A DNA stretch of 64,000 nt from Jiangella anatolica. GTDB taxonomy: Bacteria > Actinomycetota > Actinomycetes > Jiangellales > Jiangellaceae. Location of the stretch: NCBI RefSeq assembly GCF_003236295.1, contig NZ_POTW01000021.1, positions 1 through 64,000 on the forward strand, written 5' to 3'. Positions 1 to 64,000 of the stretch are shown in pieces (position 1 is the first letter of the stretch; every line of letters starts with the position of its first letter). The notes beneath the pieces were generated by a model. That model had not been told where the DNA came from and did no database searches. It saw only the letters and a list, made by a program, of their open reading frames with translations. Made by a program: the position numbers and the translations under genes.

Positions 1-705
1 GGCACCCGCGGGCCCGCCGACGTCGACGCCGTCCGGTCCGCGATCGACCGGGCGCCGAACGTGCGGCTCACCGGCGTCGCGGGCTACGAGGGCTCGGTGG
101 CCGGCGACCGCACGCCGCCGTCGCTGTCCGCCGTCACGGCCTATCTGGAGTCGGTGCGCGAGGCCGGCGCCGCCGTCGCCTCGGACGTCGACGGCGAGGT
201 CGTGCTGTCGGCGGGCGGCAGCATGTTCTACGACGTGGTGGCGGACGTGCTGGGCGGCGCCGGGCGGGTGATCCTGCGCAGCGGCTGCTACGTCACGCAC
301 GACTCCGGCATGTTCCACCGCAACTCCCCGCTCGACGGACCGGACGCACCGGCGCGGCTGCGCGCAGCGCTCACCGTCTGGGGCACGGTCGTCTCCGCGC
401 CCGAGCCCGGCCGCGCCTTCCTCGACGTCGGCCGGCGCGACGCCTCCTTCGACCAGGGCCTGCCGATCCCGCTCGCGGTGCTCCCACGCGGGTCGTCGTC
501 GGTGCTGCCGCTCGAGGGTGCGGAGGTGACGGCACTGAACGACCAGCACGCGTTCCTGGCGGTACCGCCGGACGCGAAGGTGGCGGTCGGCGACCGGGTG
601 CAGCTCGGCATCTCGCACCCCTGCACGACGTTCGACAAGTGGCGCAGCATCCCGCTGACCAGCCCGGACGGCAGCGTCACCGACGTCGTAGAGACCTGCT
701 TCTGA
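1..705 (+). CDS. D-amino-acid deaminase / D-serine dehydratase-like protein (C-terminal part)
   Basis: The reading frame is open from the first base, so the gene begins outside the window and about 234 residues are visible. It resembles the C-terminal half of fold-type III PLP enzymes of the amino acid deaminase / D-threonine aldolase group: the end of an alanine-racemase-like barrel followed by a D-serine-dehydratase-like domain. The segments GCYVTHDSGMFH (about residues 94-105 of the visible part) and ISHPCTTFDKW (about 204-214) are where this family places its metal-binding His and Cys. The lysine that binds PLP would be in the missing N-terminal half. Expected role: cytosolic breakdown of D-amino acids. 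The exact substrate cannot be told from this fragment. Confidence 0.8.
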   Translation, partial: GTRGPADVDAVRSAIDRAPNVRLTGVAGYEGSVAGDRTPPSLSAVTAYLESVREAGAAVASDVDGEVVLSAGGSMFYDVVADVLGGAGRVILRSGCYVTHDSGMFHRNSPLDGPDAPARLRAALTVWGTVVSAPEPGRAFLDVGRRDASFDQGLPIPLAVLPRGSSSVLPLEGAEVTALNDQHAFLAVPPDAKVAVGDRVQLGISHPCTTFDKWRSIPLTSPDGSVTDVVETCF

Positions 706-710
706 CGACT

Positions 711-740
711 GGTACCACGGGCGGTACCGCCCGTGGTACC
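711..740. promoter_or_regulatory. perfect 30-bp palindrome, operator/promoter of the toxin-antitoxin pair
   Basis: The 30 bases equal their own reverse complement. They hold three GGTACC cores at 711, 723 and 735, separated by ACGGGC and its complement GCCCGT. The site lies 9 bases before the antitoxin ATG at 750. A possible -10 hexamer, TACCGT (737-742), overlaps its right end and sits 7 bases before that ATG, which would give a leaderless mRNA. Ribbon-helix-helix antitoxins usually bind such palindromes to repress their own operon. The assignment to this antitoxin is inferred. Confidence 0.7.
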
Positions 741-749
741 GTCGGTGAT

Positions 750-1070
750 ATGGCAACGAACCTGAGACTCCGCCCCGAGGCGGCGCAGGCGCTGCGGGCC
801 GAGGCCGAGCGCAGCGGCCGGTCCCAGCAGGAGGTGCTGCGCGCGGCCCTCGACAGCTATCTCGGCATCGACGAAGGCATCGACACCGGCCTCAACACCG
901 AGCCAGTGCATCGCCGGGACGCACCCGAGGGCGCGAGCGACCTTGAGCAGCTGATCGCCGCACAGATGATCCGGCCGCCGCGTGCGCCGTACCGGCGGCC
1001 GGCCCGGCGGCTCACGCTGCCGCCCGGCACGACGACGGCAGACGTGCTGGACCGCGACGACCGGATCTGA
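750..1070 (+). CDS. ribbon-helix-helix antitoxin (VapB-like)
   Basis: A 106-residue protein whose first 40 residues fit a ribbon-helix-helix DNA-binding domain: a short strand (NLRLRPE), then two helices with a QQEVLR segment. The C-terminal half is basic and proline-rich (RPPRAPYRRPARR) and is probably the disordered toxin-binding tail. The ATG at 750 was chosen because the homology begins there. There is no Shine-Dalgarno sequence, and the -10-like element 7 bases upstream suggests leaderless translation. The PIN-domain gene starts one base after its stop codon, so the two form one operon, which supports the antitoxin call. Confidence 0.8.
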   Translation: MATNLRLRPEAAQALRAEAERSGRSQQEVLRAALDSYLGIDEGIDTGLNTEPVHRRDAPEGASDLEQLIAAQMIRPPRAPYRRPARRLTLPPGTTTADVLDRDDRI

Positions 1071-1071
1071 C

Positions 1072-1476
1072 GTGCGGGTCTACCTCGACACGAGCGCGCT
1101 GCTCAAACGCGCCGTCCAGGAGGACGAGTCCGAGGCGCTGGAGCAGGCGCTCGAGGAGCACATCGACAACGACGACGCCCTCGTCACATCGACGCTGGCC
1201 GGGCTCGAGATCGGCCGGGCGCTGCTGCGCATCGCCGAGGGCTACCCCGTGCAGGACGGGGTCGACGACGCCCTGGCCGGCATCGCCGAACGGCACATCA
1301 CCGAGGACGTCGTCGGGCTGGCCCGCCGCATCCGGCCGCCGATGCTGCGCTCGCTCGACGCCATCCACCTGGCGACGGCCTTTCTGCTCGACGCCGACCT
1401 CATGATCACCTACGACCACCGGCTGGCCGAGGCCTGCCGCTACAACACCCTCCGCGTCGCCGCACCTGGAACCTAG
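1072..1476 (+). CDS. PIN-domain ribonuclease toxin (VapC family)
   Basis: A 134-residue protein of typical VapC length beginning with GTG at 1072. The acidic residues of a PIN active site are all present: D6 in YLDTSALLK, E46 in LAGLEIGRAL, D96 in SLDAIHLATA and D115 in MITYDHRLAEA. These bind Mg2+/Mn2+ for RNA cleavage, usually of tRNA or rRNA. The preceding antitoxin gene ends one base upstream, so translation is probably coupled. Nothing suggests inactivation. The family is certain; the RNA target is unknown. Confidence 0.88.
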   Translation: MRVYLDTSALLKRAVQEDESEALEQALEEHIDNDDALVTSTLAGLEIGRALLRIAEGYPVQDGVDDALAGIAERHITEDVVGLARRIRPPMLRSLDAIHLATAFLLDADLMITYDHRLAEACRYNTLRVAAPGT

Positions 1477-1487
1477 CCGCTCCCGCG

Positions 1488-1883
1488 TCAGCTCCTCAGC
1501 AGCGCGGGGAAGACGTGGTCACGCAGCAGCGGCGCGACCGTGGCGGAACCGGCGGGGTGCAGCCAGCGCAGCTCCGCGATCTCCCGGGCCGCGACGGGCT
1601 CGGCGGGGAGCGCGGCGGTGTAGACGGTCGCCGTGACGGCGGCGCCGGGCTCGTTGGCGGCCGGCGCGGTCCAGACGCCCAGTTCGGCGAGGTCGGCGTG
1701 GCGCAACGCGACGCCGATCTCCTCGGCCACCTCGCGCAGCGCCGCGGCCGCCGCGTCCTCGCCGGGCTCCAGTTTGCCGCCGGGCAGCATGAACGCGTCG
1801 GTGTCGCGCTTGCGGACGGTGAGCACCCGCCGCTCGGCGTCGAGGAAGCAGACCGCCGCGACGACGAAGTGAGGCGAGAGCAC
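1488..1883 (-). CDS. NUDIX hydrolase
   Basis: A 131-residue protein with a complete Nudix box at residues 36-58 (G36, E42, R50-E51, E54-E55, G57), which binds Mg2+ and cleaves nucleoside diphosphate-X substrates. The length and the LTVRKR segment before the box suggest a MutT-like house-cleaning enzyme or an ADP-ribose/NTP pyrophosphatase; the substrate is undetermined. It starts with GTG only 4 bases after the stop of the EamA transporter gene on the same strand, so the two are probably co-transcribed. Its 3' end meets the PIN toxin gene tail to tail with 11 bases between. Confidence 0.88.
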   Translation of the reverse strand: MLSPHFVVAAVCFLDAERRVLTVRKRDTDAFMLPGGKLEPGEDAAAAALREVAEEIGVALRHADLAELGVWTAPAANEPGAAVTATVYTAALPAEPVAAREIAELRWLHPAGSATVAPLLRDHVFPALLRS

Positions 1884-1887
1884 GTAC

Positions 1888-2883
1888 CTACCGTACCGGC
1901 CGCCAGGCGGGGACGGCGGGGACGGCGTCGGCGGCCGGCTCCGGCGACGACGGCGCCGGCGGGGTGCCCGTCCCGCCGAACTCGGCCAGGCCGATGCCGG
2001 CCAGCACCACCAGACCGCCGACCATCTGTGCCGCCGTGAGGCTCTGCCCCAGCCACGCCCACGCCACCACCGCGGACCCGACCGGCTCGGACATCCCGAT
2101 GACGCCGCACGCCGTCGGCGAGATGTGCCGCAGCGCGGCGAGGTTGAGCCCGTACGCCACGATCGTCCCGAACACGATGATGCACAGCACCGTCGACCAC
2201 GCCGGCACCGACACCGACGAGAACGCGCCCAGCAGCGACGTCGAGCGGCTGAGCGGGGCGAGGTCCACCGTCCACCACGGCTGTGCGACGGCCCAGAACA
2301 GGGCCGCGAAGCCGAACATCCAGAACGTCAGCGACAGCGAGTCGCGGTGGCCGGACATCCGCGACCCGACGAGATAGTAGCTGGCCAGGCAGGCGGCCGC
2401 GCCGAAGCCGGCCAGCACGCCGACGGCGTCCAGCCCGATGTCGGTCCACACCTGGGCGACCAGCGCCAGCCCGATCAATGCGAGCCCGATGCCCAGCCAC
2501 GTCTGCCGCCGGATCCGCTGGCGCAAAACCGCCCAGCTGAACAGCGCCACCATCGCCGGCGCGGTGAACTCCAGCAGCAGCGCGATGCCCACCGGCAGCC
2601 GGTCGATCGCCGTGAAGTAGAGCCACTGCACCAGTGCGCCGCCGGCCACCCCGAGCACGACCAGGAAGGGCAGCTCCCGCAGTCCGATCCGCAGCCGGCC
2701 CGGCGCGATCGCCAGCACGGCGACCAGCAGGATCAGCGCGGCGCCGGTCGAGCGCAGCGCCGCCAGCACCGCGGGCTCCACCCCCGCCTCCAGCGCCACC
2801 TTCGACATCGACGCGTTGACGGAGAAGAACACCGCGGCGAGGGCGACGTAGGCGACGCCGCGCGCAGGGTTCGGACGACTCAC
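1888..2883 (-). CDS. EamA/DMT-family exporter
   Basis: A 331-residue membrane protein with about ten hydrophobic helices arranged as two EamA halves (roughly residues 10-145 and 160-300), as in RhtA-like drug/metabolite exporters. The C-terminal tail is proline- and alanine-rich and probably cytosolic. The start is GTG at 2883. Such proteins usually export amino acids or other small metabolites; the substrate cannot be read from sequence. It is the first gene of a two-gene unit with the NUDIX hydrolase. Confidence 0.85.
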   Translation of the reverse strand: MSRPNPARGVAYVALAAVFFSVNASMSKVALEAGVEPAVLAALRSTGAALILLVAVLAIAPGRLRIGLRELPFLVVLGVAGGALVQWLYFTAIDRLPVGIALLLEFTAPAMVALFSWAVLRQRIRRQTWLGIGLALIGLALVAQVWTDIGLDAVGVLAGFGAAACLASYYLVGSRMSGHRDSLSLTFWMFGFAALFWAVAQPWWTVDLAPLSRSTSLLGAFSSVSVPAWSTVLCIIVFGTIVAYGLNLAALRHISPTACGVIGMSEPVGSAVVAWAWLGQSLTAAQMVGGLVVLAGIGLAEFGGTGTPPAPSSPEPAADAVPAVPAWRPVR

Positions 2884-2970
2884 CAGGGCGACAGTAGTGA
2901 ACGACCCGTTTGCTCCTCAAGGCCTTTCTCGCCTGGTGGTATGACGCCTCTTCACCGATGACGCGTCGCC

Positions 2971-3615
2971 TCAGTCGTTGGTCGACGGCCCCGGCCCAGT
3001 CGCGGTGTACCGGGCGGCGATGGTGCGGACGGCCTCGTCGACGACCTGAGCGGCGCGTTCGGCGCTCACCTTCCAGCCCGGCACGAGGAGTGTCGGCCAG
3101 AAGACGTAGTTGGAGATCATGCCCAGGAACTGGGTGGCTGCGAGGTCCACGTCCTCGACCCGCACCGTTCCCGCCTCGTGCTCAGCCAGGAGGTAGCTGC
3201 GCACGGACTCGAAGTAGGGCATCTTCCCCTGCGAGAACTGCGCATTGGCGAGTTCGGGGAATCGCGGCAGCTCCGCGATGACGATGCGGAACAGGTCGGT
3301 CATCTGGGCGCGGCTCAACAGCTCGGCGTAGCGGCGACCGATGGTGCTGAGCCCGTCGACGATGTCGCCCGCCGGCGGAGGATCTCCGTCGTCAGCGGTT
3401 GACCAGGACTCGGTGACCATGGCGTCGAACAGAGCAGCCTTGCTCGGAAACTGCTTGAACAAGGTGGCTCGCGAAACGCCCGAGCGCTCTGCGATCCGCG
3501 CCAGCGACGTCCGGTCATAGCCCAACTCGAGGAACAGTGCGGTCGCGGCGGTCAAGATCAGCGCGCGCTTCTCCTGGGCGACGCGCTGGTGGTACGTCGG
3601 CACGACCCTGCTCAT
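2971..3615 (-). CDS. TetR-family repressor of the adjacent SDR/oxidoreductase genes
   Basis: A 214-residue regulator. Residues 10-65 form a TetR helix-turn-helix (TSLARIAERSGVSRATLFKQFPSK) and the rest an AefR-like ligand-binding domain. It is transcribed away from the SDR gene at 3729. The 113-bp gap between them holds two copies of the inverted repeat GGTGAGT-N6-RCTCACC, one of them over a probable promoter. The layout implies that it represses itself and the SDR operon until a small hydrophobic ligand binds. The ligand is unknown. Confidence 0.9.
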   Translation of the reverse strand: MSRVVPTYHQRVAQEKRALILTAATALFLELGYDRTSLARIAERSGVSRATLFKQFPSKAALFDAMVTESWSTADDGDPPPAGDIVDGLSTIGRRYAELLSRAQMTDLFRIVIAELPRFPELANAQFSQGKMPYFESVRSYLLAEHEAGTVRVEDVDLAATQFLGMISNYVFWPTLLVPGWKVSAERAAQVVDEAVRTIAARYTATGPGPSTND

Positions 3616-3630
3616 GGGGCGAGCATACGA

Positions 3631-3650
3631 GGTGAGTGGCTTGACTCACC
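3631..3650. promoter_or_regulatory. TetR operator 1
   Basis: An inverted repeat with 7-bp perfect arms, GGTGAGT and ACTCACC, around a 6-bp spacer. It lies 15 bases from the TetR start codon and covers the -35 element TTGACT (3641-3646) of the forward promoter. It matches the second site at 3675, so both probably bind the same TetR dimer. Confidence 0.7.
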
Positions 3651-3669
3651 ACTGTGGCCGGCCTAGTGT
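3641..3669 (+). promoter_or_regulatory. promoter of the SDR operon
   Basis: TTGACT (3641-3646) and TAGTGT (3664-3669) are separated by 17 bp, a good sigma-70/HrdB-type spacing. The -35 element lies inside TetR operator 1, and operator 2 begins 5 bases after the -10, so a bound repressor would block initiation. The match is by eye; no transcript evidence is available. Confidence 0.55.
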
Positions 3670-3674
3670 CGATT

Positions 3675-3702
3675 CAGTGGTGAGTCGCTCGGCTCACCAC
3701 TG
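3675..3702. promoter_or_regulatory. TetR operator 2
   Basis: An inverted repeat with 10-bp perfect arms, CAGTGGTGAG and CTCACCACTG, and an 8-bp spacer. The core GGTGAGT-N6-GCTCACC repeats operator 1 with one change. The two centres are 48 bp apart, about 4.5 helical turns. The site lies between the promoter and the SDR start codon. Confidence 0.7.
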
Positions 3703-3728
3703 GCGGCCAGACACCGAAGGAACAGCTG

Positions 3729-4508
3729 ATGCCCCGCTTCGACAACCAGACCGTGCTCGTGACCGGTGGAACCGGCGGCCAGGGCTCCAGCCACGTACGC
3801 GCCTTCCACGCGGAGGGAGCGAACGTGGTGATCGGCGACATCGACCCCGAACGCGGCGCCGCTCTCGCCGACGAGCTCGGGACCCGTGCTCGCTTCACCC
3901 GCCTCGACGTCACCGACGAGAGCTCGTGGTCCGCCGCCGTGCTGGCCGCCGAGAGCGCCTTCGGCGCCCTGAACGTGCTCGTCAACAACGCGGGAGTCCA
4001 GAACCCGCCGGCGCCGATCGAGAACACGGACCAGGCCACGTGGGCGCGCATCCTCGACGTCAACCTCACCGGGACCTTCCTCGGCATCAAGGCCGCGGCC
4101 CCCGCTCTGCGCCGCGCGGCCGGAGGAGCCATCGTCAACATCGCCTCGACCATGGGCCTGGGCGGCACGGCGCACTACGCGCCGTACGTCGCCAGCAAGT
4201 GGGCCGTGCGTGGCCTCACACAGACGGCGGCGCTCGAGCTCGGCCGCGACCGCATCCGGGTGAACACCATCCACCCCGGCGTGATCGCGACCCCCTTCAT
4301 CCACGAACCTGCAGCCGGCGCGGTAGCGGCGATCGCCGACTTCTACTCACCCGAGCCGTTCGCCGTCCCCCGGCTCGGGGAGCCGGCCGAGGTCACCCGG
4401 CTTCTCCTGTTCCTCACGTCATCGGACGCGTCGTTCATCACGGGGTCGGAGTACGTCATCGACGGTGGACTCCTCCTCGGCCCCGCCCTTCAGGCCGAGA
4501 CCGCATGA
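3729..4508 (+). CDS. SDR-family NAD(P)-dependent oxidoreductase
   Basis: A 259-residue classical short-chain dehydrogenase/reductase. Visible elements are the nucleotide-binding TGGTGGQG (residues 12-19), D60 of the adenine pocket, NNAGV (86-90), catalytic S140, and Y153-x3-K157. The aspartates in GDID (36-39) after the second strand favour NAD(H). The C-terminal segment SEYVIDGGLL is standard for the family. The alcohol/ketone substrate is unknown. It is the first gene downstream of the two TetR operators and overlaps the next gene by 4 bp. Confidence 0.9.
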   Translation: MPRFDNQTVLVTGGTGGQGSSHVRAFHAEGANVVIGDIDPERGAALADELGTRARFTRLDVTDESSWSAAVLAAESAFGALNVLVNNAGVQNPPAPIENTDQATWARILDVNLTGTFLGIKAAAPALRRAAGGAIVNIASTMGLGGTAHYAPYVASKWAVRGLTQTAALELGRDRIRVNTIHPGVIATPFIHEPAAGAVAAIADFYSPEPFAVPRLGEPAEVTRLLLFLTSSDASFITGSEYVIDGGLLLGPALQAETA

Positions 4509-4981
4509 GCACGCCAGACACGACCGGATGGAACGACTCGGCACGGGACTCGTCTCTGTCGCACCTGCCCGATCACATTCGGCGGGCCATCGAGATCACC
4601 CCCGCCGCAGGCACCAGCGAGCGGATCATCGACATCACGACGCTGGGGCGGCGCACCGGCCGAGCACGCCGCATCGAGATCTTCTTCTACCGTGCCGCGG
4701 GCGCCACCTACCTGTGTAGCGGCGCCGGCGGGGCTGCCACCGATTGGCATGCGAACCTTCTCGCCCATCCCGACTTCACCTTCCACCTCAAGAACGGGAT
4801 CCGTGCCGACCTGCCGGCACGGGCCACGCCGGTCACCGACCGCGCTGAACGTCAGGCCGTGCTGGCGGAGATCGTCGCGGATCTCAATCAGCCGCACGAC
4901 CCCGGCACCATCCGGCCGACTCGGCTCGAAGACTGGGCCGACAGCCGGCTGATGCGCATCAGCTTCCGCCATCGGCCGTGA
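4505..4981 (+). CDS. nitroreductase/deazaflavin (F420)-dependent oxidoreductase, Ddn-like
   Basis: A 158-residue single-domain split-barrel protein of the family that includes mycobacterial Ddn, F420H2-dependent reductases of quinones and nitro compounds. The diagnostic block is TTLGRRTGRARRIEIFF (about residues 45-61), followed by a cofactor-binding strand and DWHANLLAHPD (about 79-89). It begins with ATG overlapping the SDR stop (ATGA), so both enzymes are made from one mRNA under TetR control and may act on the same compound. Its last 23 bp overlap the convergent DNA glycosylase gene. Confidence 0.82.
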   Translation: MSTPDTTGWNDSARDSSLSHLPDHIRRAIEITPAAGTSERIIDITTLGRRTGRARRIEIFFYRAAGATYLCSGAGGAATDWHANLLAHPDFTFHLKNGIRADLPARATPVTDRAERQAVLAEIVADLNQPHDPGTIRPTRLEDWADSRLMRISFRHRP

Positions 4982-5522
4982 TCGTGGACATGGCGGGCTC
5001 GACGCCGGCGGCGACGGCCGCCGCCCGGTAGGCCGCGGCGAGGCTGTCCGGCGTCTCGTGGGCGTTCAGCCCGCTCGGGTTCGGCAGCGCCCACAGCTGC
5101 GCGCCGGCCAGGTCCTCGGGTTGACGTCCGGCGACGGCGCGGGGCCGGCCGAACGCCGTCCGGTACGCGGTGAGGCCCAGCACCGCCACCACCCGCGGCG
5201 CCAGCCGGGCCACCTTCTCCGTCAGCACGGCGGCGCCGGCCGCCAGCTCGGCCGCGGTCAGCTCGTCCGCCCGGGCCGTCGCCCGGGCGACCAGGTTGGT
5301 GACCCCGAGCCCGCGACGGGTCAGGTCGGACGGCGCGGCGATGACGCCGGCCCGGATCAGCGCCGGGTAGTACCGGTTGCCCGGCCGGCCGAAATGGGTC
5401 TGCGTCGCGACCGTCATCAGGCCGGGGTTGATGCCCACGAACAGCAGCCGCAGATCCGGCCCGATCAGGTCCGGCAGCGTGCCGTCGCGGAACGCCTCCA
5501 ACTCGGCTCGAGTGAACCCCAC
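4959..5522 (-). CDS. mug: mismatch-specific (G:U/T) DNA glycosylase, Mug family
   Basis: A uracil-DNA-glycosylase superfamily protein of 187 residues from the GTG at 5522. Motif GINPG (about 31-35, with Asn in the Mug/TDG active-site position) and NPSGLN (about 149-154, inserted into the helix at the lesion) define the Mug group. It removes uracil or ethenocytosine opposite guanine in base excision repair. The frame can be extended to 5549, but that extension would be encoded by the stem of the terminator hairpin at 5535-5566, so the start at 5522 is preferred. The gene converges on and overlaps the Ddn-like gene by 23 bp. Confidence 0.85.
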   Translation of the reverse strand: MGFTRAELEAFRDGTLPDLIGPDLRLLFVGINPGLMTVATQTHFGRPGNRYYPALIRAGVIAAPSDLTRRGLGVTNLVARATARADELTAAELAAGAAVLTEKVARLAPRVVAVLGLTAYRTAFGRPRAVAGRQPEDLAGAQLWALPNPSGLNAHETPDSLAAAYRAAAVAAGVEPAMSTITADGGS

Positions 5523-5534
5523 CCGAGCAGCGTA

Positions 5535-5566
5535 AGGGGCCGCCGCCACGAACGGCGGCGGCCCCT
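5535..5566 (-). terminator. terminator hairpin after the M64 peptidase gene
   Basis: Perfect 13-bp GC arms (5535-5547 and 5554-5566, AGGGGCCGCCGCC and its complement) enclose a 6-base loop. The hairpin lies 8 bases past the stop codon of the metallopeptidase gene transcribed leftwards. There is no clear U-tract, which is common in actinobacteria. Confidence 0.65.
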
Positions 5567-5574
5567 CAGGCCGG

Positions 5575-8205
5575 TCAGAGCGCCGAGCACTCCCCGGTCG
5601 CGACGCCGCTGATCTCGTTCGCCGCGCCGAAGTCGCGGACCGGCGCGCTGCTGCCGGAGCAGCTGAGCCGGCCGGCGAACGAGTTGCCCGCCAGGATCGG
5701 CCCGTACGCCTGCCCGTACTGCGTGTACCGCTCCTCCGACGCGTTGCCCGGGACCCGCCCGTTGCCGGTCAGCGCGACCGTGCCGCCGAACGTGGACCCG
5801 GCGGCCGTGACGCCGTTCGCCGTGCCGGCGATGCGCACCTGGCCGGCCACCGTCGACCCGAGCAGCTGCACCTCGCCGGCGCCGTCGGCCAGCAGGCTGC
5901 CGGCGACGGTGCTGTCCTTCACGACCAGCGAGGCGCCGGAGCGGACGGTCACCGTGCCGGCCACCCGAGCGTCGTCGAGGCAGGTCACGCCGCTGGTGAC
6001 GAGTAGCGAGCCGGCGCGCGGCCCGGTGATCGTCTGGGTGCACTCCAGCTCCGCACCCGGCAGGACCGTCGCCTGGTACGACTCCGCCGCGCCGATGTTC
6101 CCGGCCGGGTCGACGGCGCGGTGCTCGACGGTGTGCGTGCCGTAGCCGGGCACGAACGGGCCGTTCGGGTCGTCCGGTCCGTAGCTCTGCTCGAAGGTCG
6201 CCTTCGACAGGCCGCCGGTGCCCAGGTTGCCGTACGTGAGCGCCTTGACGTCGGTGCCGGAGTGCCGGAACTCGAACGGCGAGACCGGCATCGGCTTCTC
6301 CGGGAACCCGAAGTAGTTGAACCAGCCGTCGCCGTTGAGCCGCAGCTCACCGACGACGTACGGCTCGCCCTCGTAACCGGTGCGGTCGTCCTGCGGCGTG
6401 AGCAGCATGTCCCAGCCGTCGAAGTAGATGCCGTGGCCGTCGTCCGACGTCATCGTGGTGAGCGGCTCGGACAGCGTCCGCGGCGCGGTGGGCAGGGCGT
6501 TGTCGACGGTCCAGGTGACGGAGTCCGAGGCGCCCGGCGCGGCCGGGTCGGTCACCGTCGCCGTCAGCTGGTGCGTGCCGGCCGGCAGGTCCAGCGCGCC
6601 GAGGTCGAGCACCCGGCTGTCGCCCGTGGCGTCGACGTCGTCGCCGTTCAGCGTCCAGGCGACGTCGAGGAGACGGTCCGCCGCGCGCGAGGTCTCGACG
6701 TAGACGACCTCGTCGCCGGCGACCGGGCGCACGGTGGGCGTCGACGCGGTGATCTCCGGCGCGACGGCGTCGGCCGGTGCGGTCTCGGCGCCGACGGTCC
6801 AGCTGCGGGTCTGCACGAACCGCGGCCCGTTGAAGCCGGAGTTGGTCGCCGAGGTGCCGGTCGACGGGTTGCGCACCCAGTCGATGCCGTCCGGGCCGAC
6901 GGGGTCGCGGACCTCGACGTGGACCGTCGTGCCGGGCGCCAGGCCCAGCGCCCCGAGGTCGAGGTGGCGGGTCCCGGTGGCGAGCACCGGGCCGGTCGGC
7001 CCGCCGCTGCGCCAGGTCACCTGCAGGTCGTGGAAGCGCGGGTGCGGGGTCTGCAGCCAGAGGACGCCGTCGCGGGCGACCGTGCCCGGCGGCGTGGAGA
7101 GCAGGCTCATCTGACCCTTGTCGCGCTGGCCGGTGATGCGGGCGACCATGTGCTCCAGACCGACCTGGTCGAAGTAGAAGCCGATCCACCGCATCATCGA
7201 GTGCGAGCTCGGCCGCCAGACGTTGGAGCCGTTGTACGTGCCGCTCTCGTGCCCGTCGGGGTCGGCGCCGCGGATCAGGCCACCGGACAGGCTCTCCTCA
7301 CCGAGCCAGCGCCACCACTTGTGCTGGTTGGCGATCATCTGCTCCGACGTCTGCCGGGTGTGGTGGAACGAGCTGGGCTCGTTGTCGCCGTGCGGCGGCC
7401 CGGGCGTCGGCCGGTTGGAATAGGGGTACTCGTCGGCCAGCGTGCCCAGCGAGTGACCGAGCTCGTGCAGCGAGATCAGCGGCGACTGCGGGCTGCCGCC
7501 CGACGCCGTCGCGTCCCGGCCGCCGATGCCGCCGTAGGTGAACGTGTTCGAGATGGCCAGCGTCTGGACGTTCTGCGGCCCCTGGCCGGTGAACACGCCC
7601 GGCGCCAGCCCGAGGACCGGCGCGACGTACGTGTTCAGGTACATCTGACGCTGCTGGCTGCCGCTGCAGCGCGGGTCGCCGAGGATCCCGTCGGCCAGCG
7701 GGTACGTGGGGTTCGGGTGGCCGGGGCAGGTGCCGGTGGCGCCGGCCAGCGCTGGGCCGTAGGTGATGCCGCGAGCCAGCGGGTTCGTCAGGCCGTCGGA
7801 GTACCAGAGCCGCAGCGGCGTGTTCTTCGCGTCCCTGACCTCGTCGGACGCGTCCTCCTCCGGGTCACGGCGGACACCGGAGTCCTCCGACACGATCTGC
7901 AGCAGGTAGACGTTGACGTAGTCGCGGTAGGTGCGGAACGGCTCCACGCCCCACTGGATGGCCTGGTTGCGGTCGACGTCGGTCTCGCACTGGTCCATCT
8001 CGTCGGCCTGGTAGCCGTCGCAGATGACGATCAGGTTGAGCCGCTCGTTCGGCGACCCGGTCTCCTGGAGCGGGACGACCCTGGCGCTGCCCACCTCCGG
8101 CCACTGGGGCAGGGCCGCGTTCGCCGACGGCACGCCCGCCATGGGCACCGTCAACAGGCCTGCCGCCAGTGCCATCGGTGAGAGCGCGGCGACGATCTTC
8201 TTCAT
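5575..8205 (-). CDS. secreted M64-type (IgA peptidase-like) metallopeptidase with Ig-like and beta-rich C-terminal regions
   Basis: An 876-residue exported protein. Residues 1-30 are a Sec signal peptide ending SANA. The catalytic domain (about 40-370) has a zinc site H247-E248-L-G-H251 followed by D258-E259, as in M64 peptidases. It is followed by Ig-like segments (about 380-600) and a C-terminal stretch of short regular repeats (about 715-860: RVAGTVTVRSGASLVV and similar) that looks like a beta-helix or bactofilin-like fold. Several cysteines near the C-terminus suggest disulfides. The start ATG at 8205 has GGAGA 5 bases upstream. It probably degrades extracellular protein or glycoprotein; the substrate is unknown. 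Confidence 0.85.
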   Translation of the reverse strand: MKKIVAALSPMALAAGLLTVPMAGVPSANAALPQWPEVGSARVVPLQETGSPNERLNLIVICDGYQADEMDQCETDVDRNQAIQWGVEPFRTYRDYVNVYLLQIVSEDSGVRRDPEEDASDEVRDAKNTPLRLWYSDGLTNPLARGITYGPALAGATGTCPGHPNPTYPLADGILGDPRCSGSQQRQMYLNTYVAPVLGLAPGVFTGQGPQNVQTLAISNTFTYGGIGGRDATASGGSPQSPLISLHELGHSLGTLADEYPYSNRPTPGPPHGDNEPSSFHHTRQTSEQMIANQHKWWRWLGEESLSGGLIRGADPDGHESGTYNGSNVWRPSSHSMMRWIGFYFDQVGLEHMVARITGQRDKGQMSLLSTPPGTVARDGVLWLQTPHPRFHDLQVTWRSGGPTGPVLATGTRHLDLGALGLAPGTTVHVEVRDPVGPDGIDWVRNPSTGTSATNSGFNGPRFVQTRSWTVGAETAPADAVAPEITASTPTVRPVAGDEVVYVETSRAADRLLDVAWTLNGDDVDATGDSRVLDLGALDLPAGTHQLTATVTDPAAPGASDSVTWTVDNALPTAPRTLSEPLTTMTSDDGHGIYFDGWDMLLTPQDDRTGYEGEPYVVGELRLNGDGWFNYFGFPEKPMPVSPFEFRHSGTDVKALTYGNLGTGGLSKATFEQSYGPDDPNGPFVPGYGTHTVEHRAVDPAGNIGAAESYQATVLPGAELECTQTITGPRAGSLLVTSGVTCLDDARVAGTVTVRSGASLVVKDSTVAGSLLADGAGEVQLLGSTVAGQVRIAGTANGVTAAGSTFGGTVALTGNGRVPGNASEERYTQYGQAYGPILAGNSFAGRLSCSGSSAPVRDFGAANEISGVATGECSAL

Positions 8206-8589
8206 ATGGTCTCCGTCTCACCGAGCACGTGACTCGGCACGGACCGGGTGCGGGCCGGCCCGTGCTGAGAATGGTGCTCAGGGACGCTACCGGGCGCACG
8301 GTGACATTGCACCCGTCAGATGACGGAAGCTCGGCCGCCGCGCTCCGTCCTTCGTCGGATCGTGCTTCAGCCGGGATACGTGCGGATCTCGGCGCGATGC
8401 ACGCCGTTCGGCGCCCGGGCGAACTTCGCGTCACAGGTCAGCCGCAGCTCGTCGGCCGGCCTGGAGCAGTCGCACGATGACCTACGCGTCGACCTCGGTC
8501 ACCAAGGGCGCTCCGCCTCGATGTAAGCTGCGCACCTCGTCGGCGCAGGATCGCGAGGTCGGCGCTGTCGACGCCGCGAATCTGCAGGA
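8206..8589. other. 384-bp spacer with no intact gene
   Basis: This gap separates the start of the metallopeptidase gene from the stop of the copper amine oxidase gene. The short open frames in it have no recognisable similarity or ribosome binding sites. The only item of interest is a possible PIN-toxin remnant at 8367-8498 on the minus strand. The promoter of the metallopeptidase should lie in 8206-8330, but no convincing -35/-10 pair could be picked out. Confidence 0.5.
8367..8498 (-). pseudogene. possible remnant of a PIN-domain toxin (C-terminal end only)
   Basis: Between stops at 8499 and 8367 the minus strand encodes a 43-residue stretch whose last 30 residues (…ADELRLTCDAKFAR, then APNGVHRAEIRTYPG) resemble the end of VapC-type PIN toxins, where an acidic residue in TCD-x-x-x-AR is followed by a short basic tail. 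The N-terminal part with the other catalytic acids is missing, there is no start codon context, and no antitoxin gene is visible. It is interpreted as a decayed toxin, but a chance match cannot be excluded. Confidence 0.28.
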
Positions 8590-10530
8590 TCAATGGTGGT
8601 GCTCGCCGCCGCCGTGGTGGCCGCAGTGGTTGGCCGGCGTCGCCGGGACGTCCAGCGTCGGGTTGCGGTCGAAGAAGCCGACCGGGCGCAGCGTGAACCC
8701 GCAGTACTCGACCGGCATCACCGGCCAGTCCTCCGGTCGTGGGTAGTGCACGGCGCCGAACGTGTGCCAGAGCACGACGTCCTGGTCCTCGATGGCGCGG
8801 TCGGCCGCGACGTACTCGGGCAGGCCGGCGCCGCCGGGATGCTGGTTGACGAGGTCGCCGGCGGGGAACCGCTCGTCCGGGTCGTACCGGGTGACCCACA
8901 GCGACCGGGTCGCGAACGCCGCGCGGTGCGCCGTCGCCGACGCCGGGTCCGCCAGCAGCAGGGGCCGGCCCTCGGGGCGCAGCTCGTAGGCGACCGGCCG
9001 GCCCAGCCGGTTGGTCGAGTCGGAGCTGGAGATGTGCCACGTCCGCCCGGCCATCGGGTCGGCGGTCCGGGCGCCCTCGGCCTCGCTGCGCAGCCGGGTC
9101 GCCCGGCGGGTGAACGCGTTGCCGTTCGGGTTGGCCGGGCCGATCGGCAGCGGCTGCACCTCGACCTCGTCTACGGCGTTGTCCAGGCCGTCGACCATCA
9201 TGTCCAGCCGGGCGCAGTAGAGGTGCTGGTGGAACGGCGCGCCGAGGCCGGGCGCCACCTCCGTCGCGTAGGCGCTGTCGGACTTGTAGGACGACGTCGC
9301 CATGACGCCTGTGGCCTTGACCTCGAGCTGGATGGTGCCGTCGAGGTACAGGTACCAGTAGAAGCCGTAGTCGTAGTTGCCGACGGTGACGAAGAACGAG
9401 ATGACGAGCCGGCGCTGGCGCCTGGTCTCCGACGACTCGGTGAAGATGTCGGTGTGCTTCCAGAGCACCCCGAAGTCCTCTTCGTGCAGGCAGATGGCGT
9501 TGCGGACCTCGCGCGGGGCGCCGTCACCGTCGGCCAGGACGGCGTCGAAGTAGTGGATCTCGCCGAGGCAGTCGCAGCCCAGCTCAAGGGAGTTGACCTG
9601 CTGGCCGAGCAGGTACTCGCCGGCGTCGAAGTAGCTGATCCAGAACCGCACCGGGCTGGGGTCGGCGTACGGGACCACCATCTCGGCCACCGAGGCGCGG
9701 TAGACGATCGGCCGGACGCGGTCGCCGTCGCGCCAGCCGAGCTGGTGCAGCACCAGGCCCTCGCGCGGGTCGAAGCCGACCCGGAAGGACCAGTTCTCCC
9801 AGGTGACGACGTCGTCGTCGACGGTGAAGCTGGGACCTTCCGGCTGGGTGATCTCGATCGGGCGCAGCGTCGTGCGCGGCGGGCCGGTGTAGGCGGGGTC
9901 GTCGTGGTTCGCCTCCTCGTCCGGGATCGGGAGGACCGCATCGTCGATCAGCTCGATGACCTTCTTCTCGATCACGTCGACGTAGGCGACGACACCGTCG
10001 ATCGGGTGCGCCCAGGCGTGGTCCTCGGGCCGGTGCTGCAGGAATGACAGCACGTGCAGCATGCGGCGGCCGCGCTCGCTGGCGATGCCGTAGTTGCCGG
10101 CCGCGAGCGGGCACGGGCGCACGAGGTCGAGGTCGGTGATGCCGCGGCGCTCCATCGCGGCACGCCAGCCGGGGTCGGCCTTGACGATCTCGTCGACCGT
10201 GACCAGCTCCTCCAGCAGGATCGGCGGCTGGCCGTCGGTGACGGGGTCGATGTCGACGATGGAGTCGATGGCGCCACGGGTGAGCGAGGCGATGACCGTG
10301 CGCGCGGCGCCGGTCTCCAGGTCCAGCAGGACGGCGCGGATCCGCCGGTCGATCGGGTCGCCGGGACGGTGCCCGAGCACCGTCAGCTTGTCCGGTTCTT
10401 CCAGGCCGAGCAGGGCGAACTTCGTCGCCGCCGTCACCAGGCCGTTGTCGTCGAGGAGGGACCGGGCCGCGCGGATCTCGTCCGCGGACAGGCGCTGGAG
10501 CGGGTGCGTACGCACAGGCGTGACCGTCAC
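8590..10530 (-). CDS. copper amine oxidase (primary-amine oxidase)
   Basis: A 646-residue enzyme close in length and residue spacing to Arthrobacter globiformis phenethylamine/histamine oxidase. The topaquinone precursor is Y386 in VGNYDYGF, the catalytic base D302 in YFDAGEYLLG, and copper ligands H434 and H436 in HQHLY plus a C-terminal His in WHTFGAVHYPRP. It oxidises primary amines to aldehydes with release of ammonia and H2O2. The GTG at 10530 matches the usual N-terminus (TVTPVRTHPLQRLS); an upstream open extension looks non-coding. The protein ends in an unusual His-rich tail (HCGHHGGGEHHH). No signal peptide is seen, so it is probably cytosolic. Confidence 0.93.
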   Translation of the reverse strand: MTVTPVRTHPLQRLSADEIRAARSLLDDNGLVTAATKFALLGLEEPDKLTVLGHRPGDPIDRRIRAVLLDLETGAARTVIASLTRGAIDSIVDIDPVTDGQPPILLEELVTVDEIVKADPGWRAAMERRGITDLDLVRPCPLAAGNYGIASERGRRMLHVLSFLQHRPEDHAWAHPIDGVVAYVDVIEKKVIELIDDAVLPIPDEEANHDDPAYTGPPRTTLRPIEITQPEGPSFTVDDDVVTWENWSFRVGFDPREGLVLHQLGWRDGDRVRPIVYRASVAEMVVPYADPSPVRFWISYFDAGEYLLGQQVNSLELGCDCLGEIHYFDAVLADGDGAPREVRNAICLHEEDFGVLWKHTDIFTESSETRRQRRLVISFFVTVGNYDYGFYWYLYLDGTIQLEVKATGVMATSSYKSDSAYATEVAPGLGAPFHQHLYCARLDMMVDGLDNAVDEVEVQPLPIGPANPNGNAFTRRATRLRSEAEGARTADPMAGRTWHISSSDSTNRLGRPVAYELRPEGRPLLLADPASATAHRAAFATRSLWVTRYDPDERFPAGDLVNQHPGGAGLPEYVAADRAIEDQDVVLWHTFGAVHYPRPEDWPVMPVEYCGFTLRPVGFFDRNPTLDVPATPANHCGHHGGGEHHH

Positions 10531-10638
10531 AAGCCCATAGACTCGCCGCCCGGCACCGATGTCGTCAAGACATTGCGTGCGCAACACCGCTAGGTAAGGC
10601 GTCTCAGGCTTCCCACGCATTACCGCTGAAATTGCCTC

Positions 10639-10654
10639 TTGTCTTAGCGGACAA
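10639..10654. promoter_or_regulatory. small inverted repeat upstream of the amine oxidase gene
   Basis: TTGTC (10639-10643) and GACAA (10650-10654) form a 5-bp inverted repeat with a 6-bp spacer. A further CGACAAAC follows at 10659. It lies about 110 bp before the amine oxidase start in the 214-bp divergent gap shared with the GOLPH3-like gene. It could be an operator for either gene. The short arms make this weak. Confidence 0.22.
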
Positions 10655-10744
10655 AGGCCGACAAACTACCGGGCGTGAATCGTAACGCGGCATCGCGAGT
10701 ACCGCTGACGGTTCGAAACGCGCGTCTCATGGGTGGGAGCGCGC

Positions 10745-11443
10745 ATGTCCCTGTCCCGTATGGCCCCGGCCGTCCCGTCTCATCCTGGTCCTCGCGCCCG
10801 GGGTGGAGGTGCAGGCGGAGTGCTGCTGGCCAATGACTTCTTCCATATCGTCCACGACGTCGGTAGCGGCAAGCTCCGGCTGAACAGTCGTGCCGCTGGG
10901 CTTGGGCTCGCCGGCGCGCTGCTGGGCGAGCTGATCCTCAACAACAACCTGCACGTCGCGTCGGGAACCCTGTCATTGACGGGTGCCCAGCCGCCGGCCG
11001 ACGATCTTGGATATCGGATCGTCCGCCAGCTCACGGCCGATCAGCAGACCCGGTCGCTGCGCACGTGGCTGGCGTTCCTGTCGCAGAGCGCGCTGGAACG
11101 GGTCGCCGTCAGGCTGGCCCGCGAGGGCGAGATCGAGCCGGTCAAGAGCCGCAAGCTGTTCGGGTCCTCGGTCCGGTACCTGCCGGTCGACCCGAAGGTC
11201 GCCGCGTGGCCCTCCGACCGGCTGTACGGCCTGGTCAACCGCGGCGATCCGCTCGACTTCCACGACGCCATGCTGGCCGGGCTGGTCGCGGTGACCGGCT
11301 TCACCAAGGGCGTGTGGTGGGACGGCGACGCCGTCACGCTGCGCCACATCGCCGCCGCGGTCGGATCGATGCCCATGTCGATGCGCGAGGTCCTGGCCCA
11401 TACCGAAGCAGCTGTGGGTGACGCCACCCTCAGTCCCCGATAG
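10745..11443 (+). CDS. GOLPH3/VPS74-like (GPP34) family protein
   Basis: A 232-residue protein, mostly helical, with the GPP34 pattern: LLANDFFHIVHD near the start, GLAGALLGELILNNNL, a central helical bundle, and DAMLAGLVAVTGFTKGVW towards the end. In eukaryotes the family binds phosphatidylinositol-4-phosphate and Golgi enzymes; the role of the many actinobacterial copies is unknown, though a membrane-surface adaptor is plausible. ATG 10745 follows GGGTGGGAG. GTG 10820, preceded by GGTGGAGG, is a serious alternative because the first 25 residues are low-complexity. The APC permease gene follows 23 bp later on the same strand. Confidence 0.78.
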   Translation: MSLSRMAPAVPSHPGPRARGGGAGGVLLANDFFHIVHDVGSGKLRLNSRAAGLGLAGALLGELILNNNLHVASGTLSLTGAQPPADDLGYRIVRQLTADQQTRSLRTWLAFLSQSALERVAVRLAREGEIEPVKSRKLFGSSVRYLPVDPKVAAWPSDRLYGLVNRGDPLDFHDAMLAGLVAVTGFTKGVWWDGDAVTLRHIAAAVGSMPMSMREVLAHTEAAVGDATLSPR

Positions 11444-11466
11444 CGCACATTCCCGAGGAGTCCCCC

Positions 11467-12996
11467 GTGTCCCATTCGAGCCGCCTGGGCGCCGACCGCG
11501 TGTCGCGGACGCTCGCCAGCAACAGGCTCGGCGTTCCCGCCGTCGTGTTCTTCGTCCTCAGCGCCGCGACACCGCTCACGGTCGTCGCCGGCGTCGTGAC
11601 CACCGGTTTCGCGGTCACCGGCATCATCGGCCTGCCGATCGCGTTCGTCGCGATCGCGCTGCTGCTGGCCCTGTTCAGCGTCGGCTACGTCGCGATGTCG
11701 CGGCACATCACCAACGCCGGCGCGTTCTACACCTACGTCACGCACGGCCTGGGCCGGCCCGCCGGAGTCGCGGCCGCCTACATGGCGCTGCTCGCGTACA
11801 ACCTGCTGCAGGTCGGGCTCTACGGCATCATCGGCATCGCGGCCGGCCCGAAGCTGGACGAGTGGTTCGGCATCACGGTCGACTGGTGGGTGATCGCGCT
11901 GGTCGCGTGGGCGATCGTCGGCATCCTCGGCGTGCTGCGCATCGACGTCAACGGCACCATCCTCGCGGTGCTGCTGCTGGCCGAGATGGCGATCATCCTC
12001 ATCTACGCGCTGGCCAGTCTCGGGAACCCGGCCGGCGACGACGTCTCGTTCGAGGCGCTGCAGATCGGGAACCTGTTCGAGTCCGGCGTCGGCGCGATCC
12101 TGGTGCTCGCGGTGCTCGGCTTCGTCGGCTTCGAGGCGTCGGTCGTCTACTCGGAGGAGTCGCGCGACCCGAAGCGGACCATCGCGCTGGCCACGTACAT
12201 CTCCATCGCGGTCGTCGCCGCGGTGTACGTGCTGGCGTCGTGGGCGATGACGGTCGCGGCCGGCCCGGACAACATCGTCGGGATGGCGCAGGAGTTGCAG
12301 AACGGGGTGATCTTCGTCCAGGCGGACGAGTTCCTCGGCGGCACCTGGGTGGACATCGGCGAGGTCCTGTTCGTGACGTCGGTGTTCGCGGCGATGATCT
12401 CCTTCCACAACACCGTCGCCCGGTACGTGTTCGCGCTCGGCCGGGAGCGGGTGCTGCCCAGCGTCCTGGGCCGGACGTCGCCGTCGTCCGGCGCGCCGGT
12501 GGCCGCGTCGATCGTGCAGAGCGTCATCGGTCTCGTGGTCATCGTGATCTACGCGGCGTTCGACCTGGACCCGCTGGTGGAGCTGTTCTTCTACCTCGGC
12601 ACGACCGGCGGGTTCGGCGTGCTGACGCTGGTGGCGCTGACCTCCGTCGCGGTGATCGCGTTCTTCGCCCGGCACCCGTCCGGTGAGAACGTGTGGCGGC
12701 GGGCGATCGCGCCGGTGCTGGCGATGATCCTGCTGGTGATCGTGGTGATCCTGGCGATCGCGAACTACGACATCCTGATCGGCGTCGCGTCGGACGCGCC
12801 GGAGCGGTGGATCCTGCCCGGCCTGTTCGTCGTCGCCGCCGGCGCCGGGCTGCTGTGGGCGCAGGCGCTCAAGACCAGCCGGCCGGACGTGTACGAGGCG
12901 ATCGGCCGCGGCGCGAACGCCGCGACCGGCATCTCCGTCCTCGACCTCTCGGCCCAGGAGGACGAGCCCGAGCCGGGTCAGCCGTCGCTGCGCTGA
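11467..12996 (+). CDS. APC-superfamily amino acid/amine permease
   Basis: A 509-residue integral membrane protein with about 12-14 helices. The first helix contains AATPLTVVAG, and the segment GFEASVVYSEESRDPKRTI (about residues 221-239) is the standard helix 6/loop of APC transporters that bind the substrate amino group. GTG 11467 is preceded by GAGGAG. It imports amino acids or polyamines by proton symport or exchange; specificity is unknown. The nearby copper amine oxidase makes an amine substrate conceivable, but the two genes are divergent and not in one operon. Confidence 0.87.
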   Translation: MSHSSRLGADRVSRTLASNRLGVPAVVFFVLSAATPLTVVAGVVTTGFAVTGIIGLPIAFVAIALLLALFSVGYVAMSRHITNAGAFYTYVTHGLGRPAGVAAAYMALLAYNLLQVGLYGIIGIAAGPKLDEWFGITVDWWVIALVAWAIVGILGVLRIDVNGTILAVLLLAEMAIILIYALASLGNPAGDDVSFEALQIGNLFESGVGAILVLAVLGFVGFEASVVYSEESRDPKRTIALATYISIAVVAAVYVLASWAMTVAAGPDNIVGMAQELQNGVIFVQADEFLGGTWVDIGEVLFVTSVFAAMISFHNTVARYVFALGRERVLPSVLGRTSPSSGAPVAASIVQSVIGLVVIVIYAAFDLDPLVELFFYLGTTGGFGVLTLVALTSVAVIAFFARHPSGENVWRRAIAPVLAMILLVIVVILAIANYDILIGVASDAPERWILPGLFVVAAGAGLLWAQALKTSRPDVYEAIGRGANAATGISVLDLSAQEDEPEPGQPSLR

Positions 12997-13008
12997 CCCC
13001 ATGGCCGC

Positions 13009-13047
13009 CGTGCCCCTGCCGCGCCGAGTCGGTGCGGCACGGGCACG
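13009..13047. terminator. bidirectional terminator hairpin between APC and PhyH genes
   Basis: A 17-bp stem (13009-13025 with 13031-13047) has one mismatch, one G:T pair and a 5-base loop. It sits between two convergent genes, 12 bp after the permease stop and 4 bp before the dioxygenase stop, so it can serve both. Confidence 0.6.
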
Positions 13048-13051
13048 GCCG

Positions 13052-13864
13052 TCAGAGCCCGTCGTCGTCCCGCCAGTGCTGCTGCCAGCGCCAGTCGATC
13101 GGGTCGCCGGCCCGCTGGTAGCGGATGTCGGTCGAGAGCCGGTAGTCGTCGTCGACGTTGTCCAGCGCGGCGTGCACCGTGAAGGCCGAGTGCACCACCA
13201 CGTCGCCGGCCCGGTAGTCCGCGACCAGCCAGCGCGCGTCGTGCTCGTCGGCCAGGCCCGGCAGGTCGGCGGTGATCGACCTCGCCGGCAGCCGCAGAGT
13301 CCCGGCGCGTTCCCGCGCCAGCACCCAGTGGTGGCTGCGCTCCAGGTAGGTCAGGCCGCCGCGCCGGACCGGGCAGTCGCCCAGAGGTATCCACGACGAC
13401 AGCACCCGGTCGGTGCCCTCGCGCAGGTAGACGAGGTCGTAGTGCGCCTGGGTGGCGGTGCCGACGCCGGACTCCCCCGGCCGCACGTGCCGGATCAGCT
13501 TCCGCTTGTGCAGGAACGTCTCCGCGCCGAGGAACCACGCGTACCAGTCCCGGACCGCCGGCTGGGCGCAGAACGCCGCGTACTCCGGGCCGGGGACGAC
13601 CTCGCGGAACAGCAGCCGGCGGTACTCGGCACGGTCCTCGGCACCGTTCCACACGCCGGACGGGGCCACCGTCGCGTGGTAGTACCGGCGGAACCCGTCG
13701 ACGACGCCGGGGTCCAGGGCGCCGCGCAGGAACAGGTAGCCGTCGCGGCGCAGCCGCTCCCACAGCGCGTCGCGGTCGTGCCGCTCGGCGTCGGGGACGG
13801 GGACCAGCTCGCCGAGTCGCCGCGCGGACTCGTCGAGCACGTAGCCGTTCGAGGTGATCGCCAC
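13052..13864 (-). CDS. phytanoyl-CoA dioxygenase (PhyH)-family Fe(II)/2-oxoglutarate oxygenase
   Basis: A 270-residue double-stranded beta-helix enzyme. The iron triad is H141 and D143 in AHYDLV and H231 in SAFTVHAALDN, with R242 placed to bind the 2-oxoglutarate carboxylate. Residues 1-60 hold the usual helical lead-in (RRDGYLFLRGALDP). These enzymes hydroxylate small molecules; the bacterial branch includes antibiotic, ectoine and secondary-metabolite hydroxylases, and no substrate is indicated here. It is a single gene, convergent with the permease. A 74-nt hairpin repeat lies about 80 bp upstream of its start. Confidence 0.88.
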   Translation of the reverse strand: MAITSNGYVLDESARRLGELVPVPDAERHDRDALWERLRRDGYLFLRGALDPGVVDGFRRYYHATVAPSGVWNGAEDRAEYRRLLFREVVPGPEYAAFCAQPAVRDWYAWFLGAETFLHKRKLIRHVRPGESGVGTATQAHYDLVYLREGTDRVLSSWIPLGDCPVRRGGLTYLERSHHWVLARERAGTLRLPARSITADLPGLADEHDARWLVADYRAGDVVVHSAFTVHAALDNVDDDYRLSTDIRYQRAGDPIDWRWQQHWRDDDGL

Positions 13865-13945
13865 ACCTCAGCCTCGCCCGCGCCCGCCCAGCGGCGACAT
13901 GGACCGATCCGCCCGGCCCTGGGACTTTCCGCGCCCACGCCGACT

Positions 13946-14019
13946 AGTTGATCTTGGAGTTGTTCGTCCATCTATCGGGCAATTCGGGCGGGATATGCCG
14001 AACGACTCCAAGATCAACT
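13946..14019. repeat. 74-nt hairpin repeat, copy A
   Basis: Terminal arms of 21 nt (AGTTGATCTTGGAGTTGTTCG at the left, its complement with one mismatch at the right) surround a 32-nt centre. The same 74-nt element recurs at 15053-15126 in the opposite orientation; the centres differ at 3 of 32 positions. The right arm contains the stop codon of the DUF559 gene. It resembles REP-like or MITE-like palindromic units. No transposase is in the window. Confidence 0.85.
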
Positions 14020-14955
14020 TCGGCTGGAGCGGCGCGGGCGGGCGATCGCGCGACGGATGCGGTCGCACAGCCGGCCTCGGTGGCTGAGGTCGTCGGCAGT
14101 TACCCGGATCACCTCCCAGCCGTGATCGCGCATGACCTCGTCGCGCGCGATGTCCGAACGCCAGCGCTTCTTGGTGCGATGGACGTCGCCCTCGTACTGG
14201 ATGGCTACCCGGGCGTCCACGTAGGCGAGATCGGGCCGGCCGATCCACCCGCCGTGCTCATCGGCGACGTCGGGATTGATCAACGGCTCGGGCAGGCCGC
14301 CGTGGCCTGTGAGGATCAGGCGCAGCCGGGTCTCCTGAGGAGAGTCGACCCGGGAGCGAACCAGGCGGGCCAGCGACCGCGCCCGCACGATCCGCCGCCG
14401 GCGCCAGGCGACGTCCGCGGCCTCGACCAGCCGCTGGGGCGTCGTCAACCCCTGCCGCACCATCGCGTCACCGGCGATGACCAGGTCGGCGTCGCCGAGC
14501 GTCAGCGAGAGGTCCAGCCAGGTCCGCTCCGGCGTGGTGACCCGCACCCCGCGATGGACGGTCACATCGTCCGCCGCCAGACCCTCATGCGGCTCCAGCC
14601 CGGGCCGCCGACGCGGCACCGTCCCCGGCGGCACGATCACCTGCACCAACGGCGGCGCCGCAACCGGCAGCCCGTACCACACGGCCGCGGTCGCACCGTA
14701 CAACGCGGCGTCGGCCGGCAGCGCCAGCATCCACGCCCGGATTCGCAGCTCATCGTCATCGGGTCGCCGCCTCTCGACGTAGACGCCGCGATGGAGCCGG
14801 CGATACGACCGCCCGCGGAGCCGGTCCTTCGTGACGCCGGCGGCCCGGGCATCGGCGTACCGGAACTCGGCGCCGGCCAGCGCCTCAGGAACCGGCGCCG
14901 GTCGCTGGCCGGGAACACGTCGCTCGGGTCGCATGCCTCCAACGTCGCCGCGCAT
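14014..14955 (-). CDS. DUF559-domain protein (Vsr-like endonuclease fold) with AbiEi-type N-terminal region
   Basis: A 313-residue protein. The C-terminal third carries a DUF559/MTES_1575-type restriction-endonuclease-like core: ETRLRLIL, then GRPDLAYVDARVAIQYEGD (about residues 236-254) with the D and E-x-D positions expected for metal binding, then a strand (HGWEVIRVTADDL). The N-terminal two thirds (FRYADARAAGVTKDRLRGRSYRRLHRGVYVE) resemble the AbiEi-like winged-helix region common in these actinobacterial proteins. Function is not established; DNA binding or nicking is inferred. ATG 14955 was chosen; ATG 14934 is possible. Its stop codon lies inside hairpin repeat A, and repeat B stands upstream of its start. 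Confidence 0.75.
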   Translation of the reverse strand: MRGDVGGMRPERRVPGQRPAPVPEALAGAEFRYADARAAGVTKDRLRGRSYRRLHRGVYVERRRPDDDELRIRAWMLALPADAALYGATAAVWYGLPVAAPPLVQVIVPPGTVPRRRPGLEPHEGLAADDVTVHRGVRVTTPERTWLDLSLTLGDADLVIAGDAMVRQGLTTPQRLVEAADVAWRRRRIVRARSLARLVRSRVDSPQETRLRLILTGHGGLPEPLINPDVADEHGGWIGRPDLAYVDARVAIQYEGDVHRTKKRWRSDIARDEVMRDHGWEVIRVTADDLSHRGRLCDRIRRAIARPRRSSRS

Positions 14956-15052
14956 CGGAGCCGCCACCACGCCCGAACGCCAGATTGTGGACAACGCCGC
15001 CAACCAGTTCCGCCTGTGGGCAACGACCCGGCTCACCCGTTGCGCCCACCGG

Positions 15053-15126
15053 AGTTGATCTTGGAGTTGTTCGCCATATGCCGCCCGAAATGCCCGATAG
15101 ATGGACGAACAACTCCAAGATCGACT
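15053..15126. repeat. 74-nt hairpin repeat, copy B (inverted relative to copy A)
   Basis: The left arm (15053-15073) equals that of copy A, and the right arm (15106-15126) pairs with it at 20 of 21 positions. The reverse complement of its 32-nt centre matches the centre of copy A at 29 positions. Copies A and B therefore form a large inverted repeat around the DUF559 gene, about 1.18 kb from end to end. Confidence 0.85.
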
Positions 15127-15196
15127 TGGTGCAGGCGGGGTGGGACGCGCGGCGTCACCCGAGTGGGCCGCGGGGGACGCTCTAGGCTCTGTGCCC

Positions 15197-16021
15197 ATGA
15201 GCGGCGTGGTGTCGTGGTCGCGGTATCTCACGCCGGACGCCCGGCACCGGCGGCTCGGGCTGGTCTGCCTCAGCGTGGGTGGGATCGCGGGCCGGGTGGC
15301 GAGGCTGCCGTCGCGGACGTTGGACTGCTACGCGGTCGTGTTCCTGTCCCGGGGTGCCGGGACGCTGCGGTGGGGCGGGCGGACGCTGCCCCTGGTCGCG
15401 CCGACGCTGTTCTGGCTGCTCCCCGGCGTCGAGCACGGGTACGGGCCGGACGCCGGCGGCTGGAACGAGTCGTGGGCGCTGTTCGACGGTGCGGCGGCGC
15501 GCACCTACCAGGACCTCGGCTACGTCCCGCGGGACGAGCCGGTGACGCCGGTCGCGGACGCCGACGCGATGGAGGTGGCGTTCGCTGCGCTGGCCCGGGC
15601 CTGCCGTCCCGACGACCCGGCCACCGACGTCGAGGCCGCGGCGGCCATGCACCGGCTGATCCTCGCCGCCCACCGCGCCGCCGTCCCGGAGCCCGGCGCC
15701 GACCCCGTCCTGGCCGCCCTGCTGCGCGACGCCTGCCTGCCGGTCACCGTCGCCGCGCACGCCCGCGGGCTCGGGATGACCGAGGCGGCGCTGCGCGAGG
15801 CGACCCGGCGCGCGGCCGGCTGCAGCCCGAAGGAGTTCCTGCTGCGGGTCCGCCTCACGCGCGCGAAGGAGCTGCTGGCCAGCACCGACCTGCCCGTCGT
15901 CGCCGTCGCGGCCCGCACCGGCTACGACGACCCCGGCTACTTCACCCGTCTCTTCACCCGCCGGGTCGGCCTGCCGCCGAGCCGGTTCCGCGACCAGGAG
16001 CGCCGCGGCCCGCTGCCCTGA
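15197..16021 (+). CDS. AraC-family transcriptional regulator
   Basis: A 274-residue regulator. The N-terminal cupin-like sensing domain (about 10-130) contains GAGTLRWGGRTLPLVAPTLFWLLPGVEHGY, followed by a linker and a C-terminal double helix-turn-helix (about 180-270): TVAAHARGLGMTEAALREA, CSPKEFLLRVRLTRAKELL and the signature AARTGYDDPGYFTRLFTRRVG. ATG 15197 is used because the in-frame extension upstream is encoded by repeat B. The ligand and target genes are unknown; no adjacent enzyme is co-oriented. Confidence 0.87.
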   Translation: MSGVVSWSRYLTPDARHRRLGLVCLSVGGIAGRVARLPSRTLDCYAVVFLSRGAGTLRWGGRTLPLVAPTLFWLLPGVEHGYGPDAGGWNESWALFDGAAARTYQDLGYVPRDEPVTPVADADAMEVAFAALARACRPDDPATDVEAAAAMHRLILAAHRAAVPEPGADPVLAALLRDACLPVTVAAHARGLGMTEAALREATRRAAGCSPKEFLLRVRLTRAKELLASTDLPVVAVAARTGYDDPGYFTRLFTRRVGLPPSRFRDQERRGPLP

Positions 16022-16101
16022 CCTGACGTGCCTCGGCGTTTCGGGCCGCCGTACGCGGGTACGTCGCCAAGCGCAGAACCGTCGACGGGGAGGAACACAC
16101 C

Positions 16102-16323
16102 ATGTCCCACGACGAGCACGAGCAGGAGCAGGAGGAGCCGCGCCCGCAGTCGCCGGGGAGCCCTCCGGAGGGCGACACGCAACCCGGAACGCAGTCACCC
16201 GGCCCACCGGCGCCGCCGCCCGAGCCCGGCACTCAGTCGCCCGGCAACCCGACGGTGGTACCGGACCCGCCGGACACGCCATCGCCGGGCAATCCGGTGC
16301 CGGACGAGGACGAACCGCGCTGA
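16102..16323 (+). CDS. small acidic proline-rich protein of unknown function
   Basis: A 73-residue protein with a strong ribosome binding site (GGGGAGGA) before ATG 16102. It begins with an acidic stretch (SHDEHEQEQEEPR), and the rest is made of Pro/Ser/Gly repeats: PGTQSPG occurs twice and SPGNP twice. It has no hydrophobic segment and is predicted to be disordered. The good initiation site and the consistent frame argue that it is expressed; its function is unknown. It lies between an AraC gene and a convergent HxlR gene. Confidence 0.6.
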   Translation: MSHDEHEQEQEEPRPQSPGSPPEGDTQPGTQSPGPPAPPPEPGTQSPGNPTVVPDPPDTPSPGNPVPDEDEPR

Positions 16324-16341
16324 CCGATCACCCGCCGCCGG

Positions 16342-16728
16342 TCACCTGGCGGGCGTCGCCTCGCGGGCGGCGAGAATCTCCGGCAGGTGCTGCTCGATCC
16401 AGCCGACCAGGCCGACGACGTGGCCGGCGACCTGCTCGCCTGTCTCCGTCAGCCGGTAGCTCACCTGCGGCGGCGCGGCCGGGATGACGGTGCGCTCGAC
16501 GAACCCGTCGTCGGCGAGGGTGCGCAGCGTCTGCGCGAGCATCTTCTGGCTGACCCCGCCGATGCGGCGGTGCAGTTCGCCGAAGCGCAGCTCCCGCTCC
16601 CCCAGCGCGGCCAGGACGAGCACGCCCCAGCGGCTGGTGACGTGCTCCAGGACGCCCCGCGACGGGCAGTTCTTGTCGAACACGTCACCCGCCAGTGCCT
16701 GCAGCCCGCCGCTGACCTCGACGCTCAC
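16342..16728 (-). CDS. HxlR-family winged-helix regulator
   Basis: A 128-residue HxlR/MarR-like protein with the characteristic N-terminal Cys (KNCPSRGVLEHVTSRWGVLVL), a winged helix (GELHRRIGGVSQKMLAQTLRTLADDGFVER) and the typical YRLTETGEQV strand. In this family the cysteine often senses oxidants, electrophiles or quinones. It is divergent from the NmrA/QorB-like oxidoreductase gene, the usual arrangement in which HxlR represses a quinone or nitro-compound detoxification gene. Confidence 0.9.
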   Translation of the reverse strand: MSVEVSGGLQALAGDVFDKNCPSRGVLEHVTSRWGVLVLAALGERELRFGELHRRIGGVSQKMLAQTLRTLADDGFVERTVIPAAPPQVSYRLTETGEQVAGHVVGLVGWIEQHLPEILAAREATPAR

Positions 16729-16744
16729 GTCTGCCTCCGATGGT

Positions 16745-16756
16745 TACCTCAAGGTA
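16745..16756. promoter_or_regulatory. candidate HxlR operator
   Basis: TACCT and AGGTA flank a 2-base spacer, directly followed by the palindrome GTACGTAC (16754-16761). The site lies in the 99-bp divergent gap, 16 bp from the HxlR start codon. Alternating TACC/GGTA elements are typical of HxlR/QorR-type operators. The exact extent is uncertain. Confidence 0.4.
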
Positions 16757-16827
16757 CGTACTTTCATCTGGTGAGTCTCCAGGTTAACGTCGATTTCGAC
16801 CGAGACAAAGAGAGAACGGAGACCGAC

Positions 16828-17604
16828 ATGATCGTGGTGACCGGCGCAACCGGGCGGTTCGGGCCCGTCGTCGTCGACGACCTGGTCGCACGGGCGGCCG
16901 GCGACGTCGCCGTCGTCGCGCGCGACCCGGAGAAGGCCCGGCGCTTCGCCGAGCGCGGCGTCGAGGTGCGCCAGGCCGACTACGAGGACGCGGCGAGCCT
17001 GGAGCGTGCCTTCGACGGCACCGACCGGCTGCTGTTCGTGTCCGCGTCGGACACGACGCCGGGCGTGCGGGCCCGCCAGCACGCGAACGTCGTCGCCGCG
17101 GCGGCGACGGCGAAGGTGCGGCACGTCGTCTACACCAGCGCGATCACCGCCGAGGACGGGCAGAGCTTCCTCGCCGACCATACGACCACCGAGCACGCGA
17201 TCCGCGACGCCGGGCTGACCCACACGTTCCTGCGCAACACGTTCTACACCGAGGAACTGGTCTCCCCCGACCTGGCGACGGCGGCCGAGGTGGTCGCGCC
17301 GGCGATCGGGCAGCCGCTGGTCACCGCGACGATCGCCGACCTCGCGCTGGCCGCGAGCGCGGTGCTCACCGGCGACGGCCACGAGGGCGCGGTGTACGAG
17401 CTGCGCGGGCCGGCCTGGACGTACCGGCAGCTGGCCGAGGCGCTCGGCGTCCCGTACCGGGAGGTCTCGGACGACGAGTCCGGCATGGCCTTCGTGCTGC
17501 CGCTGCTGCGGCTGCCGCAGTTCGGCACGCCGACGCCCGACCTGGAGCGGCTGCTCGGCCGTCCGGCGACCTCGGTGGAGGAGTTCGTCCGCTCCCTGGC
17601 ATGA
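16828..17604 (+). CDS. NAD(P)H-binding NmrA/QorB-like oxidoreductase
   Basis: A 258-residue atypical short-chain dehydrogenase. The N-terminus TGATGRFGPVVV (about residues 5-16) is the glycine-rich dinucleotide site, and RDPEKARRFAERGVEVRQADYED follows the NmrA/QorB pattern. HVVYTSAI contains the strand-5 serine. Such proteins reduce quinones or act as redox sensors. The assignment as a quinone reductase is supported mainly by the divergent HxlR neighbour. The gene ends 7 bp before the sensor-kinase/ATPase fusion, so read-through into that operon is possible. Confidence 0.85.
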   Translation: MIVVTGATGRFGPVVVDDLVARAAGDVAVVARDPEKARRFAERGVEVRQADYEDAASLERAFDGTDRLLFVSASDTTPGVRARQHANVVAAAATAKVRHVVYTSAITAEDGQSFLADHTTTEHAIRDAGLTHTFLRNTFYTEELVSPDLATAAEVVAPAIGQPLVTATIADLALAASAVLTGDGHEGAVYELRGPAWTYRQLAEALGVPYREVSDDESGMAFVLPLLRLPQFGTPTPDLERLLGRPATSVEEFVRSLA

Positions 17605-17611
17605 TGCGCCG

Positions 17612-20026
17612 ATGGCAAGCCCGGCCGTCCTCGGCGAAGATGGTGGGATGACCGACGGCGACGGCCGCCGCGGCGGCGCCGCGCCAGTGCTCGAGCTGCG
17701 GGGCGTCACCAAGCGCTACGGGCGGCTGCGTGCGCTCGACGGCGTGACGCTGAGCGTGCGCGGCGGCGAGATCGTCGCCGTCGTCGGCGAGAACGGCGCC
17801 GGCAAGTCGACGCTGGTCCGCTGCATCGCCGGCGACACCGACGTCGACGAGGGCCAGGTCGCGGTGGCCGCGGCCGACGGCGCCCGGGCGCCGGTCGCGG
17901 TCGTCTGGCAGGACCTCGGGCTCTGCGACGACCTCGACGTGGTGGCGAACATCTTCCTCGGCCGCGAGCACTCCCGGCTGCTGCTGGCCGAGGGGCGGAT
18001 GGCCGCCGACGCCCGCAGCGCGCTGGAGCGGTTCGGCTCGCAGGTCACCGACGTCCGGGCCCGGGTCGACACGCTGTCGCGCGGCCAGCGCCAGGAGGTC
18101 GCGCTGGCCCGGGCGCTGTCCACCGGCGCGCAGATCCTCGTGCTGGACGAGCCGACGGCGTCGCTGAGCGTGCTGCGCCGGGCCGAGGTCATGCGGGTGC
18201 TGAGCGACCTGCGCGACGCCGGCCGGGCGATCGTGCTGGTCAGCCACGACCTGGACGAGGTCTTCGCGCTGGCCGACCGGATCGTCGTGCTGCGGCACGG
18301 CCGCGTCGTCGCCGGGGTGTCACCGGCGGAGGTGCACTCCGACGACGTCGCGGCGCTGATGTCGGGCATCGAGACCGAGTCCGCGGCGCGCCGTCAGCTC
18401 AACCGGCTCAAGAGCCTGGTCGAGCAGCTCTCGGCCGCCGACCCGGCCGCGTCGCTGCCGCTGGTCGTGTCCGCGACGGCGGCCGCGCTGGACCAGGACA
18501 TGCTCTGCGTGCACTTGCTCGACCGGGCGCCGCGCGGGCCGGTGCTGCGCCGCACGGCCGCCATCGGCGTGCCGGCGGTGCTGGCCGACGACATCGCCGT
18601 CCTACCGGTCGGCACGGCGGGCGGACCGGCCGGTACGGCGGCGGCGCTGGGCCAGCTCGTCGTCATGGACGATCTCGGCGACGAGGCGTCCTGGACCGGC
18701 TACCTGGAGCAGGCCTCCGCCGCCGGGGTGCGCAGCGCCTGGTCCGCGCCGATCGCCGGCGCGGCCGGCGTGCTGGGCACCATCACCGGGTTCAGCACAT
18801 CCGCCGGCCGCCTCGACGCGGACCGGCGCGAGCTGGTCTCGCTGTACGCCGGCCACGCGGCCAGCGCGATCGAGCGGGAGCGGCTGATCGAGGAGGTCAG
18901 CCGGCGCAACGAGATCCTGGAGTCGCTGCGGGCGATGCTGGAGACGCTGGCCGGCCCGGACCGCGTCGACGGCGGCCTGTCCGCCGCGCTGCTGGCACTG
19001 TGCCGCGGCCTCGGCGCCCGCGCGGCCGGCATGCTGCTCACCGACGTCACGGGACCGCGCTGGGTGCACCTGGACCTCGATGAAGAGGACGGCGCCGACC
19101 TGCGGGAGCTGGCCGAGACCGCGCCCGCCGGCATCGACCGGCCGCGGCGCATCGGCGACGGCCTGGCCATCGCCGGGCTGCCGATCCCCGGCGGCACCGG
19201 GCTCCTGCTGGCCCGCTGGGACGATCCGGCCGAGCCCGGCCGCGACGCCGTCGAGCTGCTCGACGACGCGCGCCGCTCGCTCGCCCTCGCGCTGGAGCGG
19301 GAGGAGCTGGAGCGGGCCCGGCGGGAGGCGGCCGCCGCCCGGCGCTCACAGCAGCTGCAGCGCGAGGTGCTGGAGCAGATCAGCCACGAGCTGCGCACGC
19401 CGCTGACCGCGATCCACGGCTACGCCTCCACGCTGCAGCAGCGCGACCTCGTCTGGGACCCCGGCTCGATCGACCGGTTCCTGGCCGCGATCACGACCGA
19501 GTCCGCGCGGATGGAGCGCCTGGTCGGCGACCTGCTCGACTCGTCGGCGATCGAGTCCGGGCTGCTGCGGCTGCGGCCGGACTGGACCGACGTGCGGCTG
19601 GTGCTGGAGGCGGCGCGCAGCTGCGTGCCGCACCCGGAGCGGGTCAAGGTCAGCGTCGCCGCGGAGCTGCCGCCGATCTGGGCCGACCACGACCGGCTGG
19701 AGCAGGTGTTCGTCAACCTGCTGGAGAACGCGGTCCGGCACGGCGGCGACGGCGGCACGGTGCGGGTCACCGCCGCCGCGGCCGGCGCCGCCGTCGAGGT
19801 GCTGGTCAGCGACGACGGCCCGGGCATCGCGCCGGACGTGGCCGAGCGGATCTTCCAGCCGCGGGTGCGCGGCGAGGGCAGCACCGGCGCCGGGCTGGGC
19901 CTCGCGATCGTCCGCGGCATCGCCGAGGCGCACGGCGGGCGGTGCGAGCTGGTCGCCGGCCCCGAGGCGACGTTCCGGGTGACGCTCCCGGTCGAGCCGG
20001 TCGAGCACGAGGAGAGCGATGGCTGA
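17612..20026 (+). CDS. fusion of a sugar ABC-importer ATPase with two GAF-like regions and a cytosolic histidine kinase
   Basis: An 804-residue protein. Residues 25-255 are a CUT2-type ABC ATPase: Walker A GENGAGKST (59-67), Q-loop Q100, signature LSRGQ (155-159, Arg replacing Gly), Walker B ILVLDE (175-180) and switch H212. Residues about 265-425 form a GAF-like domain and 440-560 a second, degenerate one. A helix leads to the dimerisation box S591-H592-ELRTP with phospho-acceptor H592, then N-box NLLENAVRH, G1 DDGPGIAPD and G2 GLGLAI. No membrane helix is present. All catalytic motifs look intact. ATG 17612 is used; ATG 17648 is possible. The frame overlaps the response-regulator gene by 8 bp. 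No other ATPase exists for the downstream binding protein and permease, so this must energise them if the system works. Confidence 0.9.
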   Translation: MASPAVLGEDGGMTDGDGRRGGAAPVLELRGVTKRYGRLRALDGVTLSVRGGEIVAVVGENGAGKSTLVRCIAGDTDVDEGQVAVAAADGARAPVAVVWQDLGLCDDLDVVANIFLGREHSRLLLAEGRMAADARSALERFGSQVTDVRARVDTLSRGQRQEVALARALSTGAQILVLDEPTASLSVLRRAEVMRVLSDLRDAGRAIVLVSHDLDEVFALADRIVVLRHGRVVAGVSPAEVHSDDVAALMSGIETESAARRQLNRLKSLVEQLSAADPAASLPLVVSATAAALDQDMLCVHLLDRAPRGPVLRRTAAIGVPAVLADDIAVLPVGTAGGPAGTAAALGQLVVMDDLGDEASWTGYLEQASAAGVRSAWSAPIAGAAGVLGTITGFSTSAGRLDADRRELVSLYAGHAASAIERERLIEEVSRRNEILESLRAMLETLAGPDRVDGGLSAALLALCRGLGARAAGMLLTDVTGPRWVHLDLDEEDGADLRELAETAPAGIDRPRRIGDGLAIAGLPIPGGTGLLLARWDDPAEPGRDAVELLDDARRSLALALEREELERARREAAAARRSQQLQREVLEQISHELRTPLTAIHGYASTLQQRDLVWDPGSIDRFLAAITTESARMERLVGDLLDSSAIESGLLRLRPDWTDVRLVLEAARSCVPHPERVKVSVAAELPPIWADHDRLEQVFVNLLENAVRHGGDGGTVRVTAAAAGAAVEVLVSDDGPGIAPDVAERIFQPRVRGEGSTGAGLGLAIVRGIAEAHGGRCELVAGPEATFRVTLPVEPVEHEESDG

Positions 20027-20714
20027 GGCGCCCGGCGTCCTCATCGTCGAGGACGACCGCACGATCGTCGACCTGCTGCGGTCGAACCTCACCGCCCGCG
20101 GCTACCGGGTCGTCGTGTCGACGGACGGCTCGGACGTGCTCGGGCTGCTCGACGACGCCGCGCCCGACGTCGTCCTGCTGGACCTGATGCTGCCCGGCCG
20201 CGACGGCTTCGACCTGTGCTGGGCGATCCGCGACCGCTCCGACGTCGGCATCATCGTGCTGTCGGCGCGGCGCGGCGAGACCGACAAGGTGCGAGCGCTG
20301 AACCTGGGCGCCGACGACTACCTCACCAAGCCGTTCGGCATCGAGGAGCTGCTGGCCCGGATCCACGCGATGCTGCGCCGGGCCCGCCCGGCCGAGCCGC
20401 GGCCGGCGGCGCCGCACGTCCAGGCCGGCGACGTCCGCATCGACTTCGACGCCCAGCTGGTGACGAAGGGCGGCAAGCGGGTCCACCTCACCCGCACCGA
20501 GTACGCGCTGCTGCGCGAGCTGGCGATGAACCCCGGCCGGCTGCTGTCGCACGCCGAGCTGCTGGAACGGGTGTGGGGCCCCGGCTACGAGACGCAGACG
20601 GAGTACACCCGGGTGTACGTCGGCCGGCTGCGGGCCAAGCTGGAGAGCCCGGACGGCGCGGAGCTGATCGTCACCGAGCCGCGGGCCGGCTACCGGTTCA
20701 CGACGGACGGCTGA
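20019..20714 (+). CDS. OmpR/KdpE-like response regulator
   Basis: A 231-residue regulator with a receiver domain (residues 5-120: acidic pair E11-D12-D13, phospho-acceptor D55 in LLDLMLPG, lysine in YLTKPFG near 104) and a winged-helix DNA-binding domain (about 135-228: LTRTEYALLRELAMNPG, TRVYVGRLRAKLE, and RAGYRF at the end). The start ATG lies inside the 3' end of the ATPase-kinase fusion gene (8-bp overlap), so it is the evident partner of that kinase. It probably controls this operon and perhaps the neighbouring sugar-import genes. Its stop overlaps the start of the binding-protein gene by one base. Confidence 0.93.
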   Translation: MAEAPGVLIVEDDRTIVDLLRSNLTARGYRVVVSTDGSDVLGLLDDAAPDVVLLDLMLPGRDGFDLCWAIRDRSDVGIIVLSARRGETDKVRALNLGADDYLTKPFGIEELLARIHAMLRRARPAEPRPAAPHVQAGDVRIDFDAQLVTKGGKRVHLTRTEYALLRELAMNPGRLLSHAELLERVWGPGYETQTEYTRVYVGRLRAKLESPDGAELIVTEPRAGYRFTTDG

Positions 20715-21793
20715 TGCGCCGCCTCCCCGCTCTGCTCGCGGTGTCCGCCCTGGCGCTGGGCCTGGCGGCCTGCGGCGCGCCGGCCGGTGACGACGGCGAG
20801 CTGCAGATCGCCCTGCTGCTGCCGGAGAACAAGACCGCCCGCTACGAGTCGCACGACCGCCCCGCCTTCGTCGACCGGGTCCACGAGATCTGCGCCGAGT
20901 GCGAGACGCTGGTCAGCAACGCCGACCAGGACGCGGCCCACCAGCAGGCCCAGGCCGAGGCCGCGATCACCAACGGCGCCGACGTGCTCGTGCTCGACCC
21001 GGTCGACTCCCGGTCCGCGGCGGTGATCGTGCGGCAGGCGCAGGCCGCCGGCGTCCCCGTCGTCAGCTACGACCGGATGGTGCTCGACGTCCCGGTCGAC
21101 TTCCACGTGACGTTCGACAACGAGCAGGTCGGCGCGTTGCAGGCGGAGGTACTGCTGGCCGCCGTCGGCGACACCGACGGCGACCTGGTGGTGCTGAACG
21201 GCTCGCCCACCGACGACAACTCGGCGCTGTTCCGCCGCGGCGCGCACAGCGTCCTCGACGGCGCCGGCGTCGCCGTCGGCGCCGAGGTGGACGTGCCGGA
21301 CTGGTCGCCGGACCAGGCGCAGGAGGCGATGGAGCGGGCCCTGACGACGCTTGGCCGGGACCGCGTCGCCGGGGTCTACGCGGCCAACGACGGCATGGCC
21401 GGCGGCGCGATCGCCGCGATGAAGGCGGCCGGGCTGGACCCGCTGCCGCCGGTGACCGGGCAGGACGCCGAGCTGGCCGCGATCCGCCGGATCCTCACCG
21501 GCGAGCAGTACATGACGGTGTACAAGGCGGTCCGCACGCAGGCGGAGCGGGCCGCCGACGTCGCCGTGAGCCTGGCCCGCACCGGCGAGCCGCCCGACGG
21601 CCTGCGCAACAGCTGGGTCGACAACGGCCATGACCGGATCCCGGCGCTGATGCTGGACCCGGTCGCCGTCACCCGCGACACGATCGCCGAGACCGTCGTC
21701 GCCGACGGGTTCTGGTCGGCCGGCGAGATCTGCGAGGGGCTGGCGGCCGAGTGTGCCGCGGCCGGCGTCGTCGTTGACGGAGCGGCGCCGTGA
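20714..21793 (+). CDS. xylose-type sugar ABC importer, lipoprotein substrate-binding protein
   Basis: A 359-residue periplasmic-binding-protein fold lipoprotein. The signal peptide ends in a lipobox (LGLAAC, Cys20). Family segments include IALLLPENKTARYE, VLVLDPVDS, PVVSYDRMV, the FDNE motif, VYAANDGMAGG and VTGQDAELAAIRRILTGEQYMTVYK. It most resembles XylF/ChvE-type aldopentose/monosaccharide binders and has exactly the length of its paralogue at 24528. The gene sits between the response-regulator and permease genes with overlapping stop/start codons, so it is made together with the kinase. It may present sugar both for transport and for sensing; the sugar is not identifiable here. Confidence 0.9.
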   Translation: MRRLPALLAVSALALGLAACGAPAGDDGELQIALLLPENKTARYESHDRPAFVDRVHEICAECETLVSNADQDAAHQQAQAEAAITNGADVLVLDPVDSRSAAVIVRQAQAAGVPVVSYDRMVLDVPVDFHVTFDNEQVGALQAEVLLAAVGDTDGDLVVLNGSPTDDNSALFRRGAHSVLDGAGVAVGAEVDVPDWSPDQAQEAMERALTTLGRDRVAGVYAANDGMAGGAIAAMKAAGLDPLPPVTGQDAELAAIRRILTGEQYMTVYKAVRTQAERAADVAVSLARTGEPPDGLRNSWVDNGHDRIPALMLDPVAVTRDTIAETVVADGFWSAGEICEGLAAECAAAGVVVDGAAP

Positions 21794-22941
21794 GCGGCTC
21801 GGTCTCGCCGGCCCGGCTCGGCCGGTGGGCGCCGCCTGCCGCGCTCGTCGTCATCTGGCTGGTGATGAGCCTGAGCAACCCGCGCTTCCTCTCCGCGGTG
21901 AACCTCACGAACCTGATGCTGCAGATCGTCGCGGTCGGCGCGGTCGCGGTGGCGGTCGTCCTGGTGCTGCTGATCGGCGAGATCGACCTGTCCGTGGGCG
22001 CGGTGTCCGGCCTCGGCGCGGCCGTCACCGCGGTGCTCAGCGTGAAGGCGGACTGGCCGGCCGTGCTGGCGATCCTGGCCGGGCTGGCCACCGGCGCGCT
22101 GGTCGGGCTGCTGCACGCCGCCATGGTGACGCGCGTCGGCGTGCCGTCGTTCGTCGTGACCCTGGCCGGGCTGCTGACGTGGCAGGGCGCGCTGCTGCTG
22201 GTGCTCGGCGACACCGGCAGCGTCAACATCGACGACCCGCAGCTGGTGGCGATCGCGGGGACGTTCCTGTCGCCGGCGCTGGGCTGGCTGCTCGCCGCGC
22301 TGGTGACCGGCGGCGCCGTGCTGGCCATCGTCGGCTACCTGCGCGGCGTGCGGCCGCGCCCGGCCCGGCGGGTCTGGCCGTGGGTCGTGGCGGCGATCGG
22401 CGCGCCGGTGGCGGTCGCGGTGTTCAACGCCGACCGCGGCGTCCCGTTGGCGGTCGTGGTGTTCCTCCTGCTCCTGGCCGGCGGCGACCTCATGGTCCGG
22501 CGCACGCGGCTGGGCCGGCACGCGGTCGCGACGGGGAGCAACGCGTCGGGGGCGCGGAGGGCGGGCATCAAGGTGGACCGGATCCGGCTGGCGGTGTTCA
22601 TGCTGGCCTCGGTGCTGGCCGTCACCGGCGGCATCCTCGCCGCGTCCCGGCTGCTCGCCGTCAACCAGTCGTCGGGCAGCACCGACCTGATGCTGACGGC
22701 GGTGGCGGCGGCCGCGATCGGCGGGACCAGCCTGTTCGGCGGCCGCGGCACGGTGTGGTCCGCGCTGCTGGGCGCGCTCGTCGTCGGTTCGCTGGCCAAC
22801 GGGCTGGACCTGCTCGGCGCGTCGTCGCCGATCCGGCTGATCGCGACCGGCCTGGTCCTCGCCCTCGCCGTCGGGCTGGACACGCTGGCGCACCGGGCCG
22901 AGCTGACACCCTTCCGGGAGCACTCACGACCCGGGCCGTAA
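21790..22941 (+). CDS. xylose-type sugar ABC importer permease
   Basis: A 383-residue CUT2 (BPD_transp_2/XylH-like) permease with about 10-12 membrane helices. The GEIDLSVG motif (about residues 56-63) and the C-terminal GGRGTVWSALLGALVVG segment, which contacts the ATPase, are conserved. GTG 21790 overlaps the stop of the binding-protein gene (GTGA). It forms the channel that would dock the ABC domain of the ATPase-kinase fusion, placing that soluble kinase at the membrane. A 17-bp-arm hairpin follows 12 bp after the stop. Confidence 0.92.
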   Translation: MSGSVSPARLGRWAPPAALVVIWLVMSLSNPRFLSAVNLTNLMLQIVAVGAVAVAVVLVLLIGEIDLSVGAVSGLGAAVTAVLSVKADWPAVLAILAGLATGALVGLLHAAMVTRVGVPSFVVTLAGLLTWQGALLLVLGDTGSVNIDDPQLVAIAGTFLSPALGWLLAALVTGGAVLAIVGYLRGVRPRPARRVWPWVVAAIGAPVAVAVFNADRGVPLAVVVFLLLLAGGDLMVRRTRLGRHAVATGSNASGARRAGIKVDRIRLAVFMLASVLAVTGGILAASRLLAVNQSSGSTDLMLTAVAAAAIGGTSLFGGRGTVWSALLGALVVGSLANGLDLLGASSPIRLIATGLVLALAVGLDTLAHRAELTPFREHSRPGP

Positions 22942-22952
22942 CTCGCCCCGTT

Positions 22953-23008
22953 CCATGATCATCAACCTTTTGCGTCGCCAGGGCAGCACAGAAGGTTGAT
23001 GATCATGG
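22953..23008. terminator. large hairpin downstream of the kinase-linked importer operon
   Basis: Perfect 17-bp arms (22953-22969 and 22992-23008, CCATGATCATCAACCTT and complement) enclose a 22-nt loop. They start 12 bp after the permease stop. The arms are AT-richer than their surroundings and the core ATGATCAT is itself palindromic. It may act as a transcription terminator or be a dispersed palindromic repeat; no second copy is seen in this window. Confidence 0.55.
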
Positions 23009-23084
23009 GAATCCACAGCGGGCGGCGGACCGGAACCGGCCAGCGAACCCGACGAGGCGCCAACACGACGCCCGAGCCCATCGG

Positions 23085-23118
23085 GCCAACGTTCGGGATC
23101 CCTCAACGCCAACGTTCG
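23085..23118. repeat. 11-bp direct repeat upstream of the ROK gene
   Basis: GCCAACGTTCG occurs at 23085-23095 and again at 23108-23118, 23 bp apart, and each contains the palindrome AACGTT. A longer motif, AGCCCATCGG followed by CCAACG, also recurs at 23075 and 23120. The repeats lie about 100-130 bp before the ROK start codon and may be regulatory, but this is speculative. Confidence 0.3.
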
Positions 23119-23214
23119 CAGCCCATCGGCCAACGGCAGCAATCGACGGCGAACCAGCACAACCCCCACTCAAGCCGGGGTGTAGCGTTCAGAGCATGAC
23201 GTCAAGGATTCGGC

Positions 23215-24390
23215 GTGCGTGACGCCACCGGGCCGGGGTCGCTGTCGGCGCTGCGGCTGGCCAACCGGGAGCGCCTCCTCCTGGCGCTGGCCGGCGGCGA
23301 CGCGGTCAGCCAGGCCGAGCTGGCCCGGCTGACCGGGCTGGCCCCGGCGACCGTCTCCGGGCTGGTGCGCGACCTCGTCGAGGCCGGCGAGCTGCTGGTC
23401 CGCCAGGGTGTGGCGAACGGACGGCGCAGCCGCCTGGTCGAGCGGGCGCCGGCCCGGCAGCGCTACGGCATCGGCATCGACCTGGGCCGCACCCATGTGA
23501 AGGTCGTCGCCGGCGGCGATCCCGGCGAGGTGCTGGCCGCCGCGGCCGGCGACCTACCGGGCGGGCCGCGCCCGGACACGCTGCTCGACGTCGTCGGCGA
23601 GCTGGCGGCGGCGGTGCGGAAGGAGGCGGGACTCGCGGCGGACCAGGTCGACGGCGTCGCGGTCGGCGTCCCCGCGCCGGTCGACCCCGCGACGGGCGCC
23701 GTCACGGAGACGGCGATCCTGCCCGCGCTCGTCGGCTTCCCGCTGCGCGACGAGGTGTCCGCGCTGCTCGGGCGGCCCGTGGTGGTCGAGAACGACGCGA
23801 ACCTCGGCGCGCTCGCGCTGTCGCGCCGGGCCGCCGGCGGCGCGCCGGGCGCGGTCGTGTTCGTCAAGGTCGGCTCCGGCATCGGCGCGGGTGTCGCGGT
23901 CGACGGCCGGCTGCTGCGCGGCGACGCGGGCAGCGCCGGCGAGATCGGCCACCTCGCGCTGGACCCGAGCCTGTCCGTGGTGTGCCGGTGCGGCCGCCGC
24001 GGCTGCCTGGAGACCGTCGGCTCGGCGGAGTCGGTCCGGACGGCGCTGAGCTCGGCGCTGCAGCGCGAGCTCGGCCTGGCCGAGGTCCTGGCGCTGATCG
24101 GCGACGGCCACCCGGTCGCCGTCCACGTCCTGGAGGACGCCGGCGAACTGCTCGGCCGCGCCCTGGGCTGGCTGGCGATGATCGTCAACCCGGCCGAGAT
24201 CGCCCTCGGCGGACCGCTGATCGCCGCCGGCGACGCCTGGCTGCGCCCGGTGCGCCAGGGCTTCCGCCGCGCCGTCCTCCCCGGCGTCGCGGCCCGGACC
24301 CGGGTCACGATCTCGCCGCTGGGCGAGGACACCGAGGCCGTCGGCGCACTCGTGGCGAGCCTGGCCGTTCCCGTCCAATCGGGTCATTAA
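23215..24390 (+). CDS. ROK-family transcriptional repressor (XylR/NagC type)
   Basis: A 391-residue protein with an N-terminal winged helix (SQAELARLTGLAPATVSGLVRDLVEAGEL, about residues 31-59) joined to a sugar-kinase-like ROK domain. The domain has a phosphate-binding DLGRTHVKV, GEIGHL, and the zinc site C-x-C-G-x2-G-C (CRCGRRGC). A catalytic-type Asp is present in VVENDANLGA, as in ROK kinases. It is expected to repress the adjacent sugar importer (24528-27748) until a sugar binds. GTG 23215 was selected by frame and domain start. It lies between the two importers and could influence both. Confidence 0.88.
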   Translation: MRDATGPGSLSALRLANRERLLLALAGGDAVSQAELARLTGLAPATVSGLVRDLVEAGELLVRQGVANGRRSRLVERAPARQRYGIGIDLGRTHVKVVAGGDPGEVLAAAAGDLPGGPRPDTLLDVVGELAAAVRKEAGLAADQVDGVAVGVPAPVDPATGAVTETAILPALVGFPLRDEVSALLGRPVVVENDANLGALALSRRAAGGAPGAVVFVKVGSGIGAGVAVDGRLLRGDAGSAGEIGHLALDPSLSVVCRCGRRGCLETVGSAESVRTALSSALQRELGLAEVLALIGDGHPVAVHVLEDAGELLGRALGWLAMIVNPAEIALGGPLIAAGDAWLRPVRQGFRRAVLPGVAARTRVTISPLGEDTEAVGALVASLAVPVQSGH

Positions 24391-24527
24391 CGTCGAAATA
24401 CGAACGCATAAACAAGATGTAAACGCGTAATGTATTTGAGCCTTGACGGCAATCCTGCGGAGTTCCAGACTCGTCCCAGCCGACCCGATCGGCAGGGGCC
24501 GGCCCGAACCCAAAGGAGGGTTTCCAC
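24391..24527 (+). promoter_or_regulatory. control region of the second sugar importer
   Basis: A 137-bp gap with an unusually AT-rich segment (24388-24440) containing imperfect inverted elements (AATACGAACGCAT and ACGCGTAATGTATT) that could bind the ROK protein. TTGACG (24443-24448) is a -35 candidate, but the hexamer 17 bp downstream (CAGACT) is weak. The Shine-Dalgarno sequence AAAGGAGGG (24512-24520) before GTG 24528 is one of the strongest in the window, as expected for an abundant binding protein. Confidence 0.45.
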
Positions 24528-25607
24528 GTGCACCAGCCCATTCGACGGGCTGCCGTCTTCGCAGTCCTCAGCCTGGCCGCCGTCGTGGCGACCGCATGTG
24601 GCGCCAACGAAGACAGCGGCGGTGGCGGGGACGACGAGACCGCGAGCGGCGGCGGCACCATCGCCCTGCTGCTGCCCGAGTCGGCCACCGCCCGCTACGA
24701 AGCCTTCGACAAGCCGCTGTTCGAGGCCAAGATCAGCGAACTCTGCGCCGACTGCGAGGTCGTCTACTTCAACGCCGACCAGGACGAGGCCCAGCAGGCC
24801 GAGCAGGTCGACTCCGCGATCTCGCAGAACGTCGACGTGATGGTGCTGGACCCGGTCAACGGCCAGTCCGCTGCGGCCCTGGTGGCCGACGCGCAGGCCG
24901 CCGACATCCCGGTCATCGCCTACGACCGCTTCATCGAGGGTGCGGACTACTACACCTCGTTCGACAACGAGCGCGTCGGCGAGCTGCAGGGCCAAGCGCT
25001 GGTCGACGCGGTCGGCGGCGCCGGCGACATCCTCATGCTCAACGGCTCGCCCGACGACCCGAACGCGGCCATGTTCAAGTCCGGCGCGCACGGCATCATC
25101 GACGCCAGCGAGCTGACCGTCGTCGGTGAGTACGACAACCCGGACTGGAGCCCCGACAACGCCCAGTCCTGGACGACGGACCAGCTCAACACCATCGACC
25201 CGGCCTCGCTGGCCGGCGTCTACGCCGCCAACGACGGCCAGGCCGGCGGCGTCATCGCCGCGCTGACCGGCGCCGGCATCGCGGCCGACGCGCTGCCGCC
25301 GGTCACCGGGCAGGACGCCGAGCTGGCCGCGATCCAGCGCATCGTGGCCGGTGAGCAGTACATGACGATCTACAAGCCGATCAAGGGCGAGGCCGAGGGC
25401 GCCGCCGAGATGGCCATCTCGATCGTCAACGGGGAGGAGGTCGCCGGCACCACCGACTTCCAGGGCGTGCCGTCGCTGATCCTCGACCCGATCGTCGTCA
25501 CCGTCGACAACATCGCCGACACGGTCGTGGCCGACGAGTTCTGGAGCGTCGAGGACATCTGCACCGACGACTACGCGGACGCCTGCACGGCCGCGGGTCT
25601 GAGCTGA
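24528..25607 (+). CDS. xylose-type sugar ABC importer, lipoprotein substrate-binding protein (second system)
   Basis: A 359-residue lipoprotein with a lipobox (VATAC) and the same fold as the protein encoded at 20714. Shared blocks include LLLPES/ENxTARYE, FDNE, NGSPxDxN, VYAANDGxAGG and VTGQDAELAAI. It is more acidic after the lipobox (Gly/Asp/Glu linker). A strong ribosome binding site precedes GTG 24528. A 32-nt hairpin 15 bp after its stop separates it from the ATPase gene and could keep its mRNA more abundant than the rest of the operon. Ligand: probably a pentose or similar monosaccharide. Confidence 0.93.
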   Translation: MHQPIRRAAVFAVLSLAAVVATACGANEDSGGGGDDETASGGGTIALLLPESATARYEAFDKPLFEAKISELCADCEVVYFNADQDEAQQAEQVDSAISQNVDVMVLDPVNGQSAAALVADAQAADIPVIAYDRFIEGADYYTSFDNERVGELQGQALVDAVGGAGDILMLNGSPDDPNAAMFKSGAHGIIDASELTVVGEYDNPDWSPDNAQSWTTDQLNTIDPASLAGVYAANDGQAGGVIAALTGAGIAADALPPVTGQDAELAAIQRIVAGEQYMTIYKPIKGEAEGAAEMAISIVNGEEVAGTTDFQGVPSLILDPIVVTVDNIADTVVADEFWSVEDICTDDYADACTAAGLS

Positions 25608-25622
25608 TCCGACGACAGGACG

Positions 25623-25654
25623 AGGGTGGCGCCGGCCGCGGCCGGTGCCACCCT
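25623..25654 (+). terminator. intra-operon hairpin between binding-protein and ATPase genes
   Basis: A 15-bp stem (25623-25637 with 25640-25654) has a single G:T pair and only two bases between the arms, so at DNA level it is a near-perfect 32-bp palindrome. Hairpins at this place in sugar-importer operons commonly stabilise the binding-protein message or cause partial termination, giving excess binding protein. That role is inferred from position. Confidence 0.55.
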
Positions 25655-25676
25655 TGACCGTGAGGAGATGGTGCCG

Positions 25677-26498
25677 ATGAGCGTCGCCACACACGAAGGC
25701 GGTTCCGCCGCCGCCACGACACAGCCGGTCCTGGAGCTCACCGGGATCGGCAAGCACTTCGGCGCCGTGCAGGCGCTGGCCGGCGTCGACTTCGGGGTCC
25801 ACCCCGGCGAGGTGGTCGCCCTCGTCGGCGACAACGGCGCGGGCAAGTCGACCCTGGTCAAGATCATGTCCGGCGTGTACCAGGCCGACTCCGGCTCGAT
25901 GCGGGTCGACGGCCGCGAGGTGCACGTCCACAGCCCGAGCGCGGCGCAGGCGCTGGGCATCGCGACGGTCTTCCAGGACCTCGCGCTCTGCGACAACCTC
26001 GACGTCGTCGCGAACCTGTTCCTGGGCAGCGAGCTCGGCGCGAAGACGTGGATGGACGAGGTCGCCATGGAGAAGGAGTCCTGGCGGCTGCTGCGCGAGC
26101 TGGGCGCGAAGATCCCGACGGTGCGCATCCCGGTCGCGAGCCTCTCCGGCGGCCAGCGGCAGACCGTCGCGATCGCCCGCAGCCTGGTCGGCAACCCGAA
26201 GGTCGTCATGCTGGACGAGCCGACCGCCGCCCTGGGCGTCGCGCAGACCGCCGAGGTGCTCAACCTCGTCGAGCGGCTGCGTGAGCAGCGCCTCGGCGTG
26301 ATCCTGGTCAGCCACAACATGGCCGACGTGCAGGCCGTCGCCGACCGCATCGTGGTGCTGCGGCTGGGCCGCAACGAGGCCGAGTTCAACGCCGACGACG
26401 TCACGACCGAGCAGCTCGTCGCGGCCATCACCGGCGCGTCGGACAACGTCGTGGCCGAACGCAATGCCCGCCGCGAGGCGTCAGGAGGGCCCGCATGA
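25677..26498 (+). CDS. sugar ABC importer ATPase (XylG-like, single domain)
   Basis: A 273-residue ATPase with Walker A GDNGAGKST, Q-loop FQDLALCDNLDVVANLFLG, signature LSGGQ, Walker B VVMLDEP and switch His in SHNM. It is the conventional counterpart of the ABC part of the fusion encoded at 17612, and the two share the distinctive QDLxLCDxLDVVANxFLG segment. ATG 25677, with GAGGAG 9 bases upstream, is preferred to ATG 25668, which touches that site. It has one ABC domain, unlike the duplicated RbsA type. The stop overlaps the permease start. Confidence 0.93.
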   Translation: MSVATHEGGSAAATTQPVLELTGIGKHFGAVQALAGVDFGVHPGEVVALVGDNGAGKSTLVKIMSGVYQADSGSMRVDGREVHVHSPSAAQALGIATVFQDLALCDNLDVVANLFLGSELGAKTWMDEVAMEKESWRLLRELGAKIPTVRIPVASLSGGQRQTVAIARSLVGNPKVVMLDEPTAALGVAQTAEVLNLVERLREQRLGVILVSHNMADVQAVADRIVVLRLGRNEAEFNADDVTTEQLVAAITGASDNVVAERNARREASGGPA

Positions 26499-27748
26499 GC
26501 AGGACCCAGGTCGACGAGACCGCCGCCCGGTCCGACCTGATCGACGAACGCCTGGCCCAGGACACCGGGCTGCGGGGCGCGCTGGACGCGTTCCGGCGCC
26601 GGGTCCGCGACGGCGACCTCGGCCTGCTGCCGGTGGTCGTCGGGCTGTTCGTGATCGGCCTGGTGTTCTACCTCCAGGACGTCACGTACCTGTCGTCGAG
26701 CAACCTGGTCAACATCACGCTGAACGCGGTGCCGTACGGCATCATCGCGGTCGGCATCGTGCTGGTGCTGCTGCTCGGCGAGATCGACCTTTCGGTCGGC
26801 TCGATCAGCGGCCTGTCGGCGTCGATCACCGCGGTGCTGGTGGTGCAGCAGGACCAGCCGCTGGTCCTGGGGCTGCTGGCCGGCGCCGGGACGGGCGCCG
26901 CCATCGGCATCCTGTACGGGCTGATCTTCACCAAGATCGGCGTGCCGAGCTTCGTCATCACGCTGGCCGGCCTGCTCGGCTTCGTCGGCCTGCAGTACGT
27001 CGTGCTCGGCGACACCGGCACCATCAACCTGCCGCGCTCGTCGGCGCTGGCGCAGTTCGCCCGCGAGGACTTCCTCAGCCCGGCGGTCTCCTACGCCCTC
27101 GTGGCGGCGGTCGCGGTGGGGTACGCGCTGGTGAGCATCGCCGGGATCCGGCGGCGGACGGCGGCCGGGCTGCCGGCGCAGTCGGTGACGCTGGTGCTGG
27201 TCAAGGCCGCGGTGCTGGTGGCCGGCCTCGGCTTCCTCACCTACTACCTGAACATCGACCGCGGCTGGGGCTTCGCCGTCGTGTTCTTCGTCGGGCTGGT
27301 CGTGCTGATGGACCTGGTGCTGCGCAAGACCACCTGGGGCCGGCACCTGTACGCCGTCGGCGGCAACGTCGAGGCGGCCCGCCGCTCCGGCATCAACGTC
27401 AACCTGATCTACATCTCGGCGTTCTCGCTGACCGGCCTGCTGGCCGCGACCGGCGGCCTGATGTTCCTCGCCCGGCTGACGTCGGTGTCGCAGGCCAGCG
27501 GCTCCAACGACGTCAACCTGACGGCGATCGCGGCGGCCGTCATCGGCGGCGTGAGCCTGTTCGGCGGACGCGGGTCGGCGTACTCGGCGCTGCTGGGCGT
27601 GCTGGTGCTGACGGCGATCAACAGCGGCCTCAACCGCATCGGCGTCGACTCGTCGGTCCGCTACATCGTCACCGGCGCGGTGCTGTTGCTCGCGGTGTCG
27701 ATCGACGCGATCGCCCGGCGCGCCCGCGCCAGCAGCGGGCGAGGTTGA
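26495..27748 (+). CDS. sugar ABC importer permease (XylH-like, second system)
   Basis: A 417-residue CUT2 permease with an N-terminal cytosolic extension of about 45 residues and some 10-12 helices. GEIDLSVGSISGL and FGGRGSAYSALLGVLVL match the corresponding segments of the permease at 21790, showing that the two systems are paralogous. Its ATG overlaps the ATPase stop by 4 bp. It is the last gene of the ROK-controlled operon, with a 15-bp-arm terminator 2 bp after its stop. Confidence 0.93.
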   Translation: MSRTQVDETAARSDLIDERLAQDTGLRGALDAFRRRVRDGDLGLLPVVVGLFVIGLVFYLQDVTYLSSSNLVNITLNAVPYGIIAVGIVLVLLLGEIDLSVGSISGLSASITAVLVVQQDQPLVLGLLAGAGTGAAIGILYGLIFTKIGVPSFVITLAGLLGFVGLQYVVLGDTGTINLPRSSALAQFAREDFLSPAVSYALVAAVAVGYALVSIAGIRRRTAAGLPAQSVTLVLVKAAVLVAGLGFLTYYLNIDRGWGFAVVFFVGLVVLMDLVLRKTTWGRHLYAVGGNVEAARRSGINVNLIYISAFSLTGLLAATGGLMFLARLTSVSQASGSNDVNLTAIAAAVIGGVSLFGGRGSAYSALLGVLVLTAINSGLNRIGVDSSVRYIVTGAVLLLAVSIDAIARRARASSGRG

Positions 27749-27750
27749 CC

Positions 27751-27793
27751 CCGGCCGCCCGGCGGCTGACTGCAACCGCCGCCGGGCGGCCGG
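27751..27793 (+). terminator. terminator of the second sugar-importer operon
   Basis: Perfect 15-bp arms (27751-27765 CCGGCCGCCCGGCGG and 27779-27793) surround a 13-nt loop, starting 2 bases after the permease stop. It is a very stable GC hairpin without a U-tract. Confidence 0.7.
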
Positions 27794-27811
27794 CTCGCTA
27801 CCATCGCGCGC

Positions 27812-28162
27812 ATGCCCCTCGATCTGTTCCCCGTCGTCCCGGTCACCGACTTCGACACTGCGACAGCGTGGTACCAGAAGCTCTTCGGCGGGCCGTTCGC
27901 GTTCCAGGCACACGACACCGAGGTGGTGTGGGAGCTGGCCGAGCACCGCTACGTCGCCGTGCACCAGGCGCCCGAGCACGCCGGCCACACCCACATCACT
28001 GTGTTCGTCGACGATCTGGACGCGCTGGTCGACGGCATCGCGGCACGCGGCATCGAGCCCGCGCTGCGCGAGACCTACGGCAACGGCGTCCGCAAGATCA
28101 CCTACCGCGACCCCGACGGCAACGAGATCGGCTACGGCGGCGCCCCGCTCGCCGACGGCTGA
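27812..28162 (+). CDS. VOC-family (glyoxalase/bleomycin-resistance-like) protein
   Basis: A 116-residue single-module vicinal-oxygen-chelate protein: two beta-alpha-beta-beta-beta units with DLFPVVPVTDFDTATAWYQKLFG at the start and YRDPDGNEIGYGG at the end, where the family places a metal-binding Glu. It may be a lyase, dioxygenase or resistance protein; no substrate is indicated. It begins 18 bp after the terminator of the sugar operon and ends 3 bp before the GMC oxidoreductase gene, with which it is probably co-transcribed. Confidence 0.83.
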   Translation: MPLDLFPVVPVTDFDTATAWYQKLFGGPFAFQAHDTEVVWELAEHRYVAVHQAPEHAGHTHITVFVDDLDALVDGIAARGIEPALRETYGNGVRKITYRDPDGNEIGYGGAPLADG

Positions 28163-28165
28163 GAT

Positions 28166-29653
28166 GTGACCGAGCTCTTCGACGTCATCGTTGTCGGCGC
28201 GGGCGCGACCGGCGCGCCGCTCGCGGCCCGGCTCAGCGAGCGCCCGGACCGGCGGGTGCTGCTGCTGGAGGCCGGACCGGACGTCGCGCCGGCGGAGCTG
28301 CTGGACCCGTACACGCTGCCCGCGGCGGCGCCCGGCCACCCGCTGGCCTGGGCGTTCCCGGCCCGGCTCACGCCGGACGCGACGGCGATGGTGCCGCGCG
28401 GGCGGGTCGTGGGCGGGTCGACGGCGGTGAACGGCGGCTACTTCGTCCGCGGCGCGCCGGCCGACTTCGACCGGTGGGCGGCGCTGGGCAACCCGCTGTG
28501 GTCGTGGGACGAGGTGCGCCCGTTCTTCGCCGCCCTGGAGGACGACGGCGACTACGGCGACCGGCCCGGGCACGGGCGCGGCGGGCCGGTCCCCGTCCGG
28601 CGCGACGCCGCGCCGCACCCGGTGACCGATGCGTTCTACGCGGCCTGCGCCGAGCTCGGGTTCCCCGCGCAGCCGGACGCGAACGACGGCGGGCCGCCCG
28701 GCTACGGGCCGGTCCCGCTGACGGTCGCCGGCGGCCGCAGGCACAGCACCGCGGCCACGTACCTGACGCCGGCGGTGCGGGCGCGGCCGAACCTGACGGT
28801 GCGCGGCGACGCGGTCGTGCGGCGCGTGCTGTTCGCGGGCACGCGGGCGACCGGTGTCGTCGTCTCGTCCGGTGGGCGCCTGACGGAGGTGCGAGCCGGC
28901 GAGGTCATCCTGGCCGCCGGCGCGGTGGCGTCGCCGCAGCTGCTGATGGTGTCCGGCGTCGGCCCGGCGGCCCACCTGACGGCGCTCGGGGTGCCGGTGG
29001 TCGTGGACGCGCCCGGCGTCGGCCGCGGCACCAGCGACCACCCGGAGATCACCGTCGTCTACCGGCCGGCCGGCGCCGCGCTGGAACGGACGGCCGCGCT
29101 GCCGCTGCAGGGCCGGCTGGCGTTCACCGCGCCCGGGTCGCCGTACCCGGGCGATCTGGAGATCCTGGCATGGACGCGGCCGCTCGGCGCCGTCGTCCCG
29201 GGCGCCGGCGACGACCTGGCGCTGCGGGTCGCGCTGCAGCAGGAGACCAGCCGCGGCGCCGTCGAGCTGGTCTCGGCCGACCCGGCGGTGCCGCCGCGGA
29301 TCTCGCAGAACTTCCTCGCCACTCCCGACGACCGGGCCCGGCTGCGGCACGGCGTCGGGGTGGCGGTCGAGCTGCTCGCGACGACGGCGTTCCGGCCGCT
29401 GGTCGCGGCGCACTCCGCGCCGCCGGACGACGACGACTGGCTGCGCCGGCACGTCGGCACGGCGATCCACCTCAGCGGCGGCTGCGCGATGGGCCCGGAC
29501 GGCGTCGTCGACCAGCACGGCCGCGTGCACGGCGTCACCGGCCTGCGGGTCGCGGACACGTCGATCTTCCCGGCGGTGCCGTCGTGCGGGCCGGCCGCGA
29601 CCGCCGTCATGGCCGGGGAGCGGCTGGCGGCGCTCATCTCGACAGAAGGCTAA
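28166..29653 (+). CDS. GMC-family FAD-dependent oxidoreductase (MftG-like)
   Basis: A 495-residue flavoprotein. The FAD site VIVVGAGATGAPLAARL and LLEAGPD lies in the first 45 residues, PRGRVVGGSTAVNGGYFVRG near residue 75-95 is the GMC signature, and the active-site His is in HLSGGCAMG (about 435-443). The end, PSCGPAATAVMAGERLA, has Gly-Pro where alcohol oxidases carry Asn/His and resembles mycofactocin-linked MftG proteins. No mycofactocin genes are in the window. It probably oxidises an alcohol or feeds electrons from one. GTG 28166 follows the VOC stop by 3 bp. Confidence 0.87.
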   Translation: MTELFDVIVVGAGATGAPLAARLSERPDRRVLLLEAGPDVAPAELLDPYTLPAAAPGHPLAWAFPARLTPDATAMVPRGRVVGGSTAVNGGYFVRGAPADFDRWAALGNPLWSWDEVRPFFAALEDDGDYGDRPGHGRGGPVPVRRDAAPHPVTDAFYAACAELGFPAQPDANDGGPPGYGPVPLTVAGGRRHSTAATYLTPAVRARPNLTVRGDAVVRRVLFAGTRATGVVVSSGGRLTEVRAGEVILAAGAVASPQLLMVSGVGPAAHLTALGVPVVVDAPGVGRGTSDHPEITVVYRPAGAALERTAALPLQGRLAFTAPGSPYPGDLEILAWTRPLGAVVPGAGDDLALRVALQQETSRGAVELVSADPAVPPRISQNFLATPDDRARLRHGVGVAVELLATTAFRPLVAAHSAPPDDDDWLRRHVGTAIHLSGGCAMGPDGVVDQHGRVHGVTGLRVADTSIFPAVPSCGPAATAVMAGERLAALISTEG

Positions 29654-29654
29654 T

Positions 29655-29672
29655 GGTTGCTCTAGAGTAACC
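29655..29672. promoter_or_regulatory. ArsR operator/promoter
   Basis: An 18-bp near-perfect palindrome, GGTTGCTCTAGAGTAACC (one pair mismatched), lies 8 bases before the ArsR start codon. A further half-site AGTAACC occurs at the first codons. A possible -10, TAGAGT (29663-29668), lies within it, so binding would block transcription. Confidence 0.6.
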
Positions 29673-29679
29673 GTTGCCC

Positions 29680-30015
29680 ATGAGTAACCAATCGGCGGAT
29701 GCGGCGTTCGACGCCCTCGGCGAGCCCGTGCGGCGGCGCATCCTGGAGCTGCTGCGCGACGGCCCGACGCCCGTCGGCAAACTGGCCGAGCGCCTGCCGG
29801 TCGGCCGGCCCGCCGTGAGCAAGCACCTGCGAGTGCTCAGCGGCGCCGGGCTGATCGAGCACCGCAGCGCCGGCACCCGCAACCTCTACGCGCTGGCGCC
29901 GGACGGCCTCGCCGCGGTGCAGCAGTGGCTGGTGCGCACCTGGGACGTCGCCCTGGACGCCTACGCCGCCGAGGTCGCCCGCGCCACGTCCGAACCGGAG
30001 GAGAACGACCGATGA
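29680..30015 (+). CDS. ArsR-family winged-helix repressor
   Basis: A 111-residue regulator: ADAAFDALGEPVRRRILELL, then a recognition helix in VGRPAVSKHLRVLSGAGL and a wing HRSAGTRNLYAL. No metal-binding cysteines are present, so it belongs to the metal-independent ArsR branch that accompanies SRPBCC proteins. It overlaps the next gene (ATGA) and is preceded by its probable operator. ATG 29680 is preferred to a TTG two codons earlier. Confidence 0.9.
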   Translation: MSNQSADAAFDALGEPVRRRILELLRDGPTPVGKLAERLPVGRPAVSKHLRVLSGAGLIEHRSAGTRNLYALAPDGLAAVQQWLVRTWDVALDAYAAEVARATSEPEENDR

Positions 30016-30749
30016 GCCGCGTGCCCGAGATCCGCCGCGAGATCCTGGTCGACGCCGCCCCGGCGGTGGCGTTCGACGTGTTCACCGCCGGCGTCGGCCG
30101 CTGGTGGCCGCTGGCCAGGCACGGCGTCTACGGCGAGTCGGCGGCGTCGGTCGGGTTCGAGGACGGCGTCCTCGTGGAGCGCTCCACCGCCGGCGAGGAG
30201 TCGGTCTGGGGGACGGTCACGCGGTGGGAGCCGCCCGGGCTGGTCGCGTTCAGCTGGCATCCGGGCCGGCCCGCCGCCGGCGCCGGACTGGTCTCGGTCA
30301 GCTTCACCGGCACGGACGACGGCCGCACCCTGGTCACCTTGCGGCACAGCGGCTGGGAGTCGTACGCGGACCCGGCCGCGGCCCGCGCCGAGTACGACCA
30401 GGGCTGGCCCGGCGTCCTCGGCCGTTTCGGCGACGAGGTCGCCCGGGCCGGCGGCGAGACGTGGGCGCTGCTGCTGCACCGCGCGGCCGACGAGGCGGCC
30501 GGCTCGGTCTTCGCCGACCCGCGCTTCGCCGAGCACGTCGCGTTCCTCGACCGCCGCCGGGCCGCCGGGCAGCTCGTCGCGGCCGGTCCGCTGGGCGACG
30601 CCGCCGGCGAGGGCATGACGGTGCTGCGGCTGCCGGGCGCGGACCGGCTGGCCGACATCGTCCGGCTCGCCACCGAGGACGACGCCAGCGTCCGTGACGG
30701 GCTGTTCACCGTGACCGTCCGGCCGTGGCGGGTGACGCTGACCGGCTGA
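30012..30749 (+). CDS. SRPBCC (AHSA1-like) domain fused to a YCII-related domain
   Basis: A 245-residue two-domain protein. Residues 1-150 are an AHSA1/START-like hydrophobic-ligand fold (EIRREILVDAAPAVAFDVFT, then WWPL, then WEPPGLVAFSWHPG). Residues about 155-240 are a YCII-like ferredoxin-fold domain (WALLLHRAADEAAGSVFADPRFAEHVAFL). The combination suggests binding or conversion of a small aromatic or lipid-like molecule. It is co-transcribed with the ArsR gene, which presumably represses it. It converges on the TetR gene at 30758 with 8 bp between them. Confidence 0.83.
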   Translation: MSRVPEIRREILVDAAPAVAFDVFTAGVGRWWPLARHGVYGESAASVGFEDGVLVERSTAGEESVWGTVTRWEPPGLVAFSWHPGRPAAGAGLVSVSFTGTDDGRTLVTLRHSGWESYADPAAARAEYDQGWPGVLGRFGDEVARAGGETWALLLHRAADEAAGSVFADPRFAEHVAFLDRRRAAGQLVAAGPLGDAAGEGMTVLRLPGADRLADIVRLATEDDASVRDGLFTVTVRPWRVTLTG

Positions 30750-30757
30750 TCGGCCGG

Positions 30758-31327
30758 TCAGCCGAGCACCGTCGCGACGACCTGGCGGACGGCGTCGGCG
30801 TCGGCCGGCGCCCGGTCCGCGCCGGCGACCTGCAGGTGCACCGCGCCGATCAGCGTCGCCGCCAGCGCGTCGACGTCGGCGCCCGCGGGCAGCCGGCCGA
30901 GGTCGCGCTCGGCGACCAGGTAGCCGGCCAGCCCGGCGGCGGCCTCGCTCATCAGCGGCAGCCCGGTCGAGCCGGCCGCCCGCAGCCGCGCGCGCAGCCC
31001 GTCGCGCGCGATGACCAGGCCGACGACGGCCGTCCCGACCGGGTCGAACAGCTCGGTGAGTGCGGTCGTGAGGGTGCCGGCGACAGTGCCCTCGCCGGGC
31101 CGCAGGGCGGCGGCACGCGCCTGGACCCGGGCGATCCGGTCCAGCACCAGCTCGGCGAGGAACGCGTCGAAGTCGGCGAAGTGCCGGTGCAGCACGCCCT
31201 TCGCGACGCCGGCCTCGTCGGTGACGGCACGGCTGGTCAGCGCGCCCGGCCCGGCGCTGACCAGCAGCCGCTCGGCGGCCGCGAACAGCCGGTCGCGCGC
31301 GTCGCCGAGGGCGATCCCGGTCGGCAT
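30758..31327 (-). CDS. TetR-family regulator, divergent from a methyltransferase
   Basis: A 189-residue regulator with an N-terminal TetR helix-turn-helix (TSRAVTDEAGVAKGVLHRHFADFDAFLAEL, about residues 31-60) and an alpha-helical effector domain. The 50-bp divergent gap contains two palindromes with the TGGGCGC-TGCCCA core, one within the gap and one across the methyltransferase start codon, so it very likely represses both genes. The inducer is unknown. Confidence 0.87.
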   Translation of the reverse strand: MPTGIALGDARDRLFAAAERLLVSAGPGALTSRAVTDEAGVAKGVLHRHFADFDAFLAELVLDRIARVQARAAALRPGEGTVAGTLTTALTELFDPVGTAVVGLVIARDGLRARLRAAGSTGLPLMSEAAAGLAGYLVAERDLGRLPAGADVDALAATLIGAVHLQVAGADRAPADADAVRQVVATVLG

Positions 31328-31341
31328 GTGTTCTCTCCCCG

Positions 31342-31371
31342 TTGCTGAATGGGCGCTTGCCCACTTAGAGT
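31342..31371 (+). promoter_or_regulatory. probable leaderless promoter of the methyltransferase gene
   Basis: TTGCTG (31342-31347) and TAGAGT (31366-31371) are spaced by 18 bp. The -10 ends 6 bases before the A of ATG 31378, which predicts transcription starting at the start codon. There is no Shine-Dalgarno sequence before that ATG, consistent with a leaderless mRNA. Confidence 0.5.
31350..31363. promoter_or_regulatory. TetR operator, first copy (imperfect)
   Basis: TGGGCGCTTGCCCA is a palindrome except for its two central bases and repeats the core of the perfect site at 31366. It lies between the -35 and -10 of the methyltransferase promoter, 23 bp from the TetR start. Confidence 0.55.
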
Positions 31372-31389
31372 GGGCGCATGCCCACTCTA
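31366..31389. promoter_or_regulatory. TetR operator, perfect 24-bp palindrome over the start codon
   Basis: The half-site TAGAGTGGGCGC and its exact complement form a perfect palindrome from 31366 to 31389. It covers the -10 element, the predicted transcription start and codons 1-4 of the methyltransferase. A repressor bound here would completely mask initiation. Confidence 0.7.
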
Positions 31390-32169
31390 GCCTCCGGCGA
31401 GCCGCATCGGCAGCGCGACGTCGCCGAGTCGTTCGGCTCCGACACGCGCCGCTACGACCGGGCCCGACCCGGCTACCCCGCGGCGATGGTCGAGCGGATC
31501 CTCGCCGCCGCGCCCGGGCCGGACCTGCTCGACGTCGGCATCGGCACCGGCATCGCCGCCCGCCAGTTCCGCGCCGCAGGCTGCCACGTGCTCGGCGTCG
31601 ACCCGGACGAGCGGATGGTCGCGGCCGCCCGCCGCGACGGGTTCGCCGCCGAGGTCGCGCGCTTCGAGGACTGGGCGCCGGCCGGGCGGACCTTCGACGC
31701 GGTCGTGTCCGGCCAGACCTGGCACTGGGTCGATCCGGTCGCCGGTGCGGCCCAGGCGGCGCGCGTGCTGCGGCCCGGCGGGCTGCTGGCGCTGTTCTGG
31801 AACGTGTTCGACGCCGCGCCGGAGGTGGCCGCGGCGTTCGCTGCGGTGCATCGCGAGCTGACCGGGCCGCTCGCGCGGCTGTGGTCGGCGCCGGCCATCG
31901 ACGGCTACGCGCAGCTGGCGGCCGCCGCGGCCGACGGGGTGCGCACGGCCGGCGGCTTCGGCGAGCCGGCGCAGTGGCGATACGAGTGGGAGCGGCCGTA
32001 CACCCGGGACGAGTGGCTGGACCAGCTGCCGACGCAGGGCGGGTACGCACGCCTGCCGGACCAGGAGCAGGCCACGCTGCTGGCCGGGATCGGCGCCGCG
32101 ATCGACCGGCTGGGCGGCGCGTTCACCATGACGTACACGACGGTCGTCGTCGTCGCGCGGCGCGACTGA
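31378..32169 (+). CDS. class I SAM-dependent methyltransferase
   Basis: A 263-residue methyltransferase: the SAM site LLDVGIGTGIAARQF (about residues 50-64), acidic D76 region GVDPDERMV, and a post-motif AVVSGQTWHWVDP with LRPGGLLALFWN. The overall pattern is like UbiE/trans-aconitate-type small-molecule methyltransferases. The ATG at 31378 lies within the TetR palindrome and has no ribosome binding site, suggesting leaderless translation. The substrate is unknown; control by the divergent TetR suggests a resistance or detoxification role. Confidence 0.86.
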   Translation: MPTLASGEPHRQRDVAESFGSDTRRYDRARPGYPAAMVERILAAAPGPDLLDVGIGTGIAARQFRAAGCHVLGVDPDERMVAAARRDGFAAEVARFEDWAPAGRTFDAVVSGQTWHWVDPVAGAAQAARVLRPGGLLALFWNVFDAAPEVAAAFAAVHRELTGPLARLWSAPAIDGYAQLAAAAADGVRTAGGFGEPAQWRYEWERPYTRDEWLDQLPTQGGYARLPDQEQATLLAGIGAAIDRLGGAFTMTYTTVVVVARRD

Positions 32170-32326
32170 CGGCCGCCCGAGCCGCACCGGTGCCGGCCTT
32201 GGCATACCGCAGTGCTCCACACATGCGGCATTCCGGGCACGACTGGTCACCTACAGCGTGCCAAGTGCGGCGTCGGCGCGCCACGGCGGCCCGGGCCGGC
32301 TGCGGATCACGGCCCGGACCGCGGCC

Positions 32327-32360
32327 CCGGACCACCGTCCCGGGGAGGACGGTGGTCCGG
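32327..32360. terminator. bidirectional terminator between methyltransferase and LTD-protein genes
   Basis: Perfect 14-bp arms (CCGGACCACCGTCC at 32327-32340 and complement at 32347-32360) enclose a 6-base loop. The hairpin begins about 157 bp after the methyltransferase stop and ends 11 bp from the stop of the convergent wall-protein gene, so it mainly serves the latter. Confidence 0.65.
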
Positions 32361-32371
32361 AGGTCCGCCGT

Positions 32372-35152
32372 TCAGCTCAGGCCGAGCCCGCGCCGCCGCC
32401 GACCGGCCACCGCGACGGTCAGCCCGGCCAGCGTGAGCAGCGCCCCGACGACCAGCAGGCCGCTGCCGGCGCCGGTGTCGGGCAGTTCCTCGCCGCCGTC
32501 GCCGGTCCCGTCGTCGCCGCCGGACTCAGTGCCGCCGGCCCCGCCGTCGTCGGCGCCACCGTCGTCCGTCCCGTCGTCCGTGCCCGCGTCGGAACCGTCA
32601 TCGGTCCCGTCCTCGCCGCCGGGCTGCTCCGGGTCGTCCGGGCAGGGCAGCGTGCCGGCCCACAGCGAGTGGCCGTCGGTGTCGTCGTCGTCGGCCCAGT
32701 AGACCGGCCGGACGCCGACGGCGCACTGCTCCACCGGCGTGATCGCGAAGCCCTCGCTGTTGAGGTTCGCCATGCCCTCCGGCCGTGCGACCTGCCCCAT
32801 CACCGCGAACGCGCCGTCGTCGCCGACCTCGAGCAGCGAGGAGGTGCCGTCGCAGCCGTTGTCGCAGACCACCCAGAGCGTGCCGGTGGCGAGGTCGAAG
32901 TCCAGCGCCATGACGCCGGCCAGCTCCGGGTCGAGCGTCGCGAGCCGGTGCGCGTCACCGTCGTCGGACAGCAGATAGGCGTGGACGAGGCCGGTGCCCT
33001 CGACGCCGACGAAGTACACGCCGCCGCCGTGCGCCGGGTAGCCGTCCGGGTCGTACGCGGCGCCGGTGGACGCGTCGGAGAAGCCCAGGTCGACGAGCGC
33101 CTCGTCGGGCACCCACTCGACCGCCTCGATGCCGGCGTTCGCGCCGGTCGGCGGCAGGTCCGCGGTGAGGTCCCACTCCGTCGTCGCGGTCAGGCTCGCG
33201 TCGGCGCCGGTGACGTCGTAGCGCAGCAGGCTCAGCAGGCTGACGTCGTCGGCGTCGTTGTCGCGCTCGGTGCCGACGACGATCGAGCCGTCGCCGGTCA
33301 CGGTCACGCCCTCGCTGTCAGGGGTGCCGACGCCGCCGGGGTAGCGCAGTTGCTTGCCCTCGGCCCAGCCGTCCTCGGCGGTGTTCGTCCAGACGGCGCC
33401 GTCCCACTCCAGCCGGTGCAACAGGCCGCGGCCGTTGTCGACCGCCCAGAGCACGCCGTCGGCGTAGTCCAGGCCGCTGAGGTCGCCGTCGAAGTCGTCG
33501 GCCCGGTCGACGGTGCTGACGTCCGGGCCGCCGGGCCACGGCGCCGGCGCGTCCGGGTCGCCGGCGCAGGAGTTCGCCGCGCCCTTCGTCGGCGCGACGG
33601 TGACGGCGAACGCGCCGGCGCCGTCCGGGCAGCGCCCGTAGGTGGTCCGCGCATGCTCGGTCCAGGTGTAGGAGTCCAGCTGCGCTCCGTCGGCGCCGGA
33701 GAGCCGGACGGCATCGCCGCCGCCGAGCCCGAAGCCGAGCTCGGTCTCCTCGACGACGAGGTGCCCGCCGGCCGGGACGACGGTCCCCGCGGGCGCGGTC
33801 CACACGTGCGTGTCGTCATCGTCGCGGACCTGGAAGCCGGCGATGTCGACGTCGGCGGCGCTGGGGTTGGCCAGCTCGACCCAGTCGCCCGGGTCGCCGC
33901 CACTGGACTCGATCTCGTTGATCCGCACCGCCGGGCCGCAGTCGTTCGCCGCGCCCTTCGTCGACGAGGTGGTCGTCGCGAACTCGCCGGCGCCGTCGGG
34001 GCAGCGCCCGTATGTCGTCGGGGCGTGCTCGGACCAGGTGTAGGAGTCGGCCAGGGTGCCGTTCGGCGTGTAGAGCCGGGCCGCGTCGGCGCCGCCGAGG
34101 CCGAAGCCCAGCGCCGTCTCCTCGTGCACGTAGAAGCCGCCGGGCTGGATCACGATGCCGGCCGGGATGGTGGAGAACCGGGTGTCGTCGTTGTCGCGGA
34201 CCAGCCAGCCGGACACGTCGACGGCCTCGGCCCCGGTGTTGACCAGCTCGACCCAGTCGCCCGGGTCGCCCTCGCTGGACTCGACCTCGTTGACCTTGAC
34301 GGCGTCCTGGCCGGCCGTCGGCACGCAGTCGTTGGCCGCGCCCGGCGTGGCCGACGCGGTCACCGCGAACGCGCCGGTGCCGTCCGGGCAGCGTCCGGTG
34401 CTCGGCGACGGCAGGTCGTCCCAGCCGTGGGCGTCGGCGACCGCGCCGGCGCCGTCGACCAGCTCGACGCCGTCGGCCTCGTCGGGCGCGAAGCCCAGGT
34501 CGTCGGCGTCGATCAGCAGCAGCTCGCCCGGCGCCAGCGGGCCGGCCGGGAGCGCGTAGCCGTCGTCGGCGCCGGCGGCACGCACGACGTGCTCGCCCAG
34601 CTCGACCGGCGCGGCGCTCGGGTTGGCCAGCTCGACGAACCCGGCGGCGACCTCGTTGATCCGGGCCGGCGACGTGCAGTCGTTGGCCTCGCCGCGGGTC
34701 GGCGCGCCGGTCTGGCGGACCGTGTCGGCGCCGTCCGGGCATCGGCCGTACGTCGTCGCCGCGTGCTCGGTCCACGCGAGGCTGTCGACCAGCGCGCCGC
34801 CGGCGTCGGAGAGCCGGACCGCGTCGGCCGCGCCGAGCCCGAACTCGAAGCCGGGTGTCTCGCCCTCCGCCGCGTCGACCACCAGGTACCAGCCGGGCGC
34901 GAGCACCGTGCCGGCCGGGAACACGTATGACTCCGGGCCGCGGTCCTGGTCGTCCTGGAGCGTCCAGCCGGACAGGTCGACCGGCGCGTCGCCGGCGTTG
35001 TAGAGCTCCACCCAGTCCGGGTTGACCCGCTGCGACACCTCGTTGACGACGACGCCGGCGGCCTCGGTGCTCGCGGTGGCCGTCGCCGGCGGGACCAGCC
35101 CCGCGGCCGCCAGCACGGCCGCGACGACCCAATGCGCTCTGCGCACGCTCAT
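32372..35152 (-). CDS. cell-wall-anchored protein with four lamin-tail (LTD) domains and an esterase-like domain
   Basis: A 926-residue surface protein. Residues 1-27 form a signal peptide. Four LTD repeats of about 100-125 residues follow (roughly 32-480), each starting NEV/NEI…WVEL and ending with TTYGRCPDGxG (STGRCPDG in the second) … GxANxC, so each carries a conserved Cys pair. Residues about 490-820 resemble a phytase/esterase-like beta-propeller (DLSGLDYADGVLWAVDNG, DSEGVTVTGDGSIVVG). A Gly/Asp/Thr-rich spacer leads to a sorting signal: LPDTG, hydrophobic helix, RRRR tail. It is presumably attached to peptidoglycan by a sortase that is not in this window. ATG 35152 is preceded by GAGGGGGAA. 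Confidence 0.88.
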   Translation of the reverse strand: MSVRRAHWVVAAVLAAAGLVPPATATASTEAAGVVVNEVSQRVNPDWVELYNAGDAPVDLSGWTLQDDQDRGPESYVFPAGTVLAPGWYLVVDAAEGETPGFEFGLGAADAVRLSDAGGALVDSLAWTEHAATTYGRCPDGADTVRQTGAPTRGEANDCTSPARINEVAAGFVELANPSAAPVELGEHVVRAAGADDGYALPAGPLAPGELLLIDADDLGFAPDEADGVELVDGAGAVADAHGWDDLPSPSTGRCPDGTGAFAVTASATPGAANDCVPTAGQDAVKVNEVESSEGDPGDWVELVNTGAEAVDVSGWLVRDNDDTRFSTIPAGIVIQPGGFYVHEETALGFGLGGADAARLYTPNGTLADSYTWSEHAPTTYGRCPDGAGEFATTTSSTKGAANDCGPAVRINEIESSGGDPGDWVELANPSAADVDIAGFQVRDDDDTHVWTAPAGTVVPAGGHLVVEETELGFGLGGGDAVRLSGADGAQLDSYTWTEHARTTYGRCPDGAGAFAVTVAPTKGAANSCAGDPDAPAPWPGGPDVSTVDRADDFDGDLSGLDYADGVLWAVDNGRGLLHRLEWDGAVWTNTAEDGWAEGKQLRYPGGVGTPDSEGVTVTGDGSIVVGTERDNDADDVSLLSLLRYDVTGADASLTATTEWDLTADLPPTGANAGIEAVEWVPDEALVDLGFSDASTGAAYDPDGYPAHGGGVYFVGVEGTGLVHAYLLSDDGDAHRLATLDPELAGVMALDFDLATGTLWVVCDNGCDGTSSLLEVGDDGAFAVMGQVARPEGMANLNSEGFAITPVEQCAVGVRPVYWADDDDTDGHSLWAGTLPCPDDPEQPGGEDGTDDGSDAGTDDGTDDGGADDGGAGGTESGGDDGTGDGGEELPDTGAGSGLLVVGALLTLAGLTVAVAGRRRRGLGLS

Positions 35153-35310
35153 GCGCTGTTCCCCCTCGTCGATGACGGCGGCCCCCAGCCGCCCCGGACA
35201 GCAAAGAGGGACGAAACAACCGGATCCGGAAGAACGGATGAACGCCGGGCGAACTCGGGTTCGCACCGCGCTCTCGCGGGTAGCCGGCCGCCGCGGCGTA
35301 TCCTGCGGCC

Positions 35311-36009
35311 GTGAGGCTGCGGATCGAGGCGCGGGAGTCCGGCTCGCCGTGGGTCGACACCGTCTGGACCTGCACGAGCGGACCCGTCACCGAGATGACG
35401 TCGGTCGCCTGCGTGCGCTGGGGGCTGGTGTTCTGGGTCCAGGACGGCCGGGCGTACACGAGCGTCACCGGCCCGGAGACCAGGACCGGCACCGCGCCGG
35501 TACCCGAGGACGCGACGTTCGTCGGCATCGACTTCGCCATCGGCACGTCGCTTCGGGCCATGCCCGCGGCCATGCTGGTCGACGGCGGCGTGGAGCTACC
35601 CGACAGCACCCGCCGGACGTTCCGGCTGGACGGCTCCCGCTGGGAGACGCCGGGCCCGGACGACGCCGAGGCGCTGGTCGAACGGCTGGTCAGGGCCGGG
35701 ATCGTGGTCCGCGACCCGCTCGTCGCGCAGGTGCTGCGAGGCACACCGGCCGACGTCTCCGGGCGCACCGTGGAGCGCCGGTTCCGCGCGGCGACCGGGC
35801 TGACCCGCGGCGCCGTCCGGCAGATCGAGCGGGCCCGGACGGCGGCCGGCCTGCTGGCCGCCGGCGCCGCCGCGGACACCGTCGTGGCCAAGCTCGGCTA
35901 CTTCGACGAGCCGCACCTGGCCCGCGCCCTGCGCACGTACGTCGGGCGCACCGCCGGGCAGCTGCGCGACGGCGCCGGCGGCGCGATCGCCCTCGACGTC
36001 AGCGCTTGA
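35311..36009 (+). CDS. AraC-family transcriptional regulator
   Basis: A 232-residue protein with a C-terminal AraC-type helix-turn-helix region (about residues 150-222: VERRFRAATGLTRGAVRQIERARTA and VAKLGYFDEPHLARALRTYVGRTAGQLR). The N-terminal 130 residues are beta-rich and probably sense a ligand. The arrangement recurs next to dihydrofolate-reductase-like genes in actinobacteria; here it converges on one and overlaps it by 11 bp. GTG 35311 is the start. Confidence 0.82.
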   Translation: MRLRIEARESGSPWVDTVWTCTSGPVTEMTSVACVRWGLVFWVQDGRAYTSVTGPETRTGTAPVPEDATFVGIDFAIGTSLRAMPAAMLVDGGVELPDSTRRTFRLDGSRWETPGPDDAEALVERLVRAGIVVRDPLVAQVLRGTPADVSGRTVERRFRAATGLTRGAVRQIERARTAAGLLAAGAAADTVVAKLGYFDEPHLARALRTYVGRTAGQLRDGAGGAIALDVSA

Positions 36010-36577
36010 CGTCGTAGATCAGCTTGAGGATTCCGTTGGAGTAGCTCTCCGACTCGCGCAGGCTCAGCACCCGCTTCGGGTTGTCCGAATGACTGAACGC
36101 GCTCGCCCCGGCGCCGAGCAGCACCGGGAAGACCAGCAGGTTGTACTGGTCGATCAGGTCCGCGTCGGCCAGCCGCCGGGCCAGGTCTGCGCTGCCGTGG
36201 ATGAAGATCGCGCCGCCCTCGGTTTGCTTCAGCGCGGCGACGTCCTCGGTGGAGCGCAGGATCGTCGTCGGCCCCCAGCCGCCGACCAGCGCGTCCTCGG
36301 CCAGCGTCGTCGACACGACGTACTTCGGCAGCTCCTTGTAGTCGGCGTGGTCCTCCGAGTCCGGCCAGACCGCGGCGAACGACTCGTAGCTGCGGCGGCC
36401 GAACATCAGCGCCGTCGTGTCGGCCAGCTCCTCGGCCTTGAGCGTCCAGGCCTCGGGCACGAACTCCAGGTCCTTGAAGACCCACCCGCCGCTGCGGTGC
36501 TCCTCCCCCGGCCCGCCGCCGGGCGAGTCCACGACGCCGTCGAGCGACATGAAGCCGGTGTAGACCAGATCGCGCAT
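35999..36577 (-). CDS. dihydrofolate reductase-like (RibD C-terminal domain) protein
   Basis: A 192-residue protein with a DHFR/RibD-C fold: LVYTGFMSLDGVVDSPGG at the start, ALMFGRRSYESFAAVWP, KYVVSTTL, and GGAIFIHGSADLARRLADADLIDQYNLLVFPVLLGAG. It probably is an NADPH-dependent reductase; members of this group are not true folate enzymes. ATG 36577 follows GAGGGGAA. Upstream in-frame sequence is open but lacks a ribosome binding site. It converges with the AraC gene. Confidence 0.87.
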   Translation of the reverse strand: MRDLVYTGFMSLDGVVDSPGGGPGEEHRSGGWVFKDLEFVPEAWTLKAEELADTTALMFGRRSYESFAAVWPDSEDHADYKELPKYVVSTTLAEDALVGGWGPTTILRSTEDVAALKQTEGGAIFIHGSADLARRLADADLIDQYNLLVFPVLLGAGASAFSHSDNPKRVLSLRESESYSNGILKLIYDVKR

Positions 36578-36670
36578 GGTGCTGTTCCCCTCGGATCGGA
36601 CTGTCTGCTTGGCGGCCACGCTAGCCCTTGCCGCCGTCGCCGTCTTGGACGGAAACGACACCGCCGTCCG

Positions 36671-37621
36671 TCACGTCTGGGTGACGAGCAGCGAGCCGAG
36701 ATAGCCGCCGTACGCCGCGACGAACAACCCGCCCTCGAGCCGGCTGATCCGGCGGCCGGTCAGGAACACCGGCACGCAGGCCAGCGCCACCGCGACCATC
36801 AGCAGCAGGTCGCCGCCGAGGACCTCGTCGGGCACCTCGACGTCCCCCGGCGCCACCAGGATCGTCACCCCGAGGATGGCGGCGATGTTGTAGACGCTGG
36901 AGCCCAGCAGGTTGCCCAGCGCGATGTCGCGGTTGCCGCGGACCGTCGAGACGACGGTGGTGACCAGCTCGGGCGCCGACGTGCCGATGGCGATGATCGT
37001 CAGCCCGATGACGGCGTCGCTCACGCCGAGCGAGCGGGCGACGTCGACCGAGCCGTCCACCAGCATCGTGGCGCCGACGACGATGATCGCGATGCCCACG
37101 ACCAGACTCGCGACATCGCGCCAGGACCGACCCGGCCGGTAGGCGGCGTCGTACCCGGCCCGGACGGCGACCGGCTCGCGGCGGCTGACCCGCAGCACCG
37201 CCACCGTGTAGCCGACGGCGAAGACCACGAACAGCAGGCCGTCCAGTGTGCCGAAGGCGCCGTCGAGCGCGAGGACCAGCAGCAGCACCGCGGCCGCCGC
37301 CATCAGCGGCAGGTCCAGCCGCACCGTGCGCGAGTCGAGCGCGATCGGGCTGAGCAGCGCGCTCAGGCCGAGGATCAGCAGCAGGTTGACCAGGTTCGTG
37401 CCGACGATGTTGCCGACCGCCAGCCCGGCGCTGCCCTGGCGGGCGGCGTCGATGCCGACGGCCAGCTCCGGCAGGCTGGTGCCGATCGCCACCACCGTCA
37501 CCCCGACGACGATCGGCGCGATCCCCAGCCGCAGCGCCAGCCCGGTCCCGCCGCGCACCAGCAGCTCGGCCCCGCCCAGCAGACCGGCGAGACCGACGGC
37601 GATCAGCAGGGCGCTGGACAC
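36671..37621 (-). CDS. calcium/sodium antiporter (CaCA family)
   Basis: A 316-residue membrane protein with ten helices in two inverted halves. Each half carries the ion-binding alpha-repeat: VVGVTVVAIGTSLPEL (about residues 38-53) and IGLTIIAIGTSAPELVTT (about 205-222), with the Glu residues that bind Ca2+. It exchanges Ca2+ for Na+ or H+ across the membrane, like YrbG. It starts with GTG directly after the stop of the baeRF3 gene, so the two genes form one transcription unit. Confidence 0.92.
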   Translation of the reverse strand: MSSALLIAVGLAGLLGGAELLVRGGTGLALRLGIAPIVVGVTVVAIGTSLPELAVGIDAARQGSAGLAVGNIVGTNLVNLLLILGLSALLSPIALDSRTVRLDLPLMAAAAVLLLVLALDGAFGTLDGLLFVVFAVGYTVAVLRVSRREPVAVRAGYDAAYRPGRSWRDVASLVVGIAIIVVGATMLVDGSVDVARSLGVSDAVIGLTIIAIGTSAPELVTTVVSTVRGNRDIALGNLLGSSVYNIAAILGVTILVAPGDVEVPDEVLGGDLLLMVAVALACVPVFLTGRRISRLEGGLFVAAYGGYLGSLLVTQT

Positions 37622-38743
37622 TCAGAACGCGTACCGGAACACCGCCGCGACCGGCCCGCCCTCCGGCACGTCGGCGGCGCGCACGGCCAGCACCCGGCCG
37701 CCGGCCAGCAGCGTCCGCCGGGCGATCTCGTCGACGACGCCGTAGCTGGCGGCGTCGTCGTCGGCGAACGTCACCGCGCCGGACTCCGCGTCGACGAAGC
37801 CGGGCACCTTCTCGTCGATGTCGACGAGCAGCGTGTCGACGACGCCGTAGGTCGCGGCACGGGCGATGCTCGCGAGGTCGGTGGACGCGCGGCCCTGCGC
37901 GCTCCGCACCTCGAACAGGTCGCGGAACCGGGCGAGCTGCCCCGCGTAGACCTCGTCGAGGACCGGCCGGGCCAGATCCGCCAGCTCGTCGTCGGTGGCG
38001 CCCTCCGGGCTGCCGGCGATCCCCGGTCCGGCCAGGTGCGGGTAGCTGTTCACCGAGCGGTAGATCGCGTCCAGCGGCTCGGTGGCGGCCAGGATCAGCG
38101 GAAGTTCCAGGCCGGTGAGCACGCCGCGCAGCGCCTGGTCGACCTTGCGCGCGTACTGCCGCAGCCGGACCTTCTGCCCCTCAGAGCCCTGGATCCGGCC
38201 CACCGGCGCCCGGTCGGCCAGCGACGACTTGCCCGCCGCCGACGCGGCGTCGGACGGCAGCCCGGGCACGTCGACGGTGAACGGCGGGCCGTCGCCGGTG
38301 ACCTCGACCAGCCGCACCGAGCCCGCCGCGAGCGCCAGGACGAACGCCGCCTGCGGGAACGTGACGGCGCGCAGCAGCGGCTTCACGTAGAACCGGTCAC
38401 CCACCTCGACGACGCTGGTCAGCTCGTTCGGCAGCCGGAACACCGTCACGCCGCCGGGCGCGGCGAACACCGCCAGACTGCGGGCCTGCTCGGCCCAGAA
38501 GTCGTCGTCCTCGACGAGGTCGTGCAGCGACTCGCGGACGTCGGCGGCCGCGGCGCGGTCCGCGCCCGCTGCCTCCAATTGCCGGGTCGCCTCGGCGGCC
38601 AGGTTCTTCAGCTCGATCCGCGCGGCCTGCGCCTGCTGGGTGACCGGGCTCGTCGGGACGTAGAGCGAGACGCTGACCGGATCGCGTGCCCCGATCAGCC
38701 GCTCGAGCTGGGCCCGAGCCGGGATGTCGGTGTGGAGCGTCAT
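37622..38743 (-). CDS. bacterial archaeo-eukaryotic release factor family 3 (baeRF3) protein
   Basis: A 373-residue protein. The N-terminal part has the eRF1-like layout PVSVSLYVPTSPVTQQAQAARIELKNL. The central part FAAPGGVTVFRLPNELTS…FYVKPLLRAV is typical of baeRF proteins, and the C-terminal part has an L7Ae/eRF1 domain-3-like fold (ATYGVVDTLLVDIDEKVPG … GGRVLAVRAADVPEGGPVAAVFRY). These proteins are thought to act on stalled ribosomes or peptidyl-tRNA, but direct evidence is limited. ATG 38743 is preceded by GGTGGAGGG. The antiporter gene follows without a gap. Confidence 0.82.
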   Translation of the reverse strand: MTLHTDIPARAQLERLIGARDPVSVSLYVPTSPVTQQAQAARIELKNLAAEATRQLEAAGADRAAAADVRESLHDLVEDDDFWAEQARSLAVFAAPGGVTVFRLPNELTSVVEVGDRFYVKPLLRAVTFPQAAFVLALAAGSVRLVEVTGDGPPFTVDVPGLPSDAASAAGKSSLADRAPVGRIQGSEGQKVRLRQYARKVDQALRGVLTGLELPLILAATEPLDAIYRSVNSYPHLAGPGIAGSPEGATDDELADLARPVLDEVYAGQLARFRDLFEVRSAQGRASTDLASIARAATYGVVDTLLVDIDEKVPGFVDAESGAVTFADDDAASYGVVDEIARRTLLAGGRVLAVRAADVPEGGPVAAVFRYAF

Positions 38744-38792
38744 CCCTCCACCGTCCCACAGCACGGGCGGTTGACGCAGGCCGTCGTCGCAT

Positions 38793-38836
38793 CGATACTC
38801 AACCTATTGGTTTATAAGCCGATCGGTTGAGTATCG
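38793..38836. promoter_or_regulatory. operator region of the ArsR/SRPBCC operon
   Basis: Perfect 12-bp arms CGATACTCAACC and GGTTGAGTATCG are 20 bp apart. The spacer completes two smaller palindromes, AACCTATTGGTT and CCGATCGG, and includes an AT-rich TATAAG (38813-38818) that may be the -10. The AACC-N4-GGTT core is typical of ArsR proteins paired with SRPBCC genes. The region ends 8 bases before the ArsR start codon. Confidence 0.65.
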
Positions 38837-38844
38837 GAGAGACG

Positions 38845-39186
38845 ATGGACGACGGACTGAGCCTGGTCTTCGCGGCGCTCGCCGACCCGACCCGGCGGGC
38901 CATCCTGGCCCGGCTGGCCGAGGGGCCGGCGCCGGTGACCGAGCTCGGCCGGCCGTTCGACATCAGTGCCCAGGCGGTCTCCAAGCACCTCAAGGTGCTG
39001 GAGCGGGCCGGGCTGATCAGCCGCAGCCGGCAGGGCCAGTGGCGCCCGTGCCGGCTGGAGGCGGCGCCGCTGGAGCGGGCCGGCGGCTGGATCGAGCAGT
39101 ACCGCGCGGTCTGGGAGGACTCCTTGGGCCGCCTCGAGCAGGAGATCGACCGGATCCAGGGGAGGCAGGACCATGCGGACGACTGA
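38845..39186 (+). CDS. ArsR-family winged-helix repressor
   Basis: A 113-residue regulator: LVFAALADPTRRAILARLAEG, recognition helix ISAQAVSKHLKVLERAGL, and wing RSRQGQWRPCRLEAAPL. It is of the metal-independent type that controls AHSA1/SRPBCC genes. GGAGAG precedes ATG 38845. It overlaps the following SRPBCC gene by 14 bp and stands directly behind a large inverted repeat. Confidence 0.92.
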   Translation: MDDGLSLVFAALADPTRRAILARLAEGPAPVTELGRPFDISAQAVSKHLKVLERAGLISRSRQGQWRPCRLEAAPLERAGGWIEQYRAVWEDSLGRLEQEIDRIQGRQDHADD

Positions 39187-39655
39187 GGTGCTCTTCGAGC
39201 CGGGACGGCAGGACATCGTCGTCACCAGGGGTTTCGCCGCACCACCGGACGTCGTCTTCGCGACGATGACCGACCCGGCGCTGATCCCGCGCTGGTGGGG
39301 CTCGCGCCGCTTCGACACCACCGTCGAGGAGATGGACGTGCGACGCGGCGGCAGCTGGCGGTTCGTCACCAGGCACCGCGAGGGACCCGCGACGCCGTAC
39401 GTCTTCCGCGGCGTCTACCACGACGTCGTGCCCGCCTCGCTGATCGTCTCGACGCTGCAGTTCGAGATGGGCGGCCCCGGCCACCTGCAGCTCGTCAGCG
39501 AGTCGTTCGAGCCCGACGGCGACGGCACCCGCTACGTCAACGTCGCGCTCTTCCAGTCCGTCGAAGACCGCGACGGCTGGATCCCGACCGGCATGGAGAC
39601 CGGCATCCGCGACGCGCACGACCTGCTCGACGAGCTGATCGGGGTGGCGCGCTGA
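39173..39655 (+). CDS. SRPBCC (AHSA1-like) protein, first of two
   Basis: A 160-residue START/Bet v1-like protein: ITRGF-type start (VVTRGFAAPPDVVFATMTDPALIPRWWG), PGGSWRF-like RRGGSWRFV and a C-terminal helix (GMETGIRDAHDLLDELI). It should bind a hydrophobic ligand in its cavity. It overlaps the ArsR gene upstream and shares its stop/start base with the next SRPBCC gene, so all three are translated as one operon. Confidence 0.9.
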   Translation: MRTTEVLFEPGRQDIVVTRGFAAPPDVVFATMTDPALIPRWWGSRRFDTTVEEMDVRRGGSWRFVTRHREGPATPYVFRGVYHDVVPASLIVSTLQFEMGGPGHLQLVSESFEPDGDGTRYVNVALFQSVEDRDGWIPTGMETGIRDAHDLLDELIGVAR

Positions 39656-40116
39656 TGGACCTCACCGTCACCCGCGAGTACGACGCGCCGCCGGACCGCG
39701 TGTGGGCCGCGCTGACCGAGCCGGCACTGGTGGCGCGCTGGTGGGGTCCGGCCGGCTTCACCGCGCCGGTCGCCCGCATGGACGTCCGCCCCGGCGGCGT
39801 CTCGCTGGTGTCCATGCGCTCGCCCGACGGTTTCGAGCTGTACAACACCTGGACGTACGGTCTGGTCGACCCGCCGCGCCGGCTGGAGTACCTGCTGCGC
39901 TTCTGTGACGCGACCGGCCGCCCGGTGCCACCGTCGTCGCTCGGCCTGCCCGCCGACGTCCCCGCGACCGGCGTGCCGCACGAGCTGACGCTTCACCCGT
40001 CCGCCGGCGGGACGGAGCTCACCGTCACCGAGCGCGGCTACGGCACGGCCGAGACCGTCCACCTGTCCCGGCTCGGGCTGGAGCAGACGCTGGACAAGCT
40101 CGCGGCCGTCCTGTGA
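39655..40116 (+). CDS. SRPBCC (AHSA1-like) protein, second of two
   Basis: A 153-residue protein of the same fold (LTVTREYDAPPDRVWAALTEPALVARWWGP, RPGGVSLVSM, and a long C-terminal helix LEQTLDKLAAVL). It is clearly paralogous to the preceding protein, sharing the RWWG block, but not a recent duplicate. The two could form a heterodimer. Function unknown. It ends 12 bp before the convergent iron-import operon. Confidence 0.9.
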   Translation: MDLTVTREYDAPPDRVWAALTEPALVARWWGPAGFTAPVARMDVRPGGVSLVSMRSPDGFELYNTWTYGLVDPPRRLEYLLRFCDATGRPVPPSSLGLPADVPATGVPHELTLHPSAGGTELTVTERGYGTAETVHLSRLGLEQTLDKLAAVL

Positions 40117-40128
40117 CCGGCGCCGGGT

Positions 40129-41202
40129 TCATTCCTCTGGCGAGGCGGGGACCTCGGTGGCCGGGTCGCCGTCCAGGGCCGCGACGAGCTGGGGGACGAG
40201 GTGGTCGAGGGTGAACCGGATCGACAGCGGGCTGGCGAAGGAGAACGCCACGTCGGTGGCCGCGGTGTCGAGGAAGACGACGCGACCCTCCCGGCCGGCC
40301 CTGCTGTTGGCGTAGGTCGGGTTGCCGGAGATGACGTTGGCCGCACCCGCCTCCTCCTCCGTCGACGTCCCGCCGATGACGACGACGGCGTCGCCGGCGA
40401 GGTCGAGGTTGTCGCCGACCAGCTCCGGCGAGACCGGCGCCCAGAACTGCGAGCCGGCCAGCTCGTCGATCGCGGCGGGGGTCTGCATGCCGAGCTCGGC
40501 CAGCAGCTGGGACCGCGGGTCGCCCGAGGAGTACATGCCGATGGTGTCCGCCGCCCATGCGCTCCACGCCGCGACCTCCGCGCCGACGAGCTCCGGGTGC
40601 TCCTCCCGTGCCGCGGCGAACAGCCCCTCCACCTCGGCGATGATCTCGTCGGCGCGGTCGGCCTGGCCGAGCGCGGCGCCGATCAGGCGGGTCATGTCGC
40701 GCCACGGCTCGTTGTAGTCGGTGCTGCCGACGGGGCCGGCCACCGTGGGCGCGATCTGCGACAGCGTCTCGTACTCCTCCTCGGTGATGCCGGAGTAGAC
40801 GGCCACGATGAGGTCGGGCCGCAGCTCGGCGACGCGCTCGATGTCGAGCTCGGTGCCGAGCACCTCGGGCGGATCGCCCTCCGCCAGGTCGGCCGCCCAC
40901 GGGTTGATCTCGTGGTCGTAGACGCCGTACCACTGCCGCACGGCGACCGGCGACACGCCGAACTCGTAGAGCCAGTCCTGCTCCTTGTAGCCGACGCTGA
41001 CCACGCGCACGGGAGCGGCCTCGATCTCGGTCTCGCCGAACTTGTGCTCCACCGTCACGGGGAAGGCGCCCTCGGCCGCCGTCCCGGCCGCCGGCTCGTC
41101 GTCGGGTTCGTCCGCGCCGCACGCGGTGACGGTGAGTCCCACCGCGACGAGCATCGTCAGGAGCAGCCGCCGCCAGCGGCCGGCGTCAGTTCCGGAGCGC
41201 AT
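40129..41202 (-). CDS. iron-siderophore ABC importer, lipoprotein binding protein 1
   Basis: A 357-residue FepB/FhuD-type (class III) binding protein with a Sec lipoprotein signal (LLLTMLVAVGLTVTAC, preceded by RWRR). Segments HKFGETEIEAAPVRVVSVGYKEQDWLYEFGVSPVAV and LDIERVAELRPDLIVAVYSGITEEEYETLSQIAPTV are characteristic. It captures ferric siderophores for the FecCD permeases. It is the third of three binding proteins in a row and overlaps the preceding gene by 17 bp. Confidence 0.92.
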   Translation of the reverse strand: MRSGTDAGRWRRLLLTMLVAVGLTVTACGADEPDDEPAAGTAAEGAFPVTVEHKFGETEIEAAPVRVVSVGYKEQDWLYEFGVSPVAVRQWYGVYDHEINPWAADLAEGDPPEVLGTELDIERVAELRPDLIVAVYSGITEEEYETLSQIAPTVAGPVGSTDYNEPWRDMTRLIGAALGQADRADEIIAEVEGLFAAAREEHPELVGAEVAAWSAWAADTIGMYSSGDPRSQLLAELGMQTPAAIDELAGSQFWAPVSPELVGDNLDLAGDAVVVIGGTSTEEEAGAANVISGNPTYANSRAGREGRVVFLDTAATDVAFSFASPLSIRFTLDHLVPQLVAALDGDPATEVPASPEE

Positions 41203-42181
41203 CGGCGGCGTCCTCCAGCTGGGCCTCGTAGGCGGGCACCGAGTAGCCGGCGCCCCACACCGCGTCGTCGACGACGTGGACCCGGCCGGCGCTGACGGCG
41301 GGCAGGCGGCTCCACAGCGGGTGCGCCTCCAGCTGGGCCATTGTCTCGTCCGGGTCCTGGCTGGCGCTGACGAACAGCACCTCGTGGTCGAACCGGCCGA
41401 GCTCCTCGCCGGACACCTCGGTGAAGAACTCCTCCGGCGTCGGCCGCGTGCCGGGCAGGCCCAGCCGGTCGAGGATCGGGCTGCACACCGAGCCGTAGCT
41501 GTCGCCGAAGACGCGCAGGTAGGCAGCCGTCGGGAGGGCGCCGCCGGCCTGCGCCGCGCTCGCCACGTCGTCGATCCGCTCGCGCAGCGCGGCGGCGACG
41601 TCACGCGCCGCGGACTCGCGGCCGACCACCGTGCCGACGCCGAGCAGCAGCTCCATCGACTCGTCGAACGTGCGGTAGCCGTTGCGCACGGCGACCGTGG
41701 GCACGTCGATGGTCTCGAGCGTCTTGAAGATCGGGCCGTAGTAGTCGTCGAAGCCGGTCTCGGCGACGATGAGGATCAGGTCCGGGTTCGCCAGCAGGAT
41801 CTTCTCCGCGTTGGGCTCGGCATGCGTGCCGACGTCGGTGAGGCCGGCGATGAGGTCGGGGACGCCGAGGTAGTCCAGCGTCGACAGATCCGCGACGTCG
41901 GCCTTGGCGAACCCGGCGATGCGGTCGGTCTCGAACCCGAGGCTGATGAGGTTGCCGAGGATCTGCTGGTCCATGACCACGACCCGCTGCGGGTCGGCCG
42001 GCACCTCGATCGTCGCGCCGAAGACGTCCTGGACCGAGCGGGTCGTGCTGGTGGCCCGCGGCCGCGGCTCCGACGTGCCGCAGCCGGCGAGGATGCCGGC
42101 GGCGGACAGGATCGCCAGGAACTGGCGGCGGGTCGCGTCGTCGTCGATCTGGGCGGGCCGCGTCAGCAGGGTCGTTGCCAT
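41186..42181 (-). CDS. iron-siderophore ABC importer, lipoprotein binding protein 2 (Tat-like signal)
   Basis: A 331-residue class III binding protein. The N-terminus has a twin-arginine motif and lipobox (DDATRRQFLAILSAAGILAGC), suggesting Tat export and lipid anchoring. EVPADPQRVVVMDQQILGNLISLGFETDRIAG and AEKILLANPDLILIVAETGFDDYYGPIFKTLETIDVPTV are typical of FecB-like proteins. The Tat-like N-terminus is shared with binding protein 3, indicating duplication. ATG 42181 begins at the signal; longer in-frame extensions lack homology. Confidence 0.9.
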   Translation of the reverse strand: MATTLLTRPAQIDDDATRRQFLAILSAAGILAGCGTSEPRPRATSTTRSVQDVFGATIEVPADPQRVVVMDQQILGNLISLGFETDRIAGFAKADVADLSTLDYLGVPDLIAGLTDVGTHAEPNAEKILLANPDLILIVAETGFDDYYGPIFKTLETIDVPTVAVRNGYRTFDESMELLLGVGTVVGRESAARDVAAALRERIDDVASAAQAGGALPTAAYLRVFGDSYGSVCSPILDRLGLPGTRPTPEEFFTEVSGEELGRFDHEVLFVSASQDPDETMAQLEAHPLWSRLPAVSAGRVHVVDDAVWGAGYSVPAYEAQLEDAADALRN

Positions 42182-42195
42182 GGTTGCCACCTCGC

Positions 42196-43245
42196 TCACG
42201 CGCCCATCAGGGTGAGGGCGTCGTCGATGTCCTCGATCACGCGGCGGGCCGCGACGGCGCCGCCGAACTCCCAGTGGTTGCCGACGATCACGACGCGGTC
42301 GCGGCGGACGACGTCCAGCGTCGGCCACAGCGGGCTCTGCTCGTGCTCGGTCGACTCCTCGCGCACCTCGAGGAAGAGCAGGTCGGCGTCGACGAGGCCG
42401 AGGTTCTCGGCGGACAGTGCGATCGTGCCGTACTCGTCGGGCACGACGCCGTCCAGCTGCGGCGGAGCGGTGAAGCCGAGCTCACTGAGCAGGATCGTGC
42501 CCAGCACGCCGGACTCCCCCGCCGTCGACAACGCGTTGATCGCCATGGAGTCCGGCGTGCTCTTGGCCTCTGTCACGGTGGTCGAGGCGATCGCGTCGGC
42601 GTGCTCGTCGCGCAGGTCGGCCAGCAGGCGCTCGCTCTCGGCGATGTAGGCCTCGGCCTCGTCCTCCAGCTCCAGCAGCGCGCCGTACGCCCGCAGGGTG
42701 CTGCGCCAGTCCTGGAACGACGCCGTCCCGCCGTACCTCGTCGCGGGATCGCGGGTCTGGCTCGTCGGCACGACCAGCAGTGGCGCGATCCGGGCCAGCT
42801 CGTCCTGCTGCTCCATGCCGTCGATCTGGTCGAACGGGGCCAGGATGAGGTCGGGCTCGGCCGCGGCGACGGTCTCGAGGTTGGCCTCGAAGGCGAACCC
42901 CGGATCCACCAGGCCCTCCCGCGACACCTCGTCGTACAGGTAGTGGGACGGGTCCTGGGCGAACCACGTCGCGCCGAACACCCCGACGATTCGCGACGTG
43001 TCGAAGCCGAGGGCGACGAGGTAGTCCAGCGTCATCAGGTCGGCGAGGATCCGCCGCGGGGCGACGGGGATCTCGACGTCGCCGTACGCCCCGGCGACGG
43101 TGCGGGTGCCGGCCTCCTCCGTCGCGCCGGTGTCGTCATCGGCGCCGCAGGCGGCCACCAGACCGGCGGCGGCGAGGACGGCGAGGAACTGGCGCCGGGT
43201 GGCGTCGTCGTGGATCTCCGGCACGGCTGCCGACAGCGTGGTCAT
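42196..43245 (-). CDS. iron-siderophore ABC importer, lipoprotein binding protein 3 (Tat-like signal)
   Basis: A 349-residue class III binding protein with the N-terminal block HDDATRRQFLAVLAAAGLVAAC, almost the same as in binding protein 2. VEIPVAPRRILADLMTLDYLVALGFDTSRIVGVFGATWF and ANLETVAAAEPDLILAPFDQIDGMEQQDELARIAPLLVV define the FecB-like fold. It stands directly downstream of the iron box at 43271, so its transcription is probably repressed by iron-loaded IdeR/DmdR. GGAGCGC precedes ATG 43245. Confidence 0.9.
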   Translation of the reverse strand: MTTLSAAVPEIHDDATRRQFLAVLAAAGLVAACGADDDTGATEEAGTRTVAGAYGDVEIPVAPRRILADLMTLDYLVALGFDTSRIVGVFGATWFAQDPSHYLYDEVSREGLVDPGFAFEANLETVAAAEPDLILAPFDQIDGMEQQDELARIAPLLVVPTSQTRDPATRYGGTASFQDWRSTLRAYGALLELEDEAEAYIAESERLLADLRDEHADAIASTTVTEAKSTPDSMAINALSTAGESGVLGTILLSELGFTAPPQLDGVVPDEYGTIALSAENLGLVDADLLFLEVREESTEHEQSPLWPTLDVVRRDRVVIVGNHWEFGGAVAARRVIEDIDDALTLMGA

Positions 43246-43270
43246 CAGGGAGCGCTCCTTGGATCCGAAG

Positions 43271-43289
43271 TTAGGCGAGGCTAGCCTAA
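43271..43289. promoter_or_regulatory. iron box (IdeR/DmdR site) before the binding-protein genes
   Basis: TTAGGCGAGGCTAGCCTAA matches the consensus TTAGGTTAGSCTAACCTAA at 16 of 19 positions. It lies 25 bp upstream of the start of binding protein 3 and only 18 bp past the stop of the reductase gene. It implies a second, internal, iron-regulated promoter within the cluster. Confidence 0.8.
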
Positions 43290-43307
43290 TGACACGGTCC
43301 AATCGGG

Positions 43308-44159
43308 TCAATCGTGACGCTCTTCGTCCGCGAACCGGGACAGCTGTGCGGCCCGGTCGGCGTCCGAGGTGCGCGGGCACGTCGTGCACGGGAGTCCGTC
43401 GTCGGCGACCTTGTAGTAGAAGCAGCAGCTGATCCGCCGCCGGGTGAGGTGTGACCGGCCGCGGTCGTCGACCACCGTGTAGTAGCTCGACGGGTCGGCG
43501 AAGTGGTCGGCGCCGCCGGGCAGCGTCGTGCGCGCGGTGGCGACGACCTGCTCCTCCGTCGCCGCCAGCGCGGACGTGTGCAGCCAGAAGCCGCTGTCGA
43601 TGCCGTCGAAGAACGCGCCGAGCAGGTGGCGACGCGGCAGCCGGGCGCCCGTGCGGAACGTCGCCAGGAAGGCGTCGGCGTGGGCGCGCACCTCGGCCCG
43701 CAGGACCGCGGCGAGGGCGGCCTCGTCGTCCACCACCGTGGCGTCCGGGTGCGCGGCCGCGTCGTCGCAGGGAAGACACCAGAACCGCGGATCGAGCACG
43801 GCGACGTCGTCGGGATAGGGATGCTCCGGGTGGCAGCGGAACGCGAGGCTCTCGCGGCCCAGCCGGGGCACCCGGCGGTCGACGAAGAAGCAGCGCGCGG
43901 CCGTCACCGACACGACGTCGGCGTACCAGCCCAGCACGTAGCCGGAGGTGGTCAGCGGGTGGGATCGCCCGTACTCGGTCACCTGCCCGGCGACGGCCGC
44001 CGCCTCCCACGTCGTCACGTACGACTCGTCGACGTCCGAGGTCCGGACGAACCCGTCGGGCACCCGGCCGGGCGACAGGGTGAGGCCCAGCCAGTCGTGC
44101 GCCCTGCTGGCGCGGCCGAGGGTGCGGGCCAGCGGATGCGCCCCCGCATAGTCCGTCAT
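43308..44159 (-). CDS. 2Fe-2S ferric-siderophore reductase (FhuF-like)
   Basis: A 283-residue protein with the FhuF-type C-terminal cysteine cluster: ISCCFYYKV followed after eleven residues by CTTC. These four cysteines hold the [2Fe-2S] centre. The middle region has an IucA/FhuF-like arrangement (RRHLLGAFFDGIDSGFW). It reduces ferric iron in the imported siderophore so that Fe2+ is released in the cytosol. Its start overlaps the stop of the ATPase gene by 4 bp, tying it to the import operon. Confidence 0.88.
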   Translation of the reverse strand: MTDYAGAHPLARTLGRASRAHDWLGLTLSPGRVPDGFVRTSDVDESYVTTWEAAAVAGQVTEYGRSHPLTTSGYVLGWYADVVSVTAARCFFVDRRVPRLGRESLAFRCHPEHPYPDDVAVLDPRFWCLPCDDAAAHPDATVVDDEAALAAVLRAEVRAHADAFLATFRTGARLPRRHLLGAFFDGIDSGFWLHTSALAATEEQVVATARTTLPGGADHFADPSSYYTVVDDRGRSHLTRRRISCCFYYKVADDGLPCTTCPRTSDADRAAQLSRFADEERHD

Positions 44160-44995
44160 CGCGCCGGCTCCTCCTGTGTACGGATCTCGGCGGCCGCGGG
44201 CCGGTGGTGCCGGCCGATCGGCAGCACCAGCGGGGTGCCCGAGACCTCGTCGGTCACCACCCGGCAGGGCAGGCCGAACACGGCCTCGACCAGCTCGGCG
44301 TCGACGACCTCGCCCGGCGGGCCGGACACGACGACGGCTCCGTCGCGCATGACGATCAGGTGGTCGCTGTAGCGGGCCGCCTGGTTGAGGTCGTGCAGCA
44401 CCAGCACGATCGTCCGGCCGTCGCGCTGGTTGAGGTCGGTGAGCAGGTCCAGCACCTCGACCTGGTGGGCGAGGTCGAGGTAGGTCGTCGGCTCGTCGAG
44501 CAGCATCACCTGGGTGCCCTGGGCGAGCGCCATCGCGATCCAGACGCGCTGGCGCTGGCCGCCGGACAGCTCGTCGACGGGCCGGCGGGCCAGCTCGATG
44601 GTGCCGGTCAGCCGCATCGCCTCGGTGACGGCGATCTCGTCGGCCTCGCCCCAGTGCCGGAACCACGTCTGGTGCGGGTAGCGGCCGCGGGCGACCAGGT
44701 CGGTGACCGTGATGCCCTCGGGCGCGATCGGCGCCTGCGGCAGCAGGCCGAGCCGGGTGGCGACGTCCTTGGTCGGCATCCGGTGGATGCTCTCGCCGTC
44801 GAGCAGCACGGTGCCGGCCTTCGGCCGCAGCAGCCGCGCCAGCGCCCGCAGCAGCGTCGACTTGCCGCACGCGTTGGCGCCCACGATGCAGGTGATCCGC
44901 CCGGCGGGGATGTCGACGCTGAGGTCGCGGGCGACCTCGACGCGGTCGTAGGCGAGCGTGAGGCCCTCGCCCACGAGGGTGTGCGTGCCGTGCAT
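44156..44995 (-). CDS. iron-siderophore ABC importer ATPase (FepC-like)
   Basis: A 279-residue ATPase: Walker A GANACGKST (residues 39-47, the iron-importer variant), signature ELSGGQRQRVWIA, Walker B VMLLDEPTTYLDL and switch H in LVLHDLNQAARY. QAPIAPEGITVTDLVARGRYPHQ is the FepC/FecE-type Q-loop region. It energises the two FecCD permeases encoded just upstream. It starts 1 bp after the permease stop and overlaps the reductase gene. Confidence 0.95.
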   Translation of the reverse strand: MHGTHTLVGEGLTLAYDRVEVARDLSVDIPAGRITCIVGANACGKSTLLRALARLLRPKAGTVLLDGESIHRMPTKDVATRLGLLPQAPIAPEGITVTDLVARGRYPHQTWFRHWGEADEIAVTEAMRLTGTIELARRPVDELSGGQRQRVWIAMALAQGTQVMLLDEPTTYLDLAHQVEVLDLLTDLNQRDGRTIVLVLHDLNQAARYSDHLIVMRDGAVVVSGPPGEVVDAELVEAVFGLPCRVVTDEVSGTPLVLPIGRHHRPAAAEIRTQEEPAR

Positions 44996-44996
44996 G

Positions 44997-46052
44997 TCAG
45001 CCTCCGGTCCCGAGCTTGTTCGCGCGGACGAGCAGCCAGATGAGGTAGGGCGCGCCGATGATCCCCGTCACGACGCCGACCGGCAGCTCGACCGGGGCGA
45101 AGACCCTGCGGCCCGCGGTGTCGGCCGCCAGCACGACCAGCGCGCCGACCAAGGCGGCGGGGATCATCGTCAGCGGCGCCCGCACCAGCCGGCGTGCGAC
45201 CGGCGCGGCCATGAACGCGACGAAGGCGACCGGGCCCGCCGCCGCCGTGGCGACCGCGGCGAGCGCGACCCCGGTGAGCACGAGCGCCGCGCGGCTGCGC
45301 TCCACCGGGACGCCCAGTCCGCGTGCCGTCTCCTCGCCCAGCTGCAGGGCCCGCAGCGGACGGGCGAGAAGGAGGGTGATCGGGACCAGGACGAGCAGCG
45401 ACCATGCCAGCGGGCCGGCGTGGCCCCAGTCGCGGCCGTTGATCGACCCGGTGAGCCAGACGGTGGCCTGCGCCGCCTCGGTTATTTCGGCGCGCGTCAT
45501 CAGGTAGGAGATGCCTGCATTGAGCACGGCAGTGATCCCGATGCCGACGAGGACCAGCCGGTACGGCGAGACGCCCCGCTTCCAGGCGAGGACGTAGATC
45601 GCCAGCGCCGTGAGCGTCGCGCCGATCAGTGCGCCGGCGGACACCGCCGACCCGCTCCCGTGCATGACCACGATGACCACCACCGCCGCGGCGGAGGCGC
45701 CCGAGGTGATGCCGATGATGTCGGGAGAGGCCAGCGGGTTGTGCGCCAGCGACTGGAAGATCACGCCGGACAGGCCGAACGCGACGCCGACCAGCAGCGC
45801 CACCAGGGCACGAGGCAGCCGCAGCTCCTGGACGACGAACACGGCGCCGGGGTCCCCGAGGCCGACCAGCGCGCCGGGGACGTTGGCGACCGGGATGGGG
45901 AAGTCGCCGACGGAGATGGACAGGCAGAACGCCACGAAGCCGACGACCGCGAGCACCGCCGACACGACCACGGCGCGGCCGCGGCCCGTGGTGCGGGCGC
46001 CGCGGACGATGGCCCGGTCGGCCTCGTCGATCCTGGACAGGACGGCGCTCAC
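44997..46052 (-). CDS. FecCD-family iron-siderophore permease 2
   Basis: A 351-residue permease with about nine or ten helices. FQSLAHNPLASPDIIGITSGASAAAV is the FecCD signature, and GPVAFVAFMAAPVARRLV is the loop that contacts the ATPase. GTG 46052 overlaps the stop of permease 1 (GTGA). With permease 1 it forms the heterodimeric channel. Confidence 0.95.
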   Translation of the reverse strand: MSAVLSRIDEADRAIVRGARTTGRGRAVVVSAVLAVVGFVAFCLSISVGDFPIPVANVPGALVGLGDPGAVFVVQELRLPRALVALLVGVAFGLSGVIFQSLAHNPLASPDIIGITSGASAAAVVVIVVMHGSGSAVSAGALIGATLTALAIYVLAWKRGVSPYRLVLVGIGITAVLNAGISYLMTRAEITEAAQATVWLTGSINGRDWGHAGPLAWSLLVLVPITLLLARPLRALQLGEETARGLGVPVERSRAALVLTGVALAAVATAAAGPVAFVAFMAAPVARRLVRAPLTMIPAALVGALVVLAADTAGRRVFAPVELPVGVVTGIIGAPYLIWLLVRANKLGTGG

Positions 46053-47113
46053 AGCTGGGCCAGCTTCCGGCGGCGCACCAGCGCGATGAAGAACGGCGCG
46101 CCGATCAGGGCGGTGACGATGCCGACCTGCAGCTCGCCGGGGCGGACGACCACCCGGCCGATGACGTCGGCGCCGAGCAGCAGGATCGGCGCGAGCACGG
46201 CGCTGTACGGGACCACCCAGCGGTAGTCGGGACCGGTGATCACGCGCGCGACGTGCGGCACCGTCAGGCCCACGAACCCGATCGGCCCGGCCGCGGCCGT
46301 GGCCGCGCCCACCAGGAACACGACGCACACGGCCGCGAGGACCCGGGACCGGCCCACGTGCTGCCCCAGCGATCGTGCGACGTCGTCGCCGAGCGCGAGC
46401 GCGTTCAGCTGCCGGCTCGACACCAGCGCGAGCACCGTGCCGAGCGCGATGAACGGCGCCACCTGGGCGACGATGTCCCAGCCCCGTTCGGCGAGCGAGC
46501 CGACCGCCCAGAAGCGGAACTGGTCGAGGGTGGACAGGTCGACGACGAGGATCGCCGACGTGATCGAGCTGAGGAACGCCGCGATCGCCGCGCCCGCGAG
46601 GGCGATCTTCACCGGCGTGCCACCCGCCCGCCCGAGCGACCCCACGGCGTACACGAAGACCGACGTGATCGCCGCCCCGGCGAACGCCCACCACACGTAG
46701 CCGATCAGGCTGGTGATGCCCAGCACCGAGATCGCGACGACGACCGCCAGCGCGGCGCCGGCGCTGACGCCCAGGATGCCGGGGTCGGCCAGGGGGTTGC
46801 GCGCCACGCCCTGCATCACCGCGCCGGACACCCCCAGCGCGACGCCGACCAGCAGCCCCAGCACCGTCCGCGGCAGCCGCAACTCCCGGAAGATCACGTG
46901 ATCCTCGAGCGCCGGATCGTACGCCACCACCGCGTCGAACACCGTGCCCGTCGACATCGGCTTCGCGCCGTAGCGCAGCGACAGCAGCGTGACGACCGCC
47001 AGACACACCAGGCCCGCCACCAGCCCCAGCCCACGCAGCGACGCCGGGCCCACCAGGCCACGGCGCTCGATTCGGGGGATCTCCTCCGTCAGCACGGAGG
47101 CAGTCGGCGGCAC
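46049..47113 (-). CDS. FecCD-family iron-siderophore permease 1
   Basis: A 354-residue permease with the signature MQGVARNPLADPGILGVSAGAALAVV and the ATPase-contact loop GPIGFVGLTVPHVARVITGPDYRW. A GTG start lies 5 bp after an iron box. It is the first gene of the operon that continues through permease 2, ATPase and reductase to the three binding proteins. Confidence 0.95.
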   Translation of the reverse strand: MPPTASVLTEEIPRIERRGLVGPASLRGLGLVAGLVCLAVVTLLSLRYGAKPMSTGTVFDAVVAYDPALEDHVIFRELRLPRTVLGLLVGVALGVSGAVMQGVARNPLADPGILGVSAGAALAVVVAISVLGITSLIGYVWWAFAGAAITSVFVYAVGSLGRAGGTPVKIALAGAAIAAFLSSITSAILVVDLSTLDQFRFWAVGSLAERGWDIVAQVAPFIALGTVLALVSSRQLNALALGDDVARSLGQHVGRSRVLAAVCVVFLVGAATAAAGPIGFVGLTVPHVARVITGPDYRWVVPYSAVLAPILLLGADVIGRVVVRPGELQVGIVTALIGAPFFIALVRRRKLAQL

Positions 47114-47117
47114 GCGA

Positions 47118-47136
47118 GAATGTTAGCCTAACCTAA
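47118..47136. promoter_or_regulatory. iron box (IdeR/DmdR site) before the permease operon
   Basis: Read on the minus strand, TTAGGTTAGGCTAACATTC matches the iron-box consensus fully in its first 15 bases. It lies 5 bp upstream of the permease 1 start, so iron-loaded repressor would block the whole import operon when iron is plentiful. Confidence 0.82.
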
Positions 47137-47211
47137 GGTTCCGGGCTCCCACGCAGCCCGCCGCCGCGGCGAGGGTCTCGTTGCCATGAGGCTGCCCCCG
47201 TCATCCAGGGT

Positions 47212-48123
47212 TCATCGCGAGGCCGCCCGGTTCGGCGCCAATTCGTTGTCCTCGCCGGACAGCTTCTCCACCTGAAGCAGCAGGGCCGAGTGGTCGAGCT
47301 GACCACCGCCCTGGGCCCGCAGAGAGGCGAGGAGGTCGGCCACGTGCGCGCCGAGCGGGATGGCCACGCCGGCTGCTCGCGCCGCGTCGAGCACGATGCC
47401 CAGGTCCTTGTGGTGCAGGTCGACGCGGAAGCCCGGCTCGAAGCGGCGGTCGAGCATCGCCGGCGCCTTGCGCTGGAGGACGGCGCTGCCGGCGAGGCCG
47501 CCGCCGAGCACCTCGACCGCGGAGGCCAGATCGACCCCGTGCGCGGACAGGAACACGAGCGCCTCGGCGAGGAGCTCGAGGGTGCCGGCCACGATCAGTT
47601 GGTTGGCCGCCTTCACGGTCTGGCCGGCGCCCGCCGGCCCGACGTGGACGATCGTGGAGCCGACCGCCCGTAGGACCTCGTGCGCCGCGTCGAAGTCGGC
47701 GGGGTCTCCGCCGACCATGATCGACAGAGTCCCTTCGATCGCGCCCGCCTCGCCGCCGCTCACCGGCGCGTCGAGCGCGCGGACACCACGCGCTCGACAC
47801 GCCTGGGCGATGGCGCGGCTCACGTCGGGACGGATCGTGCTCGCGTCGACGAGCAGGGTGCCCGCCTGGGCATGGTGCAGGACACCGTCCTCACCCATCA
47901 CCACCTGCTCCACGTCGGGACTGTCGGGGAGCATCGTGATGACGACCTCCGCGCCGCGGACGGCTTCGGCGACGGAGGACGCGGCCCGGCCACCCTTCGC
48001 GACGAGGGCGTCCACCCTGCCACGCGAACGGTTGTAGCCGATGACGTCGTAGCCCGCGCCGACGAGATTGGCGGCCATCGGAGCACCCATGACCCCGAGC
48101 CCGATGAATCCGATGGTGGTCAT
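47212..48123 (-). CDS. tartronate semialdehyde / 2-hydroxy-3-oxopropionate reductase-like dehydrogenase
   Basis: A 303-residue beta-hydroxyacid dehydrogenase: NAD(P) site IGFIGLGVMGAPMAANL at the N-terminus, substrate block DAPVSGGEAGAIEGTLSIMVGG (118-139), and catalytic K171 in GAGQTVKAANQ. It would reduce tartronate semialdehyde to glycerate. Its ATG overlaps the stop of the hydroxypyruvate isomerase gene (ATGA). The pairing with Hyi, the enzyme that makes tartronate semialdehyde, supports this specific substrate over other hydroxyacids. Confidence 0.85.
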   Translation of the reverse strand: MTTIGFIGLGVMGAPMAANLVGAGYDVIGYNRSRGRVDALVAKGGRAASSVAEAVRGAEVVITMLPDSPDVEQVVMGEDGVLHHAQAGTLLVDASTIRPDVSRAIAQACRARGVRALDAPVSGGEAGAIEGTLSIMVGGDPADFDAAHEVLRAVGSTIVHVGPAGAGQTVKAANQLIVAGTLELLAEALVFLSAHGVDLASAVEVLGGGLAGSAVLQRKAPAMLDRRFEPGFRVDLHHKDLGIVLDAARAAGVAIPLGAHVADLLASLRAQGGGQLDHSALLLQVEKLSGEDNELAPNRAASR

Positions 48124-48962
48124 GCGAGTTCCTTCCAGCTGGCCGTGTCGAGGCGGTCGAAAGGGTCGGCCGACGAGTCGGCGTATTCCAGCGCGACGTG
48201 GCCGCCGTAGCCGAGCTCGCGCAGACGGCGCACCCAGCCGACGAGCGGGAGGTCGCCGGTGCCTGGCGCTCCCCGCCCCGGGGCGTCCGCGATCTGCACG
48301 TGTGCCGCGTCCGGACCGTGCGCCTCGATCGCCGCATCGACGTCGTCCCCGTTGGCCGCCAGATGATAGAGATCGAGAAGGACGCCGATGTTGTCCGGTC
48401 CGCCGCGGGCCCGGGCACGTGCGACGATCCCCGCGGCGTCCGCGGCGGTCTTGACCGGGTAGGCCGGAGCGCCGCTGACGGCCTCGATCATGAGGACTCC
48501 CTCGTGCGACTCGAAGAGCGGCGCGATCCGGCGCAGATTCGCCTCGGCGAGCGCATCCTGATCGTCCGGCGCGACCTCGTCGAGCCGGTTCCCGTAGAGC
48601 ACGTTGAAGCGGCGGGTGCCCAGCCGCGCGGCGAGCTCCACCGCGATTCGCGCGCTGGCCATCAGGTCCTCCTCGCGTCCGGGCAAGGAGAGGACGCCGC
48701 GGTCGCCGGCGGCCATGTTCGCCGCGTAGAGGTTCAATCCCACCAACCGCAGCCCGGACCGCTCGATCTCGGTGGCGAACCCGTCGACGTCGGCTCGGTT
48801 GGGCCGCGCCGAGCTGAAGGGCCACCAGAACTCCACCGCGTCGAACCCCGCATCGCGAACGACTCGAAGGCGTTCGGCGATCGGGAGCTGCTTCAGCAGG
48901 ATCGAACAGTTGACCGCGAGCGTACGAGACGCCGGCGTGTCCGCCTTGTCGTGCATCGTCAC
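48120..48962 (-). CDS. hydroxypyruvate isomerase-like TIM-barrel protein
   Basis: A 280-residue xylose-isomerase-like TIM barrel of the Hyi group: AVNCSILLKQLPIAERLRVVRDAGFDAVEFWWP, LIEAV-type MIEAVSGAPAYPVKT, LLDLYHL and HVQIADAPGRGAPGTGDL, which supply the metal-binding E, D, H and E residues. It interconverts hydroxypyruvate and tartronate semialdehyde. GTG 48962 or ATG 48956 may start it. It is 60 bp downstream of the GH3 glucosidase gene on the same strand and is translationally coupled to the reductase gene. Confidence 0.85.
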   Translation of the reverse strand: MTMHDKADTPASRTLAVNCSILLKQLPIAERLRVVRDAGFDAVEFWWPFSSARPNRADVDGFATEIERSGLRLVGLNLYAANMAAGDRGVLSLPGREEDLMASARIAVELAARLGTRRFNVLYGNRLDEVAPDDQDALAEANLRRIAPLFESHEGVLMIEAVSGAPAYPVKTAADAAGIVARARARGGPDNIGVLLDLYHLAANGDDVDAAIEAHGPDAAHVQIADAPGRGAPGTGDLPLVGWVRRLRELGYGGHVALEYADSSADPFDRLDTASWKELA

Positions 48963-49022
48963 CTGTTCCTCGTCGGAGGTGCTGGTCTCCCGGCCTCATC
49001 ATCCCGGATGCCGTGAACCCAT

Positions 49023-51491
49023 TCATCGCACGGCGTTCAGGTCCACCCCCGGGACCGTGACGGTGACGTCCAGCGGCAGGTCGGTGACCGACACGCCGGC
49101 GCGGAGGCGCACGTCGCCCGGCTCGAGCGCCCAGCCCCCGTCGCGGCCGCCGTCCCAGTGCTCGAACGCGCGGCTCGGCAGGGGAATGTCGACCACACCA
49201 TGCTCACCGGCGGCCGCGCGCACGACCGACCAGCCGACCAGCCAACGCACCGGCCGGTCGACGGCCGACTCGTCCCGCTCGGCATACAGCTGCACGACCT
49301 GCTTGCCAGGACGCGTGCCCGTGTTGGTCAGCGTCACCCGAGCCACAGCGGCCCCCGAGGCGACGTCGCCGTCCACCTGCAGAGCGTCCAGCGACCACGT
49401 CGTGTAGCCGAGGCCGAACCCGAACGGGAACGCCGGCTCCGTGCCGGCCTTGAGCCAGGCCCGATACCCGATGTGGATGTCCTCGTCGTAGTCGAGCACG
49501 CCGTCGTGCGGCGTGACGTCCAGTACCGGCACGTCCTCGACGGCGGCGGGCCAGGTGGTGGTGAGCCGGCCGCCGGGCTCGGCCGCGCCGAGCAGCACGT
49601 CGGCGAGGGCCGCGCCGGCCTCCTGGCCGCCGAAGTAGCCGAGCACGACGGCCGCGACCTCGTCGCGCCACGGCAGCAGTACCGGTGCGCCGGCATTGAC
49701 GACCACGACGGTGCGCGGGTTGGCCGCGGCGACCGCCCGGACGAGGTCGTCCTGGCGGCCGGGCAGCGCGAGCGCGGTGCGGTCGTAGCCTTCGGACTCG
49801 ACCCGTGCGTTGGTGCCGACCACGACGACCGCGACGTCGGCGTCCGCAGCCGCGCGTGCGGCGCCGGCGATGAGATCGTCGGGGTCCGCGGCGCCAGAGG
49901 CAAGCCCCAGGGTGACGGCGAAGGCGGTCAGCGGGCCCTCCGCCGGGCCGAGGTCGAACTCGGCACGGATCCGCAGCTGCCGGCCCGCGACCAGCCGGAC
50001 CGGCTCGGTCACCGAGGGCGGCGCCAGGAAGGCGGCGGCGAGGTCGCCCCCGTCGAGTGCCGGGGTCTCGTCGATGATCAGCTCGTCGTTCACGTAGACG
50101 CGCCCGGTGGCGACGGCGGCGAACCCGAGGCGGGCGTCCTCGTCGGCCTCGGGGGTGAAGGTCGTGGTCAGCTCGATCCGGCTGGCCGCGGCGATCGGCG
50201 CGTCGCCGCCCAGCCAGACCAGCGCCGTCGACCGGCGGTCCTCGCCGAGCAGCTCGGCGCCGTCGGTGTCGAGGAACGCCACCCGGATGCCCGGTTCGCC
50301 CGTGACCGGATTGGTGAGCCGGTCCAGCGGCAGCTCCGCGACACCCTCTTGGACCACCGCACCGAGCTCGTAGTCGACCTGCGTCTCCGGCAGCGCGGCG
50401 CGGATGCCGTCGAGCGGGCTGACGACGTGCTCGGGGATCACGGTGGCGCTGCCGCCGCCCTGGGTGCGCGCGACCTTGGCGTTGTGCCCGATGACGGCGA
50501 CCCGCCGCAGCGCAGGCCGGTCCCAGGGCAGCTCGCCCTCGTTGCGCAGGAGCACCGTGCCTTCGACCGCCGCCTCCCGCGCGAACGCGACACCGTCGAC
50601 GGCGACCGGACTCGCCGGCGTCGCGGTGTCGTCCAGCGCGCCCACGCGCTGGGCCAGCCGCAGCAGTCGCAGCACCTTGCGGTCGACCTGCTCCTCACCC
50701 ACCCGCCCGTCCCGGACGGCCGCGAGCAGCGCATCGCTCCACGCCGGCGCCGGGCCGGGCATGGCGAGATCCTGGGCAGCCGTCGCCGCGTCGAGGCTGC
50801 GCACCGCGGTCCAGTCGCTGACGACGACGCCGTCGAACCCCCACTGCGTGTTCAGCGGCGTCTCGAGCAACGCGTTCTCCGTCATCGTCACGCCTCCGAC
50901 GGAGTTGTAGGCGCTCATGACCGCCCAGGCGCCCACCTCCACGGCCAGCTCGAACGGCCGCAGGTAGAGCTCGCGCAGGGCACGCTCACCGACCCGGACG
51001 TCGACGGTGAACCGCTCGGTCTCGGAGTCGTTCGCGACGTAGTGCTTCGGCGTGGCCGCGACACCGTGATCCTGCAGGCCACGAACATAGGCGGCCGCCA
51101 GCTCGCCGGTCAGCAGCGGGTCCTCGCTGAAGCACTCGAAGTGCCGGCCCCCGAGCGGCGACCGGTGCAGGTTGATCGTCGGGCCGAGCACGACGTCGAC
51201 CCCTTGCCGGCGCGCCTCGGCGGCGGCAACCGCACCGAAGCGGTAGGCCAGCGCCGGATCCCAGGACGACGCCAGGGCCGTCCCGGACGGGAGGCTCAGC
51301 GACGGTGAGCGTTCATCCCACACCGGTCCCCGCACGCCGGCCGGGCCGTCGGACAGGACCATGGCGCGCAGCCCGATCCGCTCGATCGGCGTCGTCGTCC
51401 AGACGTCGGCGCCCGAGACGAGCGCAACCTTCTCCTCGAGAGTGAGCTGCCGGATCAGTCCGGTCAGCCGTGCGTGGTCGTCAGCGGTCAC
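49023..51491 (-). CDS. GH3-family beta-glucosidase with PA14 insertion
   Basis: An 822-residue enzyme. The N-terminal TIM barrel (1-290) has KHYVANDSE (149-157) and nucleophile D226 in GVVVSDWTAV. The alpha/beta sandwich follows, with a PA14-like carbohydrate-binding insertion at about 385-530 (VAFLDTDGAELL … RVYVNDELIIDE). The fibronectin-III-like C-terminal domain carries FPFGFGLGYTTW. There is no signal peptide, so it probably acts on imported oligosaccharides. GTG 51491 starts it, divergent from a TetR gene, which likely regulates it. Confidence 0.93.
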   Translation of the reverse strand: MTADDHARLTGLIRQLTLEEKVALVSGADVWTTTPIERIGLRAMVLSDGPAGVRGPVWDERSPSLSLPSGTALASSWDPALAYRFGAVAAAEARRQGVDVVLGPTINLHRSPLGGRHFECFSEDPLLTGELAAAYVRGLQDHGVAATPKHYVANDSETERFTVDVRVGERALRELYLRPFELAVEVGAWAVMSAYNSVGGVTMTENALLETPLNTQWGFDGVVVSDWTAVRSLDAATAAQDLAMPGPAPAWSDALLAAVRDGRVGEEQVDRKVLRLLRLAQRVGALDDTATPASPVAVDGVAFAREAAVEGTVLLRNEGELPWDRPALRRVAVIGHNAKVARTQGGGSATVIPEHVVSPLDGIRAALPETQVDYELGAVVQEGVAELPLDRLTNPVTGEPGIRVAFLDTDGAELLGEDRRSTALVWLGGDAPIAAASRIELTTTFTPEADEDARLGFAAVATGRVYVNDELIIDETPALDGGDLAAAFLAPPSVTEPVRLVAGRQLRIRAEFDLGPAEGPLTAFAVTLGLASGAADPDDLIAGAARAAADADVAVVVVGTNARVESEGYDRTALALPGRQDDLVRAVAAANPRTVVVVNAGAPVLLPWRDEVAAVVLGYFGGQEAGAALADVLLGAAEPGGRLTTTWPAAVEDVPVLDVTPHDGVLDYDEDIHIGYRAWLKAGTEPAFPFGFGLGYTTWSLDALQVDGDVASGAAVARVTLTNTGTRPGKQVVQLYAERDESAVDRPVRWLVGWSVVRAAAGEHGVVDIPLPSRAFEHWDGGRDGGWALEPGDVRLRAGVSVTDLPLDVTVTVPGVDLNAVR

Positions 51492-51594
51492 ATCCGGGAC
51501 CGTAACACCAAAACCGAGTGAGCACTAGATATTGGCCTGCGGGATGACCGCAGCCGTCGGTATGGTGACCCGAGCGGCCATCGACAGGAGGACC

Positions 51595-52221
51595 ATGACC
51601 GGCTCGGACGGCTCGCCCGCGCGCGCCGCCGGCACGCGCGGGCCGTATGCGAAGAGCGAGGGCGTGCGCCGCGCGATCCTCGATGCGGCACTGGAGGTGT
51701 TCGCCCAGTCCGGCTACCGGGGCGGTGCGCTGCGCGCGGTCGCCGACCGGGTCGGGATGAGCGAGGCGGGGTTGTTGCACCACTTCCCCAGCAAGGGCGC
51801 GCTGCTGGTCGCAGTGCTGGAACACCGCGACGCGGAATCGCAGCGGTTCGTCCCGCCGGACGACGAGGACGGCCCCGAGTCGCTGCGGTGGCTGGTGCGG
51901 CTGGCGGGCTACAACGCCTCGACACCCGGCGTCGTCGAGCTCTACTGCATGCTCTCCGCCGAGGCGACGTCGCCGGACCATCCGGCACATGCCTACTTCG
52001 TCGGCCGCTACGAGTCTGCCCGGAGCCGCCTCACCGCGACCTTCGAGCGGTTGGCCGCCGCCGGCGCCCTGAACCCCGGGGTCGACGCCGGAAGCGCGGC
52101 CCGCACCACCATCGCGCTCATGGACGGCCTCCAGATCCAGTGGCTGCTCGACCGCGACTCGGTGGACATGGCCGAGGAGCTACGGGGTCACCTCAACCGG
52201 CTCATCGTCGCCGACCTCTGA
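51595..52221 (+). CDS. TetR-family regulator
   Basis: A 208-residue regulator. An N-terminal TetR helix-turn-helix (RRAILDAALEVFAQSGYRGGALRAVADRVGMSEAGLLHHFPSKGALL) is followed by an all-helical ligand domain. ATG 51595 is preceded by AGGAGG; in-frame codons upstream are not used. It lies between the GH3 gene, which is divergent, and the sugar importer 115 bp downstream on the same strand. It could control either or both. No clear operator could be defined in the 103-bp divergent gap. Confidence 0.87.
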   Translation: MTGSDGSPARAAGTRGPYAKSEGVRRAILDAALEVFAQSGYRGGALRAVADRVGMSEAGLLHHFPSKGALLVAVLEHRDAESQRFVPPDDEDGPESLRWLVRLAGYNASTPGVVELYCMLSAEATSPDHPAHAYFVGRYESARSRLTATFERLAAAGALNPGVDAGSAARTTIALMDGLQIQWLLDRDSVDMAEELRGHLNRLIVADL

Positions 52222-52267
52222 CTTCCGAAGGGCGCCTTCTGCCCGTATTCCTGCATGCCAGGAGAGA

Positions 52268-52296
52268 TTGACATACAAGAATACCTGCCATACGCT
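52268..52296 (+). promoter_or_regulatory. strong promoter of the CUT1 sugar-importer operon
   Basis: TTGACA (52268-52273) and TACGCT (52291-52296) are spaced by exactly 17 bp, and the surrounding DNA is AT-richer than average. It lies 41 bp before the binding-protein start codon. ATGCCAGG at 52256-52263, just upstream of the -35, recurs before the GntR gene and may be part of an operator. Confidence 0.65.
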
Positions 52297-52336
52297 CCAC
52301 CAAACGCTCGCCGAGCGTCTCTCGAGGAAGAGAGAA

Positions 52337-53653
52337 GTGATCGTGCCTACCGCGAACCAGCACCTCCGTATGGGTTGCGCCGTCGTCGCAGCACTCATGA
52401 GCCTCGCGGTCGTCGCCGGCTGCGGCCGCTCCGCGGACACCTCCGGTACGTCCGGCGGCGAGCCCGCCGCGCAGGCCATCGACGACTCGCCGGCGACCGG
52501 GGAGATCCAGGTCTGGGCCTTCGGCAGCGAGGGCGAGGCCCTCGAGACGATCGCGGCGGACTTCGAGGTGGAGAATCCCGACGCTGACGTCGTCATCACG
52601 CCGGTGCCCAACGATGAGCTGCCCAGGAAGGTCGACGCGGCCCTCGCGACCGGCAACGTGCCCGACATCGTCCAGCCGAGCACCGCGCTGCCGACGTATG
52701 TGGCGACCGGTGGCCTGGCCGAGGTGCCGGACGGCGTGATGGACCCGGCGGGCTTCTTCCCCGCCGCCGTCGACGCCGGTGCGGTCGACGGGGTGCAGTA
52801 CGCGGTGCCGTGGTACGTGACGGTCCAGGCCTTGTACTTCCGCACCGATCTCGTCGAAGCCGCCGGCGTCGAGCCGCCCGAGGCGTGGGAGGACATGGCG
52901 GCGTTCAGCCAGGCCGTCGGGTCGGAAGGTGCCGAGTTCGGCTATGCCGCGCCCTTCGATCCGTCCGGGTCGTGGAACCTCATCCTGCCGCTGATCTACC
53001 AGCACGGCGGCGCTGTCGTCGACGACGGCGAGTTCCGCCTGGACACCGCCGAGGTCGTCGAGGCGCTCACGACCTACCAGGACCTCTTCACCTCCGGCGC
53101 GGCCTCGACCGAGTGGGCGCCCACGCAGCTCGGCGAGACGGAGTCCGCGGTGGCCGACGGGCGCATCGGCTCCTACACGTCCGGATCCTTCGCCTACGGC
53201 TTCCTCAAGCAGACGGCCGAGGCCGCCGGCTTCGACCCGGCCCTGATCGGCATCGCGCCGCTGCCCGGCGGGCCGGCAGGCAACAGCTCCTACCTGGGCG
53301 GGTCGGGTCTCTCGGTGTTCGAGGAGGCACCCAACGCGGACGGCGCCTGGAAGTTCATCCGCTACCTGACCCAGCCGGAGGTCCAGGCGGCGTTCTTCGA
53401 GGCCGCCGGCGTCCTGCCCGCAGCCACGGCGGCCTGGGACGAGTCCCCGCTCACCGCCGATCCCCAGCTCGACGTGTTCCGGTCCTCCCTGGAGATCGCA
53501 CTGGCGCCGCCCACGATCACGACCTGGCTGGAGGTCCGGACGATGATGTCGGAGATCGGCGAGCAGCTCGCCCGCGGCGCCATCAGCCCGGAGGACGCGG
53601 CGGCGCAGCTGCAGCAGCAGGCCGAGTCGATCGGCACGGGGCAGACCTCGTGA
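52337..53653 (+). CDS. CUT1 sugar ABC importer, extracellular lipoprotein binding protein
   Basis: A 438-residue binding protein of the maltose/oligosaccharide type (SBP family 1). The signal peptide ends in a lipobox (SLAVVAGC). EIQVWAFGSEGEALETIAADFEVENPDADVVITPVPNDELPRKVDAALATGNVPDIV is the classic family opening. GTG 52337 was chosen for the GAGGA 8 bases upstream; GTG 52343 is possible. It leads a three-gene importer without its own ATPase, so a shared MsiK/MalK-type ATPase from elsewhere is expected. Substrate: probably a di- or oligosaccharide. Confidence 0.92.
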   Translation: MIVPTANQHLRMGCAVVAALMSLAVVAGCGRSADTSGTSGGEPAAQAIDDSPATGEIQVWAFGSEGEALETIAADFEVENPDADVVITPVPNDELPRKVDAALATGNVPDIVQPSTALPTYVATGGLAEVPDGVMDPAGFFPAAVDAGAVDGVQYAVPWYVTVQALYFRTDLVEAAGVEPPEAWEDMAAFSQAVGSEGAEFGYAAPFDPSGSWNLILPLIYQHGGAVVDDGEFRLDTAEVVEALTTYQDLFTSGAASTEWAPTQLGETESAVADGRIGSYTSGSFAYGFLKQTAEAAGFDPALIGIAPLPGGPAGNSSYLGGSGLSVFEEAPNADGAWKFIRYLTQPEVQAAFFEAAGVLPAATAAWDESPLTADPQLDVFRSSLEIALAPPTITTWLEVRTMMSEIGEQLARGAISPEDAAAQLQQQAESIGTGQTS

Positions 53654-54570
53654 GCCGCGGCGCCCCCGCACCCACCCGGACCAACTGGTTCGGGCCGCAG
53701 CGGCGGCCGCAGTCCATTGCCGGCCTGCTGATGGTGGCGCCGTTCATGGTCCTCTTCCTGCTGTTCCAGCTGTGGCCGATCCTGTCGTCGTTCGCCATGG
53801 GCTTCACCGACATGACCAGCCGCGACCTCCGCTCGCCGTTCGCGGTGAACTTCGTCGGCACCGAGAACTTCTCCGGGCTCCTCGCGGATCCGACGTTCCG
53901 GCGCGCGCTGCTCAACACCGGCGTGTTCGTGGTGGTCGCCATCCCGCTGACGATGGTGTGCGGGCTCGCGCTGGCCATCGCCCTGAACAGCGGCATCCGC
54001 CGGCTCAAGGGCGTGTTCCGGGCCGCGTTCTTCGTCCCGGTCGTGACGAGCACCGTGGCCGTGGCGGTGTCGTGGAAGTTCCTGTTCGCCGATCGAGGCG
54101 TCGTGAACTGGGCCGTCGGCCTGGTCGGCATCGACGGGCCCAACTACCTGCAGGACACGGCCTGGGCGATGCCGGTGATCATCCTGCTCGCGGTGTGGCG
54201 CATGACCGGCCTGGTGATGGTGCTGTTCCTCGCCGGCCTGCAGGGCATCCCGTCCGACCTGTACGAGGCCGCCAGGGTCGACGGCGCCGGCACCTGGCGC
54301 CAGATCCGCTCGATCACGGTACCGTTGCTGGTCCCGACGCTGCTGCTGGCCGGGGTGCTCCTGAGCGTGACGTTCGTGCAGGTCTTCGAGGAGCCGTTCG
54401 TTCTCACCCAGGGCGGGCCGCTCTCCTCCACCACCACGGCGTCACTGTTCGTCTACGACCTGTTCGGCTTCGGCAGGTACGGCGAAGCGTCCGCGGCCAG
54501 CTACGTGCTCTTCCTGGCGATCGCCGTGCTGGCACTGGTCCAGTTCCGGGTCTTCAGGAGGCGCACATGA
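53650..54570 (+). CDS. CUT1 sugar ABC importer permease 1 (MalF/UgpA-like)
   Basis: A 306-residue six-helix permease with the EAA loop EAARVDGAGTWRQIRSITVPLLVPTL (about residues 214-239), which docks the ATPase. The start GTG overlaps the stop of the binding-protein gene. It pairs with the next permease to form the channel. Confidence 0.94.
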   Translation: MSRGAPAPTRTNWFGPQRRPQSIAGLLMVAPFMVLFLLFQLWPILSSFAMGFTDMTSRDLRSPFAVNFVGTENFSGLLADPTFRRALLNTGVFVVVAIPLTMVCGLALAIALNSGIRRLKGVFRAAFFVPVVTSTVAVAVSWKFLFADRGVVNWAVGLVGIDGPNYLQDTAWAMPVIILLAVWRMTGLVMVLFLAGLQGIPSDLYEAARVDGAGTWRQIRSITVPLLVPTLLLAGVLLSVTFVQVFEEPFVLTQGGPLSSTTTASLFVYDLFGFGRYGEASAASYVLFLAIAVLALVQFRVFRRRT

Positions 54571-55451
54571 CCGCGCTGCAGACACCCGTCGCCCCGGCCC
54601 CGGTGGCGAGCCCTCCGCACAGCCCGTCGCGGCGGCCACGCCGGTGGCGCTCCTGGTTCGTCTACTGCTTCCTTGCGGTGGCCGCCGGGCTGACGGTCTT
54701 CCCGCTCGCCTGGTCACTCCTCGGCTCGTTCAAGCCGTCGGCCGAGATCATCCGAATTCCCCCGGAGCTGCTCCCCGAGAATCCGACGCTCGGGAACTAT
54801 GCCGACCTCCTCGCCGACGACTTCGTCCGGTACTTCGCCAACAGCACGGTGGTCGCCGTCGCGAGCGTCGTCGGCAACATGGCGCTGTGCTCGATGGTCG
54901 GCTACGCGCTGGCGAAGCTGTCGTTCCCGGGCAAACGCATCGTGCTGCTCGCCGTCCTGGTGACGATCATGGTGCCGGGTGTGGTGATGTTCGTGCCGCT
55001 GTTCGTCACGGTCAACGCGTTCGGGCTGGCGAACTCCTACGGCGGACTGATCATCCCGTTCCTGGTCGGCGCCGGCGGCGTCTTCGTGATGCGCCAGTAC
55101 CTGCTCGACATCCCCGACGAGCTGCTCGAGGCCGCGCGGATCGACGGCGCGGGCGAGTTCCGCATCTTCACCCGGGTCGTCCTGCCGCTGTGCGGGCCGG
55201 CCTTGGCCACGGTCGGCATCCTGACCTTCCTCGGATCGTGGAACAGCCTGCTCTGGCCGCTCGTGGTCGCCCAGACGAAGGACCTCTACACGCTGCCGGT
55301 CGCCCTCGCCTTCCTCTCCCAGGGCGACGGCACGATCAACTACGGCGTGAGTCTCGCGGGGTCCGTGCTCACGATCGCGCCCATCGTTCTGGTCTTCCTG
55401 TTCTTCCAGAAGTACTTCATCGCCGGAATCGCGACGACGGGAATCAAGTGA
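54567..55451 (+). CDS. CUT1 sugar ABC importer permease 2 (MalG/UgpE-like)
   Basis: A 294-residue permease with a proline-rich cytosolic N-terminus, six helices and the EAA loop EAARIDGAGEFRIFTRVVLPLCGPAL. GGAGG lies directly upstream and ATG 54567 overlaps the previous stop by 4 bp. The stop overlaps the GTG start of the glycosidase-like gene, so that gene belongs to the same operon. Confidence 0.94.
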   Translation: MTALQTPVAPAPVASPPHSPSRRPRRWRSWFVYCFLAVAAGLTVFPLAWSLLGSFKPSAEIIRIPPELLPENPTLGNYADLLADDFVRYFANSTVVAVASVVGNMALCSMVGYALAKLSFPGKRIVLLAVLVTIMVPGVVMFVPLFVTVNAFGLANSYGGLIIPFLVGAGGVFVMRQYLLDIPDELLEAARIDGAGEFRIFTRVVLPLCGPALATVGILTFLGSWNSLLWPLVVAQTKDLYTLPVALAFLSQGDGTINYGVSLAGSVLTIAPIVLVFLFFQKYFIAGIATTGIK

Positions 55452-57436
55452 CGCATTGGTGGCAGGAACCGTTTCAGCTGTTCCAATCGAACATCAGGGT
55501 GATCGACGCCGGGCTCGATACGGCCGCCGGCACTCGGCTCATCCGCGACCTCGGCTTCAACGTCTGACTGCTCAACGCCGGCGGCATCACCTACTTCTAT
55601 CCCGTGGACGGCCCGGATCAGGAGACGAGCCCGTACCTGAAACAGCGCGAGTCCGGCGATCTCATCGGGGACGCTCTGCGCGACAGCCGGGCGAACGGGC
55701 TGCGGTTCGTCGCCCGGTTCGACTTCTCCCGGCTGCCCAGCCGCTTCGTCGACGCTCACCCGGAGTGGGCCTACCGGACGGCCGACGGCGACGTCTGCAC
55801 CGCGGATGGGCTGACGAACATCTGTCCGCGCAGCGACTACTACGAGATCCGGGCCGCCGAGATCCTCACCGACTTCGTCGACCGTTACGACGTCGACGGC
55901 CTGTTCTTCAACTGGCTGCAGTTCCCCGAGGCCTCCTATCGAATGGACTACTACGGCCCGTGTCACTGCACGCGGTGCCTCGACGCGTTCGCGCGGGAGC
56001 ACCCGTCCGCCGACTACCCCACCGGCCCGGATCGGGACTCCTACGGCTCCCTCGTCGCGCTCAACCGCCGCCATCTGCAGCGGCTGGCGGACCGGTTCGC
56101 CGCCCTGCTGAAGGCGCGGCGGCCCGAAGCAGCGTTGTTCCTCGCCGACGCGCGGGTCGACATGGTGTTCCTGGAGACCAACAGCCCGCTGGGCGGCGCC
56201 GCCCACTGGTGGGCCCACACCCCCAGCGAGCTGGCCAGCGCGAACGTCATCGCGCATCCCGAGGTGCCGGCCATGGTGCACTCGGCGGTCAACGTCGGGC
56301 TGCCGTACCGCCTCATCGGCGAGCAGCCCGCTCAGTACACCCGGTACGTCGGCCAGGCGCTGGCCCGGGGAGCACGACCGTCCGCCGTCGTCATCGGGCC
56401 GCCGACCACCGAACACTTCGCCGCGCTGCCGGCAGCCGTACCCCTCCTCCAGCTCTACCAGCGCGAACACGCGATGTACGGCGCACTCGAGCCGGCCGCA
56501 CGAGTGGCCGTCGTGCGCCCGCGGGGCGGATCCGCACTCGCTGCCCTCCAGGACCGATCCGACTTCGAGGAGTACCGCGGCCTGTTCGAGTCCCTGCAGC
56601 AGGCGCACGTGCCGTTCGACGTGCTCGGAGCGGAGTTCATGGGCGAACTCGTCGCCCGCGACGTGCTCAGTCGCTACCGCGTCATCGCCATGCCGGGCGG
56701 AGTGGCGACCGACGACCTCTCCGTCTCCGTCCGGCGGTACGCCGAGCAGGGCGGCGCCGTGGTCCTCACCGGCGATCCCGCCGCCGCCGGAACGCTGCCC
56801 GCGGGAATCCGGGTCGAGCGCACACTCGACGGGGTCCGCGAGCTCGGCGGCCGGTTCGGAGTCCGCCCGGACGGCGCGTTCGGTGACCGCCTGCCCGTCC
56901 TCGGGACGTTCTGGGCCGTGGCGGGTGCGACCGGCGACGGCTGGTTCCTCTCCGACCAGGCGCCGTTCGGCCCGCCCGAGCTCACCTACGGCAACGAGAC
57001 CCTGACCGCCCATCCGCTGCGGTTCCGCCACCGCATCGGCGAGGGCACGATCGCCTACCTGCCATGGACAGCAGGCGTCACGAAACGCCGCTCCGGGCTG
57101 TCCTCCGTCGCCGGCCTCGTCACCGACACCGTCCTCGACCTCCTCGGTGACGAACGCACCGTGCGCGCGACGATCAGCAGCTCCGTTGAGATCGTCCTCG
57201 GCCGTGCCGGCGGTTCGCTCGTCATTCACCTGCTGAACCACTCCGGCGGTGTGCCGGAGCGGCTGATCGATCCCCAGCCCGCCGCCGGCATCGTGCACGT
57301 GCCCGGAAGGCTCCTCTCCGCCCAGCCGGTCGCGACGTCGCTGACGCGCCGGGCCCGGCTCGAGACCGCCCTCGACGGCCCGGACCTCGCGATCGAGGTC
57401 GCGGTCACCGATGTCGAGGTCGTGCGCCTTGACTGA
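55448..57436 (+). pseudogene. glycosidase-like gene (GHL6/beta-galactosidase-trimerisation type) with an in-frame TGA at codon 40
   Basis: The frame starts at GTG 55448, overlapping the permease stop as the other genes of this operon do. It reads through a coherent N-terminus (WWQEPFQLFQSNIRVIDAGL, then TRLIRDLGFNV), hits TGA at 55565-55567, and continues in the same frame for 622 more codons (LLNAGGITYFYP…). The product resembles hypothetical glycosyl hydrolase family 6: a TIM barrel with YDVDGLFFNWLQFPE and GPCHCTRCLDAF, then a class-I amidotransferase/trimerisation-like domain (about 340-480) and a small C-terminal beta domain. A Trp (TGG) or similar codon probably stood at the TGA. It may be a fresh nonsense mutation, a sequencing error or a read-through site. 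Reinitiation inside would drop the first barrel strands. Confidence 0.75.
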
Positions 57437-58235
57437 CCTCACCACGTCCGCACTCGGCATCCGCCACGACCCGTCGAGTGCGACCGAGGGCTCATCCCAG
57501 ACCCTCGTCCTGGTCAACTCCCTCGGCACGACCACCAGGATGTGGGACCAGCTGCTCGAGGTGCTGACGGCGCGGGTCGACGTCGTCCGCTTCGAGCTGC
57601 GAGGGCACGGGAGCAACGTGACCCGCACACCGTTCGGCCTGGACGACCTCGTCGACGACCTCGTCGAGGTTCTCGACGCGACCGGCGTCGACCGAGCGCA
57701 CCTTGCCGGCATCTCGCTCGGCGGCATGACCGCGATCCGTGCCGCGGCCCGGTTCCCCGGCCGCGTCGCCAGCCTCGCCGTCATCTGCGCCGCGCCGGTC
57801 CTGCCCCGCGACACCTGGCTCCAGCGCGCCGCCGCGGTGCGCGCCGCCGGCCTGGGGCCACTCGTCCCGACCGTGACCAAGCGGTGGTTCACCGAGGCGT
57901 TCGTCCGGCGCTCACCCGAGGTCGTGCGCGCCTTCGTGGGCATGCTACGAGCCACCGATCCCGCCGGCTACAGCCTCGCCTGCGACCTGCTCGCCGACGC
58001 CGACGTGAGGCCCGACCTCCCGTCGATCACCGCACCGACGCTGGTGATCGGCGGACGCGAGGACACCGCGACACCACCGTCGGACCAGCGCTTGATCGCC
58101 CATGGGATCGCCGACGCTCGGCTCATGATCCTCGACGACGTCGCCCACATGGCTCCCGCGGCGGCACCTGAGCGCATCGCGTCCGCCATGCTCGATCACA
58201 CTGGCTCTCCTGAAATGCCAGGCAAGTCAGCTTGA
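57411..58235 (+). CDS. alpha/beta-hydrolase (3-oxoadipate enol-lactonase-like)
   Basis: A 274-residue alpha/beta hydrolase: oxyanion region LVLVNSLGTTTRMWDQLLEVL, FELRGHGSN, nucleophile Ser in GISLGGM, Asp in VIGGREDTATPP and His in DVAHMAPAAAPE. The layout is like PcaD and related lactonases/esterases. ATG 57411 lies inside the end of the glycosidase-like gene; TTG 57429, which overlaps that gene's stop, is an alternative. It belongs to the sugar-import operon, suggesting hydrolysis of a sugar lactone or an acylated sugar, which is inference. Confidence 0.82.
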   Translation: MSRSCALTDLTTSALGIRHDPSSATEGSSQTLVLVNSLGTTTRMWDQLLEVLTARVDVVRFELRGHGSNVTRTPFGLDDLVDDLVEVLDATGVDRAHLAGISLGGMTAIRAAARFPGRVASLAVICAAPVLPRDTWLQRAAAVRAAGLGPLVPTVTKRWFTEAFVRRSPEVVRAFVGMLRATDPAGYSLACDLLADADVRPDLPSITAPTLVIGGREDTATPPSDQRLIAHGIADARLMILDDVAHMAPAAAPERIASAMLDHTGSPEMPGKSA

Positions 58236-58276
58236 ATGACAACGAGCTTTGGTCGCCGATCTGGCACAATGGGTCC

Positions 58277-58948
58277 GTGAGCAATCGGCAGGCCTTCGCG
58301 CTCGCTCCCGCGTCACTCACCGACGCGTTGTACGAATCCGTGCGACGGCGGATCATCAACGAGGAGCTCAAGCCGGGCGAGAAGGTCACCGAAGCCCGTC
58401 TCACCAGCGAATACGGAGTCGCCAGACCCACCGCCAAGGCGTGCGTCGAGCGACTGGTGGTCGTCGGCCTGCTGAGGCGATCGGCGCACAAGACCGCCGT
58501 CGTCCCCGAGCTGAGCCAGCGTGACATCGTCGACCTCTTCCTGAGCCGCGAGACCGTCGAGAGTGCCGCCGTCCGCATCCTTGCCCGTGAAGCGCGCGTA
58601 CCCGAGCCCGCGAGCCGAGCGCAGCGCGCGCTCGAGACCGCGACGTCAGGCGGGAACTACGAGGAGATCGTCGCCGCGGACATCGCCTTCCATGCCGCCC
58701 TCGTCCGCGGCACAGCCAGTGAGCGGCTCAGCCGCATGCATGAGCTGATCCTGGGCGAGGTCGAGCTCACCATGGGCCTGTTCTCCGCGCACAAGGCCGC
58801 GTCCCGCGAGTCCATCCCTGCCGAGCATGCCGCGATTCTCGCCGCGATCCTCGCCGGCGACGAGGATGCCGCCGGTGCGCGGCTGAGTGAGCACCTCCAC
58901 GCTGCCCGGACACGCGTCCTGGCGCTCGCGTCCAACTCGCAGTCCTGA
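58277..58948 (+). CDS. GntR/FCD-family regulator
   Basis: A 223-residue regulator with a GntR winged helix (ALYESVRRRIINEELKPGEKVTEARLTSEYGVARPTAKACVERLVVVGLL) and a C-terminal FCD ligand domain with metal-type residues (DIAFHAALVRG … EHAAILAAILAGDEDAAGARLSEHLHAA). GTG 58277 is preferred: CACAAT at 58265-58270 is a -10-like element 6 bases before it, suggesting a leaderless transcript. A TTG at 58232 overlapping the hydrolase stop is the alternative. It probably regulates the upstream import/hydrolase operon. Confidence 0.85.
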   Translation: MSNRQAFALAPASLTDALYESVRRRIINEELKPGEKVTEARLTSEYGVARPTAKACVERLVVVGLLRRSAHKTAVVPELSQRDIVDLFLSRETVESAAVRILAREARVPEPASRAQRALETATSGGNYEEIVAADIAFHAALVRGTASERLSRMHELILGEVELTMGLFSAHKAASRESIPAEHAAILAAILAGDEDAAGARLSEHLHAARTRVLALASNSQS

Positions 58949-58965
58949 GCACGCCGTGGCCGGCC

Positions 58966-58984
58966 CGGCGGGATCGACCCGCCG
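58966..58984. terminator. short hairpin after the GntR gene
   Basis: Arms CGGCGGG (58966-58972) and CCCGCCG (58978-58984) with a 5-base loop begin 17 bp after the GntR stop. It is a modest terminator candidate. Confidence 0.4.
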
Positions 58985-59098
58985 AACACCTGGTCACGTG
59001 CCGGTGATCGTGACAGCATCGAGACAGCCGTGGAGCGCGTCCCGCGAGGGCGTCCGCCGGGCCGGGTCGCAGGCGATCTCCCGGCAAGGGGGTGCATC

Positions 59099-60499
59099 GT
59101 GGTCGAGAACACGACGTCGTCGGGGCGGCCGCCGAAGGCCTTGCGCAGGGTCCTCGTCCCGCTCGCGCTGGCGCAGTTCATCTGCAGCTTCGCCGGCTCG
59201 AACATGAACGTGATGATCAACGACATCAGCCGCGACCTCGACACGACGGTGCAGGGCGTGCAGGTGGCCATCACGATCTTCCTCCTGGTCATGGCGGCAC
59301 TGATGATCCCGGGCGGCAAGCTGACCGACAAATACGGCCGGAAACGGTGCTTCCTGGCCGGCTTGATCATCTACGGTGTCGGGGCTCTGCTGAGTGCGGC
59401 CGCACCCGGGCTCGGAGTGCTGATCCTCGGCAACTCGATCCTCGAGGGCATCGGCACAGCGCTGCTGATCCCGCCGGTCTACATCCTGGCGACGTTGCTG
59501 TTCACCGAGGTCACCTCGCGGGCGCGAGCCTTCGGCGTGATCAGCGCGCTCGGCGGCATCGGCGGCGCTGCCGGCCCCCTGATCGGCGGCCTGATCACGT
59601 CGGCGATCAGCTGGCGGGCGGCGTTCGTGTTCCAGGCGCTCGTGATCGCGGTGATCGTCTGGATGAGCCGTGACCTGCACGACCCGTTGCCGCCCGAGCC
59701 GGACCGCACCTTCGACGTCCGTGGCGCGGTGCTCTCGGCGACCGGCCTGATCCTCATGGTCACCGGCATCCTGGCCGCCGACGACAACGCCTGGCTGATG
59801 CTGGTGCTGCTGGTCGTCGGCGCGCTCATCCTGGCAGGGTTCGTGCTGTTCATCCGGGCCAAGGAACGAGCCGGCGAGGAGGCCCTGCTGTCGACGGCGG
59901 TGTTCCGCAACCGGACGGCGAACCTCGCCCTGGTGACGCAGAACGCCCAGTGGCTGCTGCTCATGGGGTCCTCGTTCGTCGTAGCGACGTTCCTGCAGGT
60001 GGTACGGGGATACAACGCCATCGAGACCGGCCTGATCTTCACCGCCGCCACCGCCGGGCTGTTGATGTCGTCGCTGGCAGCCGAGCGCCTGGCCAGGCGC
60101 CGCGCCCAGCGGACCCTCATCGTGACCGGATTCGCCCTCACCATCGCAGGCATCGGTGTCCTGCTGCTCATGGTCGTCGGTTCGCCCTCGGCGTGGGCCT
60201 TCGCGCCCGGCCTGCTGCTGATCGGCCTCGGGCTCGGCGCGATGCTGACGCCGTCGGTGAACGTCGTGCAGTCCAGCTTCGGCGAGGACCTCCAGGGCGA
60301 GATCTCCGGGCTGTCTCGCAGCATCTCGAATCTCGGCTCGACTCTGGGGACGGCGATCGCCGGCACCGTGCTCGTGGCCGGGCTCACCGCGACACCGGAG
60401 CGGTCCTACGGCCTGGCCATGTCCGTCCTCGCCGCCGCCGGGCTGATCGGCCTGCTTGCCGCCCTGCGCCTGCCATCGCGACGCCGGCCGAGCGGCTGA
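59099..60499 (+). CDS. MFS transporter, DHA2 (14-helix) drug-exporter type
   Basis: A 466-residue membrane protein with about 14 helices. The loop 2-3 motif GGKLTDKYGRKRCFLAG and motif C GGIGGAAGPLIGGLI (antiporter signature) place it among DHA2 proton-driven exporters. GTG 59099 is preceded by AAGGGGGTG; longer in-frame starts exist but add a non-hydrophobic Arg/Pro-rich tail. The substrate is unknown. It stands alone, 150 bp after the GntR gene. Confidence 0.9.
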   Translation: MVENTTSSGRPPKALRRVLVPLALAQFICSFAGSNMNVMINDISRDLDTTVQGVQVAITIFLLVMAALMIPGGKLTDKYGRKRCFLAGLIIYGVGALLSAAAPGLGVLILGNSILEGIGTALLIPPVYILATLLFTEVTSRARAFGVISALGGIGGAAGPLIGGLITSAISWRAAFVFQALVIAVIVWMSRDLHDPLPPEPDRTFDVRGAVLSATGLILMVTGILAADDNAWLMLVLLVVGALILAGFVLFIRAKERAGEEALLSTAVFRNRTANLALVTQNAQWLLLMGSSFVVATFLQVVRGYNAIETGLIFTAATAGLLMSSLAAERLARRRAQRTLIVTGFALTIAGIGVLLLMVVGSPSAWAFAPGLLLIGLGLGAMLTPSVNVVQSSFGEDLQGEISGLSRSISNLGSTLGTAIAGTVLVAGLTATPERSYGLAMSVLAAAGLIGLLAALRLPSRRRPSG

Positions 60500-60666
60500 C
60501 GGCCACGTCGACGTCGCCGGCCGCGGAGATTGGCGCTCCGCCCCTCCGCGGGTGGTGCCGCGCCACCCGATCGGGCAGGAGGATCGCGTCGTGGTCTCAG
60601 GCGGGGAGGTCGAGATGGCGACAGCGATCCTCCCAGGCAGCAGGCCGCAAGGCATCGGGAGGACCC

Positions 60667-62511
60667 ATGAACCGCTATCCACCCATCGAGGATCACGGGC
60701 TGATCGGCGACCTCCAGACCAGCGCGCTGGTGGCGCGCGACGGCACGATCGACTGGTTCTGCAGCCCCCGGTTCGACTCGCCCAGCATCTTCGCGTCGCT
60801 GCTCGATGCCGAGGGGGGCGGCCACTTCCGCATCGCGCCCGACCATGACGGCTGGCAGAGCAAGCAGCTCTATCTTCCCGGGACCGCGATCCTGATCACG
60901 CGGTTCCTCACGTCGGAGGGTGTGGGCGAGGTCATCGACTTCATGCCGGTGCTCCAGGGCTCCGCCACCCGGCATCACCGCATCGTCCGCGTCGTCCGCG
61001 TCGTCCGCGGGCACATGCGGTTCGTCATCGACTGTCAACCGCGCTTCGACTACGGCAGGGGATCGCACAAGACCGAGATCTCCGACTCAGGCGTGCTGTT
61101 CCACGGCGCGAACGGTCCCGACGTCGCCGTGCACGTGGTCCGTCGCCCAGGCGGGGCCGCCGCGGACCAGGCGCGGCTGTCACCGAGCGGTGAGGGGTTC
61201 CGCGCCGTCGTGAGCGCCTCCGCCGGTGACGTCGGCGGCATCGTCCTGGAGACCGCACCGGAGGGCCCGCCGCGGGAGCTCACCCGCGACGAGATCCTGG
61301 CGGTCTTCGAAGACACCCGGGACTTCTGGCGGCGATGGGTGGCCAGCTCGCGGTACCGCGGGCGTTGGCGCGAGCAGGTGGAGCGGTCCGCGATGACGCT
61401 GAAGCTGCTCACGTACCAGCCGACCGGTGCGGTGGTGGCCGCGCCGACGGCCGGCCTGCCCGAGCAGGTGGGCGGTGAGCGCAACTGGGACTACCGCTAC
61501 ACCTGGGTCCGCGACGGGTCGTTCTCCATCTATGCCCTGCTGGGTCTGGGGTACGCCGCCGAGGCCGAGGCATTCCTGCGCTGGCTCGGCGACCGGGTCG
61601 ACGAGGCGGTCGACTCCGCCGGCGGCGACCACGTCTCGCCACTCAAGATCATGTATCGCGTCGACGGGTCGTCCGACCTCACGGAAGAGATTCTCGGCCA
61701 CCTCGCAGGATGGCGCGAATCCCGGCCGGTTCGCATCGGGAACGGCGCGTTCGACCAGCTGCAGCTCGACATCTACGGCGAAGCCCTCGACTCGGTCGAG
61801 CTCGGCGATGCACACGGTCTGCCGCTGACGCACCGGGGCTGGGAGAGCATCACGCGCCTCGTGGACTGGCTGTACGACCACTGGGACTCCCCTGACGACG
61901 GGATCTGGGAGACCCGCGGAGGGCGTCAGCACTTCACCTACGGGCGGGTGATGTCCTGGGTGGCCTTCGATCGCGCGATTCGCATGGCGACGCGACGCGC
62001 GCGGCCGGCCGACCTGTCCCGCTGGACCGGCGCGCGCGATGCGATCTACCGACAGGTCATGAACCGGGCCTGGGACCCGAACCGGCAGGCCTTCGTGCAG
62101 CACTACGACACGTCGGTGCTCGACGCGGCCAACCTCTATCTGCCGCTGGTCGGATTCGTCTCGCCGCGCGATCCGATGTGGCGGTCCACGCTTCGCGCGA
62201 TGGACGACGAACTGGTCTCGGACAGCCTGGTCTACCGCTACGATCCGAGCGCCTCGCCCGACGGCCTGCGCGGCAGCGAGGGCACCTTCTCGATGTGCAC
62301 CTTCTGGTACGTCGACGCACTCGCCAAGTCGGGACGGCTCGACGACGCCAGGCTGACCTTCGAGAAGATGCTCACGTACTCCAACCATCTCGGGTTGTAC
62401 GGAGAGGAGATCGGCAGCGCCGGCGAGCAGCTCGGCAACTTCCCCCAGGCGTTCAGTCACCTGGCGCTGATCACGGCCGCCGCCGCGCTCGATCCCCTGA
62501 TCGAGGGGTGA
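60667..62511 (+). CDS. GH15-family glucoamylase/trehalase-like enzyme
   Basis: A 614-residue (alpha/alpha)6-barrel hydrolase. The N-terminal domain begins YPPIEDHGLIGDLQTSALVARDGTIDWFCSPRFDSPS, the hallmark of actinobacterial GH15 trehalases/glucoamylases. The barrel holds NWDYRYTWVRDGSFSIYALL, the general acid Glu in DDGIWETRGGRQHFTYGRVMSWVAFDRAI, and the base in GLYGEEIGSAGEQLGNFPQAFSHLALI (Glu at about 580-587). It probably hydrolyses trehalose or maltooligosaccharides in the cytosol. GGGAGG precedes ATG 60667. Confidence 0.92.
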   Translation: MNRYPPIEDHGLIGDLQTSALVARDGTIDWFCSPRFDSPSIFASLLDAEGGGHFRIAPDHDGWQSKQLYLPGTAILITRFLTSEGVGEVIDFMPVLQGSATRHHRIVRVVRVVRGHMRFVIDCQPRFDYGRGSHKTEISDSGVLFHGANGPDVAVHVVRRPGGAAADQARLSPSGEGFRAVVSASAGDVGGIVLETAPEGPPRELTRDEILAVFEDTRDFWRRWVASSRYRGRWREQVERSAMTLKLLTYQPTGAVVAAPTAGLPEQVGGERNWDYRYTWVRDGSFSIYALLGLGYAAEAEAFLRWLGDRVDEAVDSAGGDHVSPLKIMYRVDGSSDLTEEILGHLAGWRESRPVRIGNGAFDQLQLDIYGEALDSVELGDAHGLPLTHRGWESITRLVDWLYDHWDSPDDGIWETRGGRQHFTYGRVMSWVAFDRAIRMATRRARPADLSRWTGARDAIYRQVMNRAWDPNRQAFVQHYDTSVLDAANLYLPLVGFVSPRDPMWRSTLRAMDDELVSDSLVYRYDPSASPDGLRGSEGTFSMCTFWYVDALAKSGRLDDARLTFEKMLTYSNHLGLYGEEIGSAGEQLGNFPQAFSHLALITAAAALDPLIEG

Positions 62512-62609
62512 GCCCCAAGGCCGGGTGAAGGGAGCGATCACCAGCCCATACGCGATCTGCACACGCAAGATCAGGGCTAGTATGGGGGCACCGTCAGGGG
62601 GGTGGGACG

Positions 62610-64000
62610 GTGCACCGAGAGACGCAGAGCCAGCCGCCGCGCACGTCAGTTGCCACGTCGTCGTCGTTCAGGTCGAAGCTTCGGCCGCCGTGGACACCAG
62701 AGCACCACGTGCGCCGGGTGCGGCTCACCTCGCTCCTGGACGAAGCGGTGAGAGCTCCGCTCACCGTCGTGACGGCTCCGGCGGGGGCCGGCAAGACATC
62801 GCTCGTGTCCGGCTGGGCCGCGGAGACGACGACGCCCACCGCGTGGTTGTCGTTCGACGAGACCGACGCCGACAGCGCCAGGCTGTGGTCAGGTGTGGTA
62901 GCCGCCCTGGAGACGTTGGCACCGGGCTGCGGACACGACGCGTCTCCCCTGTTCCTGCGTCCCAGCACGGTGACCACGGCCGTCCACCGGCTCGTGGACG
63001 GTCTCGACGCCGACGGCCGGCCACCGGCCGCGCTGATCGTCGACGATCTTCACCTGGTGGACGGCGACACCACCGCCGCCCGGTCGCTGGCTCTGTTCCT
63101 GCTTCATCTGCCGGACTGGCTGCATGTGGTGCTGCTCTCGCGGCGCGATCCACGGCTGCCGTTGGACCGCCTGCGCGCCCGCGGCCAACTCCGCGAGATC
63201 CACTTCGCCGAGTTGCGGTTCATGCCCGATGAGGCAGCGGAGATGCTGTCCCGGCTTGCCCCGGCATTGACGCGCGACCAGGTGACCGACACGGTGCGTC
63301 ACGCACACGGCTGGGCTGCGGGGATCCGGCTGATGGCCCTCGCGGCACGTGCGGCCCACGCGCAGCAGCGAGCCGCGCGGCCCGCCGCCCACGCCGGCCT
63401 GATGATCGAGGACTACGTGGTGCGCGAGGTGCTCGGCGCGGAGAGCCCCGCCGTGACCACGGCGCTCGCGGACATCGCTGTCGTCGAACGCGTCAACGTC
63501 AGCCTCGCGAAGGCGCTCACCGACCGCGATGACATCCTCGACCTGCTCCTCCAGGCCGAGGCGCGTGGGCTCTTCCTGACGCGCGTCGACACCTCGGGAT
63601 GGTTCGAGCTGCACGCGCTGGTTCGCCAGGTCCTTGTCGCCCAGCTCAGCAGACAGTCCGCCGATCTCCTGGCGGATCTGCACGCGCGCGCGGCGAGGTG
63701 GTTCGAAGGGGCTGACGAGACCCCTCTGGCACTCGATCACTGGCTGCGTGCGGGCCTGCCACGAGCAGCGCTCCGGCTCCTGGCGGCCAAGAACGTCGAG
63801 CTGTACGACGCGGGTCAGGAGGCGACGATCGTCCAGACGCTCGGCAAGATCCCGCCGCGGGTGGCCATGGCCGATTTCGCGTCGATGCTGGACTTTGCCT
63901 GGTGCCACGTCCTGGTCGATCGCCGCGGGTTCCTCGACGCCGTCGATCGAATCAGCTGGTGGGCGGCGCGGTCCGAGCACCTGGCCCGCGTCGCGTCTGC
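62610..64000 (+). CDS. MalT/LuxR-type ATP-dependent transcriptional activator (LAL), N-terminal part
   Basis: The frame runs open from GTG 62610 to the end of the window, so about 463 residues are visible and the C-terminal LuxR helix-turn-helix lies outside. After a short lead (KLRPPWTPEHHVRRVRLTSLLDEAV) comes a STAND-type NTPase: Walker A APAGAGKTSLVSGWA (about residues 52-66), TAWLSFDETDAD, Walker B LIVDDLHLVDGD and SRRDPRLPLDRLRARGQL. Then follow a winged-helix region (VVREVLGAESPAVTTALADIAVVERV … LFELHALVR-like FELHALVRQVL) and the first TPR-like helices. Such proteins switch on operons when an inducer binds; the neighbouring GH15 gene is one possible target. GGGGGG precedes the GTG. Confidence 0.86.
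   Translation, partial: MHRETQSQPPRTSVATSSSFRSKLRPPWTPEHHVRRVRLTSLLDEAVRAPLTVVTAPAGAGKTSLVSGWAAETTTPTAWLSFDETDADSARLWSGVVAALETLAPGCGHDASPLFLRPSTVTTAVHRLVDGLDADGRPPAALIVDDLHLVDGDTTAARSLALFLLHLPDWLHVVLLSRRDPRLPLDRLRARGQLREIHFAELRFMPDEAAEMLSRLAPALTRDQVTDTVRHAHGWAAGIRLMALAARAAHAQQRAARPAAHAGLMIEDYVVREVLGAESPAVTTALADIAVVERVNVSLAKALTDRDDILDLLLQAEARGLFLTRVDTSGWFELHALVRQVLVAQLSRQSADLLADLHARAARWFEGADETPLALDHWLRAGLPRAALRLLAAKNVELYDAGQEATIVQTLGKIPPRVAMADFASMLDFAWCHVLVDRRGFLDAVDRISWWAARSEHLARVAS

Follow-up and report, generated by a model that had tools for sequence, protein, structure and literature searches.

An ABC ATPase fused to a histidine kinase in actinobacterial sugar-importer operons: a candidate receptor made from importer parts

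Introduction

To our knowledge, the ways in which importers report to the rest of the cell are understood in few cases, mostly through loosely bound partners. In the window studied here, a 64,000-nucleotide stretch of the Jiangella anatolica contig NZ_POTW01000021.1, the kinase that would do the reporting is covalently joined to an ABC ATPase that seems able to dock a permease, which gives a fixed stoichiometry. The question is what this fused ATPase does: whether it drives the importer encoded beside it, senses the state of that importer's permease, or works away from the permease altogether. The preliminary description of the locus took it for the permease's only motor. We prefer, at roughly even chances, the reading that the system is an importer-derived receptor controlling sugar-importer genes, that is, the sensor of a two-component system made from importer parts; its docking, signalling and regulated target are what we infer from the comparisons below.

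Results

The operon and the fusion protein

In the window operon the fusion gene is followed by those for an OmpR-type regulator, a lipoprotein resembling XylF and a permease of the CUT2 type, each gene overlapping the next (Table 1); open reading frames and Pfam matches thus bear out the four-gene arrangement with stop/start overlaps that had been described. The complete gene set of a CUT2-type importer is co-encoded, with a BPD_transp_2 permease, a Peripla_BP_4 binding protein and an ABC ATPase. The regulator, whose gene adjoins the fusion, combines a receiver that has its phospho-acceptor Asp with a Trans_reg_C domain. SBP1 reaches 239.6 bits against the XylF family model (cut-off 389.55), its ChvE match is likewise under the cut-off, and PERM1 reaches 178.2 bits against GguB (cut-off 450); because all these scores fall below the cut-offs, the substrate is narrowed only to a monosaccharide, perhaps a pentose. 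The fusion may start at the second ATG (17648), from which point on the Jiangella proteins are conserved.

Table 1. Features of the fusion operon and the adjoining importer in the window
Feature	Position	Strand	Basis
ABC-GAF-GAF-HisKA-HATPase fusion, 804 aa	17612..20026	+	ORF call, Pfam, AlphaFold model
ABC ATPase domain, residues 24-252	17681..18367	+	Pfam, alignments, AlphaFold model
Q-loop / putative permease-docking face, residues 97-120, class I marks G103 and D107	17900..17971	+	alignments
First GAF domain, residues 278-420	18443..18871	+	Pfam, AlphaFold model
Second, GAF-like domain, residues 453-543	18968..19240	+	AlphaFold model, Foldseek; no Pfam match
Kinase core, HisKA 583-650 with H592, HATPase_c 692-795	19358..19996	+	Pfam, motif check
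OmpR-type response regulator (RR)	20019..20714	+	Pfam Response_reg and Trans_reg_C
SBP1, lipoprotein sugar-binding protein, XylF/ChvE-like (under curated cut-offs)	20714..21793	+	Pfam Peripla_BP_4, family models
PERM1, CUT2-type permease, GguB-like under cut-off	21790..22941	+	Pfam BPD_transp_2, family models
PERM1 coupling motif GSNASGARRAGI, without the EAA glutamate (elsewhere GGNxEAARRAGI)	22534..22569	+	alignments
ROK-family regulator	23215..24390	+	Pfam, family models
Predicted response-regulator box, direct repeat GTTTA-N6-GTTTA	24407..24425	-	motif model
SBP2 of second, complete importer	24528..25607	+	ORF call, Pfam
ABC2, solo ATPase of second importer	25626..26498	+	ORF call, Pfam, tree
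PERM2, permease of second importer, EAA glutamate present	26495..27748	+	Pfam, alignment

Pfam matches in the fusion cover ABC_tran (42-183), GAF_2 (284-421), HisKA (583-650) and HATPase_c (692-795). The window protein carries Walker A (59-67), the signature LSRGQ (155-159), Walker B (175-182) and H212, together with the H, N, G1 and G2 boxes of the kinase, so that both sets of motifs are present as described, and it has no membrane helix (highest 19-residue hydropathy 1.65, compared with 2.99 for the permease). The two GAF domains that had been proposed fare differently. The first matches GAF_2; the second has no Pfam match in the fusion and appears in the AlphaFold model as an alpha/beta unit (453-543) flanked by two long helices, in a model whose mean pLDDT of 76.7 and pTM of 0.37 make domain placement unreliable. 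The top two Foldseek matches are full-length bacteriophytochromes, which have the layout GAF-PHY-HK. Identity in the GAF region is 88-92% in the eight other fusion-bearing genomes of the genus, and the fused ABC part is under purifying selection (dN/dS 0.14-0.36, seven pairs).

Two classes of fusion loci

We found the fusion in 9 of the 12 genomes of the genus, in 12/22 of the family and scattered in other Actinomycetota; all 15 loci retrieved by a scan with two peptide patterns also belong to this phylum. The hosts are some soil actinobacteria and their relatives. The concern that the fusion might be an assembly artefact, or lacking in relatives, can be set aside: an assembly error is ruled out by its occurrence in those 12 family genomes, three of them single-contig assemblies (G002, G007, G010), and in other families. 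Partial matches to the GAF region (9/19 genomes in one survey, 1/5 in another) were not counted as fusions, and in three such loci (L087-L089) no ABC domain is joined. Contigs that also entered as genomes (L038-L046, L049, L050) were counted once, and L050/L080 and L052, which end inside the GAF region, were excluded from the class counts.

All 29 complete loci have a binding protein and a permease next to the fusion, and they fall into two classes. In class II (15 loci), the fusion and regulator adjoin a full importer gene set that includes a solo ATPase; in class I (14 loci, the window among them), the operon has no solo ATPase. The kinase His, both N-box Asn residues and the G1 Asp are kept in all 29, with departures from the G1/G2 consensus in five class II kinases (L037, L083, L084, L085, L086). 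Gene order varies in L083 (permease-like, ATPase, SBP, permease), the importer lies on the opposite strand in L047 and L051, and in L033 a further, divergent importer with a solo ATPase adjoins the class I operon.

The 31 sampled fused ABC domains form one clade (support 99/97) next to a clade of the solo ATPases of fusion operons (98/86), and the two unite at 97/75. Given one fused clade neighbouring the solo ATPases from these operons, the simplest reading is that the fused domain arose by duplication of the importer's own ATPase. Class I is not one clade in the ABC tree, in which L035 groups with L052; in trees covering 10 of the 14 class I loci, the class I permeases (100/99) and SBPs (96/87) each form a clade. 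The fused domain has evolved about twice as fast as the solo ATPase of the same operon (median ratio 1.90 over 66 pairs from 12 of the 15 class II loci; the rate comparison took in six of the nine Jiangella loci). Relative to the permease, its median rate is 0.97, 1.02 and 1.23 in three class I sets and 1.29 in class II, so that these ratios reveal none of the tighter class I constraint that was sought as proof of a motor role.

Co-change of the docking face and the permease

When fused and same-locus solo ATPases were compared (14 of the 15 class II pairs, L083 excluded), segment 100-120 was the best conserved of 199 (0.67 against a mean of 0.43). It lies in residues 97-120, which we take, by analogy with MalK-type importers, to be the coupling groove. 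The signature helix is also well kept (0.62, rank 8), and when the comparison is made with unrelated ATPases from the genome, residues 97-117 do not stand out (0.43, rank 38).

On the permease side, the stretch GSNASGARRAGI of PERM1 is presumably the EAA motif. Its glutamate is present in PERM2 and is kept in 15/15 principal class II permeases and 10/10 second-system permeases, as opposed to PERM1 and the other class I permeases, where it is missing in 14/14; in L076 the replacement is Asp, so that the charge is retained in that locus. A search for a solved homologue of PERM2 that would locate the coupling helix gave no match. In the same 14 class I loci the fused domain has G103 and D107, where solo ATPases have Ala (25/25) and Asn (24/25), respectively. 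The co-change took place on a single branch and does not represent many separate events. With the permease and the fused domain both altered in every class I locus, it suggests that a PERM1-type permease docks the fused domain rather than a neighbouring solo ATPase, and the proposal that the ABC domain docks on the permease fits this pattern as well as the docking face common to fused and solo ATPases.

Among class I fused domains, the Walker A Lys and the Walker B Asp and Glu are retained in 14/14, and the Q-loop Gln and switch His in 13/14, the exception being the metagenome-assembled L076 (Q to G, H to R). The third signature position is Arg in 14/14 (LSRGQ/E, GRGQ) compared with Gly in 25/25 solo ATPases. 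All 25 solo ATPases keep a Lys that, by analogy with MalK, would face the EAA glutamate. Position 70, a conserved Lys, is occupied by R, K, Q or D in class II fused domains.

A second importer and a predicted regulator box

The genes of a second, paralogous importer, complete in its parts, start 1.6 kb downstream of PERM1. Its ATPase, ABC2, 2.7 kb downstream, is the genome's nearest relative of the fused domain (43%). The preliminary statement that no other ATPase serves PERM1 is accordingly a presumption.

A box model built from eight sites in seven class II loci placed its top match in the intergenic space that follows the regulator gene in 7/8 held-out class II loci. In the window it finds a single strong box, upstream of SBP2, at 21.0 bits (next match 12.1), a score reached in 0/400 simulated windows; the 7.0 Mb genome has one match at three or fewer mismatches. 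The top box likewise lies upstream of the SBP2 equivalent in the eight other Jiangella loci and L033, and in L032 and L034 the top matches precede a CUT1 operon. None of the window's three matches above 9 bits lies upstream of the fusion gene itself. With few exceptions among the class I loci measured, the regulator gene overlaps that of SBP1 and no box lies between the two. The model finds no box in L035 or L076, nor upstream of the SBP of other importers (L120, L122, L124). Compared with class II, the window box is single and reversed; twin boxes are spaced 31 bp apart in 10/15 class II loci and 32 bp in L079, L032 and L034, in a site set with two wrong first bases. The box could instead be an operator of the ROK regulator, because it adjoins the ROK gene, and this gene, present in 11/22 family genomes, always occurs with the fusion (11/11). 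Genome G021, which has neither fusion nor ROK gene, has a match with three mismatches.

Discussion

That the fused ABC dimer is the sole motor of the SBP1-PERM1 importer, with turnover itself setting kinase activity, seems to us rather unlikely, although the retained catalytic residues, the class I operon without a solo ATPase, the joint change of permease and fused domain and the purifying selection on the ABC part all speak for it. As a general rule it is not supported, since in the class II majority the fused domain adjoins a dedicated motor and evolves about twice as fast as that motor, and L076, within class I, has lost the Q-loop Gln and the switch His. The invariant signature Arg, a constraint relative to the permease no greater in class I than in class II, and the position of the predicted box at another importer also argue against it.

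A domain that works off the permease, as a cytosolic ATP or energy sensor or a fusion for mere co-expression, would account for its faster evolution and for the variable Lys at position 70; the preferential conservation of the docking face, the constant SBP and permease neighbours and the class I co-change make it improbable. That ABC2, or some other shared ATPase, drives PERM1 in trans, with the fusion as a separate sensor, we regard as very improbable. Some CUT1 importers do share one ATPase, ABC2 is close by, and the class I genomes G017, G018, G020 and G279 hold solo relatives (56-63%) in SBP-ABC-permease operons. However, PERM1 lacks the EAA glutamate that every permease with a co-encoded solo ATPase has (25/25), every such ATPase keeps the Lys presumed to face it, and in G424, an assembly of 64% completeness, the fused domain was the sole hit at E <= 1e-45.

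Under the receptor model that we prefer, the ATPase of a CUT2 importer would have been duplicated and joined once to a tandem-GAF histidine kinase, as the tree supports. Judging by conservation and co-change, the ABC domain would dock an importer-type permease through the usual groove between ATPase and permease. Sugar brought by the SBP, together with the ATP-driven opening and closing of two ABC domains, would shift the GAF helices, and this movement would set the balance of kinase and phosphatase. The OmpR regulator would then bind tandem direct repeats, as the motif suggests, and control importer genes. In class II, where the importer has its own solo ATPase and the fused domain thus need not be the motor, motor and kinase-bearing ATPases probably share one permease. 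In class I, SBP1, PERM1 and the fusion would now be a separate receptor-like complex whose ATPase is no longer shared and which may retain transport; the regulated importer would be another one, SBP2-ABC2-PERM2 in Jiangella and a CUT1 importer in two Phytoactinopolyspora. The predicted place of the box, at another importer's promoter and not at this operon's, suits a receptor at least as well as a flux-sensing motor. A more specific version, which we put forward only tentatively, is a transmembrane receptor of two SBP1, two PERM1 and two ABC-kinase chains whose main output is the phosphorylated regulator and not imported sugar, with class II as an intermediate in which one permease is time-shared by the motor and kinase-bearing ATPases.

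With the fusion one can ask directly whether a kinase is driven by ABC closing. The two operon classes amount to a natural experiment, in which the same sensor occurs now beside a separate motor and now without one, and to a record of how part of a pump may turn into part of a receptor.

In the open-access literature we found no characterised importer with a kinase joined to its motor, in agreement with the preliminary description, although transporter-kinase fusions as such are already known. In Ks-Amt5 of Kuenenia stuttgartiensis, the transporter module is reported to be the sensor and, as a section heading puts it, to bind ammonium without translocating it (PMC5764959). Like the window fusion, Ks-Amt5 as portrayed there unites a transporter part and a histidine kinase in one chain; it fuses the membrane transporter itself, whereas the window protein, without a membrane helix, fuses the soluble ATPase subunit and leaves the membrane part separate. 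For the E. coli PstSCAB-PhoU-PhoR/PhoB system, it has been proposed that alternating importer conformations, altered via PstB, set a histidine kinase (PMC5775613). The likeness lies in an ABC importer whose state is passed to a histidine kinase and an OmpR-type regulator; in that account the proteins are separate, PhoU stands between them, and no ABC-kinase fusion figures. In the Bce module, BceAB-S, an ABC transporter and a histidine kinase are reported to form one complex with mutual control (PMC10314905). That transporter is described as exporter-like, conferring peptide resistance, and its kinase as a separate membrane protein; the window permease is of the BPD_transp_2 and not the FtsX/MacB-like type, and its kinase is soluble and fused. 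Bce modules are also not known to have a binding protein or GAF domains. In the MalK-MalT maltose system an importer ATPase reports the state of transport to a regulator, with neither a kinase nor a fusion, unlike the window system. The closest relatives by parts are the CUT2 importers RbsABC, XylFGH and GguAB-ChvE, whose SBP, ATPase and permease are homologous to those of the window; their ATPases correspond to two-domain models of 500 residues, whereas the window-type ATPases are single-domain, and one of them is fused to a kinase.

Domain architecture and distribution of the fusion

Gene calls and Pfam place the four genes of the operon, with the domains claimed for them, where the preliminary description had put them, and hydropathy indicates a soluble kinase, in agreement with its claim that no membrane helix is present. 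The second of the two GAF domains proposed for the ABC-GAF-GAF-HisKA-HATPase protein (the fusion) is supported by an AlphaFold model and its Foldseek matches, the two best of which are bacteriophytochromes, but not by any Pfam match; given its pTM of 0.37, the model was taken for domain content only.

The architecture extends beyond the source genome. Within the genus, searches with the GAF region detected the fusion in 9 of 12 genomes, and within the family in 12 of 22; an even sample of the phylum gave 4 of 396 (source genome counted). The class to which genome G183 belongs contributed 4 of 66 genomes, plus one partial match, and that of G101 contributed 10 of 395, plus nine partial matches. 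Scanning 84,980 species by sequence pattern returned 15 loci, all from Actinomycetota; they belong to Jiangella, Phytoactinopolyspora, a Nitriliruptorales metagenome-assembled genome (MAG) and further MAGs that are either Acidimicrobiia or unplaced within the actinobacteria.

Among 31 distinct loci, 29 were complete enough to be assigned to a class. Class I (n = 14) is made up of nine Jiangella loci, among them that of the window, three from Phytoactinopolyspora, one from genome G279 and one from a Nitriliruptorales MAG; each comprises the fusion, the regulator, a sugar-binding protein (SBP) and a permease, with no solo, that is, unfused, ATPase in the operon. In class II (n = 15), the fusion and regulator adjoin an SBP, a solo ATPase and a permease, mostly downstream in that order; the importer is on the opposite strand in L047 and L051, and L083 is rearranged. 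Thus, the proposal that the fused domain is the importer's only ATPase applies to the operons of class I but not to the larger class II, where the importer has a solo ATPase of its own.

Probable origin of the fused ABC domain and its putative permease interface

When 65 ABC domains are placed in a tree, the 31 fused ones all fall in one clade (99/97), the solo ATPases with one extra sequence form a second (98/86), and the two unite (97/75) to the exclusion of six further ATPases from the window's genome. The simplest account of this topology is that the importer's ATPase was duplicated once and fused once. Class I was not recovered as a single clade in this tree; the permeases (100/99) and the SBPs (96/87) of this class each form a clade, and their nearest relatives among those compared are Jiangella PERM2 (join 93/98) and SBP2 (join 100/100), respectively, of the second importer. 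The solo ATPase of that importer, ABC2, is the nearest relative of the fused domain within the genome (43%).

Across 14 same-locus class II pairs, similarity between the fused domain and the solo ATPase peaks at residues 100-120, from the Q-loop onward (0.67, top of 199 windows; mean 0.43), whereas against unrelated ATPases region 97-117 of the fused domain scores 0.43 and ranks 38. This peak suggests that the fused domain has retained the features with which the solo ATPase contacts the permease of that locus, despite its higher rate of evolution (median of 1.90 in 66 pairs; 1.22 in six close pairs).

In class I, both sides of this interface have changed. The permeases carry GSNASGARRAGI and variants where others have GGNxEAARRAGI, and all 14 lack its Glu, which is replaced by Ser in 12 of them, by Asp in L076 and by Arg in L035; the fused domains have G103 and D107 in 14/14, where solo ATPases have A (25/25) and N (24/25). 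This co-change represents a single evolutionary event observed across many relatives. Because PERM1 and the fused domain are altered whereas PERM2 retains the Glu and ABC2 the A/N pair, it appears less likely that ABC2 is lent to PERM1.

The ATPase and kinase motifs of the window fusion are intact, as had been claimed, including the catalytic residues of the ABC domain. In L076, the class I locus of the Nitriliruptorales MAG, the Q-loop Gln is replaced by Gly and the switch His by Arg, with intact kinase boxes; the third signature position is Arg in every fused domain of class I, and the rates of these domains, which would be sole motors there, reveal no tightening (ratio to the permease 0.97-1.23, compared with 1.29 in class II). 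On these grounds, we lean towards a class I complex that acts as a receptor rather than a motor, although it may still transport.

Predicted regulator boxes and neighbouring genes

In class II loci, the direct repeat GTTCAC-N5-GTTCAC (period 11 bp) lies 5' of the importer genes. Applied to eight class II loci held out from it, a model built from 8 sites in 7 others placed its top match in the gap 3' of the regulator gene in seven, by a narrow margin in L081 and L086; it has no match in that gap in L051, where the contig ends. Recognition helices of the regulators are near-identical across the classes (ETQTEYTRVYV and ETETEYTRVYV types), with L086 diverging. The only match above 12.1 bits in the window, at 21.0 bits, a score reached by 0/400 simulated windows, precedes SBP2, as does the top match in the remaining eight loci from Jiangella and in L033; L121 (G017), whose ROK importer and fusion are on different contigs, has the box too. 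This site could instead be an operator of ROK, a reading kept in play by its adjacency to the ROK gene, its orientation opposite to class II boxes and the presence of that gene in 11/22 family genomes, all 11 with the fusion. No box was found at the corresponding place in L035 or L076, nor in three other importers (L120, L122, L124). Top matches in L032 and L034 precede a CUT1 operon (SBP_bac_1/SBP_bac_8; BPD_transp_1 in L032). In these two Phytoactinopolyspora loci, the boxes are paired 32 bp apart (L032:3050-3100, L034:2686-2736) and the CUT1 importer converges on the class I operon.

Features surrounding the fusion operon
Feature	Position (strand)	Location
85-nt inverted pair, 89%	13946-14030 / 15042-15126	~1 kb separation, either side of ORF
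ORF	14014-15231 (-)	
HxlR-type regulator	16342-16728 (-)	divergent from NmrA-like gene; the pair just 5' of fusion
NmrA-like NAD(P)-binding protein	16819-17604 (+)	
Near-perfect inverted repeat	22953-23008	PERM1-ROK gap
ROK regulator	23215-24390	downstream of fusion operon
Candidate box	24407-24425 (-)	5' of SBP2
Second, complete importer SBP2-ABC2-PERM2	24528-27748	downstream of ROK
GMC oxidoreductase	28166-29653	directly 3' of second importer

The GMC oxidoreductase is possibly a sugar or alcohol oxidase tied to the second importer. The PERM1-ROK repeat has 27-nt arms (85% complementary, 2 nt between), the outer 17 bases of which are absent from all other fetched loci, own-genome copies excepted. 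Both arms of the 85-nt pair are themselves hairpins with 21-nt arms, and the pair with its ORF could be a small mobile element.

Proposed mechanism and known systems

Under the model we propose, SBP1 would bind sugar and, by analogy with its family, alter PERM1 on docking. The ABC dimer of the fusion, presumably seated on PERM1 given the docking-face conservation and co-change, would open and close with ATP, and helices 403-446 and 544-608 of the predicted structure may relay this movement via the GAF pair to the phospho-acceptor H592. Phosphorylation of the regulator is expected from the intact motifs, and the regulator would then act at direct repeats in importer promoters, a step that the motif supports well in class II and that is confounded in the window.

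The open-access literature searched, at the level of titles and abstract openings, yielded no description of an importer ATPase and a kinase in a single chain. Ks-Amt5 is a transporter fused to a kinase (PMC5764959), PstSCAB signals through importer conformation (PMC5775613) and Bce systems form ABC-kinase complexes (PMC10314905); unlike the fusion, none of these appears to combine the ATPase subunit of an importer with a kinase in one chain.
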